Below, one piece after another: positions 1-64,000 of a DNA stretch of 64,000 nt. Position numbers and translations under genes: made by a program. The stretch is from Labyrinthula sp. Ha (taxonomy: Eukaryota > Sar > Bigyra > Labyrinthulida > Labyrinthulaceae): the NCBI GenBank assembly GCA_015227615.1, contig JAALGZ010000008.1, positions 930,001-994,000 of the forward strand, in the 5' to 3' direction. Each line of letters starts with the position of its first letter. Positions within the stretch are counted from its first letter, which is position 1. The notes beneath the pieces are model-generated. The model had not been told where the DNA came from and did no database searches. It saw only the letters and a program-made list of their open reading frames with translations.

Positions 1-166
1 CCCAATTGGGATAATGTTAACGTATTATATTAATTCATATTAGTAAGAAATTCAAAAAGAGAAGATAAACAAAAATAAATAAAAATAAATATATTTCATA
101 TATTTATCTGTGAAATAAAAAGTGTTCGGAAATATTGTGAAGAATAAATAAATTTTATTGCAAAGA

Positions 167-1266
167 ATGGAGAAACCTGTTGATAACGATATGAGTGAAG
201 ATAAACCCAATTTGCTGGCATCAAAAACTTCCTTAAGAGTGTTTTCTAGTTTTACCAGGCGTAACACGAATAATGTACTTGTATTTTTATTTTAAATGTA
301 TAGGAACTTACTTTTGAAAATATTATATCAAAAGAGTGTTTTAATACTTGGGTACAAACACGAAAATATGGACTCAAAAACCCTAAAGGTTCTTTCAGGC
401 GAGCAATTTATGCACACCTTCGTGGAGCAGATGGACGAGCTCCTTTTCCAGAGGATGTAGAAATTAGTATTCTTTCTAAATTGCGTGAAGTTTCCTCTGG
501 TGGAAAACCAGTAGATCCTTTTAGTCCTATTCTTGGAAATAGAAAAAAATTTAAAAGAGACAGAAAAGGAGGTTGGTTACCTGCATTTCCATATCCTTAT
601 GGACATCATGAAAAGAGAAAAGCGAATATGCAAAATCGAGTATACTTTTTCTCAGATATTATTGTAGTCTCAGTCTTTATCCAGAGTTAGAAGCAAGAGA
701 GGTAAATTTGATAATCTATCATCAGTTGAAAGTTTGTTGAATCTGTCCGAAAGTGAAATGAAACTTTTTCTTCTTCAGGGAAAACAAGTTTCTTGTCATT
801 TTAGCTTTCCTGCTGTAGCTTACTTAATAAATGCTATGTCTTCTCGATCTTACTTTCTCTCAAGGGATTTTATTATTCCTTCGCCCGAAGAGCAGTTTTT
901 CAGAAAAGAATGTATTTATTTTTTACCTTATTATTTTTAGTTCCTGTGTTCAATTTTAGTATGCAAATTTTGGATGGTAAGTTTGTTTATATGGATACTA
1001 ATTTTCAAAATATTTTTGGAACATCTACTAATATTTTACAAGTAGTACCAAGTATTACAGAGTTTTTCAATGCACGAAAAGAAATTACACCAGCTTTGAG
1101 AAAAGATGGGTCTACTTGGTTTCGTGGTACTGCTATTATTAATGGTGTACGTTTTGTTTACAAAGCTTTTGCTCGCTGCCTCTCTACAAATGTGGAAAAT
1201 GGGTTTTACCAGATAGAACTAGATAATCAAGTTACTGACCAAGCTCTTGATAGAATGCTCTTGTAA
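167..1266 (+). CDS. Unrecognised four-exon protein, possible C-terminal PAS-like fold
   Basis: Four exons (167-274, 304-639, 668-911, 941-1266) join in frame through three introns of 29, 28 and 29 nt and give 337 residues ending in TAA. The start is the first ATG that opens this frame. Residues about 37-148 are basic and rich in aromatic residues; about 149-180 is Ser/Arg/Lys-rich and looks disordered. Residues about 230-337 contain ILDGKFVYMDTNFQNIFG, which has the look of the first strands of a PAS domain, followed by alternating hydrophobic strands such as WFRGTAIINGVRFVYKAF. That resemblance is by eye only. No catalytic motif, signal peptide or membrane segment is visible. The intron placement is strongly supported because each removes a stop and keeps frame; the function is unknown. 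It may be a sensor or regulatory protein if the PAS reading is right. Confidence 0.6.
275..303 (+). other. Intron 1 of the first gene (29 nt)
   Basis: GTACTT...TGTATAG. Phase 0. Removing it bypasses a TAA and connects exon 1 to a long open frame. Confidence 0.65.
640..667 (+). other. Intron 2 of the first gene (28 nt)
   Basis: GTATAC...ATTGTAG. Phase 0. An internal CAG at 655 is a possible competing acceptor, but using it leaves a stop directly downstream. Confidence 0.6.
912..940 (+). other. Intron 3 of the first gene (29 nt)
   Basis: GTATTT...TTTTTAG. Phase 1; it splits a TTT codon and joins exon 3 to the last exon. Confidence 0.65.
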
Positions 1267-4200
1267 GTACAATTTTTGCCTTTTATTTACTCATTTTGAA
1301 GTAAGGTCTACTAATATTTAAAAATATCTTCCAAGATTAAATAGTTTTCTTTACGTTCACTCAAAATCTCTAGATTTTTCCAATGTTCATACTTAAAGTT
1401 TGTATTTTCATTATGGAAAATGTACTACTAAACATACTTGGTGACTTTGCTCCATTTCAACATTACGCTGAGTAGAGAACTATTATTAATAGAACTCAGG
1501 CTTAATTTTTCTTCATTTTTGCAGCTTTTGCGTCATGGCAGTCTGATCACATCCTATACTTCATAGTAGATTTTAAAGTGCCAGAAAATAGGGCAACATG
1601 TGTTTCGCGATAATTTTCTTGCTCAAGCATATATAAGCAGCAAAGGAAAATCTGAATAAGCTCTGAGTTTGGAATAAGAAAGTTTATGTATTTCTTATAG
1701 ACTGCTCAACACAGATTAATTCAGTTTTTAATTTTTTTCTCGATCCTTTAATTAAGGGATTTATACTTAACGGCTATATAAACCATACAGAGGCAACTCA
1801 AGAAAAAATAGCCGTTTTCTTAAGTACTAGATATATTCTATTTTGACTTGAATACAAACTATTCCCAGTTAAATTATTTACATTAGAATGAATTTGTTAT
1901 AATTTACAAAGGGCAAATCGAAACTTCGCATGAACTTGCACTATGCCGATACCTAGAACAGCATTTGAATTAGAAAACTCTTGGGTTACTAAGAAATGAC
2001 AGAAGAGTGTTTGCCTGTAAGGGTTATTCAGTGTTAAGATATTTGAATAACCCCAGAAGTGGCCCATTAGGCTGCGAACCAACTATAACGAGACTTAGCA
2101 CTTGTGAGCATCAATGTTAGATGTTTCCCACTACTTTAGTTCATTTATCACCTTCTTCTGCAAACCTTTAACATCTATGTGCTGCAAGAAATCCACCGTA
2201 GCGGTCATAAAGAGTTTAAAGAAAGGAGGAGAGTCCATTCACCAAAATAAGAGTGGTTTTATTGAATAATAGCATCCAAAAGTAGAAGGCATAGCAGCGT
2301 TTTCTCTGAATAACTTCCACAACAAGTTCCTGAAGTCAGAACAAGTAGCAACAGGATTCTATACTTCTTTGTTGAATCTAGATGGTAAGAAAGTGTTTGA
2401 TAATAAGGGAGTTACTGTTTCGACATTAATAAAGGCTAGTAAACACACTATCTGAACATAAATAGACGACTTAAGGAGCTACATTTGGATGTTTTCAGCT
2501 CAAGAGAGTATGAATGAAATAAATAAACCATAGAGACAACACTGCCAGCTAATTTACCTCTATACTGTATATGAGGCTCTTCCTAGATACAAAACCATAG
2601 GGAGAAACAAATGTCGCAGCTAGATCACACAAAAACATTTTTTGATTACAGGACATCAGTGCAAAAAATACGGAACCTGCTCATGATACATCCAAGAAAT
2701 CTAGTGATGTGGCTTTAGAAACCTTAAAATTTTCACTCCACTTGATAGCACAATGCATGGCTGTAACAGTTTCAATTATACCATGTCAAGCACAAGGAAT
2801 TAGCTGCATCAAAAAACAAAGGCAGATGGAGCCGAAATAATGAAAAATAATATGAAATCATACAGAAGTTCATTCTCCCCTTAAGACTCATCTAACTCAA
2901 AATTAAGAATCAGTGTAATAGGTTCTTTGACAATGTGGGGGCTCAAACTGGAATGCACCATTCCAAATTGTAAGTTTAGTCTTCCCTTTTAATTTTAGCT
3001 TGGGTTACAATTTCCTAGAATCTATTTTTATTAAATCAGAGCAATCTTATCATCAAAGAGGCAATCGTTCCTTGAAACTGGGTCTCATTTCTATAAGTAT
3101 AATAGTAATTCCATACTTGTGTATATTACATGAAGTTTTTGCAAATGGTTGGATGGAGACCTCTCAAATTTGCTAGGCTACATGGTCCAGATTAATTCTA
3201 TGCAATCTATCAACCATGTTACAAACCTCATTGCACGTTTCTTTTATTATAAGGGAGACAGGTCAAGCCAGGACTTCGCCAGCGATTAAGAGAAATGTGA
3301 TTCTGGTGTCCTGGAAGTGTTGCAGTTAATTTCATAATATTTAACCTACGAACACTTACAAGTATGTATCATAGCTGTGCTACACAAAATGTTTATAGAA
3401 ATGAACTGTCAGATAATTTTCAATGAATCTAAATCATGAAGTAAACTAATTACTTTATTGGATCTTACACAAATTTCTCTCCCGTTTTATATTCAATAAT
3501 GTTGTTAGCTGGAACAGCGGGATAGATGAGAACCAACTAAAGTTGGTAAGATGATTTTTCAAAAGTTAAACACAACCGGGAATGACAATATTTGACTGAG
3601 ACGACAATGCTTGACCATCAGAATGAGACCGAGCTCCTGACAAAAACTACCATTTTCTTGGTGGTCTCTGCGCATAAGTTCTTATCCCCCGATATCATCT
3701 AGTTTTCTCAATGCTGGGGATTTATTGCGCCTTCCGGATAGTTTTTCAACTCCACAATTTCAAACCCGCTTAATCATGTTTCTCTCGTATGGTTAGGTCA
3801 TGGGATGATTTTTTCTTGCTTAGGATCCAAAATATATAGATCCGAAACTGCTAAAGCTCCAACTAGGCTTTGACTTCAGGAAATCTAGATTATATTTTAC
3901 AAATTGTTAATTTATTTCCTAAGAGCTAATGAGACATAATGTCTTTTTTCCTTAATTGAACTGGTGAGAGCTATGTCATTAAATCTGTAGAGAAAAACGA
4001 TACGTATATTATCATTTGCTTTAGTATAAGTGATTCTTTTCAACGAGTACTTCATGTTTTGTCTGTAAATTAGGATCTATATTTTGCTTAATACACCAAT
4101 CTATGGTCACATAGCTAATTGCCTAATTTGCAAAAGATAATCTCTTCTTAAATTTATATTTATAATCATTTAAATAATATTCCGCTTTAAAAAAATTCTT

Positions 4201-5176
4201 GTGATCATATTGAAACTCCCGCAGTTCCATATACAATCCAATTATCTGTTATGAGGCTAATCTCGATGAAGATATCTACCATTTCATTCTTAGAATTATA
4301 ATGTTTGGTTATTACTAACTACTTTTCGCTCTTTTAATTTCAGAATAGCACACAACTTAGGTATACGTGAAGAGTGAGTTCTCAATGAGAAATTTCCCTT
4401 TTGAGTGAGTGAGAATGGGTGAATCTCCGTGCTTTATTGCGCGAGGAATGAGCTCCTAAAATAAAGATCAAATGAACGGTACATTGCAAAATTTACTGAA
4501 GAGCTGATTGAAGAATTAACTGATAATCTCATTGAGGAACTCCTTGGGGGGTTGCTCAAATTATTTTGTACTGGTCCAAGGCTAGAAGTAAAAAAGCACA
4601 AACAAGATCTTTGTAGTAAAGTATCTTTTAAAAAACGTGTTCTGTAAAAAGTATAACTCTCAAAATTTAACCTTATCGGCGAACTCTCCATTATAGGGAC
4701 CGACGAATCGCAAATATTTTTGAAACATCTGTATGGAGGAGAATTGGAATACATTATTGCTGGAATTCTTGGGTTATATTTCTCTAAATCAACGACGTCG
4801 CCTCCATGAGGAAACTATTATCTCAATATTAGCCTGCCCCAATTACCTAATTGAATTTTTCATCAAGTAAAATAAAACACCTGGATCTGTCAGCTGGTTG
4901 AGCTATTTGTCCAAACCCACCGAACAGGAGTGTTTGAAAAATATTAGAAGATTGATTGATTATTCTTATGGATCCTAAATGATGAACTCAGAGTGAATTT
5001 TAAGCACTCTGAAAACTTAAAAAAATTGGTTTGAAATGAAAGATCTTTATTTCCTGAAAGAGAAAATTTCCTATTTTTGCAGTCTGAATCCATGAGTGTA
5101 ATTATTCACTGAATAGTTTTGTCAATATGACATAACCACAAGGCCATATAGCCCAAGTGTAGAAGTCCAACTAAGA
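1267..5176. other. Intergenic, 3.9 kb, no supported gene
   Basis: AT-rich sequence with frequent stops in all frames. No repeat relation to the rest of the window was noticed. One 60-codon open stretch (4465-4647) is listed separately. Short open frames elsewhere here lack start context, splice partners or family motifs. Confidence 0.6.
4465..4647 (+). other. 60-codon open stretch, possible gene remnant
   Basis: The frame is open for 60 codons between two TAA codons without a convincing start. It encodes an acidic, helical segment (FTEELIEELTDNLIEELLGG) followed by a basic tail (KKHKQD, FKKRVL). This composition is more protein-like than the surrounding sequence. It could be an isolated exon or a decayed gene. 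The opposite strand is also open here over a longer span, but reads as low-quality, Ser/Phe-rich sequence typical of a shadow. No family is recognised. Confidence 0.2.
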
Positions 5177-6733
5177 ATGAGCGAAGAAAATGAACTTGAA
5201 TTCGATAGCAAGGAAACATCCACAACTCAGAAAAAGAAAGATTTTTCACACCCAGAACAACCTGGTGAAGAAGAAATTGATGAAATAATCCAAAAAAATA
5301 AACATAGAACTGCAGAAGCACTTGCACAAAAGATACTTGGATACGGAGAAGATTTATATAAATACGAGGAAGAAAAAGAAGATTTGTTAAATATAAGTGA
5401 AGTGAAAAGAGAACAACTTATTTATTCGAGGGATAAAGCAAGAAGAGATTTAATTGAAACTTTGAATAATAAACTTGGTGATCAAGCTGAGGGTGGAGAT
5501 CCTGATTACTTGGCAAATTCAGAAAGTGATCAAGAGAAGAAAAAAAGAAAAAGAGGTTATTCAAATTCTTCATCAAGTGATTCTGAAATATTTAGAGGAA
5601 AAGAATATGATTCAGAAGATTTAGATAAATCAGATAAGCCAATTGAGTTTGGAGATGTAAAAAAGTTTGGACTTCAAGTGAGCAGAGAAATGTTTGTTCA
5701 ATATTTGGATGAACCTTTCATAAAAAAATTAAAAGGTGGATTAGTCAAGATAATGGAATTTAATGAATATAAAATTCGTTTGATTAAAGAAGTTGTTCAA
5801 GCGAAAAAAGGAGAAGAATATAAAGTTGATGATATAAAAAAATTTGATTATCGTTTAAGATTAAAACCAGATCAAAGAAAAGAGTTAATGAAGAATAATA
5901 TTCAGTTTGTAAGTAACCAAATAATATCTGAAGAAGAATTTAAAGAATATAAAGAAGAAGTTATATCTTTAGGGATGGAGTTGCCAACAGTTGAAGAAGC
6001 TGAGTTTTTTGCCAAGAAATATAAAGAAGAGATTATTGGATATAAAAAAACAGATGAAGATGTAAAAAGAATGGTTCAACGAAAAAAAAGCAGAAGAAAA
6101 AATAAATATAAAGTGGCAAATTATACGAGAGCACGAGAAGATTTAAAGAGGAAGATTGAATATATGAGTGGATTAAGTGTTGAAAAACAAGGAGAAAAAC
6201 ATGATGAGGAATTATTTGAACTGAAGAGTGATTTAGAAAAACTGGAGGCTTCTTATAAAGATTCGATAAAGAAGAGATTTGAAAACTCAGAGAGCAGTAA
6301 AATGTTGGAAAAGATAAATGATAGAAACTTAAAAGAGAATATGAATAAAGAAGCTATGTTGAAAGAAAAAGAAGAGGACGGAGATAATCCATATGCAAGA
6401 CAAAGTTGTAGACCAAAGACTTTATGGTCTACGAGAAGAGTTGATGAAGAACAAGTTAAAGTTGAAAATACTCCAAAAAGTGGAAAGAAAGAAGATATTT
6501 TTTCAACAAGAGAAAAAGCTGAAAAAGAAAGGATGGAAAGGTTGAAATTATCTGTTCAAGCAAGAAAGAAAATGAAAAGTCAATCTGCAAATGTTGATTT
6601 TTCATTCAAAGAAAAAGAAGAAGCAAATGAAGAAAAAATGACTTTGTTATTACCTCAAGTTTTTAAAGTAAAACCTACTAAGTTCATGACACTTGAAGAA
6701 TATTATAAAAGACAAGCTGAGAAAGCAAAATGA
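5177..6733 (+). CDS. RTF1: RTF1, Paf1-complex/elongation factor with Plus3 domain
   Basis: Single-exon 518-residue protein. Residues about 45-95 resemble the histone-modification region of RTF1, including ISEVKREQLIYSRDKARRDL, the counterpart of the conserved E-R-E-Q helix. An acidic/Ser-rich linker follows (about 110-155). Residues about 155-290 fit the Plus3 domain, which in RTF1 binds the phosphorylated C-terminal repeat of Spt5; the stretch NIQFVSNQIISEEEF is its most typical part. Residues 404-417 (NPYARQSCRPKTLW) match the RTF1 C-terminal D-P-F-x-R-R-Q-C-x-P motif. The rest is coiled and highly charged. In known systems RTF1 works in the nucleus with Paf1C and promotes H2B ubiquitination and elongation. 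The protein is shorter than animal RTF1. It converges with the kinesin, 110 bp between stops. Confidence 0.85.
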   Translation: MSEENELEFDSKETSTTQKKKDFSHPEQPGEEEIDEIIQKNKHRTAEALAQKILGYGEDLYKYEEEKEDLLNISEVKREQLIYSRDKARRDLIETLNNKLGDQAEGGDPDYLANSESDQEKKKRKRGYSNSSSSDSEIFRGKEYDSEDLDKSDKPIEFGDVKKFGLQVSREMFVQYLDEPFIKKLKGGLVKIMEFNEYKIRLIKEVVQAKKGEEYKVDDIKKFDYRLRLKPDQRKELMKNNIQFVSNQIISEEEFKEYKEEVISLGMELPTVEEAEFFAKKYKEEIIGYKKTDEDVKRMVQRKKSRRKNKYKVANYTRAREDLKRKIEYMSGLSVEKQGEKHDEELFELKSDLEKLEASYKDSIKKRFENSESSKMLEKINDRNLKENMNKEAMLKEKEEDGDNPYARQSCRPKTLWSTRRVDEEQVKVENTPKSGKKEDIFSTREKAEKERMERLKLSVQARKKMKSQSANVDFSFKEKEEANEEKMTLLLPQVFKVKPTKFMTLEEYYKRQAEKAK

Positions 6734-6843
6734 TCAATTTGTACTTTGGTGTCTTAATTACGTAAGATTATTAAAAAAGAAAGAGTTCAAAGAACGTTTC
6801 AAATAATCTCTAGTTAATCTTAAAGATTAAAGTAATACTCTAT

Positions 6844-8598
6844 TCATTTAACAGTTTTCCTTCTTCCCTTTTTATTCCCTATATCAGTTGAACTATTCAC
6901 ACTTCCTTCTCCTACTCCAAGTTCAACACCTCTACATTTTTCACCAAACTTAATTGTGCACCACGTTTCCTTCTTATCAATTTCCTCCCCACTCACAGTT
7001 ACAAACATCCCAATCTTTCCTTGCATTTTTCTCCCATCAACAACTTTTCCTGTGAAGCAATTCTTGAGAATTAATGTCAATTTACTATTTCTATACGGAA
7101 CAAACTTTTTCTTCTCAGACAAACTTCGAATCACATCTCCTAAACTACTTAAACTCTTGTTTATATTCTGTGCTTCTCGTAATCTATCGCCTGTTGCTTC
7201 TGTTTTACTTAATCTCTCTGATCCAGCGAGATCCACTAAGTAAACCATCCCACTACTTGAGCTTTCTTCTACATCAAATTGAAGAGACACAACAAGATGT
7301 GATCGAGAACTGTCTGCATTAATATTATTATTCTCTGTTCGTCTAAATTCATAACTCTGCTTAATTACATTTTCAGCTGATTCTAATCCATCACAAACAA
7401 CTTGATTTAAACCTTGAAGAAAAATATTTCCATCTGTATTTTCTCTAACTCTACATTCCTCAAGATTTCTTAAATCATATATTTTTTCATTATATATTTC
7501 AAATATAGATATTTTTACTTGTGAAACAGAAGAAAATAAAAGTTGTAAAGTGTTGTAAGTAAGTGCATTCATCGTATATGTTTTCCCACTACATGTTTGT
7601 CCATAAGCTAATAAACAAAGTTCTGCTCCATTCAAAGAAGTTTCTATTAAGGGTTTAACTTCTTCGAATATCTCTTCATTTGTACTTGGTTTAAAAACCC
7701 CATCAAATTCAACTTTCTTATCATCTAAGCATAAAATCTTCTCATCTAAACCATCAGAGAAACATACACTCTTTTCTTCTGAAGGTTTGATCCTACAAAA
7801 CACTCTAATGTTTCCTTTCAATGCGCACATTTCTTCTTGCAAACTTCGTCTGTTGCGCAATTCTTTCTCAAACCTACTTAAAATATTCTCATTTTCTTTT
7901 TTTCTATTTTCATTTTCTTCTTGGAGCAACTTTAATCTTTCTAGAATATTATCTCTATCTTCTTCAACCTTTTTCTTGTTGTCTTTTTCCTTTATCAGAT
8001 TCTTCTCCAACTCTATATTCTTTTCTTTAAGACCCAAAACCTCAGAAGATTCTGTCGTATCAACTTTTTCAAAACCATTCTTCATAGGTGTTAACAATTC
8101 TTTCTCATCAAGTTTGTGAAACAAATCTCTTTCTTCACTTTTCCTTATATATTCTTTCAGTTGCTTTAATTGAAGAGTCAACATTCTATTTAATTCTTCT
8201 TCTTCAGATAAATATAATTTTGTTTCGTTAAGCTCAGTTAACAAACTTTTCAATTCTAACTCGAGTAAAACTTGTCTTGTCTTCATTTCTTCAATTTCCT
8301 CTAAGCTCAGTGGTTTTTGTTCATCTTGAATGCTTGCACGACAACATGTCGATTCTATCTCTGAGCTAGATGATTCTTGAATTACATTTTCTTTTGGTTG
8401 TTTCTTTATTTGAGATTTGAGCTGGACCAAAGAAAGTTGTGAATGAAGAAGGAGTTGTTTGTAGAATAGGGCTTGCTTCTTATAAGATGATGTTTTTTTA
8501 TAACTTTGTGGGGTAGAAGGAGTTCTTGGTGCACTAGGACTAAGAATATTTTCTACATTTTGCAGTGCAGATATCACCTTTGTTCCTAAATTCTGCAT
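6844..8598 (-). CDS. Kinesin-14, C-terminal motor
   Basis: Single-exon 584-residue protein. The tail (1-95) is Ser/Thr/Lys-rich, residues about 95-260 are heptad-like coiled coil, and the motor occupies about 261-562 at the C-terminus, the hallmark of minus-end-directed kinesin-14. The neck reads KGNIRVFCRIKP (261-272). The ATPase has all core motifs: P-loop GQTCSGKT (333-340), switch I NADSSRSH (427-434), switch II DLAGSE (456-461) and YRNSKLT (502-508). A basic tail (KKGRRKTVK) ends the protein. Family members crosslink and slide spindle microtubules; this role is inferred from the family. The start is the only ATG ahead of the coiled coil and faces the CHMP2 gene across the CCAAT-rich spacer. 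The motor seems complete and undamaged. Confidence 0.92.
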   Translation of the reverse strand: MQNLGTKVISALQNVENILSPSAPRTPSTPQSYKKTSSYKKQALFYKQLLLHSQLSLVQLKSQIKKQPKENVIQESSSSEIESTCCRASIQDEQKPLSLEEIEEMKTRQVLLELELKSLLTELNETKLYLSEEEELNRMLTLQLKQLKEYIRKSEERDLFHKLDEKELLTPMKNGFEKVDTTESSEVLGLKEKNIELEKNLIKEKDNKKKVEEDRDNILERLKLLQEENENRKKENENILSRFEKELRNRRSLQEEMCALKGNIRVFCRIKPSEEKSVCFSDGLDEKILCLDDKKVEFDGVFKPSTNEEIFEEVKPLIETSLNGAELCLLAYGQTCSGKTYTMNALTYNTLQLLFSSVSQVKISIFEIYNEKIYDLRNLEECRVRENTDGNIFLQGLNQVVCDGLESAENVIKQSYEFRRTENNNINADSSRSHLVVSLQFDVEESSSSGMVYLVDLAGSERLSKTEATGDRLREAQNINKSLSSLGDVIRSLSEKKKFVPYRNSKLTLILKNCFTGKVVDGRKMQGKIGMFVTVSGEEIDKKETWCTIKFGEKCRGVELGVGEGSVNSSTDIGNKKGRRKTVK

Positions 8599-8893
8599 TC
8601 TTATCTCTTATCTATTGTCCTTCACTTTTCTTTTAACAATTTTGTTACCAATCAAATTACCCTCAAGTAAAATCTCTCCAATCATATTGCATAAAATAAA
8701 CCAATTACATTACATATGTTTAGAATAACACCAATAAAATTGCTTATTGTATAGCAAATGAAATAGCAGAATCAAAATAGGAGGCCAATCAAATAGTTCA
8801 ACCAATCAAACTTCTTAAAGGTCTGTATAGAGCCAATAAAAATATGTTATTCTTACCGGAACAAGTGAAGTGACATAAGAGACAAACTGCAAA
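8599..8893. promoter_or_regulatory. Bidirectional promoter region with seven CCAAT boxes
   Basis: This spacer separates the divergent kinesin and CHMP2 starts. CCAAT occurs on the plus strand at 8648, 8678, 8701, 8731, 8785, 8802 and 8833, most followed by an AT-rich context close to CCAATCAAATT or CCAATAAAATT. All seven share orientation. Spacings are 30, 23, 30, 54, 17 and 31 bp. CCAAT is the classical NF-Y (HAP) site in eukaryotes; that such a factor acts here is inference. Confidence 0.5.
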
Positions 8894-9657
8894 ATGACAA
8901 GTGTTTTGGAAAAGTTCGAGCAGATGCGGGAAAATAAGGACAAGCAAAAAATGAGAAAAGAAACAAGAAAAAATAATCGGGAGATTAAAAAGGGAATTAG
9001 AGATCTTAATCGAGAGTTGAATACCGTAAAGAAGGAGGAGAACCGGTTAAAGGCCGAGCTGAAGAAGAAAGCCAGAAATGGAGATCAAGTAAATTCTTCA
9101 TAAAGATAACTTCTATATAGGCTGGAATGAAACAAGCTGCTCTACAAATTGCAAGGTTAGGACAGCAAAAGAAAAAGATCGAAGGAATGCAAAATAATTT
9201 TAGAAATGTTCAATCTCAGATGAACCAAGCAAAATCAACTGTAGTAATGACTAAAGCAATGGAAAAGACAACAAAAGTATATCAACAATTATATTTAATA
9301 TTTTAGATGATGAAGAAAATGAATGCTAAAGCAGATCCAAGTAAAGTTGCTCAAACAGCTGCTAAGTTTCAGATGGAAAATGAGAAGATTAATATGAATA
9401 ATGAGATTATTAATGATGCTTTTGAAGTTGCAGGAGAAGAAGATATAGCAGATGATATGGTTGATAAAATTCTTGAGGAAAATGGAATTATTGCTACAGA
9501 AGGTTTAGGACATGTACCAGTTGGTGAAGTTAAAATGCAGCAAGAAGAAAGTGTTCCACAAGAAGAGCAAAGAGTCTTAGTTGGTGCAGATGGTCCATCA
9601 TCTACTTCTGAGTTAGATGAGCTTGAAAAAAAACTTGCAGATTTATCAAATAAGTAA
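8894..9657 (+). CDS. CHMP2: CHMP2/Vps2, ESCRT-III subunit
   Basis: Three exons (8894-9088, 9121-9276, 9307-9657) join in phase 0 across introns of 32 and 30 nt to give 233 residues. The N-terminal helices are strongly basic, then an acidic C-terminal half (EEDIADDMVDKILEENGI) leads to ELDELEKKLADLSNK, which matches the MIT-interacting MIM1 helix of CHMP2 proteins. Length and charge layout fit the Snf7/Vps2 superfamily (about 220 residues), and QMNQAKSTVVMTKAMEKTTK aligns with the CHMP2 core helix. Vps2 caps Snf7 filaments and recruits the Vps4 ATPase during membrane scission on endosomes, at the midbody and at the nuclear envelope. It is divergently paired with the kinesin-14. The model is whole. 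A closely related CHMP (such as CHMP3) is the main alternative. Confidence 0.85.
9089..9120 (+). other. CHMP2 intron 1 (32 nt)
   Basis: GTAAAT...CTATATAG, phase 0. Reading through it meets a TAA after four codons; splicing restores the CHMP frame. Confidence 0.75.
9277..9306 (+). other. CHMP2 intron 2 (30 nt)
   Basis: GTATAT...ATATTTTAG, phase 0. Exon 3 begins at an ATG, so the last exon could be mistaken for an independent small gene. Confidence 0.75.
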
Positions 9658-9690
9658 GTTTGTATTTAACTTGTAAACACATTCTTGTGG

Positions 9691-9696
9691 AATAAA
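9691..9696 (+). terminator. Possible polyadenylation signal for CHMP2
   Basis: AATAAA lies 34 nt after the CHMP2 stop. The hexamer is common in AT-rich DNA, so position is the only support. Confidence 0.3.
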
Positions 9697-12205
9697 AGTT
9701 TTGCTTTGAAGATTTGTCTCCAATACAAAAAACTGTCTATTTAGAAAATTTAATATATATTGTCAGAAATAATACACAAAAACTTAAAAAATCTAGATTT
9801 TTAGATACTTATTTTTCTAAAAGAAAAAGGAATTCATTTCGAAAAATAATATTTTATTATAGAAATGAGAGTGTTTAAATAAATGCAGAACAACTAAAGA
9901 AAGAACATGTTCATCTGAAAATAAATATAGCATATATGCTATGCTAACTGTGTAACAAGATTAAATACACCCTTGTCATAAAAATATCACTAAAAAAATA
10001 TTTAACTTTGACAAAACATCTTATCTCCTCTTGATTTAGCTTTTGTTATTATTGAAGAGATTACAAATACTTTTTTGTTCATCTGCCAATTATTTCAACA
10101 TACTAGCCTAAGTTTATAATAAACCAAAATTTCTATTTCTTTCCCTATTTCCTAGAGTCTTTGTTCTATTTTAGTTTTTTTTGATTCAATATGTTAGGAA
10201 TATAATTAATCTTTATTTAATCTTATAGGCTAGTCTATCTATCTACCTACTTTTTTTTGTTTGTTGATTGGATCAGAATTGTAATTTCCAACTGGTGAGA
10301 ACATTAAGTTGAACAGATACAATAAGAGAATTAGTTCTTGAGGAGAAAAATACTTGATGAAAGAATATATTTATGATTATTGAAAATGTTTTGGGTAATA
10401 TATTCTGTTTTCAGACTGATATAGGTGAAACAAAAAAAATATTATCATAGACTTTAGTGGCTTTACATGATAGAAACCAACCACCATCACAATCGGTCAA
10501 TACATATCAATTTGACCAATTCTTTTCTTATCTGAGTTGTCCTTTCTAAAGTGATTCTGAAGCTTAGAAACTTCATATAGTATTGAAATGTGCACTTCTC
10601 CAAAGAGAAACTGAATATTTAATAGCTTTGGTTCATTTCTGTGGAAATATTAGTTAATAAAATCCTCGATGGGTACAAGTAATCAGAACAGAAGCAAGGA
10701 AGCTAAAAACAATTTGGTGCAGAAAATGACCAGTATCACATTTAATACCATGGTACCTATTACTAGTCAGGGATGTAATAAATACAAAGCTGTTTCGTAT
10801 TTCCATCACGGTTCATCTGCTTTTCCACTGGAGTATTTATTTATTCAGTAATGAATCTCCTAAGCAAAGTATAAGCTGAGAAACAATGTACTAAGGTATA
10901 AGAGAAACATCTAATGCGGGATGAAACTTTATGCAAAACAAATTTCATGAAACCAAGGCAAAAATTTTATACTCAACCAGTTTAATAATTATGGAAAACT
11001 ACTATACTAGCTTTTAATGGGTTAAGTGCTGAAACTAATATACCAATAATGCAAAACCATGTACACTAAACGCGAGACATGATAGTAAATAAAAAAATAA
11101 TAGCTCAAGCGCTTCTAACACGAGTCTCATTTCATCAAAGATATTTAATTTACTGGGTATTACTAGAGTGAATGAAACAACCCCACAGTATAACCGGAGA
11201 GAGAAGTATTAAATTATATGGCTTTTGAAATCACTTGAAATAATTTAATAGTTGGTTAGAATAAGGCCTCCATAAATAACTTATATAAAAAATTTTAATA
11301 AAAAATATAGAAATTTGAGATCTCCTTGATTGTGCAATAGAAAAATAAGATAGGAAGCTAATGACACAATACAATCATTTCTAAAGTAGAGAAGCAATTA
11401 ATCTAGAAACGAACCCAACTCAATATGGAGATAAAAGGAAAAAAGGTTAGCAGATCTATCATAATCGAGATAATGATAGAATTCTTGAATATATCTAGGC
11501 GAGAAAATAAATAAACCGAATTGTGGAAAATAATTAATAGGTAAGAAACAAACCAGCAAAACAACGTCCAATATATAGCTATAGATATGAACTAAAATTT
11601 ATAAACTAAGAGAATAAGAATAAGTGAATTGTTTTGCCAAATTATCATTTTAAAAAACCTAAATATAGAACAAAAGTACTTGACATGGCTATGCTAATGC
11701 ATTTGGTAAATTTTAAATAGAGAGCAAAGCATTTTGGAGATTCTTAAATTGTAGCTGCCACCAGTTAGGCCTCAAACAATTCCATTGATGTGTATTTTGT
11801 GATGAAGATAACAGGAAAAAAGCTAGAAGCTCTCGTTCAATACAAACTACTTACATTGATGACAAGACAATGCCTCAAATAAACAAGACAAGAGCAAAGC
11901 GGATCCAAACTCAAAGAAATCCTTTAATGTTCAAAGTTCTAATATTACTAGAAATATAGTGCTGCGTTGCCGTAGTCATTCAAAAAATGAATCTAACATT
12001 TAACCAGAAACAAGTTCTTCCAAACCTTTAACCTTGTCTCCATAGCACTTACACTCGAGAATCTTTAAGTATGACCTTGCTGTTTTCTCAATTTTCATTT
12101 TAGAACCGTGAATTGAGCTACCTCTATGTTCCATTAATTTGAATGTTTTCTAATTTTGCATACATCTGAGCAAAAATAGTTTTGCCCACTCTTTGAACAA
12201 TGAGA
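9697..12205. other. Intergenic, 2.5 kb, nothing recognised
   Basis: AT-rich with stops in all frames. A short CTAT/CTAC microsatellite lies near 10226-10250. No gene, RNA or repeat end was found up to the copia target duplication. Confidence 0.6.
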
Positions 12206-12210
12206 AGCAG
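12206..12210. repeat. Left target-site duplication of the copia element
   Basis: AGCAG, repeated directly after the 3' LTR at 20675-20679. Five bp is the usual length for Ty1/copia. Confidence 0.8.
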
Positions 12211-12237
12211 TGTTGTCGTTACTAGTGAGTAACTTGT
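12211..12237 (+). repeat. Copia 5' LTR, left piece
   Basis: First 27 bp of the 5' LTR, cut off from the rest by the LINE; matches 20565-20591 with three substitutions. Confidence 0.85.
12226..12237. repeat. LINE target-site duplication, left copy
   Basis: TGAGTAACTTGT, repeated at 16492-16503. Twelve bp suits target-primed reverse transcription. Confidence 0.8.
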
Positions 12238-12952
12238 TAGGTTAAGGTTAAGGTTTTAAGGGAGTTATTTGGGCCTACTGGCCTAACCCTATGGCGGGGA
12301 TCTAACTACCAATAAGAGCTACGTACTATTATACTACTTTGTTATTCTATTATGTTCCATTATGTTTCCTCAATCTTATTGGTAGTTGACAGGATCCTTC
12401 GAAGCTGGTTGGCCAAACTATCATCTCATGATCATTTCCATTATTGCCCAAAATCCTAACTTTTCTGATACAATCCACAATCAAATTAACAAAACACAAA
12501 TCATGCAAAAAGTAAAGATAATCTCACGGGTGTCCAGTTCACGCTGCTGAAGGTTTTTCCGCTGATGTTTTACCACGATATGGCTTTCTATTATGTTCCT
12601 GTTCAAGATTTTCACGGTTTTGCTCATTCTTATCTGGATTCTGCATTTTGGATGGCCTGTTTTTATCTTATGTTGGTTTTTGGACGATCCTATATATGTT
12701 TCAAGATGTTTGAAGATAGTTGGAGGTGATTTATGTTCGGGAGGTCGAAGGGGAGTATAGATGGCGATGTTTCTTGCTGTTTTCAGGATGTTTACTTCAT
12801 TTTCCGGAGATTTTGCTTCTTGCAGCTGAAGTTATCGATGGTCTTAGTGAGTGCTGGGGGGCCTCCCTTGAGCTGACTTATGCTGTTTTCGTGTTATTTT
12901 ATAGGTTGACTGTTCGTTGTTGTTATTCCAGGTGAACGATGTTGATATTTTG

Positions 12953-15778
12953 TCAGGATGGAAGAATTTCGTTTATTTGCTCCAGCAGCTGAATATAGTC
13001 CATTGGGTTCATTCCTCTTCCTCCAGCTGTTATTCTCGACGTTTCTCTTAGTGCTTTAGGTGATATTCTGGTTGCTGCGTTTTCTGTGGGTTGATTGTGG
13101 ATGTTGTATCTTGGTCGAAGGATGGGTGTTGTTGGTCTTCTGCTCGTGTCCATGTTCCTGTTCATATCCAAGTCCAAGTCTGCGTTCCTGTTCAAGTCCA
13201 AGTCCGTGTTCCTGTTCGTGTCCAAGTTCCTGTTCAAGTGCTGGCTCCTGTTCAAGTGTTCTTCTGGTTCTTGGCTTCTTGTGCAGTTTGAAGGTTGGTT
13301 CTCATTTTCAGGGTGGTGGGTAAAGTGGGATGGTGGTGGGTCCTCAGGCGGCACTGGTTCTTCTCCTAGTAACGCAAGCGCTTCATAGTAGTATATAGGT
13401 TTTGCTGTTGGTGGTGGTGATGGGTTTTGAAGTTGGTATTCTCTCAGAGCTGTCAGTTCTTTATCGACAATATCTCTTGCTGTGGATTTATGGGTTTCCT
13501 GACGTTCTTTTACTATATTGGTGAGGTCCAAGTCATCCTCTTCTAGTTGAAAGTCAAAGCTATCAATCCTGTCTATGGTTCTCTTCAGCCTTCTTGATAT
13601 CTTTGTTAAGGCTTTTGTTATCTTCACGTTGGATGGCCAGTTCTCTACATTGTATATGGCTGGAGCTATTACTAGTGCTCTTGCCAGATTGATTCTTGTT
13701 TTCTTTTGGATGTTTGAGGAAGATAATATGTCTCTGAACCTGTTGATATGACTATGTGCTTCATTTAACTTCTTGGAAATAGCATCAGCATTAATACCTT
13801 GTGGGTCAAAGATAGCTCCAAGATATTTGTACTTTGTCACGGCTCCAATTGTTTCTGCTGCTACTTCAACGTTGCTTGTTTTGGGTTGGATTTTGTCGTG
13901 TATGATCGTTCTACTGTCAGTAACCGCTAAACTCCCAGCTCTGCTTCTGTTGCGTGTTCCATCACAAAACCTCGAGCTTTTGTGACACCTTAGTGACGTT
14001 TCTGAGTGAAAGTATCTATCGCAACGTTCGCAGTGAAAGTTGGTCAATATTCTATTTATATCTACGTCTGGGATTTTATCAACCAAACTGTAGCCTTCGT
14101 TTGTGAGCATAACTTTTGTCTTGCTAACATTAATTTTTAGGCCTGTGAGTTGTTGAAGGTTTTGCAGTTGCGTTACAAAGCTGATTATTTCTTCGTCGTT
14201 CCTCGTTAGTATTACTAAGTCGTCTGCAAAAGCAAAGTATCTGAAGGTTTGGTTGTGTAAGCTAGTTCCTTGTAAGGTATTATTTTTTATTCTCTTCATT
14301 ATAGAGTCAAGACAGAGGATAAAGATGCTTGGAGACAAACTATCTCCTTGAAGCACACCTTTTTTTATGTTTAATAAACTACTTTTTTCTCCGCTGTCTG
14401 AAACGAAAACTTTGGTCTTGTCGTAAAGGATGGTGATAAGTTTGATGAGCTTTTTTGGTACATGATGTTCTTCTAGAGCTAGCTTCATGAATTTATGCGA
14501 AATACTATCAAAAGCTTTCGCAAAGTCTATGAAAAGAATTCGAAGATATATTTTCTGTTTCAGAGTTTCCTTTATGATTGTATCAAGTGCTTCAATTTTC
14601 TGTATCGTTGAGCGGTTGTTTCTGAATCCTGCCTGGTAATCTGGGAGTTTATTTAGTATTGGTGCTATTCTGTTGTTGATGATTTTTGTGAGGAGTTTGA
14701 AGTGGGTGTTCAATAGTGAGATTGGTCTATAATTGGAGGTATCATTTTTACTTCCTTTCTGCTTGTATAGATACACTACTTTGCCTCTGCAGATTTTCCT
14801 CATCTTTTTAGACTTGAACGCATCTAGCCTAAAGAAAGATTGGATTTCTCTAACAGCATGACTTTGAACTATTTCAACGTGCTTTAGGACTTCGTTTCTT
14901 ATGTTATCTGGCCCTGGAGCTTTGTTATTTTTTAGGGTTTTGATGCATTCTTTGATCTCTTCTGCCTTTGGAGGATGTATGTTTATGCTGTTCGAAGGAG
15001 CCGGTGCAAGTATTGGAGTTTGGTAATGTCGTATTTGGTTTTCCGTCAACAAGTTCGTTGGAAGTGGTAGGTTTTGTTGTTTCTCTAAATATTCTTTTAG
15101 TATCTGGATACGACCTGCGGTTCCCACCAACTTCCCAGCTGTATTCTTGGTTATTTTGCCGAACTGTTTACGGACTGGTTTTACCTTCTTTATCAGTTGG
15201 TACCCAGTTCTCGTATTGTTGCTTTGAAATGCAGTTTCTATTTCAGACGCTATTCTCTCCAACCAGTTGCTGTAGTCTTCCTTAGCTGATGTTTTTACTT
15301 CGTTTGTAATTCTTTTCTTCTCCTCAGAATTCAGGTTGTTCCAGTTGGCTCGTTTGTACCTCATCAGAGACATGGTTTGTTCCGAGTTCTGATGTTCAGG
15401 AAGGTTGTACTTGACTTCTGGAAGATGTTTCTTCATGATGGTTGGAATTGAGTGGGTAAGTGTGAGGTAGGCGTCTGTGAGTGTGTCGTTCAGTTCCAGT
15501 ACCTCTTTGAGTTCACTGTTTATCTTCTCCTGTAGATTTGTGTTGGACCTTAGTGTACTGTAGTCAAGCTGAGATCTGGTTCTCTTCCCCGGTGTATGTT
15601 TCGGATGTATGTTCACTCTTACTATAAGAGCAAGATGGTCAAAGTTTTTCTTCATCCACAGGTTGTATGCTATGGTTGAGGATATTTTGAAGCCAGTTAT
15701 TGCAGGTACATGGTTCGTGATTACATAGTCAATTTCAGATGGCCCCCCCACTATTTGACCTTGGCATGAATGTAGCAT
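12953..15778 (-). CDS. LINE reverse transcriptase with internal C2HC zinc finger
   Basis: Open for 941 residues. It begins in the last endonuclease strands (GGPSEIDYVITNH, residues 11-23). RT motifs follow in order: APGPDNIRNEVLKH (287-300), RPISLLNTHFKLLTKIINNR (351-370), the first catalytic aspartate in IDFAKAFDS (417-425), GVLQGDSLSPSIF (474-486) and the catalytic AFADDLVIL (516-524). Between this and the KYKYLGAIFD segment (650-659) sits a zinc-finger-like C583-x2-C586-x12-H599-x5-C605. A long low-complexity tail (about 840-890) repeats Asn, Arg, Leu and Asp, and its reverse complement produces spurious Cys/Ser-rich frames. The protein copies its own RNA at a nicked target. The first ATG is internal to the true polyprotein because of the upstream G-run shift. 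Confidence 0.9.
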   Translation of the reverse strand: MLHSCQGQIVGGPSEIDYVITNHVPAITGFKISSTIAYNLWMKKNFDHLALIVRVNIHPKHTPGKRTRSQLDYSTLRSNTNLQEKINSELKEVLELNDTLTDAYLTLTHSIPTIMKKHLPEVKYNLPEHQNSEQTMSLMRYKRANWNNLNSEEKKRITNEVKTSAKEDYSNWLERIASEIETAFQSNNTRTGYQLIKKVKPVRKQFGKITKNTAGKLVGTAGRIQILKEYLEKQQNLPLPTNLLTENQIRHYQTPILAPAPSNSINIHPPKAEEIKECIKTLKNNKAPGPDNIRNEVLKHVEIVQSHAVREIQSFFRLDAFKSKKMRKICRGKVVYLYKQKGSKNDTSNYRPISLLNTHFKLLTKIINNRIAPILNKLPDYQAGFRNNRSTIQKIEALDTIIKETLKQKIYLRILFIDFAKAFDSISHKFMKLALEEHHVPKKLIKLITILYDKTKVFVSDSGEKSSLLNIKKGVLQGDSLSPSIFILCLDSIMKRIKNNTLQGTSLHNQTFRYFAFADDLVILTRNDEEIISFVTQLQNLQQLTGLKINVSKTKVMLTNEGYSLVDKIPDVDINRILTNFHCERCDRYFHSETSLRCHKSSRFCDGTRNRSRAGSLAVTDSRTIIHDKIQPKTSNVEVAAETIGAVTKYKYLGAIFDPQGINADAISKKLNEAHSHINRFRDILSSSNIQKKTRINLARALVIAPAIYNVENWPSNVKITKALTKISRRLKRTIDRIDSFDFQLEEDDLDLTNIVKERQETHKSTARDIVDKELTALREYQLQNPSPPPTAKPIYYYEALALLGEEPVPPEDPPPSHFTHHPENENQPSNCTRSQEPEEHLNRSQHLNRNLDTNRNTDLDLNRNADLDLDMNRNMDTSRRPTTPILRPRYNIHNQPTENAATRISPKALRETSRITAGGRGMNPMDYIQLLEQINEILPS

Positions 15779-16450
15779 GTTTCCTAGATCCTTTTTTGCC
15801 TGTAACAGCTAAATGGTTACAGATTGTTAGCTCTTTTTCTTTCAAGAACTCCACCAAGAGGTTACCATTAGAATTCGTACGATGAGAGAGTCCTAGTTTA
15901 CCTTCTACGTTTAATTCCTTTCTTGAAACTTGAGCATTGAAATCACCACAAATGAGAACCAACCTTCTCTTGTTAACTCCATTCAGCTTCGAGTTGAGCT
16001 CCTTCAGGTACATCTTGTACGTTTCTTGACCATGACCGCAGTGTGGCGCGTAAGTGTTAACCAAAACGAGACTTCTTTTTCCACCTAGTTTGACAACCAG
16101 CTTCAGGATCCTGTTGCTTCTTCCGTCTGTGTCCGCTACTTGACTAGCAAGCTCGTTACACAGGAAATTCGCTACGCCCGCCGCTTTTTCAGGCAGTTTT
16201 GAGAAAAACCACCTTCCTGAAGCCGAGCTAACGTTCACCATTCGCTGTAGGCGTTGCATTCCTTGCTTGTGCACTTCCTGTAACATTAAAATTTCAGTTT
16301 TTTAGTAAGTTGTTGTACGTAGCTGCACTTAAAGGCAGTTAGACCACCAACATTCACGCTCACCAGTTTAGGAAAGCGCTTCAGTCGGCTCGCTATCCCT
16401 GGGACTTCTCTCGAAGGAGTAGACAGGTCGCTACTCTGAAAACTTTGCAT
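15735..16450 (-). pseudogene. LINE endonuclease (APE-like) portion, frame-shifted
   Basis: The ATG at 16450 opens a frame that includes KLVSVNVGGLTAFK, the first APE strand. A one-base loss in the A/T run near 16287-16294 moves the frame; the next stretch (15735-16286) has MLQEVHKQG (catalytic-type Q-E), then GDFNAQVSRKE (the G-D-F-N motif), and ends at the G run of 15743-15749, where one extra G shifts into the RT frame that supplies the SEIDYV motif. The endonuclease nicks target DNA to prime reverse transcription. Both lesions lie in homopolymers. Confidence 0.8.
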
Positions 16451-16491
16451 TTTAGCTTCGTCCTTGACGTTGTTTTCACAAGCCCAAAATT

Positions 16492-16586
16492 TGAGTAACT
16501 TGTAGTCTTCATTACTATTGGCTGTTTAGGACAGAGGAACTAGCTAACTAAGAATTTTTCTAGAAAATCAAAGACTTACTACAACA
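16492..16586 (+). repeat. Copia 5' LTR, right piece
   Basis: Starts with the second copy of the LINE target duplication (16492-16503) and ends ACTACAACA; matches the rest of the 3' LTR. GGTTAAGAGCC directly after it may be part of the primer-binding site. Confidence 0.85.
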
Positions 16587-16617
16587 GGTTAAGAGCCTAA
16601 ACTAAACGCAGAAATAC

Positions 16618-17430
16618 ATGGAACTGTCTCAAAAATTTGAACTACCGTCAAAACTCACAAACACCAAGAATTACGCCACGTGGGCGAAGAAGATGAAGCT
16701 GCACTTTCTTCGCACGGCAACTTGGGGATTGTGACTGGTGCCAAAACTGTACCAGAAGGTCGCAAAGAGTTGGAAAAGTTTGAGAGACAGGCAGCTGGAG
16801 CGTTTAGTGACCTAGTAAGGTCTGTAGAGGGAGATTTAGAAGATCTTTGTTTAATGTTTGAGAGTGTTTAAGAGGCTTGGAAAGAACTTCAGTTGGTTTG
16901 TGTAACTTCTGAGGATGTGAAACTGCAAGAAGCTGAGCATGAGTTAGAACAACTTGAGGCTGGACCAGATGTTCTTCTGACAGTAACCAAATTTAAAGTT
17001 GCTGTGAAGAAAATGAAGCAGGAAGGGGGGGAGTGTTTCAAACTCTCAACAGGCTTTGAAGTTGTTTTCCTTGCTACCAGCAGAATTTAATGAACTAGTG
17101 TTGAACATTCGTACAGAGAAGATGTTCAGGAGTGATGACAATTCTTACGACATGGAAAAAATTCTGGTTAAATTGATGCAAAGAGCTACTGTGTTGAGTA
17201 GTCTACATGACACTAGAGCTGTGCTGAAGGCGCAGGTTACAAATGCTGATCCAGCTAAGCAAAGCATTAAGAAGAAAACGTTTCCGATTTGTAAGAAGGA
17301 AGGCCATCTCAAGTCTAGATGTCCATGTTGCTGGAACTGTAAGAAAACTGGTCACAAAAGTTTCGACTGCCCTAAAAAGAAAAAAAGAACAAGTGAAGAA
17401 AGTTTGTTCCACGAAGGAAAAGGATGATCT
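16618..17430 (+). other. Copia gag region
   Basis: Starts with a gag-like ATG frame (NTKNYATWAKKMKLHF), as in copia gag. Near 17280-17380 there are paired cysteine/histidine knuckles, the clearest reading CWNCKKTGHKSFDCPKK. Part of a fossil element. Confidence 0.75.
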
Positions 17431-17439
17431 TAGTGGCTT

Positions 17440-18490
17440 AGGTCTATACGAAAAAACAGAGATTTGCTTAATTGGAGCTCATGGTGGTACTCATAAGTCA
17501 AATGAAATTCATTTTTTCTTAGATTTGGGTGCTGGTCTTCATGTGTACTCAAGAAAAGAATTAATGACAAACTTGAGACGCCTTAAAGAACCTCTAGTTG
17601 TTGAGACGTTGTCTGGATTTGTTCTTGTAAATTACATTGAAGACTTTGTAGGATTAGCAGAAACTGGATTGAGTGTAAGACTTACAAATGTTGCTTTTGA
17701 TGAGAACTTAAACCAAAACATGATTGTTTCTACAGGCTTGTTAGCAGACAAGGGTTGGTCCACTAAGTTTGTGAAGGATTGAGCTGAGAGTGTTGATGAA
17801 ACAAAAACCGATAAGTTGGTTGCTAAAAGAGATCAAAACAAGCTGTACTGGTTGTCATTTACAGTCAAAACTAATGTTGTGAAGCTAGGTTCTACACCTG
17901 ACGCAACCATGAAGTGGCATCGTAAGCTTGGACATTCATCTTACCAGACAATGATGAAGACACAGAAGCATGGATTGGTTGATGGACTTCCAAAAGAAAG
18001 GTTCAAGAAATGGAATCAATGCTTAGAGTGTGACTTAGGAAAGTTGTCTGAAAAGATGACCCCTGGTACGACAAAAGTGCACAAGTTCAAAGCAACTAGA
18101 AGATTTGAAAAAGCACATGCAGATCTTGTTGGACCGTTGCCAATCGGAAAAGGTGGGTTTAGATTCATGCTAACTCTTGTTGATGACTACACTAAGTACA
18201 AGTGGACGTTTTGCATTTGCAAGAAATCACAAGTAACCGAGGTGATTAAGGCTTGGTTGAAGAATATGAACAACTTCACATCTAGGAAGCTAATCAACTT
18301 TAAGACGGATCAAGGAAATGAGTTTGTTAACTCATCACTGAAGGAAGAACTTGAGAACCTGGGAGTAGTTGATGATGTGCCACCAAAGTACCATCCCTCG
18401 ATGAATGGGACAGTGGAACGTTGGAATCACTCATTGCAGGATGGCTACAAAGTCCTGCTCATTGACTCTGGATTGACAGCTTATTACTAG
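17440..18490 (+). other. Copia protease-like and integrase region
   Basis: A protease-like FFLDLGAGLHVYS is followed by the gag-pre-integrase segment (WHRKLGHSSYQTM) and the integrase core, with catalytic-type acidic positions in HADLVGPLP, FKTDQGNEFVN and NGTVERWNHS. The order integrase before RT identifies Ty1/copia. Confidence 0.85.
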
Positions 18491-19236
18491 CCTTACGCTG
18501 CAAAGGTTTTACCTACTTACACAACAGACAATTTTCTCTTGTAACTCTGGAAGCGAAGACCCCTTTTAGGTTAATGTATCCAAGAAAACCTCAAGTTGAT
18601 CATCTCTTTGAGTTTGGAAGATTAGGTGCAGCTAGATCTGGAAAACAGCAGAAGAAAAGTAAAATGAAAGGAAGAAAGACAATCTCCCTGGTCTACAAGG
18701 ACAGGGAGTACTTGGTCTACTGGATGGACACTAAGAAAGTAGGAAGTGCACGGTCTGGTCGGTTTTTCAAACGGGTCATTGAAAATGAAGCGGTTTCAGG
18801 AAAACGCAAACGGAATTTAGCTTAATTGAGCCAAATGATGTGGATGTCGAGACTGATGCATCTCAAGAAGAAGAGGAAAGTGAATCACACTAATCAACTA
18901 ATGAATCAACACCTCAGAGTGTGCCAATTGGGCTTAGATGGTCAGAAATTGATGCAGGTAACGTAGTTGAAGGGAAACGGCTTCGCAATGCTGTTGGATT
19001 TACTGCTAAGGCTCTAGAACTACTTCCTCCTAAAAATTTTACGCAAATCACTGGAAGAAAAGACGCAACTGAATTGTTAAATGCATACAACCAAGAAGTG
19101 AAAAGTTTGGAATTCATCGGCGAGTTTGATGTTGTTCAGTTGCGAGATGTTCCTGTCGGTGTGAAACCATTGCCATTGAAAGAGCTGTTCACCATCAAAG
19201 ACAGTGGGAGAAAGAAAGTTAGACTTGAACTAAGAG

Positions 19237-20442
19237 GTGATCTGGAGAAACCTGCTGACAATGAAGAAAACCACATCCCCAACAGGTCATTTTGAGAATG
19301 TAAGGTTGTTGGTCTCAGTTGCTGTATCAAAGGGTTGGAAGATCAGAAGTTTGGATGTGAAGAATGTATACCTCTACGGAAAGTTTGAGAAAGCGGTTTA
19401 CTTAAGACTTTCTGCTGGGCACCCTAAGATCAATGGTAGCATCTGTTAAAAAACCAAATCCTCAATCTACGGTCTTCGAAGTTTACCTAGGAATTGGAAT
19501 GTTTGCATTGATGAGTTTCTAAAAAAACTTGGGTTTGTCAATTGCCCTGTAGATCTATGTCTGTACAAGCGAAACAAAATGTTTTTGTGTTTGTTTGTGG
19601 ATGACATCCTACACATTGGAAAGAGTAATGTGGAGTTGGATGAGTTTGAGCAACAGGTGGAACAACGATTTGAGGTAAGAAAAGAGCTAAATCCAAGGAT
19701 GTTTTTTCGACTCGTGTTGAAATACACTAGAGAAGGCATTCATGTTCATCAACGAATGAAGATTGAGAAAGCTCAAGCGGTAGTTGATCTTGAGAAGAGG
19801 ATTGTTAAAGTACCACTACATGAGAACCTTAAGTTAGAGAATGCCTCAGGCAAACCACTAGCAGATCTTAGACCTTTTCAATCTGTTCTAGCGAGCTTTC
19901 TGCGTATTGCTTTAGGAACTAGACCTGACATTTGTTTTGCTGTTCACGCAATGAGTAGAAGAACTTCATGTGCTACAACGACTGATTTGAAGCTAGTTAG
20001 ACACGTGTTGAAGTACTTGGTAAACACAAAGAACTTGATCCTGTGTTACAAAATCAAAAGTAAGGACGCCGTAAAGCTTGAAATGGAGGTTGATGCATCA
20101 TTTGCAATGGGACCTAAGAAGAAATCAGTTTACGGCTACTTGATCAAGGTTAACAATGCACCCATTTTGTACAGATCTAAGTTGGAACCGTTAACAGCAA
20201 TTTCATCTAGGGAGGCAGAGTACATTGAAACCACAGAAGCTACCAAACCACTCAGGTATATCGCTAATGTTTTAGAGTTTCTTGGGTTGGAGTATACGGA
20301 GCCAATCAATGTTTACAATGACAACATGGGAGCAATCTTAATTGGAAGGTCCAAAGGAAGTGTTGACAGAACCAAGCACATTGAGTTAAAGTTTCATGTT
20401 GTGCAAGAGTTGATTAACATGGGAAAGATTAATCTTAGTTAG
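19237..20442 (+). other. Copia reverse transcriptase and RNase H region
   Basis: RT contains SLDVKNVYLYGKFEKAVYL and LCLFVDDILHIG, the copia V-D-D signature. RNase H follows with DASFAMGPKKKSVYGY, SSREAEYIETTEA and YNDNMGAILIG. Fossil element; not described further. Confidence 0.85.
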
Positions 20443-20552
20443 AAAAATACTAATGAGTTGCAGGCCGACATGTTCACCAAAGCACTGGGATTTTCGAAGT
20501 TAAAGATTCACATAGATGCTTTAGTGAAGACATGTGCTAAAAAGAACAATAC

Positions 20553-20564
20553 AGAAGAAGAGGA
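20553..20564 (+). promoter_or_regulatory. Copia polypurine tract
   Basis: AGAAGAAGAGGA directly abuts the TG of the 3' LTR, the expected plus-strand priming site, and fixes that LTR boundary. Confidence 0.7.
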
Positions 20565-20674
20565 TGTTGTGGCTGCTAGTGAGTAACTTGTAGTCTTCAT
20601 TACTATTGGCTGTTTAGGACAGATCAACTAACTAACTAAGAACTTTTCTAGAAAACCAAAGACTTACTACAACA
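20565..20674 (+). repeat. Copia 3' LTR (110 bp)
   Basis: Begins TGTTGTGG and ends ACTACAACA; uninterrupted, and followed by the second AGCAG duplication. Very short for an LTR. Confidence 0.9.
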
Positions 20675-20679
20675 AGCAG
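20675..20679. repeat. Right target-site duplication of the copia element
   Basis: AGCAG, as at 12206-12210. Confidence 0.8.
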
Positions 20680-21112
20680 TCTGATTAAATTTATGAATAT
20701 TATGTTTTACAGCCCAACTGTAAAGGTAAAATGACACAATTAAATTTAGTTTTTAATGTTGGAAGAAGAGACAGGAATATAATCGATGTATTAGTCGTAG
20801 AACAACAAGATTAGATAGAATATTTGAAACCTTCAACAAAACCTAGAGCTACTTAAAATCTCAAGAGAGAAGAAAAAATGAGGCTACTACATTAATGATT
20901 TCAAAATGAGCTCTAAAGGCAGCACAAAACCTACAAGAATATATTATTTAACAATGTAGCGATAATCAGACCGTCGAAGATCGTACTAATGTTTATATTT
21001 TCCTATGCAGTATGTTTTTTTTTGCAATTTAGTCCAACGAGGAGTTTAGATGAAAGCAAGTGCTATGATTGGGTTGTTGAAGTATGGAGCTGGGCTCTGC
21101 TGATTTAATAAG
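20680..21112. other. Gap between copia and inverted duplication; nothing recognised
   Basis: AT-rich, without open frames or repeat relation seen in the window. Confidence 0.55.
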
Positions 21113-23518
21113 AAATAAAGAACTCTAGTAGAGATAACGACTTTTTTACTGGTACTTGAACCATTATTTCCTCACTTTTCTAGCTAAATTGATATCTCTT
21201 ATCATCTACTTGAATTCTCTTGGTACAGTGTTAGCCAATTTCCTATCACCTCTCAATTTAATTGCAAGTTAAATGATAGAAAATAAATTCATAACTTGAG
21301 GAATGCTGTGACATATGTGATCTAAGAACCACATTGTCGAAACAGAGTGAGCAAATCCAACATAAATTTACGATTGAGAATTTGAGTCAAAAGTACTGGA
21401 AACATAATCACAAACAAGAAAAGGAAATCATAAAGTGGAAACGAGATTCAAATGGTACAAAATCCTGAGCACTGAGAAAAAACTAGAATATCTCGTGCTC
21501 GAAATTCTAGATGAACATTCCTACATGAACCTCAAAATGTGAGGATACAACTATGTTAGTGAATTACAGTATGAGAACTCAAATAGAATATATAACAAGA
21601 ATAGTTCCAAAAAATTTACAGCTTTCACATTCAATCTAAACCATAAGTTATATAGAATATTTTCGAGAGAACAGCATTATAATTAAAGCTGTCTTCAAAT
21701 TTCTGAACTATTATACCGAGTTCTATTTTGAAAAAACTTTGATTGGTCATCCAAAGGAGTTAATATATATTCAGCAATCCATTTGGTATTATACTTATAA
21801 AACAAATTCATGGCTATGGTTTTTATTACACAATACACAATCAATAAAGAGGATAAATCCTTAAAAAATTAACTGAGTTAATGGTAAATAAAGCCCCACT
21901 TATTTTGATACTAAGGATAAAAGCAAGCTCTGATATTTCTATTTACAACTGCATTGATCTAACTATAACTTCCTAGAAGAATTAATTTCTACATATTTTG
22001 TAAATAGTATTAAGTACAAACACGTATCTTTGTTTCTTTTTAAGGTGTTTTTTTCTACACTGTTAATCAAATATTGTTCATGAATAGTATGTTTTCTTAG
22101 ATTTTTTATTGGAGATTAAAGCAAACTGATCTATATTCAAACACACACTCTATCATCATATGAAAGTCAAAAGCATTTATATTTTCTTAAATATAGGATG
22201 ATGAATTTGACAGCATAAAAAAGTATGTAGATTAGAATCTAACTCCTCATACATATTTATACGAGAACAGTAATTTAACTTTTTAAAATATACAGAATAT
22301 ATTAACCTAAGAAAAAACCTCAACTAGATTAAGAAAAACAAAGTAAAAATTTTCTCATGTTTAAACTATAGAGGTATTACAATAATATGTATAAATTATT
22401 GTTTGTTCATTATTGAATGTTACTCAGTGCAAGAATAGTTAAGATAGACCAATTAATAACCAAAATAAAATAAAGAATTCAAAATAAACCTATTGCAATA
22501 ACTATAAAATATTGATAAGAAAGTTGTGTATTTGGAAAACATACATAAATAAGAAAAACAAACCCCAAAATAAACTAGTAGATATAATATTAATCCTTAT
22601 TAATAAAATAATATCTCTTAGTCTTATTAACTTGTTTTCTTTTTGTGTTGGTAAAATATCTATTTCTATAGAGATTGATAGTCTACTTAATTTATCAAAA
22701 TCTTTAGCAAGTTCAGAAAAAGAAAGATCAGAAGGAATAATAATATAAACAAAACGAAACAAAGTATAAAACATAGATATAAGAAAAATATTTTGTGTCA
22801 GCACTAAGAGTTCAAAATTAAAGTTTTCTTGAGATTCCGTATATAGAAGAGTAAATACTGAAAAAACTAAAGGTAAAATTCAAATAAAAACGTGATAGAA
22901 AAGTAAAAACCTTTTCTGAAATTTAAATATTAGTTCCGTATTTTTTCCAAGCAACCGAACTTCTAAACCAATATTTTCTTCAGCTTTTCTTAAATGATAT
23001 TTTGTATATTTAATAAAAAATATATTATTGACTAAACCATAAACAAAAAGAAATGAAATAGTAAACAACAAGTAAATAAAGTTAAATCGGAAAAAAGTAT
23101 CCAAAGATATTAATTTTATAATTGCACAGACAATAAGAAACAAGAAAGTAATAATCAATTGGACATCAGCAGAAAATTTCTTCTTCTTTGTAGACAAATG
23201 AAGAAAATTAACGACAACTGCAATACAACAGACAACAAGAGAAGCTGCATATAAAGTATACATCGTATTATCATGTCTTGAACAAGGTAATCTATTCAAT
23301 AACTCTCTTTTGAACTCACTCAACCTTAGATATTTCCCCCCAAAGTTTGATATATTATTGTACAACTCTCTAGCTCCTTCATTTGTAAACAAAGTTGGTA
23401 TGAACTCAAAAGAATTTGACCAACCATCGTCACAAGTACATATATTTTGTACACAAGTTCCATGAAAACCACATAGCTTTTCAACTGATCCAATATTTCC
23501 TTCATTTGTAAGACACAT
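21113..23518 (-). repeat. Left arm of a 2.4-kb inverted duplication
   Basis: Reverse complement of 49066-51471. Within the broken gene the two positions sum to 72584 throughout, so there are no indels there; a 1-bp A/T-run difference occurs further out. The arms differ by scattered substitutions (an estimated one percent or so). One end falls exactly at the ATG of the 7TM gene. Confidence 0.9.
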
Positions 23519-23593
23519 ATTTAAGTTTTGGTTTGAACAGTGTGCACTTTCTTTGTTTTTTTTATTTCGTTTATATATATGGAAAAAAGCCAT
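22411..23593 (-). pseudogene. EGF-like seven-TM protein, copy 1, broken
   Basis: Same family as the intact gene at 27066-28246. The N-terminal EGF-like motif (LCGFHGTCVQNICTCDDGW) and the first membrane segments are intact. An in-frame TGA interrupts the fourth membrane segment where the intact copy has a Cys codon, and a 1-nt deletion shifts the frame in the sixth. The TGA, the deletion and the 3' end are shared with copy 3, so the lesions predate the duplication. The frame remains open 25 codons upstream of the shared ATG (to 23593), with residues unlike a signal peptide; whether these are translated is unknown. TGA ends RTF1 and the kinesin, so reassignment is not a good explanation. Confidence 0.75.
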
Positions 23594-26500
23594 AGCTACA
23601 AACTGAGGAGATGACCATCTTGTGTATTAGTTTCGTTATCGTCGAGCTCAAATATAGAATGAGAATTGGTATATTGTGGGAAATACGATAATAATTTGTT
23701 TCATTCTTGTATTTGTCTTGCTGGGTAATCTTGTTTTTACTGCTGAAATATTTACTGCTCAGAATTTGATTGGCTAGATAATAATTTGGGCAATTGAGAA
23801 AACTTCGAAACACATTGATAAAATATAAAGAGAGTTTATGATAGACCAACATATCAATATTAATATATATATATTGATAGGTTATTGATAAGTTATTCAT
23901 TAGGTTTCTTACGAAGTTATTTTTTCATTAAATAAGGAAACAGAATTGCCTATCGATCAGCTCCTCATAGATATTGGCTTGATCATTTGATTAGATTCTA
24001 ACGATATTTTTGTTTCAGAGGTAGAAATTTCAAAATAATGAATTACCCAATATTAGTCAAGAGTTAAGTGCAGTAGGAACTAAGATTTTACTTCAAAAGC
24101 TCTCTCTCTTCTCATTGTTATTATTTGATCTTTATAACTTCGGATCAACTAAACTTGTCAATATGGAACAGGAATTTTACAAAATTGCTTCATTAATATC
24201 AAATTATTGTTAAGAAAGGCCTCTAGTTTGAGTAAATAATAATTTGAGAGAGGTATATATATATAATTTTATATATATATTATGAGGATATGGGAACACA
24301 GGAGAATCAATATGTTTTTCTCTTAGTTATGAATTTGTTATGTACGCCCAAAATACAAAATTCTAGAAATAATCTCTTTATTTACAGTTACCTAAGAAAA
24401 ATTAAATTAATGAACAATTATTTTCCCGTTAATATTAACGAAAGTATGAATTTACTTAAAAAAATAGATATGACTGGATGTTTTCCTTCTTCTACCTGCC
24501 TATATATTTCCCTAGTTTTTCTTGTCATTAATCCATTTTATTATATCTTTATTGAATGAAAGTATAATTCTTTCTTCTTGCTTCAGCTTGCTCGATAATA
24601 AATATTTCCTCATTGTTACCTATTCAACCAATAATTAAATTATGATTGACATTTTTCAAAGGTCTTAACGATTCGAGTCTTTAAAGTAGTTTTCAATTAT
24701 TTTTTTGAGGTAAACCTGTATTATTGCTGTATTATCAAGTAAATTTAAAGCTTGTTCCTCAGCTAATTTTTACAGTTATCAAAAATAGTATACATTTTAT
24801 GAAATCTCTTTTGAATATATTCTGTTAATCTAAGAAAATATAGGATTTGAAATAGTTTATTTTATGTGGAGCATGAAATACCACCAAAATATAGCTCATT
24901 AATTTAATATCGAATGGAGATCAATAAAAAAAGATTAAGAAACCTCTCTAAATTCTTGCCTGTGACTCCTTTACTAAAGTTGTCCTTTGTGATAAACAGC
25001 AATGCTTTATGATACTTTTTTCTACGGGGTGGTAAAAGCTTTATCCCCGATTTTTTAAACAGTACAATGGCCATTAAACCTACAATACCTTTTCAACTCG
25101 TGTAAGAAGCTTAAAATAGATCCTAAACTTCATCCAGAAATTACTATCATAATATTTAAAAAGTAAAATTAGTATAAAGCACGATAAACATCATTACTGA
25201 AAATATGGCATATGGTGTTTCTTGTTTTTCTCTCGAAATCTTCCTGAAACTCAAAATTATCACCCACTAAGTGTTTCATATTTAAAAAAAACTTTCCCCA
25301 TACATGCTTTGTGATTATTAGATTATGTTGGGAAGTTTAAACCCTAATGAAGGAAAATCGTAAAGGTTATCGTTACTAAGTGTACAGATCTCTAAAAAAC
25401 ATACATTCAATCTAAACATGATGAAAAACAATTCTTTGGATAATGTGATTCATCTCAGACACTAAAAATTCACTAAGCCCAAGCTCCTAAACCATATTTA
25501 AAATTTTTATACTGTGATTAAGTGCAACTGAGCTAAACTTTGCTCAAAAAAGTAAACTGTTCAATACTTGCGCATCAGGAGATATGAAATATCTCAGCTT
25601 TGTTATAATCATTAGAATTTTCATACTGCGCAGTACCCAGAAACTAAAAAACAAAACCTGGAATCTTTAATTTTAATTTGAGGAGGTTTTAAATCTTTTT
25701 CAAAGAAAAGTGGTTATTGGAGTAAATACTATTTTTTCGACTTCAATCAGTACAATACCTCAAGAAATACTCCTCTAGAGCTTAAAAACTCACTAATCGA
25801 AATAACGGGTGAATTTAGGCCTGGGAAAAAACTTACTTGAGAATTGGAGTATTCTGTATAAGCTTCCTGGAAATTTTTCCTGTTTACAAGATCTCAGAAA
25901 TTCTGAAAAAAAATACCCTTACATGCCAAATATTCCTGAATGGGTGATACCAAGTAACGAAACAAGCTGAGTAATGGTTGCCACCTTCAGATGTGGCTAA
26001 CTGTAAAATTTCCCCAAGTTTTGTTCGTATAAGCTAAATGAATTTTCCTATTAATCGCAGTATTAGTTATTTGGTTTAGTTTATTTTGACTCTCAATACA
26101 GCTTTAGTATAGTCAATAGTGAAATTCTACTTGGTCAAATACTCTGAAGTACACCTCTAAACTTTACTGAACTACGTGGTCGATCATTTAAAATACAAAA
26201 ACATTATATGCAAATTATTAAGAGCATTAATTTAACTCATTTCTGTCATATTACTAAAAAAATGTATGTCTAGTATTTAAGATTTCGTGCTCTTACATCG
26301 GATAACAGGTATAGACTAAAATATTTTGGAAAAAATGACCCTAAATCCTTGAAAAAGATTTACATGTTCGTTTTACCAAGAAAATCCTCTTTTTTAATAT
26401 TTTGTGAAATATTTGAAATATGAGAGTATAAATCCAACGTCCTTGCGCACAGTAATGGTTCTTTTTTAGTGCAACCCTTCCTCGGGTATATCTAATTCCA

Positions 26501-27065
26501 ATTCTTAGTTTAACCAAAGAACTTATTATCACCTGTTGTGCGAACTTAATTGGTTTAAACTTAAATTAGAAAGAGATTTAAACTTTGTTTAATTACCCAA
26601 GATCAAACTTATCGTTATTTTCTGAAATCTTATTAGATTATCTGATCTTCTTATTTATTTCTCTTCCTAATTATTAAAACTAACAATTGTTATCGAAAAT
26701 GTTCATTACCGATAACGCATTCCGAGAACAAACCCTACTTTTATGTTCCGTTTAAATTTTCCTACATTTAAAAAGTAAACCGAATTTATTGTGAGAACTC
26801 CTCAAGAAAAAAAACACCACAAACTTTATTCTGTTTTACTTTACGACCAGATCATGATTCCCAGCAAAAAATATAAGTGGAAATAAATATTAAACCAGTA
26901 GTTCTCCTCAATAGAACCAGTAGAAGAGTTCTTCGTGAAATTCACGGTTGCTGAAACTAAAAATAACTACAATCAAATGCAACTCCTCACTTAGTAGCTA
27001 TTACCTTTACTAAAGTCAGATCAGACCTAATAAAAGTACAATAAATCTCTCAAGCAAAAATAAGT
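23594..27065. other. Intergenic, 3.5 kb, nothing recognised
   Basis: Very AT-rich, with TA-repeat palindromes near 23860-23880 and 24255-24285. A weak 89-codon frame at 24290-24559 has no family motif and may be chance. No homology to the other flanks of the 7TM family was seen. Confidence 0.55.
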
Positions 27066-28246
27066 ATGTGTCTTACAAATGAAGGAAATGCTGGACCAAT
27101 AGAAAAGCTATGTGGTTTTCATGGAACTTGTTTACAGAATATATGTATTTGTGACGATGGTTGGTCAAATTCTTTTGAATTCATGCCAACTTTGTTTACA
27201 AATGAAGGAGCTAGAGAGTTGTACAATAATATATCAAACTTTGGGGGAAAAGAACTAAGGTTGAGCGAGTTCAAAAGAGAGTTATTAAATAGATCACCTT
27301 GTTCAAGACATGATAATACAATGTACACTTTATATGCAGTTTCTCTTATTATCTGCTGTGTTGCAATTGTCGCTGGTTTTTATCATTTATCTGTAACAAA
27401 AAAAAGAGAAGAAGGAACATATCCATTTTTTCTTTCTTTTATAGCTTTTATTGTTGGAGCGCTTATGAAGTTGATATCTTTAGACAATGTGTTTCCTTTC
27501 AACTTTATTTTTTCTTTATCAAATATTTTATTTGCATTTGTTCATGGACTTGTTACAAATAGTTTCTTTTTAAAATACACAAAATATCATTTAAGAAAAG
27601 GAAAACTTAATTTTGGACTACAAGTTAAAATATATGGAAGAAATGCAGATGGAATATTTAAAGTTCAACCTAGATTTTTACTTACTCTTCACGTGTTGAG
27701 TTGTATTCTAAGCTTAGCGTTTCCAGTTTTTACTGTAATGGGTCTGAAATTTCAAGAAGAGCTTAATTTTGAGATGTTGGTTTTTTCGCAGGAAATGTTT
27801 ATTTTATTTATATACTATACTATTTTTCGTTTTATTTATGTCATAGTTTTATCTCATCTTGCCTTTTCTGAACTTGCTAAAGATTATTTCAAATTAAGTA
27901 ATTTATCAGATAATACAAAGATTGATGAAACAACGAAAAAGAAAAACGAACTCTTGCTAAGCCTCAGTATTAAGATTATAGGCTTACGAAACCGAATTGT
28001 TTATGCTAATTTGTTTTGGGTTTCATATTTTCTACTTTTTATTTTTATTCCCAGTACACAGTTATCATATCAGTATTTTATTGTTATTCAAGTTGGTATA
28101 TTCTTATTTATTATTTTATTTTAGGTTGTATTTGGCCTTTGATTTGTATTTTTGCTTTAGATAGTATTCCAAAATGTAGTAAAATATCAAAAACTCATGA
28201 AAAACATACAAGTACAGGTGAAAGCTCTATAAAAATATCTCTCTAG
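27066..28246 (+). CDS. EGF-like domain, seven-transmembrane protein, intact copy
   Basis: Two exons (27066-28095, 28125-28246) joined by a 29-nt phase-1 intron give 383 residues ending in TAG. Residues 16-33 (CGFHGTCLQNICICDDGW) match an EGF-like C-x5-C-x4-C-x-C-x2-G-W pattern. About 50 polar residues follow, then seven hydrophobic segments near 86-108, 119-139, 145-170, 203-226, 236-262, 311-330 and 336-355, and a basic, Ser/Thr-rich tail (355-383). The topology resembles an EGF-bearing, adhesion-GPCR-like receptor: N-terminus outside, tail inside. That role is inference; no GPCR signature motif was identified. The ATG is where homology among all copies begins; no signal peptide is visible, so an upstream exon is possible. 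Two broken paralogues and one partial one lie in the window. Confidence 0.7.
28096..28124 (+). other. Intron of the intact 7TM gene (29 nt)
   Basis: GTATAT...TTTTAG, phase 1. Splicing completes the seventh membrane segment (GCIWPLICIFALD). Confidence 0.7.
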
Positions 28247-29176
28247 TAGAATATCTGAATAAATCTACTCTTTAAACCTGTTAGTTTATTATCTGGAATT
28301 TATATCGTGTATAAATGTTCTAATTTGCACGAGTAGAATAGATTTTTTTGGCGTCTATATTATTACTCATATTTAATTGAACTAATATAGTGGTGATTTC
28401 CTTGAGAAAAAAGTTTTGACTCGAAAATAAAACTCTATATATCATAACAATGGTTAATTTTAGTATGATCTTAATTGATGTTCACTCATTATGCATTCAA
28501 AAAGTATAAATACTACACTATGAAAGCTTCTTGAGTTTCAAAGAAAATTTTTTCTCTTAGAAGAGTTGAAGTATGCTCAGCAGCAAGAAGTAACTTCGAC
28601 AAGAATCAGGTGGAAATAGTTGTACGAACTTCTGAAGCGTATATATTAAGTTTATGTAACATAGTTAGATGTTTCAAAAGGAAAAATCGCAAAGTAAAAA
28701 TAATATATGTAAAGAAAATGTAACACAAAATTCACTCAGTTGAGCAGAAAGGAGTGAGAGGAAAGAAAAGGCGTATACTTAGTAACGAATTAGATAAGCC
28801 GTAAGAAAAGTGCAGAAGCTTAAGGTTTAAGTTTAGGCCTTTAAATTAATGCAAGTATCGTCTTCTAACTCGCAGTAGTTGTTGAGATACGAGTCAATGA
28901 ATAATTTGTAAATTGGTGTCTTTTGTCAACCTTTGACGCGCAATACACGCAATACACACTAACGTGTGTACTTTAACCAAGTGACATACTAATGTTATAT
29001 AAACTGAGAGCTAAGGTTTTGCAATATTAAACCGTTGACATAGGCTTTCAAAAAGAATTAATTTAACCGTTAATAAGCTTTAATTCAAGAATCCAAATTT
29101 CATTAAATTAGTGTACACGCAAAGACACTTTGGTTGATTGTTTAATTGTTAGGCGGTATTTACAATAATGTCGTAC
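28247..29176. other. Intergenic, 0.9 kb, nothing recognised
   Basis: Unique AT-rich flank between the 7TM gene and the gypsy array; no open frame of note. Confidence 0.55.
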
Positions 29177-29180
29177 TGTG
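29177..29180. repeat. Left target-site duplication of the gypsy array
   Basis: TGTG, also found directly right of the array at 43504-43507. Only four bp, but both positions agree with the independently set LTR edges. Confidence 0.5.
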
Positions 29181-29551
29181 TATTGAGGTTTTCCGTCCAG
29201 ATAAACAAAAACAAACAAGACGTGCGCAACCAGAACGTGTGAACGTAAGGAAATTATAACCAGTAAAGTGTATTCTTGACAGTAAAGTATCCAAATATAG
29301 CTTGAAAAACAGTAAACAGTGAACGAAGACTTTCTTTATTTGAAATCTAACTTTTATTATCACCAATAACAGCTATATTTCACTACTCTTGGGTCACCCT
29401 TAATGACGTGTACGCATAATATCAGTTCCCATAAATCATTAACTCCCCAACTGCACAAATATGCACCCTTATTTCATAATCAAGTCAGCTCAGTTATTAC
29501 ACCGATCAGAAATAAAGTGGCACTTCCTAGTAAACCCGTTTTTACTCAACA
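29181..29551 (-). repeat. Gypsy LTR A (371 bp)
   Basis: 3' LTR of copy A. On the minus strand it runs TGTTG...CAATA. About 14 substitutions separate its first 205 bp from LTRs B and C, while the rest is identical to B. Confidence 0.85.
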
Positions 29552-29561
29552 CCACCTCCTC
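29552..29561 (-). promoter_or_regulatory. Gypsy polypurine tract, copy A
   Basis: On the minus strand GAGGAGGTGG abuts the LTR TGTTG, fixing the boundary. The same tract is at 36528-36537. Confidence 0.65.
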
Positions 29562-29606
29562 ACTTTATTGCCGTCTTCACAATATATCAACATACAGCAC
29601 ACCCAC

Positions 29607-30413
29607 TTATAACATAACTTCATCCCCTACTGATAACCACACTTTCCTTAAATTATTATTTCTGGCGAACAAGTCCAACTTTATAACTCCATCTATACAA
29701 AAGCTATCGATTCTTTCGTAGAACTCTACTGGTTTGCACGAAATGCCCGCTCTCACACCGAAGATAAGCTCCTTGCCAAAGAACCTAGTCTTTAACTCTC
29801 TTGGAAATTCCCCCACAAGTCCTATAAGACATTCCTCAGTACAACTACCAGTAACTACACCTTGTGACGAAACTACCTTCTCATGCGCAGACATCTTCAC
29901 CCACAAAAATCTCTCTAAATGTTCAATTCCATTTCTTTTCATTAACTGCAGAATCACTTCCTTCTTTGAAGGTAATTTCCAAATAAAAAATAGTACATTT
30001 CTTCCCAATTTTTCCAAATTTAGGAGACTAATATCAGCGTCACTCATCGTGTTGTACAAGATCTGCGGACCTCTCACCGGATCTGATGAAAAAATGCGGT
30101 ATGGCGGATCCATAGTGACTATTGGAAACCTCTCAGTACAAGCGGCCAGATAATCCTGAACCCTCATTCGACATGTCCTTGCACCTATTGGTTTTTTCCA
30201 GAAGTATATCCTCAGCTTTCGCCCTATCACATCCAACCTTACCAGATTCGCAATAACCGCTTTCTCAAAACTACACTCCGCTATAACCAACTTGCTCCCA
30301 GTGAACTCATTATCGACAATCTTCCTAGCCTTCTTCTTATACAACTCAATTTCCTTCCCTCTTTCCCACAACTTATCAATCAATAGGATCACCACGTCCC
30401 TTAACTCCTTCAC
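29607..30413 (-). other. MT-A70-family adenine methyltransferase domain, copy A
   Basis: Open frame of 268 codons ending 55 bp from the 3' LTR. In order it has FPIVTMDPPYRIF, whose DPPY (residues 102-105) sits where METTL3 has DPPW; YNTMSDADISLLNL (121-134), like the METTL3 M-S-D-x-E segment; LFFIWKL; FLWVKMSAHEKVV; EECLIGLVGEF; VRAGISCKPVEFYERI (220-235), matching the V-R-x-T-S-H-K-P-x-E-x-Y-x-x-I SAM-binding stretch; and LDLFARNNN then WLSVGDE (246-265), matching E-L-F-G-R and W-x-x-x-G-N. Known relatives methylate N6 of adenine in RNA or DNA. This is the position of the extra 3' gene in some LTR elements. The first codon in frame is GTG, so the true start is undetermined. Confidence 0.85.
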
Positions 30414-30583
30414 TGAGCTAGACCACTTTGGCAGGCCATTCCATTTAACCTAACCTCCACGAATCAGCTCATTCAATTTATTAAGAACCTTTTTAACCCT
30501 TCAATGGATAAGAAATCATACGCCTCAACTCCTTCAAACCGATTAGCAAATCTATCATTCTCTTCCTGCATTCTAGTGTATCT

Positions 30584-30847
30584 TCATCTCGTGAACATCC
30601 TCCTAACCAACATCGCTTCCTTTTTCAGAGGTAAGCTCAGAACCCTATACTTATCCCCGAAATTGGTAATATATTGCTTTCTCACCTTCTCCATATTCAA
30701 TTTTAACCCATGAAACTCCTCCAATGACTGCTTCCGAAGATACCTTTGGATTTTATTATAAATCCGCTGCTTGTTTTTACTCGGCAGATGCTTCCGGATC
30801 ATTTCAAAATCACCCGTCCCATATATCTTAACACAATACCTCAGCAC
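30584..30847 (-). other. Myb/SANT-like segment upstream of the methyltransferase, copy A
   Basis: VLRYCVKIYGTGDFEMIRKH followed by LPSKNKQRIYNKIQRYL has the spacing of a Myb/SANT repeat: an aromatic in helix 1, G-x-x-x-(W/F) between helices 1 and 2, and a basic third helix with conserved aromatic. Such repeats bind DNA or histones. The match is by pattern only and the third hydrophobic position is atypical. Confidence 0.45.
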
Positions 30848-31147
30848 TTCAAACTCATAAATACTCCAGTTCCTTTGAACAATTCAACCATCAGATTCAA
30901 CTACAATTAGATCCTTCTCCACTTTCCTAACTAAGTCATTCACCATATCAACATCAGCCCGTACAATTTTATTGACCTGCAAGTCTCCCCAATACATTCT
31001 CTCCGGAAACGCCAGCTTTGGAAACTACGTCACCTCCAGTTTCCATCTAGAAGACGTGTTACCTAAGAAGTTTATAATCATCGACGGTATATCCTCGAAC
31101 AATGAAAATGCAGCTTCCCACATATCCCTGTCCATCATGAAACCCTT

Positions 31148-32091
31148 TCATCTCACTTTGAACCGGAATTCCCCAATTGTGGTCTTCCTCACGTCCACTA
31201 TCTCCTCCACCTCCAGGCGATCATGGTCTAGAATACATACTGCGCGTGTATCCGCACTAGGCAGAAAACTACTAGGAGTGTAAAGGATAAGTAACCAAGC
31301 GTGTCTAACCTTTTCGTTCCCGCTCAAATCTATAATCTTGCATAACGTGTTTGAGATGATTTCCACGACTTGAACTAGTCCCGTCCAGCTGGGACAACAC
31401 TTATCGTTATTTTCAGACTCAAACCCTTTCTCATACAGTACAACATATTCGCCCGGGTGAAAGTTTATTGGCTTCAGTCGTTCGTTCATCCTCTTGTTAG
31501 CTTGGTATCGGTACAATAAACCCTTCCTATATACATCCTCTTGATAACTTCTAATTCTCTCCTGTAACTCTTCTGATATTCTTCTCAGGCTTCGGACGTC
31601 ACGTTCAGTTAACTGCAGCATCTCACCACCCATCAACTATACCCTAGGGTTCAATCCCATTAATAATTCAATCGGGGATTTATTCCCCCTCTGCAGGTTA
31701 ACGGCGTGGAATTCAGGAAAGCCTGTACCGTCAAAATCACTTCATTCCAACAATTAGATGGTAATCCAAGTTCAAATACAAGGAATCTCAAGTGTCGAAG
31801 AACCTCTCGGTTCTGCACTTCAACCGTACCAGCGGTCTGCGAGATATACACTGCAGTTACTCGATGAGTACCATTACAACTCTTCAGAAATTCATTCACC
31901 ATCCTGTTAACAAAATGGCTGCCATGATCGGTAACAAGTAGAAATTCAGACGCCAGATGAAAATGTGCGTGCCACTTCCATAATGCTTTAACTATCTCTT
32001 TCGCTTCCACCTTCTGGAAAAAACACAATGAAGTTGTTCGCGTTAAACTATTAACCATCGTAAGTATCCACCCCGAATTATTGATGTACAA
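31148..32091 (-). other. Gypsy integrase core and C-terminal region, copy A
   Basis: Core acidic positions lie in GWILTMVDSLTRT, FLLVTDHGSHFVN and GTVEVQNREVLRHL, the D, D, E pattern. The C-terminal part (31148-31636) contains FHPGEYVVLYEKGFES and a beta-rich WTGLVQVVEIISNTLCKI, like the SH3-like integrase C-terminal domain. No chromodomain was recognised. Confidence 0.8.
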
Positions 32092-32139
32092 GAATCACTA
32101 TACAACACTTGGCGTGCATCTCTCCCAAATTCACTAACA

Positions 32140-32879
32140 TTCAATGGTCTTTTTATGATTAAGAAGCGCCGCTGACAATGTAAGCATTGCTTCATAAATC
32201 TCTTTATTGTCTACAGGAATATCGCTTTTAAACCCTTCTCAATAGTATAATGCTTCCTGATAAATTCAGCTTCCCGTTTTTCAGCCACATGGTTAAAGAC
32301 CGCGCGTGCATGTGCTATATTAAATGGAATTAAGTGCCTGGAAAGAACTGTTTTCCCCCTTTCTCTCCATACTTCCTTCAAGTTCCTATTGCCGGGCTGC
32401 TGTATCTTCAAAACAAACAATTTATCCATTGCCCCCCCCCCCCAAGATGTAACAGGGCTACGATTACTACTGGGGTGCCTCCCACTCACATGAAAACTGT
32501 CCACAAGTTTCCAATATTCTTCTTCCGCAGGAGTCATTATCTTCACTGGAATTTCCCCCTCTCCAGTGGCTTCCGGGTTCATCCAGCGACTGATGATGTC
32601 TGGTGGGATGTTCCTATACCCCGGTAGATGATAAACCTTCAAGTTCATGGTCATAAAATTGGCTGCCCAACGACGCAGTCGTACAGCTTACGCTTTTGTG
32701 CGAACCTGTTTCGGCGACAGTATTTCCACTAAGTTTCGATGGTCCGTGAATAGAATCGTTTCACGGAAATTATATAGCAAGTAGTAAGGAAAATTCTTAG
32801 GAGCCGCCACCACCGCGAACAATTCTTTCGAACTAATGTACCGTTCCAATGACGACCCCCTGAAGGTACCGCTAGTCAT
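32140..32879 (-). other. Gypsy RNase H and zinc-binding region, copy A
   Basis: RNase H traits are SSKELFAVVAAPKNFPYYL and ILFTDHRNLVEIL. Further on, LIPFNIAHARAVFNH and a nearby C-x2-C suggest the H2C2 zinc-binding region before integrase. A C12 homopolymer (32432-32443) lies in the span. Confidence 0.65.
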
Positions 32880-33004
32880 GGAAATAATTCTGAAATTCGA
32901 AGCACAAGGATTCTTAACATTCGCTTTCTCCTCCGTTTGAGCTAGAATTAGGCTCCAGCAAAAATCACTTGCATTGCACCCAAGTAAGTAGGTTCCAGAT
33001 ACTT

Positions 33005-33862
33005 TTAATGTTCCAAAGTTCGATGTAAAGATTTTCTCAGTGCTTCCTTTAGCTGTTCAAAGGCGTCCTTCATTTCTTCCGTCCATTTTATTAGTAGCTC
33101 CTTCCCCTCTAATGTCTTGATCTTCCCAGCTATACTGCAGTTCCTCCTTATTCTATGGCGTAATTTAGAAAAGCCTGGTAAAATAGAATAGAGACAATTT
33201 GCCGTGTAAATAAACTGGGCCATCTCATCCACGTATTTTGTATTCGCCCGAGATAATAGCTCATGTACGTATGAGCGGTCATATTGGTATCCTGAGCCAT
33301 CCACTTTTCTTCCACAGAAGGTAGCAAATGAGCCCACCAAATGACATTTATCTACATTCAATCGTAAGTTCAGTTCCTCTATTCTTCTCAGATATTTTTC
33401 CAATATTGTGAACAGCTCCTCTAGTGATCTAACCATAAAGACCGTGTCATCGATCCATTGCATGTAGTTCCTCGGCCATGTTTCAGCCTTCAATAGTACA
33501 TCGTAGATCTGGTGCATACTAAATAATGATGGAGTGTTGCTCCACCCTTTGGGTGCTCACTTAAAACTATACGCAACCCCTGACGATGTAGTGAGAGTAA
33601 ATAAACGTCCTGTTTCCATTGTACAAGGAAAGTAATCAAAACCTGACAACAAATCAAAGGAACTAAAAAAATTCATCTTCCTAGCCCGCAACAGTTGTAC
33701 CTTTATTTTTGGTAAACTGTTACTAACCTTCTTCGTTATCTTATTTAGTGGTCGAAAATCCGCCACCAGCCTAAATTTCTTAGACCCTTTCTTCGGTACG
33801 AAAAGTACCACCATTGCCGTAGTCGGGTTATTGTCAACACGAATGATGTCGGCCTTTAGCAT
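33005..33862 (-). other. Gypsy reverse transcriptase region, copy A
   Basis: VVLFVPKKGSKKFRLVADFR and FFSSFDLLSGFDYFPCTME are the early RT motifs; YMQWIDDTVFMV is the catalytic D-D motif; LNLRLNVDKCHL follows. Typical Ty3/gypsy. Confidence 0.85.
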
Positions 33863-33927
33863 CTACTTAAGTCTACGATCGAGGAATTCATCTTGCTTGT
33901 AGCATAGTGGGTGCTGGTTTAATACAC

Positions 33928-34518
33928 CTACCGACTTACTCTCCATAACATTGCATAGAATTGGGGTAAGTTACTCAATACAGTAGGAGATTCCCCATCT
34001 CCGAATGAACAGCTGTATCTTACAAATAGGGATGTAAATCTTGTTCTCCAGACCTCAGAATTGTTGAATACTTTAAGATCAAAATATCTCATCATTGTTA
34101 GCAACTTAGCTGTTATTGTTTTCTTATCTTCCTCACGGCTCACTTCCAGATTAGCTCCTACATCGATCTTTCCATCGGTGTCAAAATCCCCTTCTTCATC
34201 CTCTGGACTAAAGTTGACAGGTTCGTCCGAACAGAGTTTTGCAGGCCAAGATATCGCCCTAACCATTTGTCCAAATTCTTCTTCTGGAGGCAAAATATAT
34301 TCAACATCATCATCATCTCTTTCAACTTCAAGCTTTCCTAGCTTCAAGACTCTTTCACCCTTCCACTCCTCCACTTCTCGATACCAGTTGACATCCTCCT
34401 CGTACATTGCAGTTGTCTTCTTCACGCTAGCCAAATCCTTCAAAAACCAGCCTACTAATGGACAGCTCCACTTCATCACTTTCACTTCCACTCTGCTTGC
34501 TTGCATCTTACTCCTCAA
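33928..34518 (-). other. Gypsy region between protease and RT, copy A
   Basis: Acidic 196-codon stretch (VERDDDDVEYILPPEEEFG) without a recognised domain; a linker ahead of RT is likely. Confidence 0.5.
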
Positions 34519-35378
34519 AGCCGAGATTGGGTCCAGACAACGATATCTCAGAACACCGTTCCCAATTATTATATCATCCCACTTTTAAACTTCTAAGATC
34601 ATAGCATAAACATTTGGCAAAATATATGTAGTAGCATCAATAAAAATCTTCACCTCTTTCATGTAACCAACCTCGTGCACTTCATATTGAAATCCTCATG
34701 CCGCAACTACCTTCCCAGGGTTCCTCAGTTTAACTACCTTCGTACAGAATCTTTTCAACCTGGAGTTGATAGCGCTTCTGAAAGCACCACTATCCAGCAA
34801 AGCAAAAATCATCTGCTTTCCTCCATTTATTTTTACTTTAACTTCTGCATCTCTATACACCCTAGTATATCTAATAACCTTAGGGTGGTACTTAAAGCTC
34901 CTTTAAACTCTACCTGCCACGGTATTCTTCTCCGCTAAACAGTTCATCATGATGTCATCTCCAAATAATTCGTTAGCGTGTTGAATGTGATCGCGCTCAT
35001 AATCCTCTCCCTCTTTGATCTCATTCAACTGAGCTATTCTTGTATCCTCAGAATGCTTCACTCCATCCATGGATATTTGCGTTCGGTTCATTGCTTCCGT
35101 CAAATCTATGATAATAGAAGCATCATTCCTATCTTCTTCAATACCAGCAAAATTATTATTCTCCTACATTTCTCGTTTCTGATCCCCCTTCTTCTTCCAC
35201 CTCACAATGTATTTATCCCATCTTTCATTAAGTGTTCTCAAACTGGGCCGTTTGTATCTTGGGTTGCTGTGATTCTTTAACCAACACCCCGCTTCATGGT
35301 GACCGAAGAAGAAGCAGTAAAGACGTAGATACTTTTCTTGGACTCTGCACAGCCCAAAATGCCCAGTTTTCTTGACTG

Positions 35379-36080
35379 CTATTTTGTAACATTCATTTCC
35401 TTCGCCCTTGCTATCACATGTTTCGGAGGTATACGGGACAAAATGTATTTCTTAAGGTTCTTCCTGACCTTACTCTCCAGACAATTCCTGGTTTCCAAGT
35501 CCTTATGTCTCACCCAAATGTAATTAGGGAGTATTGAAAATATGGCTTTTGCTATCTGTTTGGGTTTGATCTTTACACTAGATGGTAGCTCTGTAACTAA
35601 CTTACTCACCTTGATAAACACCAATTCCACAACTTCTCCCGGTTCGATATCTTCCCTGAACTCTACATATTTTTTTATCATCTCCCCTATGGTTAAATCC
35701 TCCCTAATTTTATTCTTTTTCAATTTCTCCTTCAAGTATTTTATAATGCTCTCATTTGATACCGTTTTTCCTAACGCCTCCATCGCTTCATGAATTTTAA
35801 AATAGATTCTCTGCTTCAATTTGATCACAGCTTTCTGTTGATCACTCAAGTGTTCATATTGGTACAAGAATTTTTCAATTACTTCGACTGAAAAGTCTCC
35901 AAGTTCCTCTATCTCGGGAGTTTGATTTACTAAAGTTAGCGTCAGGGTGGTTAATATTTTCATATGATCCTCGTTTAATTCTTGTAGCATCTTCTTCATT
36001 TGGGTTTGATATATCGCCGTAGGAGTAGTATCTTTATTTTCTTCTCCAATCATAATTTCAGACCTGTAATAGAATATCAC
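35379..36080 (-). other. Gypsy gag region, copy A
   Basis: 233-codon helical frame just inside the 5' LTR. Near 35285-35320 a zinc-knuckle-like FFFGHHEAGC follows, as expected for nucleocapsid. Confidence 0.7.
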
Positions 36081-36156
36081 TTGGTTTTTTCCTGCTTCTT
36101 AAAAAACTTCTCTGTATAAATTCACTCTAGTTCCAGGAAAGTTTTCAATATTGCAA

Positions 36157-36527
36157 TATTGAGATTTTCCGTCCAGATAAACAAAAACAAACAAGATGTA
36201 CGCAACCAGAACGTGTAAACGTAAGGAAATTATAAGCAGTAGAGTGTATTCTTGACAGTAAAGTATCCAAATATAGCTTCAAAAACAGTAAACAATGAAC
36301 CAATACTTTCTTTATTTCAAATTTAACTTTTATTACCACCAATAACATCTATATTTCACTACTCTTGGGTCACCCTTAATGACGTGTACGCATAATATCA
36401 GTTCCCATAAATCATTAACTCCCCAACTGCACAAATATGCACCCTTATTTCATAATCAAGTCAGCTCAGTTATTACACCGATCAGAAATAAAGTGGCACT
36501 TCCTAGTAAACCCGTTTTTACTCAACA
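36157..36527 (-). repeat. Gypsy LTR B (371 bp), shared and chimeric
   Basis: 5' LTR of copy A and 3' LTR of copy B. Left part matches LTR C, right part matches LTR A. Confidence 0.9.
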
Positions 36528-36582
36528 CCACCTCCTCACTTTATTGCCGTCTTCACAATATATCAACATACAGCACACCCAC

Positions 36583-37389
36583 TTATAACATAACTTCATC
36601 CCCTACTGATAACCACACTTTCCTTAAATTATTATTTCTGGCGAACAAGTCCAACTTTATAACTCCATCTATACAAAAGCTATCGATTCTTTCGTAGAAC
36701 TCTACTGGTTTGCACGAAATGCCCGCTCTCACACCGAAGATAAGCTCCTTGCCAAAGAACCTAGTCTTTAACTCTCTTGGAAATTCCCCCACAAGTCCTA
36801 TAAGACATTCCTCAGTACAACTACCAGTAACTACACCTTGTGACGAAACTACCTTCTCATGCGCAGACATCTTCACCCACAAAAATCTCTCTAAATGTTC
36901 AATTCCATTTCTTTTCATTAACTGCAGAATCACTTCCTTCTTTGAAGGTAATTTCCAAATAAAAAATAGTACATTTCTTCCCAATTTTTCCAAATTTAGG
37001 AGACTAATATCAGCGTCACTCATCGTGTTGTACAAGATCTGCGGACCTCTCACCGGATCTGATGAAAAAATGCGGTATGGCGGATCCATAGTGACTATTG
37101 GAAACCTCTCAGTACAAGCGGCCAGATAATCCTGAACCCTCATTCGACATGTCCTTGCACCTATTGGTTTTTTCCAGAAGTATATCCTCAGCTTTCGCCC
37201 TATCACATCCAACCTTACCAGATTCGCAATAACCGCTTTCTCAAAACTACACTCCGCTATAACCAACTTGCTCCCAGTGAACTCATTATCGACAATCTTC
37301 CTAGCCTTCTTCTTATACAACTCAATTTCCTTCCCTCTTTCCCACAACTTATCAATCAATAGGATCACCACGTCCCTTAACTCCTTCAC
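36583..37389 (-). other. MT-A70-family methyltransferase domain, copy B
   Basis: Same 268-codon frame as copy A and identical in protein sequence, including DPPY and the C-terminal SAM-binding motifs. Confidence 0.85.
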
Positions 37390-37559
37390 TGAGCTAGACC
37401 ACTTTGGCAGGCCATTCCATTTAACCTAACCTCCACGAATCAGCTCATTCAATTTATTAAGAACCTTTTTAACCCTTCAATGGATAAGAAATCATACGCC
37501 TCAACTCCTTCAAACCGATTAGCAAATCTATCATTCTCTTCCTGCATTCTAGTGTATCT

Positions 37560-37823
37560 TCATCTCGTGAACATCCTCCTAACCAACATCGCTTCCTTTT
37601 TCAGAGGTAAGCTCAGAACCCTATACTTATCCCCGAAATTGGTAATATATTGCTTTCTCACCTTCTCCATATTCAATTTTAACCCATGAAACTCCTCCAA
37701 TGACTGCTTCCGAAGATACCTTTGGATTTTATTATAAATCCGCTGCTTGTTTTTACTCGGCAGATGCTTCCGGATCATTTCAAAATCACCCGTCCCATAT
37801 ATCTTAACACAATACCTCAGCAC
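37560..37823 (-). other. Myb/SANT-like segment, copy B
   Basis: Identical to the copy A segment; about 170 bp upstream of the methyltransferase frame in element orientation. Confidence 0.45.
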
Positions 37824-38123
37824 TTCAAACTCATAAATACTCCAGTTCCTTTGAACAATTCAACCATCAGATTCAACTACAATTAGATCCTTCTCCACTT
37901 TCCTAACTAAGTCATTCACCATATCAACATCAGCCCGTACAATTTTATTGACCTGCAACTCTCCCCAATACATTCTCTCCGGAAACGCCAGCTTTGGAAA
38001 CTACGTCACCTCCAGTTTCCATCTAGAAGACGTGTTACCTAAGAAGTTTATAATCATCGACGGTATATCCTCGAACAATGAAAATGCAGCTTCCCACATA
38101 TCCCTGTCCATCATGAAACCCTT

Positions 38124-39067
38124 TCATCTCACTTTGAACCGGAATTCCCCAATTGTGGTCTTCCTCACGTCCACTATCTCCTCCACCTCCAGGCGATCAT
38201 GGTCTAGAATACATACTGCGCGTGTATCCGCACTAGGCAGAAAACTACTAGGAGTGTAAAGGATAAGTAACCAAGCGTGTCTAACCTTTTCGTTCCCGCT
38301 CAAATCTTTAATCTTGCATAACGTGTTTGAGATGATTTCCACGACTTGAACTAGTCCCGTCCAGCTGGGACAACACTTATCGTTATTTTCAGACTCAAAC
38401 CCTTTCTCATACAGTACAACATATTCGCCCGGGTGAAAGTTTATTGGCTTCAGTCGTTCGTTCATCCTCTTGTTAGCTTGGTATCGGTACAATAAACCCT
38501 TCCTATATACATCCTCTTGATAACTTCTAATTCTCTCCTGTAACTCTTCTGATATTCTTCTCAGGCTTCGGACGTCACGTTCAGTTAACTGCAGCATCTC
38601 ACCACCCATCAACTATACCCTAGGGTTCAATCCCATTAATAATTCAATCGGGGATTTATTCCCCCTCTGCAGGTTAACGGCGTGGAATTCAGGAAAGCCT
38701 GTACCGTCAAAATCACTTCATTCCAACAATTAGATGGTAATCCAAGTTCAAATACAAGGAATCTCAAGTGTCGAAGAACCTCTCGGTTCTGCACTTCAAC
38801 CGTACCAGCGGTCTGCGAGATATACACTGCAGTTACTCGATGAGTACCATTACAACTCTTCAGAAATTCATTCACCATCCTGTTAACAAAATGGCTGCCA
38901 TGATCGGTAACAAGTAGAAATTCAGACGCCAGATGAAAATGTGCGTGCCACTTCCATAATGCTTTAACTATCTCTTTCGCTTCCACCTTCTGGAAAAAAC
39001 ACAATAAAGTTGTTCGCGTTAAACTATCAACCATCGTAAGTATCCACCCCGAATTATTGATGTACAA
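38124..39067 (-). other. Gypsy integrase region, copy B
   Basis: Counterpart of 31148-32091 with a few substitutions. Confidence 0.8.
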
Positions 39068-39115
39068 GAATCACTATACAACACTTGGCGTGCATCTCTC
39101 CCAAATTCACTAACA

Positions 39116-39855
39116 TTCAATGGTCTTTTTATGATTAAGAAGCGCCGCTGACAATGTAAGCATTGCTTCATAAATCTCTTTATTGTCTACAGGAATATCG
39201 CTTTTAAACCCTTCTCAATAGTATAATGCTTCCTGATAAATTCAGCTTCCCGTTTTTCAGCCACATGGTTAAAGACCGCGCGTGCATGTGCTATATTAAA
39301 TGGAATTAAGTGCCTGGAAAGAACTGTTTTCCCCCTTTCTCTCCATACTTCCTTCAAGTTCCTATTGCCGGGCTGCTGTATCTTCAAAACAAACAATTTA
39401 TCCATTGCCCCCCCCCCCCAAGATGTAACAGGGCTACGATTACTACTGGGGTGCCTCCCACTCACATGAAAACTGTCCACAAGTTTCCAATATTCTTCTT
39501 CCGCAGGAGTCATTATCTTCACTGGAATTTCCCCCTCTCCAGTGGCTTCCGGGTTCATCCAGCGACTGATGATGTCTGGTGGGATGTTCCTATACCCCGG
39601 TAGATGATAAACCTTCAAGTTCATGGTCATAAAATTGGCTTCCCAACGACGCAGTCGTACAGCTTACGCTTTTGTGCGAACCTGTTTCGGCGACAGTATT
39701 TCCACTAAGTTTCGATGGTCCGTGAATAGAATCGCTTCACGGAAATTATATAGCAAGTAGTAAGGAAAATTCTTAGGAGCCGCCACCACCGCGAACAATT
39801 CTTTCGAACTAATGTACCGTTCCAATGACGACCCCCTGAAGGTACCGCTAGTCAT
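39116..39855 (-). other. Gypsy RNase H and zinc-binding region, copy B
   Basis: Counterpart of 32140-32879; the C12 run is the same length here (39408-39419). Confidence 0.65.
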
Positions 39856-39980
39856 GGAAATAATTCTGAAATTCGAAGCACAAGGATTCTTAACATTCGC
39901 TTTCTCCTCCGTTTGAGCTAGAATTAGGCTCCAGCAAAAATCACTTGCATTGCACCTAAGTAAGTAGGTTCCAGATACTT

Positions 39981-40838
39981 TTAATGTTCCAAAGTTCGAT
40001 GTAAAGATTTTCTCAGTGCTTCCTTTAGCTGTTCAAAGGCGTCCTTCATTTCTTCCGTCCATTTTATTAGTAGCTCCTTCCCCTCTAATGTCTTGATCTT
40101 CCCAGCTATACTGCAGTTCCTCCTTATTCTATGGCGTAATTTAGAAAAGCCTGGTAAAATAGAATAGAGACAATTTGCCGTGTAAATAAACTGGGCCATC
40201 TCATCCACGTATTTTGTATTCACCCGAGATAATAGCTCATGTACGTATGAGCGGTCATATTGGTATCCTGAGCCATCCACTTTTCTTCCACAGAAGGTAG
40301 CAAATGAGCCCACCAAATGACATTTATCTACATTCAATCGTAAGTTCAGTTCCTCTATTCTTCTCAGATATTTTTCCAATATTGTGAACAGCTCCTCTAG
40401 TGATCTAACCATAAAGACCGTGTCATCGATCCATTGCATGTAGTTCCTCGGCCATGTTTCAGCCTTCAATAGTACATCGTAGATCTGGTGCATACTAAAT
40501 AATGATGGAGTGTTGCTCCACCCTTTGGGTGCTCACTTAAAACTATACGCAACCCCTGACGATGTAGTGAGAGTAAATAAACGTCCTGTTTCCATTGTAC
40601 AAGGAAAGTAATCAAAACCTGACAACAAATCAAAGGAACTAAAAAAACTCATCTTCCTAGCCCGCAACAGTTGTACCTTTATTTTTGGTAAACTGTTACT
40701 AACCTTCTTCGTTATCTTATTTAGTGGTCGAAAATCCGCCACCAGCCTAAATTTCTTAGACCCTTTCTTCGGTACGAAAAGTACCACCATTGCCGTAGTC
40801 GGGTTATTGTCAACACGAATGATGTCGGCCTTTAGCAT
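39981..40838 (-). other. Gypsy reverse transcriptase region, copy B
   Basis: Counterpart of 33005-33862; same D-D motif. Confidence 0.85.
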
Positions 40839-40903
40839 CTACTTAAGTCTACGATCGAGGAATTCATCTTGCTTGTAGCATAGTGGGTGCTGGTTTAATA
40901 CAC

Positions 40904-41494
40904 CTACCGACTTACTCTCCATAACATTGCATAGAATTGGGGTAAGTTACTCAATACAGTAGGAGATTCCCCATCTCCGAATGAACAGCTGTATCTTACA
41001 AATAGGGATGTAAATCTTGTTCTCCAGACCTCAGAATTGTTGAATACTTTAAGATCAAAATATCTCATCATTGTTAGCAACTTAGCTGTTATTGTTTTCT
41101 TATCTTCCTCACGGCTCACTTCCAGATTAGCTCCTACATCGATCTTTCCATCGGTGTCAAAATCCCCTTCTTCATCCTCTGGACTAAAGTTGACAGGTTC
41201 GTCCGAACAGAGTTTTGCAGGCCAAGATATCGCCCTAACCATTTGTCCAAATTCTTCTTCTGGAGGCAAAATATATTCAACATCATCATCATCTCTTTCA
41301 ACTTCAAGCTTTCCTAGCTTCAAGACTCTTTCACCCTTCCACTCCTCCACTTCTCGATACCAGTTGACATCCTCCTCGTACATTGCAGTTGTCTTCTTCA
41401 CGCTAGCCAAATCCTTCAAAAACCAGCCTACTAATGGACAGCTCCACTTCATCACTTTCACTTCCACTCTGCTTGCTTGCATCTTACTCCTCAA
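40904..41494 (-). other. Gypsy region between protease and RT, copy B
   Basis: Counterpart of 33928-34518. Confidence 0.5.
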
Positions 41495-42354
41495 AGCCGA
41501 GATTGGGTCCAGACAACGATATCTCAGAACACCGTTCCCAATTATTATATCATCCCACTTTTAAACTTCTAAGATCATAGCATAAACATTTGGCAAAATA
41601 TATGTAGTAGCATCAATAAAAATCTTCACCTCTTTCATGTAACCAACCTCGTGCACTTCATATTGAAATCCTCATGCCGCAACTACCTTCCCAGGGTTCC
41701 TCAGTTTAACTACCTTCGTACAGAATCTTTTCAACCTGGAGTTGATAGCGCTTCTGAAAGCACCACTATCCAGCAAAGCAAAAATCATCTGCTTTCCTCC
41801 ATTTATTTTTACTTTAACTTCTGCATCTCTATACACCCTAGTATATCTAATAACCTTAGGGTGGTACTTAAAGCTCCTTTAAACTCTACCTGCCACGGTA
41901 TTCTTCTCCGCTAAACAGTTCATCATGATGTCATCTCCAAATAATTCGTTAGCGTGTTGAATGTGATCGCGCTCATAATCCTCTCCCTCTTTGATCTCAT
42001 TCAACTGAGCTATTCTTGTATCCTCAGAATGCTTCACTCCATCCATGGATATTTGCGTTCGGTTCATTGCTTCCGTCAAATCTATGATAATAGAAGCATC
42101 ATTCCTATCTTCTTCAATACCAGCAAAATTATTATTCTCCTACATTTCTCGTTTCTGATCCCCCTTCTTCTTCCACCTCACAATGTATTTATCCCATCTT
42201 TCATTAAGTGTTCTCAAACTGGGCCGTTTGTATCTTGGGTTGCTGTGATTCTTTAACCAACACCCCGCTTCATGGTGACCGAAGAAGAAGCAGTAAAGAC
42301 GTAGATACTTTTCTTGGACTCTGCACAGCCCAAAATGCCCAGTTTTCTTGACTG

Positions 42355-43056
42355 CTATTTTGTAACATTCATTTCCTTCGCCCTTGCTATCACATGTTTC
42401 GGAGGTATACGGGACAAAATGTATTTCTTAAGGTTCTTCCTGACCTTACTCTCCAGACAATTCCTGGTTTCCAAGTCCTTATGTCTCACCCAAATGTAAT
42501 TAGGGAGTATTGAAAATATGGCTTTTGCTATCTGTTTGGGTTTGATCTTTACACTAGATGGTAGTTCTGTAACTAACTTACTCACCTTGATAAACACCAA
42601 TTCCACAACTTCTCCCGGTTCGATATCTTCCCTGAACTCTACATATTTTTTTATCATCTCCCCTATGGTTAAATCCTCCCTAATTTTATTCTTTTTCAAT
42701 TTCTCCTTCAAGTATTTTATAATGCTCTCATTTGATACCGTTTTTCCTAACGCCTCCATCGCTTCATGAATTTTAAAATAGATTCTCTGCTTCAATTTGA
42801 TCACAGCTTTCTGTTGATCACTCAAGTGTTCATATTGGTACAAGAATTTTTCAATTACTTCGACTGAAAAGTCTCCAAGTTCCTCTATCTCGGGAGTTTG
42901 ATTTACTAAAGTTAGCGTCAGGGTGGTTAATATTTTCATATGATCCTCGTTTAATTCTTGTAGCATCTTCTTCATTTGGGTTTGATATATCGCCGTAGGA
43001 GTAGTATCTTTATTTTCTTCTCCAATCATAATTTCAGACCTGTAATAGAATATCAC
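42355..43056 (-). other. Gypsy gag region, copy B
   Basis: Counterpart of 35379-36080; the protein is identical. Confidence 0.7.
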
Positions 43057-43132
43057 TTGGTTTTTTCCTGCTTCTTAAAACACTTCTCTGTATAAATTCA
43101 CTCTAGTTCCAGGAAAGTTTTCAATATTGCAA

Positions 43133-43503
43133 TATTGAGATTTTCCGTCCAGATAAACAAAAACAAACAAGATGTACGCAACCAGAACGTGTAAACGTAA
43201 GGAAATTATAAGCAGTAGAGTGTATTCTTGACAGTAAAGTATCCAAATATAGCTTCAAAAACAGTAAACAATGAACCAATACTTTCTTTATTTCAAATTT
43301 AACTCTTATTACCACCAATAACATCTATATTTCACTACTCTTGGGTCACCCTTAATGACGTGTACGCATAATATCAGTTCCCATAAATCATTAACTCCCC
43401 AACTGCACAAATATGCACCCTTATTTCATAATCAAGTCAGCTCAGTTATTACACCGATCAGAAATAAAGTGACACTTCCTAGTAAACCCGTTTTTACCCA
43501 ACA
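43133..43503 (-). repeat. Gypsy LTR C (371 bp)
   Basis: 5' LTR of copy B and the outer right edge of the array; followed by TGTG (43504-43507). Confidence 0.85.
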
Positions 43504-43507
43504 TGTG

Positions 43508-46500
43508 ATATAATAATATGTAACTATCAAAGGAAGTCTTTGAGGAAAGATATATTTGTTGAGTTAGTTAGTTTCATGAATCCTAAAAATTTACAATAAA
43601 AATTTTCAAAGAAAATTTTAAGAAAAAAAACTAAATCTAAATGGAATTTACGAGCAATAACACCAATGTAGTCTCTTAATAAGAGTCATCTAGGATACAG
43701 GAAAGAAATTTTAACCAAAAAGTTTGAGAAGTATATTACCCATTTTATTAGGCAGAACATTTGTTAGCAGGCCTTTGTACAAAGATTTAATGTAATACTC
43801 TTTTGACTCACTGCTACAATGTATAGCATTTAAAAGCCAAAATTATGAAATTACGTGATATAGTCAAGACAATGTTAAGAAAGTAGATATCTTCCTTGGA
43901 TGATGAAGAACTGAAATATTTAGAAAAAAAAACGAAAAATGTAAATAACTAAAATGATATTTAGAGAATTAGGTAATAGAAGGCAATGGAATTTTTTGTG
44001 GATATATGAGGCAGTAAGTTGAGATAGAACCTCTTTTGCAAATAGGTTTTATTTAATGGTAACGTCTCATTCTTTTATTGGGAAACTAACGGTATACGAT
44101 TGTTAGAGATGCAATAGATGGAAAATGTTATGGTGTAAAACCATAACTTTAAATAAATTGGTTATGAAAAGTGAGGGATCACAGTTATAATAGATTGAAA
44201 AATATTTATCAAAAGTTTCAAAACTAAATAAGGATCTGACCAGTTATTTTACCCCTTTAAGTATAAATTTTTAAATAAAATCTTCCGTCAGAGAAACAAA
44301 AAAGAATAATCTAGTAGGGTGTGTAGAAAGAGAACTCAATGAGCTTGATAAGAGAAGTAGTCAAGGCAAAACATACTATACTGGGTGATAGATAAACCAA
44401 GTTTAAAACACATTTACTAGAAAATCTTAAATTTTGGTTTTGTTTTTTAATTTAACACTAAACAAATATTCTTCCCTATATATTTTTTGCTTCGTTTTTT
44501 GACAAGAATACCTCTGCGTGAATAATTAAAATGCATTAAGTACCACAAATCCTCTTATATGTTTGATACCCCATTTGGAAAAAAGAAAAAAAATGAAGAT
44601 CGAAGTAAAATTTTATTTTGGAAGCTAGTGGGGTATAACCCCTGATATTAGTCTTTGGCTAGGATATAACTTTCTAAAGAGAAATATAAGAGAATTTTTG
44701 ATAACAAAACATACTATTTTTTTTAGAAAATTGGGAATAGCTATATTCTATTATTTATTGAGATATTGAACTTTAATGTTCTTTCCCTGATGAGGTTTGG
44801 TACTTGATGTAATATAAGTGGAAGTGAAGTCTATGCGGACCTGCTTTTTTCCTATAATATTTTAGATCTTTGAAACTTGATCCTTTTATTATGAAAAAAA
44901 AGGTTTGCTTATTTTCCCAACTTAATTTTTCAGGGACCCGATTGTTTTATATATTCCGATTAGAGCATAATTTTTAGGGGAAGAGTTAACCAATGGTACA
45001 TACAAGAATTATCTACTGCACAATGAAAATATAATGTCCGTGAAATTAGATTCAGCTCAAGTTCTTACTGTGATTTGGCGATCTTCGGCTTAGCTATGTA
45101 TTTCTTTGATATAGTGATGCCAAAAACAAACGTTTGCTCTACTTTTGGTTGCAGTAAACGCACGGGATATCAAATTCCATTGCTGTGCTTCTCAAATTGA
45201 TGAAAAATGATGTTTTTATTATTCATAGGAGAAAATAATTTGTCCGAATAAATTTGAAACATATTTTGACGAATCCTGTAAGAAGAAACCTGAACATATT
45301 ATCTCCAAGATAAAAAAAAATATGAAATTCTTATTCATGGGACCAGACCTATAATTCAATCGTAATAGGATTTGTGGATTCAAATTTCTTATTTTGGATC
45401 CAGATTTTTTTCGTTTTTCTTGAACTATAATGCTTCTCATGGTAGAATTTGAAGTTTACTTCTTCCCACCTTTAGCGCAATATTACGTTTATCGAAAAAT
45501 ATATATATATCCTCACTCCATCAGTGATTTTATAATCACCTCAAAGGTATACTTGCTAGTTCACCTATGATTCTTCTCCTGACGAACTATAATATCTCAA
45601 TCTAAGAATATATCATGAAACAATAGATAAGGGGTAGATATTGGACAATTATCCGTTGTTTTAGCACCAGTAAACGGATATCTAAAAGTGAAGCAGTATA
45701 CATTTTCAAATGAAGGTATATTGCGTGAAGGTATAATTGAACCAAACTCTTAGATTGTGTATATATGACTTAAACTTATTTCTTAAGCCTTCATGCTTTG
45801 AACGAGTTAATTAGTATATGTCTTTATTGAACAAACCATTCATTCCAATTTCTTCAACTCAAAGTAGCACTTCTGTTTGGCTGGTTTTAACAATGGCTGA
45901 AGCAATAATTCCCTCGCCAAGAAATTAACCTATTCCTTACATACTTCAGAATAAATTTCTAAAGAACATACTTGTCTTGACTAGAAGTATCTCATACCGA
46001 AAATTATATTCTCAAAGACCTAGTATGATACTTTGGATATTTTTTACAAATATTGTCAAAATATCTATTGCTGATAAGAGAATTTACCATATCACTTATA
46101 TTATAAATGATAAATGTCTTGTATTCACAGAGTATTGGAACAGGCCCTCCCATATTATAAGGTTTATAAATGAATTGTGATTAACTCTTCTTTCTTGAAC
46201 TCAACAAGGTTGTCCTTTGAAACTAACATTTTGCGGAGGGTTTCAAACCCAGGAGTACATGCAAAGAAGATTACCAAACTGATTACTTGTGTTAGAAGTG
46301 CGATTCTTAGAATTCCCGTAATTTTTTATCCTTCCAGTATCTTTACCAATTAAATCTTGTTTTTACTCCACTTTCAAAAAAATGTGTGATGCTTCATCAT
46401 GTGCTTTTAATTGGACTGTATGTAGTTTCTTCAACTGGATGAAGAGTTCTTCTGCACACTGAGTTCTTACAACTTTCTAAGTATATTGTAATATCCCATT

Positions 46501-47544
46501 TTCTCTTTTTCAAAGCCATTCATGTCTGTTGCGGCATTTTACTTTCAATCCGACTACTAACATGAGGTAAAATTGTGATTAACATTCTTATCATTGTTGA
46601 TTGCACAGATTGAGGGTCATAAAATAAAATTTTGGTAATAACGGATCTTTAAGACTATCAAGATTGCTTTAACCTTAAATAATATTAATGAGAAACTACT
46701 ACAACATCTTGAGATTTTTATTTTCACAGAAGTGTTTCTATAAAAAACCCATTAAAGATGTAGGCTAGTTGATGATACAACTGAGACCGAGTGATTAGAG
46801 AATGATTATTTCTTACAATGAAAAAAACTCACTAAAATACTAAAAAAGTATACTAACAGTAAGAAATCCTTGGCACACTTTAATTGCGCCATGAACAAAT
46901 TCAACTTCATGATGAGTCAAACTGGGATAAAAAAGATTTTTTGATGTATTCAATTAACTTTATCCAATGATTTACGATCTTCAGTTTTACGGCGCAGCTG
47001 CCATCGCTACGGTAGATGAAGAAACGAGGTTAATGAGGTGATGATGGTGCTAATTCTCATATTTGGCAAAGAGATTCTGATTTATTTTTCGTTTTTAACT
47101 TAATTTGAAGGAAATGACAGGAATTCGTCTTTCTGTTTACTTCTCAGAAAATTTCAGTATTAGGAAATTTCTTGGTTAAGAATGGGAACAATAACTAATG
47201 CTCAAAACACTTGAAGAGTCTATTGCAGTCTAACACATTGCTCTTGTTAGGGTGAGTGTACTTCTGAATACGCTGAATTCTATGTATTCGCCTAATTGAA
47301 AGGTAAAACAGTTAAGGACGCAATCCTTTTTTGACAAGAATATGTGGAAATTCTATCATAAGAGTGTTTCGGTATTTTTAGAAATTAGTCATGAACCGAT
47401 ACTGTTATAACCCTTCCCTTTAAAAACAAGTTAGTATGGTGCTAAGAAAAAAACCTGAAAGCTTACTTGATTAAATCTGTTGATATTTTAGTGCATAACA
47501 ACCCAAATTTCCTGGTGCTGTGTACTTAATAGACATAATCACGA
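43508..47544. other. Intergenic, 4.0 kb, nothing recognised
   Basis: AT-rich, stops in all frames, no repeats shared with the window apart from a weakly similar stretch at about 47475-47544 that precedes the direct duplication. Frames at 45219-45440 and 45977-46180 look like chance. Confidence 0.55.
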
Positions 47545-49098
47545 TGTGCAACTGCAGCTAGAGCTTAGATTTTGAAGAGTATTTTAGACGTTTGACCGGT
47601 CTATATAGCAAATACAACCTGGAATATATCAGTGATACCTGAAAAACCACCAGGTTGAAACAAAACTCCCTCATTTTGCACGAGTTAATAGAGTACTAGG
47701 CTTTGCTATCGTCTCAGAAGTAACCACTAGACAATAGATTAGTACTACTGAACAGCTAACGAACGTATGACTGAGAACTATATCGCAGTGTTCAATAGTT
47801 GGGTCTTGAGACTAATAGGGGAAACTTAGAAGTTCTTGTTGGAATGCTAGCTTTCTTTCGCCACGACTACTGGTGTTTAGCAAGAAACAACCGTGTTTGC
47901 CAATAAAATATTGAAGATAGCTATAACACTGGCTGCTAAACCGGTTGGGGAAACCGGTCGAGGAAATGGGGACAACTGGGCATGTCAAGCAAGAGTTCTC
48001 GAAAAGTTTTCGCTAATATGTAAGACATGACCAGTGGTAAAAAATTGATGTTTCCTTCCGAGCAGTTATTTCTAGCGAATTTCATTTTTGTGGTCTATTT
48101 CGAATTCATTTAATTACGAAACATTATAATCGAGAATTATCATTTGAGCAACTCTTTTTGTCTTCGGTATTATTCTTGAGTGTCAAAGTTTAAGTATTGT
48201 CTTGAAAGGCTAAGACTATATCAATACCCTGCGAAATCAACTAGTTCGCTCAACAGTATTATTTTCATATTTTAGTGAAGAGTTTGAACGGTACACAGCA
48301 CTTTCACAACTTTATATTCCTTGACGGAAACACCTATCATCATGATATATCTTCTAGCAGATCACTTAATATCTTAGTTCTTGGACATATTTTACTAAGC
48401 GCCTGGTTTCATAGAAACAGAGGCTTCAATTGGTATAGCAGATTCAACTTAAACTCAGTCTTTAACGCTTTGTATCTATAGAAATTAGATTTTGACTTCT
48501 TTTTCATGGGTTGAAGCATATTTGCTTTAAGCTTGAGGCAAATTAAGCAAAAAAGCCATAATAAAAAGATTCACTTGCTGGAAAGCTAAGCCGTTTCGTT
48601 TACTTCTAAAGCTTTGTATTTCCCCAATTAATAATATCCTGGCCATATATATCTTTGTTAAATGTTTGACCAAGAAAACCATACAATATTTCTTTTCCTT
48701 CTCGACTCGTTTCGATAGGATAATGTTAAACTTTACTTCGAGAAGTTTGTTCAGAGCTAGTTTCATTAATAAGATCGAATTCATTGCGTCAACTTCGTAA
48801 ATAATACAGTAATGACATATTTTGTTCTTCTTTGTTCAACGACCAAAAACAAATCCCAGCAGTAAAATAACTGATACAAACACGAAAATGGGTTTATCCT
48901 GACTCTAAATACATATTACTCTACTACCCACTGTGTTAAACCAGATGTGCTGAAACAAAATCTAACGACCAAGATATCTAACTTCTCCGTTCTTTTCTCT
49001 TTTAAACTTGTGTCATAAACAAAACCAAAAAAATATAACCTAGACTATCTAAACATAAGCTAAATATGTGTCTTACAAATGAAGGAAATATTGGATCA
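47545..49098. repeat. Direct duplication, first copy
   Basis: Matches 62446-64000 at an offset of 14901 (14902 after a 1-bp run difference), with well under 1% differences. It contains the 1.5 kb upstream of 7TM copy 3 and the first codons of that gene. The first copy must continue past 49098, but the second leaves the window. Confidence 0.9.
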
Positions 49099-50173
49099 GT
49101 TGAAAAGCTATGTGGTTTTCATGGAACTTGTGTACAAAATATATGTATTTGTGACGATGGTTGGTCAAATTCTTTTGAGTTCATGCCAACTTTGTTTACA
49201 AATGAAGGAGCTAGAGAGTTGTACAATAATATATCAAACTTTGGGCAGAAAGAACTAAGGTTGAGCGAGTTCAAAAGAGAGTTATTGAATAGATCACCTT
49301 GTTCAAGACATGATAATACGATGTATACTTTATATGCAGCTTCTCTTGTTGTCTGTTGTATTGCAGTTGTCGTTAATTTTCTTCATTTGTCTACAAAGAA
49401 GAAGAAATTTTCTGCTGATGTCCAATTGATTATTACTTTCTTGTTTCTTATTGTTTGTGCAATTATAAAATTAATATCTTTGGATACTTTTTTCCGATTT
49501 AACTTTATTTACTTGTTGTTTACTATTTCATTTCTTTTTGTTTATGGTTTAGTCAATAATATATTTTTTATTAAACATACAAAATATCATTTAAGAAAAG
49601 CTGAAGAAAATATTGGTTTAGAAGTTTGATTGCTTGGAAAAAATACGGAACTAATATTTAAATTTCAGAAAAAGTTTTTACTTTTCTATCACGTTTTTAT
49701 TTGAATTTTACATTTAGTTTTTTCAGTATTTACTCTTCTATATACAGAATCTCAAGAAAACTTTAATTTTGAACTCTTAGTGCTGACACAAAATATTTTT
49801 CTTATATCTATGTTTTATACTTTGTTTCGTTTTGTTTATATTATTATTCCTTCTGATCTTTCTTTTTCTGAACTTGCTAAAGATTTTGATAAATTAAGTA
49901 GACCATCAATCTCTATAGAAATAGATATTTTACCAACACAAAAAGAAAACAAGTTAATAAGACTAAGAGATATTATTTTATTAATAAGGATTAATATTAT
50001 ATCTACTAGTTTATTTTGGGGTTTGTTTTTCTTATTTATTTATGTTTTCCAAATACACAACTTTCTTATCAATATTTTATAGTTATTGCAGTAGTTTTAT
50101 TTGAAATCTTTATTTTATTTTAGGTATTAGTTGGCCTATTTTAACTATTCTTACACTGAATATCATTCAATAA
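49066..50173 (+). pseudogene. EGF-like seven-TM protein, copy 3, broken
   Basis: Opens with the same ATG and EGF-like motif as the intact copy (first 270 bp about 95% identical). It shares with copy 1 a TGA in the fourth membrane segment and the 1-nt shift in the sixth, and has one further TGA at about 49627 where copy 1 has an Arg codon. The splice donor of the intact gene is also altered here. Copy 1 and copy 3 therefore descend from one already broken copy. A truncated product of about 187 residues with two to three membrane segments could still be made. Confidence 0.75.
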
Positions 50174-51471
50174 TGAACAAACAATATTTTATACATAATA
50201 TTGCAATACCTCTATAGTTTAAACATGAGAAAATTTTTACTTTGTTTTTCTTAATCTAGTTGAGGTTTTTTCTTAGGTTAATATATTCTGTATAGTTTAA
50301 AAAGTTAAATTACTGTTCTCGTATAAATATGTATGAGGAGTCAGATTCTAATCTACATACTTTTTATGCTGTCAAATTCATCATCCTATATTTAAGAAAA
50401 TATAAATACTTTTGACTTTCATATGATGATAGAGTGTGTGTTTGAATATAGATCAGTTTGCTTTAATCTCCAATAAAAAATCTAAGAAAACATACTATTC
50501 ATGAACAATATTTGATTAACAGTGTAGAAAAAAACACCTTAAAAAGAAACAAAGATACGTGTTTGTACTTAATACTATTTACAAAATATGTAGAAATTAA
50601 TTCTTCTAGGAAGTTATAGTTAGATCAATGCAGTTGTAAATAGAAATATCAGAGTTTGCTTTTATCCTTAGTATCAAAATAAGTGGGGCTTTATTTACCA
50701 TTAACTCAGTTAATTTTTTAAGGATTTATCCTCTTTATTGATTGTGTATTGTGTAATAAAAACCATAGCCATGAATTTGTTTTATAAGTATAATACCAAA
50801 TGGATTGCTGAATATATATTAACTCCTTTGGATGACCAATCAAAGTTTTTTCAAAATAGAACTCGGTATAATAGTTCAGAAATTTGAAGACAGCTTTAAT
50901 TATAATGCTGTTCTCTCGAAAATATTCTATATAACTTATGGTTTAGATTGAATGTGAAAGCTGTAAATTTTTTGGAACTATTCTTGTTATATATTCTATT
51001 TGAGTTCTCATACTGTAATTCACTAACATAGTTGTATCCTCACATTTCGAGGTTCATGTAGGAATGTTCATCTAGAATTTCGAGCACGAGATATTCTAGT
51101 TTTTTCTCAATGCTCAGGATTTTGTACCATTTGAATCTCGTTTCCACTTTATGATTTCCTTTTCTTGTTTGTGATTATGTTTCCAGTACTTTTGACTCAA
51201 ATTCTCAATCGTAAATTTATGTTGGATTTGCTCACTCTGTTTCGACAATGTGGTTCTTAGATCACATATGTCACAGCATTCCTCAAGTTATGAATTTATT
51301 TTCTATCATTTAACTTGCAATTAAATTGAGAGGTGATAGGAAATTGGCTAACACTGTACCAAGAGAATTCAAGTAGATGATAAGAGATATCAATTTAGCT
51401 AGAAAAGTGAGGAAATAATGGTTCAAGTACCAGTAAAAAAAGTAGTTATCTCTACTAGAGTTCTTTACTTT
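49066..51471 (+). repeat. Right arm of the 2.4-kb inverted duplication
   Basis: Reverse complement of 21113-23518; carries copy 3 and 1.3 kb of non-coding DNA beyond it. Confidence 0.9.
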
Positions 51472-51663
51472 TTTACGTGAATATAATCCAGTTTAATTCT
51501 TCATCAACACAATTGGGGGACTTAAGCTCATTCCAGTCCCTGTTTAGACAAAATTTCATAAAAATAGTTCAATGTAATTAAAAATTTAAATAGAAACATT
51601 TATCTACTGAGAAGTAACTATCAAATAATTAGATACTTGAAGCTGATACGAAATAATTAATAA

Positions 51664-52010
51664 TGAAGTTGGGCGCTTATACTGAAGTCAATCAGGCACT
51701 TAGGATGCTAAGACAATGTTTATATTTTGTGTAAGGTACCTAAAGAAACTGAGATTAAGCTTTCTAAACTGTAAAAATCTACAAATATATATATATATAG
51801 AGAGAGATTCATACGTCCTCAAGACAACTTATTCGTATTGAGTTGTTCTTGTTTTGTTTTTTTGCTTTTAGTTACCATTGCTGGTTTGCTGAAGCTTTTC
51901 TTAGATATTATCGTATTAGAGGTTATTCTTTTAATTTCTAAAAATATATATCTACAATTATCACTTCACTATTTAAAGCTGTTATGATAGTTGAAAATTA
52001 ATTAATATAC
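51664..52010 (-). repeat. Old gypsy 3' LTR remnant (approximate)
   Basis: Shares TACTGAAGTCAATCAGG and a later TTCTTG/TTTGTT-rich stretch with 61863-62110. Includes a TA/GA microsatellite at about 51786-51807. Confidence 0.45.
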
Positions 52011-52099
52011 ATCTCCCTATTTTCTAACTTTTGAAGAGGTGTACACGTTCTCCATTCCTAGACACCCCCTTGGAAAAAGTCGTCTCACCAGATCAGGGA

Positions 52100-53300
52100 T
52101 CCACTTCAAGTTCCAATAGAACGTAACATTTAGGCAGGCTGCAGCACCTCACGAAAATTTGAACTTACGATTATTGCTTACAAAAAAAAACTCAAAATAT
52201 TCCTAAAATTGAAAGTGATTGGTTCCAATTTCAATTTTATCTTTCCGAAACATATTAATTTCTTGTAATTGTTTAACCTGTCTAGAAACTGGTTTCTCTT
52301 TTTTTAGACACAGAAACTAGCAGCAATTTTGCGGCATATTGGAAGTAATAACCCAGGAATGTACGTAAGCTCACCGAGTTGGTACATTTGGCCCAGTCGA
52401 TTATATTAACTAAATTGTTCTGGTGCTCATCGCAACACTCATGGGTCCTACTCAGATTCTTTTCAATGACCCACGTAGCCAAAACCCCAGGCTTCATTTT
52501 TTAAAGGAAATTTGTAGATCTTCAGAGTCGTTGCACTTAGGGTAGAGTACGAATTCCTCTCACCGTATTGGACGTGCTTATGGGCCGTGGCAGGTTAACC
52601 AGAAGAAGGTCTACTTCTTGATCAGATCATAAATCCAGAGTATTTCTTTCATAAATACCGGAATAATACCACATTTTATAACCGAAAAGCTACACACCTT
52701 CACACCATATGGCCAGTGCTCACTAATAAGGTGAAACATGTTGCCATATTTTCTCGTTAGTGCATTCTCTTATATATTCTTAATGTTCAATTTAGTCTCT
52801 ATTTCTGAAACAACTTTCAGACTTAGCAAACTAATCGTTTGGTTAATAATATTCTCAGTAAACACAGTGTTTTTATAGCTATACAATACAGAAACCACCA
52901 TCCGGTTTCGTAGAGGTGTTTCCTGAAACACGAAACTTGATACACACTTCCATAAAATTACATGAGTGGACAACTCCTTAAGGCGTTCCCTTACCGATGT
53001 CAAAAAAAATTATCCTCCGTTTGAACTGTTTTTGCCATGTTCCCAAACTTGGAGGTTGCCTATTCAAGACATCGCAACTCATTAAAAGTTTCGCCGTCTC
53101 AAATGAGTCAGAACTTCATGCACATTCCATCTGTCATTTTATGCAGAAATTCTTTTCGCCCAAAAAACTTAACTCAATGTCGATACACATTCCATTCAAC
53201 TGCACTAGGCACATGATACCCATTGTTCGCTGGATGCATGAATACATCATTGCGTTAGACTATGTAGCATATACCTCAAGAGCGATTTGAAGTCCTCAAT
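52100..53300 (-). other. Old gypsy 3' region, faint MT-A70 resemblance
   Basis: Lies where the young elements carry Myb-like and MT-A70 parts. Two short stretches, QTISLLSLKVV and KCGIIPVFMKEILWI, recall ADISLLNLEKL and KRNGIEHLERFLWVK of the young methyltransferase. Very weak on their own. Confidence 0.25.
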
Positions 53301-54299
53301 ATCGAAGTATTTAACGATATTCCTCGTTACTGGCTTCTCTAAATCATTTCAGTTCTTCATATAGTGGGTTATGACATCCTTACTCTCTCATAGGTTCCCC
53401 TCAACCAATATATGCTTCCTAAGGTTAGGTCTCATCTTACCAACTCATCTAGCATTTACATTCCCAAGCATATGGTGATCAATTCATAGCAGAGTCCTCC
53501 TCGGGTTTCTCTTATCCCTTGGGAATCTTCTTTGGTTCTCTAAGTATTTTATCACCAAAGTCCTAACATCTCGATACATTATTCTGAGGGGTTCCCATGT
53601 GTCAGTCTTGGTCACACACTCTCTCCAATGAACCGATAGCTACTACTCTCCTTTGAAGTAGCTGAGGTCATTGAATGTATCCACCTCAAATGAACCTCGG
53701 CTATTGATAAAGATCTTTCTAAGGGCATCATCAGAAACATAACCAGATGGCTCATCAAAATTTATCCTAGATGCATCAGCTGTTAGTAACATCCCATTAA
53801 TTAGCCACGCGCGTTACATATTATTAGATCGAATCTTCTTAATTTACAAGGGGGTGGACCATACCAATATTATCTGATTAATCTTTCTAGGAGTTTTAGT
53901 TGTAATGTTTAAGCATGACCTGGCCACCTCGAACAGGTGTAGCGCCTTACAAAAATGTTTCTTTGTATTATTCTAACAGGAGCTGAGCTTTGAATTCATC
54001 AAAAAAATATAGCCAGCTACCAGCCCATCCTCTGCTTAAACTTGATCTCCAAAGTCTTTCTAAAGCTCAAAAAACATATTCTTATCGGTACGAATAACCT
54101 TTAGTTCCCCGCATATCTTTCTCGGGATCATCATCGGGAAAGTGCCAGCTTCAAGATACTCGCTCTCAGGGCTTATGGACAGGAAGGGTTGATTAGCACA
54201 GAGGTTCCTACCATCCTCTGGAATTCACCCACCTTCAAGTGATAATTTATCCATTGCCACATGAAATGTATTCAGTACTTGTTAACTTTGATCCCAGTG

Positions 54300-54620
54300 G
54301 TATATACGCTCAGACACCAGCACCTTCTACAAATCTAAAATTTTCTTATACACCACATTGATCTCAATTGTAGTTTCACTAGCTTAGCTAAGAGTATAAT
54401 TATGGGTGAAGTTTAGTCCTTTGCTTTGTAGCTTTATCATCCGGTTAGCGGAGTGTGTCCATAGAAAATTACAATTATGAAGTAGAATTCCAACTTCCAA
54501 TTATTATTGAAATCCTCAAAAACGGTAGCTTCGTTTTTTCTAAATCTTAGGTAAGTACTTCAAGTAAGTGATCTTAGAGAAAATATCCGTTAATATAAGA
54601 ATGAAACCATTTTGTTTAAA
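54300..54620 (-). other. Old gypsy integrase remnant
   Basis: GFILILTDIFSKITYLKYL at about 54545-54605 is the counterpart of GWILTMVDSLTRTTLLCFF in the young elements. Confidence 0.6.
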
Positions 54621-56563
54621 ATACGAGAAGTAGGAAACCACTATCTTCCATGTTATTCCAGTCTTCGTGACTATGCTGAGCGACATCTTCAAAAGCGCAG
54701 GGTCCTTGTTACAGTGAGTACAATTTATCTTAAAGTCCTAAAAAGTACTATGGAGAGTTATATCTTTACCATAGGCGCTGGAAAACTCCCAATCACAGTT
54801 GTACGCCTCCGCAGCTACCGCACTTGATGGTTCGTCATAGAAGGTGAGATGTAGTTGAACCATCTGTCTCTCGTGCTCAGACTTTGAAATCAAAACTCTC
54901 AATCTATATTCATCAGCTCAATACCATCACCAACTTTATCACTTCTTTGGCGTTCTAGTATCTCAGCTTCCGAAATTTGACCCCAGACTCCGTCATAATA
55001 AGGTTAAACGCAGCACCTTGGTCCTTATCAAAAGCATTCATTTGATTGAACGTCCCCTTATCAACTTTTTTATTATAGTTGACCCAATTGCATTAAAATT
55101 TCTACATGGGATCTCCCCATCCTCATTGGCCGTCATTAGGTCCTTCATTATAGGATATGAAGACTTCTCATATTCAGCTTGAACTGTGGTTCAACCAAGA
55201 TTTTTTTTGAAAAATAAAGACAAGTTGGAGGTAACCTCAATAAGAATTGGGTTTTACTTCTCTGGCTGTTGCTCCGAGCTAAATCCATATATTCATTCCC
55301 GTAAGCTCTATACTTTGCATAAACGTCAACATTGCCAGTATGGAAATTATCTTGTCCCGAAAAATTGAGCACAGTATCGCTGAACAGAATCGGGGTCATA
55401 TCTCCGACTTGAAGAGGTTTCGGGTCATTGGGAGCTGTAAATAACTTACTTTAGAGGTTTCTTTCCCTGTGTTCAATAAATCAGAAGGTTTGATCAGTTT
55501 CTATCCTTGTAGCTTTTCTCTCCTTCTCCTTCCTATCTAAATGGCTTGTGCGCCTGCACAGTATTTTTTTTTTTTCGAAGACGATACTCTGATCATCTAC
55601 GCAATAAAGCTCCAGCTTATCGTGCTGTAAGGTCATGGCCCATCATTGGAGCATCTTAGGGAATACATAGCTGATCATAGGACCTCTCTTAGCAATGGTT
55701 CTGAGGTTTGTACGACCGGCAAGTACCTGAATATAAAAAGCGTGTTTCATCACTAATTATTAATAGGAGCAATAAGTTTTAAGAGGGGTTAAAATCCCTT
55801 GTTATCAATTCCTCATTTATGTTAATCTCTGGGAAATTTACTAGACAAAAACATCATAAGATTTATTATTTTTTCTCATCAATATATTGCCCCGGTCTAA
55901 TGACTCGGATTAGGAAACGATATCACTATAGTGACCCTCACCCGCATCAGAAAACATAAATATATCCTTCTCTCGGTCATAGTTTTATGGCTTCTATTTT
56001 TCCGCAACTGATATGACCCTTTTGAGCTCTTTGAAGTTTTCAGAAAGTTCATCCGAACTTTCTATTTGGTTTTTTTTCTCTTAGATCTGACTTTTCCCCT
56101 TGTTTGTGGGTACTTAGTCATAAACCTGCCTCTAAGTTCATCTAAAATAGGCAATAACAATGAAAACTATGTTGCAGAATCTAACACTGTCGCGAGTCGG
56201 TATAAAAAACTCCGAAATCGGTAGCTCGAGCATCCTTTTGTTATATCCGCTGTTGAAATTTTACTTTCCACTTCAACTTTTCGACCGCAACAACTAATCT
56301 TGGTTAAAAATGATGCAAATTTCTGAGGAATGGTCATCAGTTTAACCCCTATAAGGTTACTGAAGAACCCTCTAAGTATATTTACAAGAATCGAAGGTAT
56401 CGGAATAGTCTAATTGTCATCAACCAAATGAATTGTGCATGGAATTTATTCTCTTTAGCTTTTCTACCCATCATGTGCTTCGCCATCTGTTGATGGAAGA
56501 GCACCGGGATCGAATGATTTCAAACATATGGGAAGTTCAACTGATAGTCTCCATATTCGGAGA

Positions 56564-56932
56564 CTACGTTGAAGTATTTCTTAACCTGCTCCGTGATATA
56601 GAGCTGATCGAGCCCATACACCAAGTCAAATAGGGTATCAAACTGGCTTTTTTTGCGAGATTTTTAAAGCTCTTTTCTAAAAAGTGTATCTGATTAACAT
56701 CCCGAGACAGCACTTTTTTGACGTCTACTAAATCAACTACCATTCTAAGCTTATTATTTTTCTTGGTAAAGATTAAGTTTACTGAGGCCAAATCAGTAGT
56801 CGAAACCAATTGAAGGAACTTCCTCTTCTCCGTGCTCATAAATTTCCCCTTAATAAGCCTGCTCACTTGAATAGAAGTGGACATAGCCCTTGGGTTCTTG
56901 AACTCGTATTTCGCGAACAGAAACGGTGGCAA
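56564..56932 (-). other. Old gypsy reverse transcriptase remnant
   Basis: NLIFTKKNNKLRMVVDLVDV matches the VLFVPKKGSKKFRLVADFR motif of the young elements. Confidence 0.65.
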
Positions 56933-57025
56933 AGATTATAACTCACTAATTTGGGTTTTGGAGTTATCGGTTGCAAGTACATTCCAATATTCTAGGCATA
57001 GGGCCTCTATTTTTTCTTTCATCTC

Positions 57026-60000
57026 TTACGATGAATTACCTGCGATTGAGACCATGGCTGATATAACTGCCCTGATCTCCATTTCTTCGAAGACCGGGTC
57101 AACCTCCTCATCCACATCAGCGAATAATATTTCATCCAAATAATCATCTGCAATGTATTTGACAGGTCTCTTAAGTTTAATAATTTCTCTAAAATCTATA
57201 CTGGAGAGATCTTCAGTGTTAATTCTCTCAACTAGATCAACACTGCTTGAGGTGTTCCGTGCCCAAAACCCTTCGAGGAACCTATACTTCTTCAAGTCAA
57301 ACCTCTGGGCATTCACCTACTGCTTGATCTCAACAAGGTAGTGCAAAAAGTATTTTCCCATTTATTTCATAATAATTAAATTTCAATAGCCACCTTCTAT
57401 CATCCGCAAAGGTGTCCCTTTGCGCATTATTGATCAAACGTAGTTAGTTCCCAGTGATCAGCTGGCGAACTTCTATCATCTTCATACAGTCCAGATTCAC
57501 AGATGGTATCTTCTGAACTGTTATCTCTGGAGACAATTTGACATCACCATGCTGCAGAAACACCAAGATCTAAGTTAATTTATCAAGTTCGTCTGGAGGT
57601 CCACCTATATGCACACAACGTTATTTCACCTTTCCCGGCTTGCCTTGCTTTGACCAAGATCCTTTTCGAAGATAAAAGGTGATTGTAGGCCATATTAAAA
57701 TTCTTTTTATCCCCAATGTAGCGCCTGAATGCACTCAAGGATTTCGTGTTGTTGGAAATATATTTATAGTTAATTAAACGTTAAAGCATTAGTATATCAA
57801 CAATTAACATGTCTGCATTAGGTCAATTTAAAGAAACTAGTTTCCTACTCAGTTATTCCATGCTATTTATATTTTTACAACACGTAAAATTAGTTCTTAC
57901 TGCGAGATAGCTCAGCAGCCAGTTATCCTTACTGTCTGATTCATATTTGTCAAGATTCTTCTCAGGCAGCGGTTTCGCCTTGGCCATCGTGGTTCGACCC
58001 AGAAGGAAATGATTGCATCTGCCATAATTGACTAAGAGTACCCATTGGATGTAATATTTCCCTTCAAGTCACTATCCTTGAAAATATTCAGGACCACTCT
58101 CCCTTCTCTTGTTATAAGGAAAGGGATACCGTTTGGGGAGATCCCATCATTCCCTGTCTCCTTTAAATTAAGGTAGAACTAGACGTGCTTAACGATGGAT
58201 CACAAACCCGCGTCAGCTCCCGGGTCCACCATTACATCAGGAATAAGTATGATTTCCTTGTTCGTGATTCTGATACCCTCTTCAAGTGGTTTTGGTGAGT
58301 CACAATGAGCCCTGAAGGTTTGAGTCTGACGTTTATATTGACTCAGGGACTTAATAGAAGCGGCCGAAGAGCTATCGGGTGCACATGTTGCTTATTCCGA
58401 GAGCCCTGACATCTAGGTCCTTGCTGTCGTTTTTTATTAGATGCAGGACACCCATTAACATAATGTCCAAAACTTTCACAGTAATAGCATTTTACCCCCT
58501 GTCTGCAGAGGACCTCCTCTAGGGGCTATTCTACAGTCTCCCGTCTCTTCTTTTTCTTCCTACTCCTTGAGAGTAGTGAAGGTGCAACTCTATTAGCTGC
58601 TGTTCCGATTTTAAAGCTTGGAACATACCTGGCAACCTTGAATATATTAATTGCAGCTTTTATCCGCGCTTCAATGGATCTTTCGAGGGCCCTTAACGTT
58701 TTTAGGGGATTGATGTTTACTGAGATCTCATTAGCAATGATCCCGTCGTCATCTGAATCTCACTGGGAACCTTCTGTGTCATAGTATCAAAGAGATCCAC
58801 CTTTTGGTGGTTGTCTATTAGAGCGACGCAACCTCGGTTACGACCTTTCTGATAATATTAACGAACTTAGTAAAATTCTGCAAGGAGGTGCCATCATTAG
58901 GCCATGCTACCTTCTCCAGGGCTGCTTTGGAATAAACAAAGTTTCGGTTAACAATAGCTCCCTGCGCTCCCTCAGGACATTTAATATTCCAGTGTAGTCC
59001 ACATCAGGGTAGAGATCATCCAACAGGTTATTATTCACATACACATAGGATTTGAGCTGGGCATCAACACTCTCCACCTCCTCTACAGTATGCAGGAACT
59101 AATATATATAGTCTCAATCTGATAGGTTCTCAGCGGCAAGTTTCTCCGGTTCCGGACAACGAGGTACCCCCCCTCATTTTCCAGGCGTGGGATCCACCTT
59201 TAGCAGATCAATGACTAATGTGTGGAGCGTAGCAGCCCGTGCCTAAAAGGTGTCACCATCCTGCTGCATCCTTTTCATCTTCTGGTCGGCTTTCCATTGA
59301 GAGTTACTCATGATGAAAAGGAACTACGAAGAGTCTTGGGAGTTGATATAGTTTGTTTTGACAATGTTCAAAATCTTATCCATGTTATTATCCATCGTAG
59401 TAAGCTCTTCGAAAATGCTCATGTGAATCCCATTGACAATACCCCCACATTCCTTTTCATATCTAGGTCTAAGCAACTTAGTGTCCTGGTCGAGAGTGAT
59501 GGTTTTAACACCCTGTAGTCTCAGGTCATGGCTTCTGGAAAGTCTCTCATTTTTGTTTGTTCTTATGAACTTGCATACGGCAGCTTCATATTGCCTGGTT
59601 TGTTCCTCGGGCGGTAATTCTTTCCACACAAAAGTGGCTACTTCAAAGTCCCTACTTCTACGAGGGAAGCGCGCCCACGTTGCATGTTTCCCCCGTTGAT
59701 GCTCTGAACGGAGACATCAGCAGCTACGACTACCGGATCAAGCCATTGATCTAAACCAATGTCACTAGGAAAGCCACCACTGTTCAAATTAGATGCATAT
59801 CCCTGTTTAAGAGCCCCTCCCCTAGTGCGATAGCTATCATTTGATAAATAAGGCTTCTGTTACTGCGGACAACGGTCAGTAGGTCTCTGTCACCCAGATT
59901 TTGCCGCTTCGAATTTTAAGGATTCGACCGATCTAGCACCCATTGTATCATTCTCCTCACCAACTCCCGATGCTTCCGTTTGTTCCACTTCCCTTGCGTA

Positions 60001-60812
60001 TCAGGGAGAAGAGGACTTTGAGTCAGATCTATACAGCTAGATCGTGAGAGACTGAAAGTGCGCGATAGGGATCTCGGCAATGGCGCCATAGATCAGAGCA
60101 CCTCAACTGTAGCTACAGTAGCCCCAGTGACGGTCCTCCGAGTTGTACTCCCAACATTTCGTTTCCAAGTAAACTGGCACCGCCCTTAGGGTGAGCACCC
60201 AACAAAGGGTGGCCAAGAATGGTCGCTAACATAGCATCACTACTCATCTCTTGTGTGCTTTCCATAGCATTAGCATTTAAATCCCCGATTATAGATTGCG
60301 AGTTGGCGAATCGTGGTATATTCGCGACTTTCATTGCCTTTGTACCTTGTGGTCCTACCAATGTACTCTGGGTACCAGTATTGTCATCCACTAGCACAGT
60401 TTTCATATTTGGCTAAGCTGCACTTGCGGCTTGAACTCCAGTATTGACGACCGATGGAACTGGATCTATAGTTGTTTCCGCTGATATTACATTTACCTTG
60501 GTTTGGCTTCCTAAATCGATTTGTATACTTGACACTTGTGTACCCTGTGCTGCATCGCCAGGGGTCAAAAGTATTGATGCAGATTGCATCGCTGAAGGGG
60601 CTTCAGTCAAAATACGGGTTTGTGTTTGCATACCCTTGATTGGATCTACGATAGTTATCACAGGACAAGGGACTGCCTGTGTATCCTTCTGTCCTGCAAC
60701 AGTCGGATTTACCACTGAAGTATTTTCTTCCGCACCACGAGCCCGTGCAGCGGCTGCCCGGTGATTTGATCGCCTTCTTGGTTTTGTAACACCCTTTACG
60801 GCTTTTCTCCAC
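57026..60812 (-). other. Old gypsy gag and linker remnants
   Basis: A clear CCHC knuckle, CYYCESFGHYVNGC (58447-58490), marks nucleocapsid. Ahead of it are helical gag-like frames (59324-59629), and at 60113-60715 Thr/Val/Gly-rich, disordered-looking sequence that may be the gag start. An acidic linker at 57026-57316 parallels the one before RT in the young copies. Confidence 0.55.
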
Positions 60813-60914
60813 CGTCCGAGGAATTATTTTAGCAACTTATCTGCATGGAATGGACTATCTAACAGTCAGAGGGTCGAAACTGAGGCAGGACTACTAACCA
60901 GAGTTTTAGGTATT

Positions 60915-60924
60915 AATACTGAAA
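60915..60924. repeat. Left target duplication of the small LINE
   Basis: TAATACTGAA, repeated at 61863-61872. Confidence 0.65.
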
Positions 60925-61862
60925 AGTTTTTGGGAAACGGAAAATTTGGAAACAAAGAAACCGTTATGAGTACCGGCAACACTCAGGCAGTCGAAAGACA
61001 GTCACCAGTCAATGAAGCGCAAGATTCCAGAACAATTTCAATTGTCTCTGTGAATGTTGACCGTCTCATCTCTTACAAGCTCAGGTCTATCGAGGAATAT
61101 GCCCTAACTGCCGATACAAACGTCCTTGCAATACAGGAAGTTGGTAGCAAAGGAGCGGAATACCTCGAAAGAGCGAGCTTCTCTTTAACCTTCCAGATTC
61201 GCTAAAACATACAACAAAAGTAAATATATTCTTATTGTTTAGGTCTGTCTTCAAAGAACACTAGATGCGATAACTACAGCAAAACTCTACTGAATACTCC
61301 TCTATACATCCACCTTCACCAACAATCCGAACGCAAAAATCCACCATTAAACATCAATGAGAGACTCAAACCCACAGCGATTATCCCACACTTTCATCCT
61401 GCCACCAACAAACTCCTAACCATTGGCCTTCTCCTCGGCATTGTTCAAAATCAGCGCCTACAAACACCACTAACACACCAAAAATCTCCAACTGCTAATC
61501 CACGACGTTGAAGGAACACGAACAAAACGCTGTAAGCCCAAGTCGCAAAATAAGCATACAGACGAAGATTAGAAATCAACGACACATCATTGGAACTTCG
61601 CACTGCGTTGATGAAAGCTAGCTGAATAAATTGTTCTCTTTGTATTTATCTCTGTTGTTTAATTTCTTTTCTCACTCTACGACCAATTAAATTTATTTCC
61701 GAAAGAAGTAGCGAATATGGTTGGTTAAAGTGACAGTAGAAGCACGAGACGGGAAGCTTCCCTAGTGAGCGGCGGACCGGCATCGGACCCTAAGATAAAC
61801 GCATAGGCGGATTTGCAGATGTAGTACCTTACTCCCACCTTAACTATTAACTATTAACTAAC
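60925..61862 (+). mobile_element. Internally deleted LINE fragment
   Basis: 938 bp between 10-bp duplications. The 5' part encodes the start of an APE-like endonuclease (ISIVSVNVDRLISYK and VLAIQEVGSKG, residues near those of the LINE at 12-16 kb) but the frame ends at 61205. The rest is non-coding and finishes with a TTAACTA tandem tail (61839-61862). RT is missing, so a 5' end and a 3' end have been joined by internal deletion. It landed inside the 5' LTR of the old gypsy element. Confidence 0.7.
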
Positions 61863-62110
61863 TAATACTGAAGTCAATCAGGTACTTCAGATGCGGTCCC
61901 AAAGTCTAAGCATCAAGTGAGACTATCTAGAGAACCAATAAAAAGTTTGATTCACTAAAAAAATTGTATATTTAAGGTTTTACACTTTCTCAAGACAATT
62001 TACTAAGATTGGGTCTTTTCTTGATTTATTTCTTATCTTGCAGTTGGTGTTGTTCTCTTGTTGTTAATGTCTCTTAGATAGTGTTAGAAGATAGGTTTTG
62101 TTTTAATCAC
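61863..62110 (-). repeat. Old gypsy 5' LTR remnant (approximate)
   Basis: Begins with the LINE target duplication and continues GTCAATCAGG as in 51664-52010. Part of this LTR lies left of the LINE. Confidence 0.4.
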
Positions 62111-62445
62111 GCAAAATGTCTACTTACCATCTATGCTCTACCAATTTGATGCCAAATTGATAATCGATAACCGACTGGATACACTTACAAGACAAGTTCA
62201 ATAATGAAACAAATTACTAGAAGATTGCCCCAATGGGCGAATCCCTGTCTGTGTTTGAGATTGTCTTTGTTAAAACTAAGAAACCATGTGCTCAACTTCT
62301 CCTACTATGGCAACCCTTCCCTGCGATAACAGTTGCTATTGTGCAAACAAAAAACTTTGAAACTAGCTTCCTGAAACCTATGAATATTTTAGTACATACC
62401 AACCCATATTTACTGATGCGATCTGCTTAATAGACATAATCATGC
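62111..62445. other. Short gap, no supported gene
   Basis: A 65-codon frame (62233-62430) has no recognisable features. The last 70 bp is weakly similar to the left flank of the direct duplication at 47475-47544. Confidence 0.5.
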
Positions 62446-64000
62446 TGTGCAACTGCAGCTAGAGCTTAGATTTTGAAGAGTATTTTAGACGTTTGACCGG
62501 TCTATATAGCAAATACAACCTGGAATATATCAGTGATACCTGAAAAACCACCAGGTTGAAACAAAACTCCCTCATTTTGCACGAGTTAATAGAGTACTAG
62601 GCTTTGCTATCGTCTCAGAAGTAACCACTAGACAATAGATTAGTACTACTGAACAGCTAACGAACGTATGACTGAGAACTATATCGCAGTGTTCAATAGT
62701 TGGGTCTTGAGACTAATAGGGGAAACTTAGAAGTTCTTGTTGGAATGCTAGCTTTCTTTCGCCACGACTACTGGTGCTTAGCAAGAAACAACCGTGTTTG
62801 CCAATAAAATATTGAAGATAGCTATAACACTGGCTGCTAAACCGGTTGGGGAAACCGGTCGAGGAAATGGGGACAACTGGGCATGTCAAGCAAGAGTTCT
62901 CGAAAAGTTTTCGCTAATATGTAAGACATGACCAGTGGTAAAAAAATTGATGTTTCCTTCCGAGCAGTTATTTCTAGCGAATTTTATTTTTGTGACCTAT
63001 TTCGAATTCATTTAATTACGAGACATTATAAGCGAGAATTATCATTTGAGCAACTCTTTTTGTCTTCGGTATTATTCTTGAGTGTCAAAGTTTAAGTATT
63101 GTCTTGAAAGGCTAAGACTATATCAATACCCTGCGAAATCAACTAGTTCGCTCAACAGTATTATTTTCATATTTTAGTGAAGAGTTTGAACGGTACACAG
63201 CACTTTCACAACTTTATATTCCTTGACGGAAACACCTATCATCATGATATATCTTCTAGCAGATCACTTAATATCTTAGTTCTTGGACATATTTTACTAA
63301 GCGCCTGGTTTCATAGAAACAGAGGCTTCAATTGGTATAGCAGATTCAACTTAAACTCAGTCTTTAACGCTTTGTATCTATAGAAATTAGATTTTGACTT
63401 CTTTTTCATGGGTTGAAGCATATTTGCTTTAAGCTTGAGGCAAATTAAGCAAAAAAGCCATAATAAAAAGATTCACTTGCTGGAAAGCTAAGCCGTTTCG
63501 TTTACTTCTAAAGCTTTGTATTTCCCCAATTAATAATATCCTGGCCATATATATCTTTGTTAAATGTTTGACCAAGAAAACCATACAATATTTCTTTTCC
63601 TTCTCGACTCGTTTCGATAGGATAATGTTAAACTTTACTTCGAGAAGTTTGTTCAGAGCTAGTTTCATTAATAAGATCGAATTCATTGCGTCAACTTCGT
63701 AAATAATACAGTAATGACATATTTTGTTCTTCTTTGTTCAACGACCAAAAACAAATCCCAGCAGTAAAATAACTGATACAAACACGAAAATGGGTTTATC
63801 CTGACTCTAAATACATATTACTCTACTACCCACTGTGTTAAACCAGATGCGCTGAAACAAAATCTAACGACCAAGATATCTAACTTCTCCGTTCTTTTCT
63901 CTTTTAAACTTGTGTCATAAACAAAACCAAAAAAATATAACCTAGACTATCTAAACATAAGCTAAATATGTGTCTTACAAATGAAGGAAATATTGGATCA
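62446..64000. repeat. Direct duplication, second copy (cut by window end)
   Basis: Repeats 47545-49098 almost exactly and continues off the window. Confidence 0.9.
63968..64000 (+). CDS. EGF-like seven-TM protein, copy 4, first 11 codons
   Basis: MCLTNEGNIGS is identical to the start of copies 1 and 3. Only the beginning is in the window, so whether this copy is intact or carries the shared lesions cannot be told. Confidence 0.6.
   Translation, partial: MCLTNEGNIGS

Follow-up and report, generated by a model that had tools for sequence, protein, structure and literature searches.

A tandem gypsy array in the window

The window, the whole stretch of 64,000 nucleotides that was analysed, contains a tandem gypsy array (29181-43503) in which direct-repeat detection reveals three LTRs and two element copies, with TGTG as a 4-bp direct repeat flanking the outer ends (Table 1). 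The first-pass annotation had correctly recognised the tandem copies, while the span it gave fell short of the full array, which spans all three LTRs, each about 371 bp long. Between the two 6976-bp units there are 25 differences, and 14 of these fall in the LTR.

Both copies carry on the minus strand the same 268-codon frame that had been described, and its translation holds the entire reported motif series, namely DPPY, MSDADI, FLWVK, VRAGISCKPVEFY and LFAR...WLSVGDE. The frame closes with its stop codon at 29607 and the LTR extends to 29551, leaving the 55 bp given earlier. The Pfam profile PF05063 (MT-A70) matches the frame strongly, at E 4e-19 and 69.6 bits (cut-off 23.9), with profile positions 1-172 fully covered. 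AlphaFold2 prediction on this methyltransferase (MT) frame alone gave a mean pLDDT of 42, and the model was left out of the analysis.

Upstream of the MT frame, Pol is disrupted by frameshifts and stops, an identical set in both copies; the order of reverse transcriptase (RT), RNase H and integrase is that of intact relatives, but the frames are broken. A P1-like segment lies in copy 1 at about the position of the P1-like domain in the relative L047. The chromodomain, for which no Pfam match at E <= 1 was found in the window fragment, was placed by homology to L047 only, and the gag-region frame of copy 1 has no credible Pfam match.

Table 1. Features of the gypsy array, in window coordinates.
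Feature	Position	Strand	Basis
LTR, 371 bp, 3' end of element copy 1	29181..29551	-	direct repeat
MT-A70 frame, copy 1, 268 codons, DPPY	29607..30413	-	ORF, Pfam and PDB relatives
P1-like (Myb) segment, copy 1	30677..30877	-	C132:960677-960877, E 1.8e-7
Chromodomain, copy 1, approximate, stop inside	31100..31215	-	homology to L047 residues 1646-1683
Integrase core fragment, copy 1	31660..32091	-	rve E 1e-4 (below Pfam cut-off); aligned to L047
RNase H region, copy 1, approximate	32660..32993	-	homology to L047
Reverse transcriptase, copy 1, two broken frames	33005..33862	-	RVT_1 E 1.5e-5 and 1e-5 (below Pfam cut-off); L047 homology
gag-region frame, copy 1, 233 codons	35379..36080	-	aligned to L047 residues 1-240
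Middle LTR, common to both copies	36157..36527	-	direct repeat
MT-A70 frame, copy 2	36583..37389	-	translation identical to copy 1
P1-like (Myb) segment, copy 2	37653..37853	-	C132:967653-967853, E 1.8e-7
Integrase core fragment, copy 2	38636..39067	-	L047 homology alone
Reverse transcriptase, copy 2, two broken frames	39981..40838	-	open frames and L047 homology
gag-region frame, copy 2	42355..43056	-	homology to L047
LTR, 5' end of element copy 2	43133..43503	-	direct repeat; TGTG outside both outer LTRs

Methyltransferase-bearing elements across the genome

In intact relatives from the same genome, RT, RNase H, integrase, chromodomain, P1-like Myb and MT-A70 domains follow one another in a single frame. 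Domains were scanned in 19 Pol frames drawn from 20 stretches; L034, a close duplicate of L033, entered neither the scan nor the trees. MT-A70 and rve (the latter at E <= 0.01) were matched in all 19 frames, and RVT_1 or RNase H in 18, the exception being L040, because its sequence is cut by the stretch limit. A chromodomain at E <= 0.01, with several matches below the Pfam cut-off, follows the integrase in 16 frames, and none was seen by the Pfam scan in L038, L040 and L049. In the A1 clade, the stretch between P1 and MT is weakly retropepsin-like (DSGA; E 0.0035 and 0.0067), and an RVP match at 6e-4 was obtained for this type of segment in L040.

The search for gypsy LTRs around the same domain, suggested with the initial annotation, showed that 18 of the 20 MT-bearing stretches have paired LTRs of 87-100% identity. 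In 6 of 19 arrays, that of the window included, a 4-bp repeat sits precisely at the ends as detected, as a raw count. The RT-RNase H-integrase order and the paired LTRs with a short target-site duplication are those of Ty3/gypsy LTR retrotransposons. The description of MT as an open frame of its own is true of the window, but in intact relatives MT forms the C-terminal end of Pol; this in-frame fusion rules out a distinct host gene next to the LTR and bears out the placement of MT inside the element.

Three more LTR pairs of the window family (C71, C122 and C87) each have an MT stretch in the corresponding position, with internal stops and 81-87% protein identity, so that copies of this family do not consistently lack the domain. 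Nor was it captured in one copy only: among the matches listed, MT-A70 was found at 312 places at least, and of 150 scored gypsy RNase H places, 118 are followed by MT at a distance of 2.3-3.3 kb downstream, against 2 and 2 in the controls; the other 32 have none among the matches listed. A hand count among the matches listed found 37 of 150 scored MT matches in a frame of at least 1,400 amino acids with no stop within the match.

Kinship and conservation of the MT and P1-like domains

The domain is an MT-A70, while the METTL3/METTL14/METTL4 affiliation first proposed gives way, in comparisons with solved structures, to a closer kinship with MTA1/AMT1. The nearest solved relative of the window MT domain is Tetrahymena MTA1 (E 1e-29; METTL3, 4e-11), and profile comparison of the window's own clade gives 1.5e-55 for MTA1 vs 4e-29 for METTL3. 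In the A1 clade METTL3 (2e-40) comes close to MTA1 (3e-47), and L033 alone yields a near tie. PDB entries 7f4l, 7f4r, 7f4s, 7yi8 and 8xyl are structures of Tetrahymena MTA1c, which comprises MTA1, MTA9, P1 and P2; MTA9 and P1 are named in the entries matched.

The P1-like profile, run against the PDB, recovers P1 at E 4e-25 with an alignment extending well beyond the Myb fold and no other match at 1e-3. Moreover, a profile built only from a stand-alone P1-like frame and Tetrahymena P1 matches all 19 Pol frames (E 4e-25 to 1.3e-6); in several deep clades the P1 alignment hardly exceeds the Myb part. Since this segment precedes MT in 19 of 19 frames, the elements carry relatives of two MTA1c subunits in fused form, a feature absent from the initial annotation. 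A search of the element for a second, MTA9-like MT domain in the stretch from P1 to MT found none; in the element profile searches MTA9 matched only the MT domain, and no match to P2 appeared either. P1 is a DNA-binding subunit of this DNA 6mA writer complex, in which MTA1 needs MTA9 as partner.

These relationships bear on the possibility that MT methylates element RNA (m6A) and steers its translation, packaging or decay in the manner of METTL3. RNA writers do belong to MT-A70 and the METTL3 score is near that of MTA1 in the A1 clade, but the lead of MTA1 in the window's clade, the constant presence of a segment related to a DNA-binding subunit, and a position behind integrase and chromodomain that suggests chromatin make such a role unlikely.

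In the MT trees, eukaryotic rows are split from phage MT-A70 at 100/100 and the inner order is unresolved; METTL3 falls among the element rows, reference rows being few. A single origin of the element MT domain was not rejected (p-AU 0.387). In the tree with phage rows, which leaves out L035, L046 and L049, the element label takes 3 changes, and L046, grouped by its RT with the A1 clade (100/99), lies elsewhere in the MT tree. Stand-alone MTA1-like and P1-like frames are both present in the genome.

Scanning of viral contigs gave 24 loci, 23-34% identical, whose matches cover the MT part (residues 292-482 of 482); RT queries against these loci gave no match. Of the 24 MT stretches, 18 were extracted; after removal of one interrupted by a stop, the remaining 17 group apart in the tree (100/100). 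No relative emerged when the P1-bearing A1 alignment was used for scanning, and a virus or phage origin was rejected on these scans.

RT and MT have diverged in parallel: over 17 of the genome's own elements, which make up the RT tree, their distances correlate with r 0.93, and 0 of 20000 permutations reached a value as high. L038 and L040 stand outside this comparison because their RT stretch is too short or absent. As dS is saturated for most deep pairs, selection was assessed only by pN/pS within clusters and by comparison of nucleotide and amino acid identities. The check across natural copies advised at the outset gave MT pN/pS values of 0.10-0.39 within five clusters, and two comparisons in the window family showed 85 and 83% nucleotide identity with 85 and 81% amino acid identity, against 71 and 67% under simulated neutral drift; C87 (93% and 87%) fits neutral decay. 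Judged from these substitution patterns, the MT domain is under purifying selection.

Of 23 element domains, 17 have DPPW or DPPY as catalytic motif IV (DPPY in the window), and that of L038, truncated at the motif in this set, has DPPW/Y/F in its Pol frame; the motif is altered in the other five (DPAW twice, DAPW, DLPF and DPPG). DPAW also occurs in 14 of 30 loci read among the MT matches listed. Such changes, together with the targeting nature of P1 and chromodomain, could speak for a module that needs no catalysis and either directs the element to chromatin marked with 6mA or bound by MTA1c, or titrates away the complex of the host. We regard this as rather unlikely given the retention of DPPW or DPPY in most domains and the low pN/pS, and DPAW domains may themselves retain activity. 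That the whole arrangement is a functionless accident, a single fusion of a host gene, is scarcely credible: many copies are decayed, both window copies among them, but the number of places, the parallel RT/MT divergence and purifying selection contradict it.

Proposed marking of element DNA

From the domains they encode, these elements may mark their own DNA with adenine methylation. We think it reasonably probable that an old gypsy group, mostly with a chromodomain, acquired relatives of P1 and MTA1/AMT1, methylates its own DNA and escapes silencing. Relatives of P1 (DNA binding) and of MTA1/AMT1 (catalysis) would have been gained as an in-frame C-terminal Pol extension, and the P1-MT part would travel with integrase into the pre-integration complex and methylate adenines of the new cDNA or of the freshly inserted copy. 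The new copy would then gain the host mark of active, nucleosome-poor promoters, leading to escape from silencing. Since the search of the element gave no MTA9-like domain, we propose that host partners such as MTA9 may be borrowed. Recruitment of permissive chromatin, as suggested in the initial annotation, is likewise an inference. It is about an even chance that a selfish element with a 6mA writing module would in this way stamp its insertions as pre-licensed for transcription, and that this type then became the commonest gypsy of the genome.

MTA1-like catalytic and P1-like Myb parts are common to Tetrahymena MTA1c and the elements, although they are separate chains there and one fused Pol frame here, in which MTA9 and P2 were not found. 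Chromoviruses are chromodomain Ty3/gypsy elements with the order RT, RNase H, integrase, chromodomain; the elements described here have the same order and add P1-MT after the chromodomain, some with a retropepsin-like segment between P1 and MT.

According to de Mendoza et al. 2018 (PMC5890265), retroelement capture of DNA methylation genes is known for cytosine Dnmt3 and for Dam-like DIRS enzymes. In KnitGypsy-Dnmt3, a Gypsy element of Klebsormidium nitens captured Dnmt3, a cytosine enzyme, whereas here an adenine-type MT-A70 comes with a P1-like partner; its repeats have a DIRS structure according to the figure legend, in contrast to the ordinary LTRs here. DIRS elements carry a Dam-like N6-adenine methylase according to the same paper, and so likewise a retroelement-borne adenine methyltransferase, but they belong to another element class and their enzyme is bacterial-Dam-like, not a eukaryotic-type MT-A70. 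DNMT-bearing elements have been proposed there to influence the host epigenome (PMC5890265), and the product of many copies could similarly act in trans, on host chromatin at large or by marking rival elements, with self-marking only incidental; this is very unlikely, as the in-frame Pol fusion favours a role inside the particle or integration complex.

What sets the present elements apart from these systems is that relatives of a eukaryotic 6mA writer, catalytic and Myb subunits jointly captured, have been kept through deep element divergence. One genome contains many of these elements, some with the catalytic motif intact and others with it altered, which makes them a natural experiment on whether 6mA instructs the opening of chromatin in eukaryotes.

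Organisation of the intact relatives

The first-pass annotation had placed an MT-A70 methyltransferase inside a Ty3/gypsy retrotransposon, and the search of the genome bears this arrangement out well beyond the window. A PF05063 search of the assembly (50.8 Mb, 153 contigs) scored 150 of 354 candidates, all 150 exceeding the cut-off. Sequence surrounding long frames was retrieved as 20 stretches; 18 of these contain LTR pairs (87-100% identical), and 19 Pol frames from the 20 were scanned with Pfam. MT-A70 and the integrase core (rve) were found in 19/19 frames, RVT_1 or RNase H in 18, a chromodomain at E <= 0.01 in 16, and an upstream aspartic protease in only three (L037, L041 and L047). The MT-A70 domain is C-terminal in every Pol frame, with tails of at most 83 residues. 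A single frame of 2,061-2,358 aa covers the whole element in 12 of the 20 stretches, and in five (L031, L039, L043, L044 and L049) the first frame adjoins the Pol frame at one in-frame stop codon.

Kinship with the MTA1 complex

Compared with the PDB, the window MT-A70 frame matches MTA1 (1e-29) ahead of METTL3 (4e-11) and METTL14 (5e-6). The top match is titled 'MT-a70 family protein', and P1 and MTA9 are named in related entries, which we take to be the Tetrahymena MTA1c DNA 6mA complex. MTA1 also scores above METTL3 with the profiles of two element clades, A1 (2.7e-47 and 1.7e-40) and A2, that of the window element (1.5e-55 and 4e-29); with L033 alone as query the two are equal.

The segment between the chromodomain and MT-A70 matches P1, the Myb-like subunit of this complex. 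A profile built from four such segments has P1 as its sole match at 1e-3; the alignment (E 4e-25) spans residues 21-157 of P1, extending beyond the Myb fold. With the A2 profile P1 (1e-11) scores above c-Myb (1e-3). Conversely, a profile made only from Tetrahymena P1 and a stand-alone P1-like frame matches 19/19 Pol frames (E 4e-25 to 1.3e-6), the alignment covering scarcely more than the Myb part in several deep clades. Judged from sequence, the P1-like stretch is a second captured part of the element, besides MT-A70. A retropepsin-like segment was also observed between these two parts, behind integrase and not before RT, in L031, L032, L033, L036, L040 and L046, with weak profile scores and, in L046, by eye only.

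Most element MT-A70 domains look capable of catalysis, a prediction made because DPPW or DPPY is kept in 17 of 23 domains and the asparagine of the R..N motif, a cofactor contact in METTL3, in 22 (exception L036); these domains are not independent, L033 and L035 being near copies. The DPPW-type motif is altered in five (DPAW twice, DAPW, DLPF and DPPG once each); in L038 it was truncated in this comparison, and an earlier reading of that stretch gives DPPW, DPPY or DPPF. DPAW was found in 14 of 30 loci read.

Linkage, history and proposed role

The merged place lists hold at least 312 distinct MT-A70 places, each fragment counting as a place and locus L008 included. For gypsy RNase H, 150 of 379 candidates were scored, and 118 of these are followed on the same strand by an MT-A70 place at a distance of 2281-3336 bp, against 2 in the opposite-strand and 2 in the upstream control. 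Among the places listed, the other 32 are without such a partner, and 12 of them rank among the 13 RNase H places with the best scores. These 12 may represent a separate gypsy lineage devoid of the P1-MT module, which, if true, would offer a natural comparison group for methylation maps. Among the places listed, MT-A70 lies 412-1059 bp downstream of 96 of 149 P1-like places, RNase H lies upstream of 72, and 36 have neither. RNase H or P1 precedes at least 177 of the 312 MT-A70 places listed.

Two loci show no such pairing among the places listed. The 319-aa frame of L008 matches MTA1 (3.4e-73) and METTL3 (8e-36), has three more frames of at least 60 aa in its 1.5-kb flanks (longest 154 aa), and has neither an RNase H nor a P1-like place as a partner; in L051 (801 bases) there is a P1-like frame of 226 aa, which has no MT-A70 or RNase H partner. 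It is therefore likely that the cell encodes MTA1 and P1 proteins of its own, which are plausible donors of the element parts. Since element MT-A70 domains score about equally against L008 and Tetrahymena MTA1, the capture looks ancient, or the donor a different gene.

RT and MT-A70 distances are correlated (r 0.93, 17 elements; 0/20000 permutations as high). The RT group formed by six members of the window's clade is seen again in the MT-A70 tree with starred support, the window row joining it, as is L044 with L050; the group of L031, L032, L033, L035 and L036 recurs with weaker support, and L046 takes a different position in the two trees. A single clade of element MT-A70 domains is not rejected (p-AU 0.387).

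Selection across natural copies, proposed earlier as a check, is apparent in the pooled pN/pS of MT-A70 in five clusters (0.20, 0.18, 0.10, 0.39 and 0.14). Of the three other copies in the window's family, two are 85 and 83% identical in nucleotides and 85 and 81% in amino acids, where simulated neutral drift gives 71 and 67% in amino acids (maxima 80 and 76%, 2000 draws each); the third (93 and 87%) is consistent with neutral decay.

We know of no gypsy element with MT-A70 plus a P1 partner. In ciliates and other eukaryotes, the 6mA that MTA1/AMT1 deposits is a mark of active regions poor in nucleosomes. A Gypsy element with a captured DNA methyltransferase is already known, and self-methylation has been put forward for DNMT-bearing elements (de Mendoza et al. 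2018, PMC5890265). Following that idea, the module would most likely serve to put 6mA on the new DNA of its own element. Being fused to Pol, after the integrase and chromodomain, the putative 6mA writer would be carried to the insertion.

The window array and its neighbours

The tandem units are spaced 6976 bp start to start, and TGTG occurs on both sides of the entire array. Over 6976 positions they show 25 differences, 14 of which fall within the LTR, and the 268-codon MT-A70 frame reported at first is indeed open in both and identical between them. Because the two units share the same frameshifts and stops, the element was probably broken before its duplication. The closest full-length relative in hand is L047, to which the units align from residue 1 to 2180, with 66% identity between MT-A70 domains.

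Features of the window
Feature	Positions	Strand	Remarks
Tandem gypsy array	29181-43503	minus	three LTRs of ~371 bp and two internal units
P1-like segments, window copies	30677-30877 and 37653-37853	minus	E 1.8e-7
Second gypsy element	52096-57605	minus	heavily decayed, different clade, nearest L049; ends in decayed MT-A70
Small frame family	22880-23593, 27066-28124, 49066-49629		weak EGF-like match; several transmembrane stretches by eye
Copia-like frames near gypsy array	17056-20442	plus	type read from translation
LINE-like frames near gypsy array	12953-16286	minus	type read from translation

Like-scoring MT-A70 places 6.8-7.2 kb apart on one strand, as in the three-LTR array, were also seen at 835172/842412 of the same contig (C132), C62:563456/570271 and C1:1636119/1643108; tandem duplication of such elements may be recurrent. 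The decayed MT-A70 of the second gypsy element (C132:982006-982653) contains many stops. The sole profile support for the Copia-like and LINE-like frames is a weak RVT_2 match (E 0.023). Two copies of the EGF-like family are inverted relative to each other, with 348 bp 89% alike.
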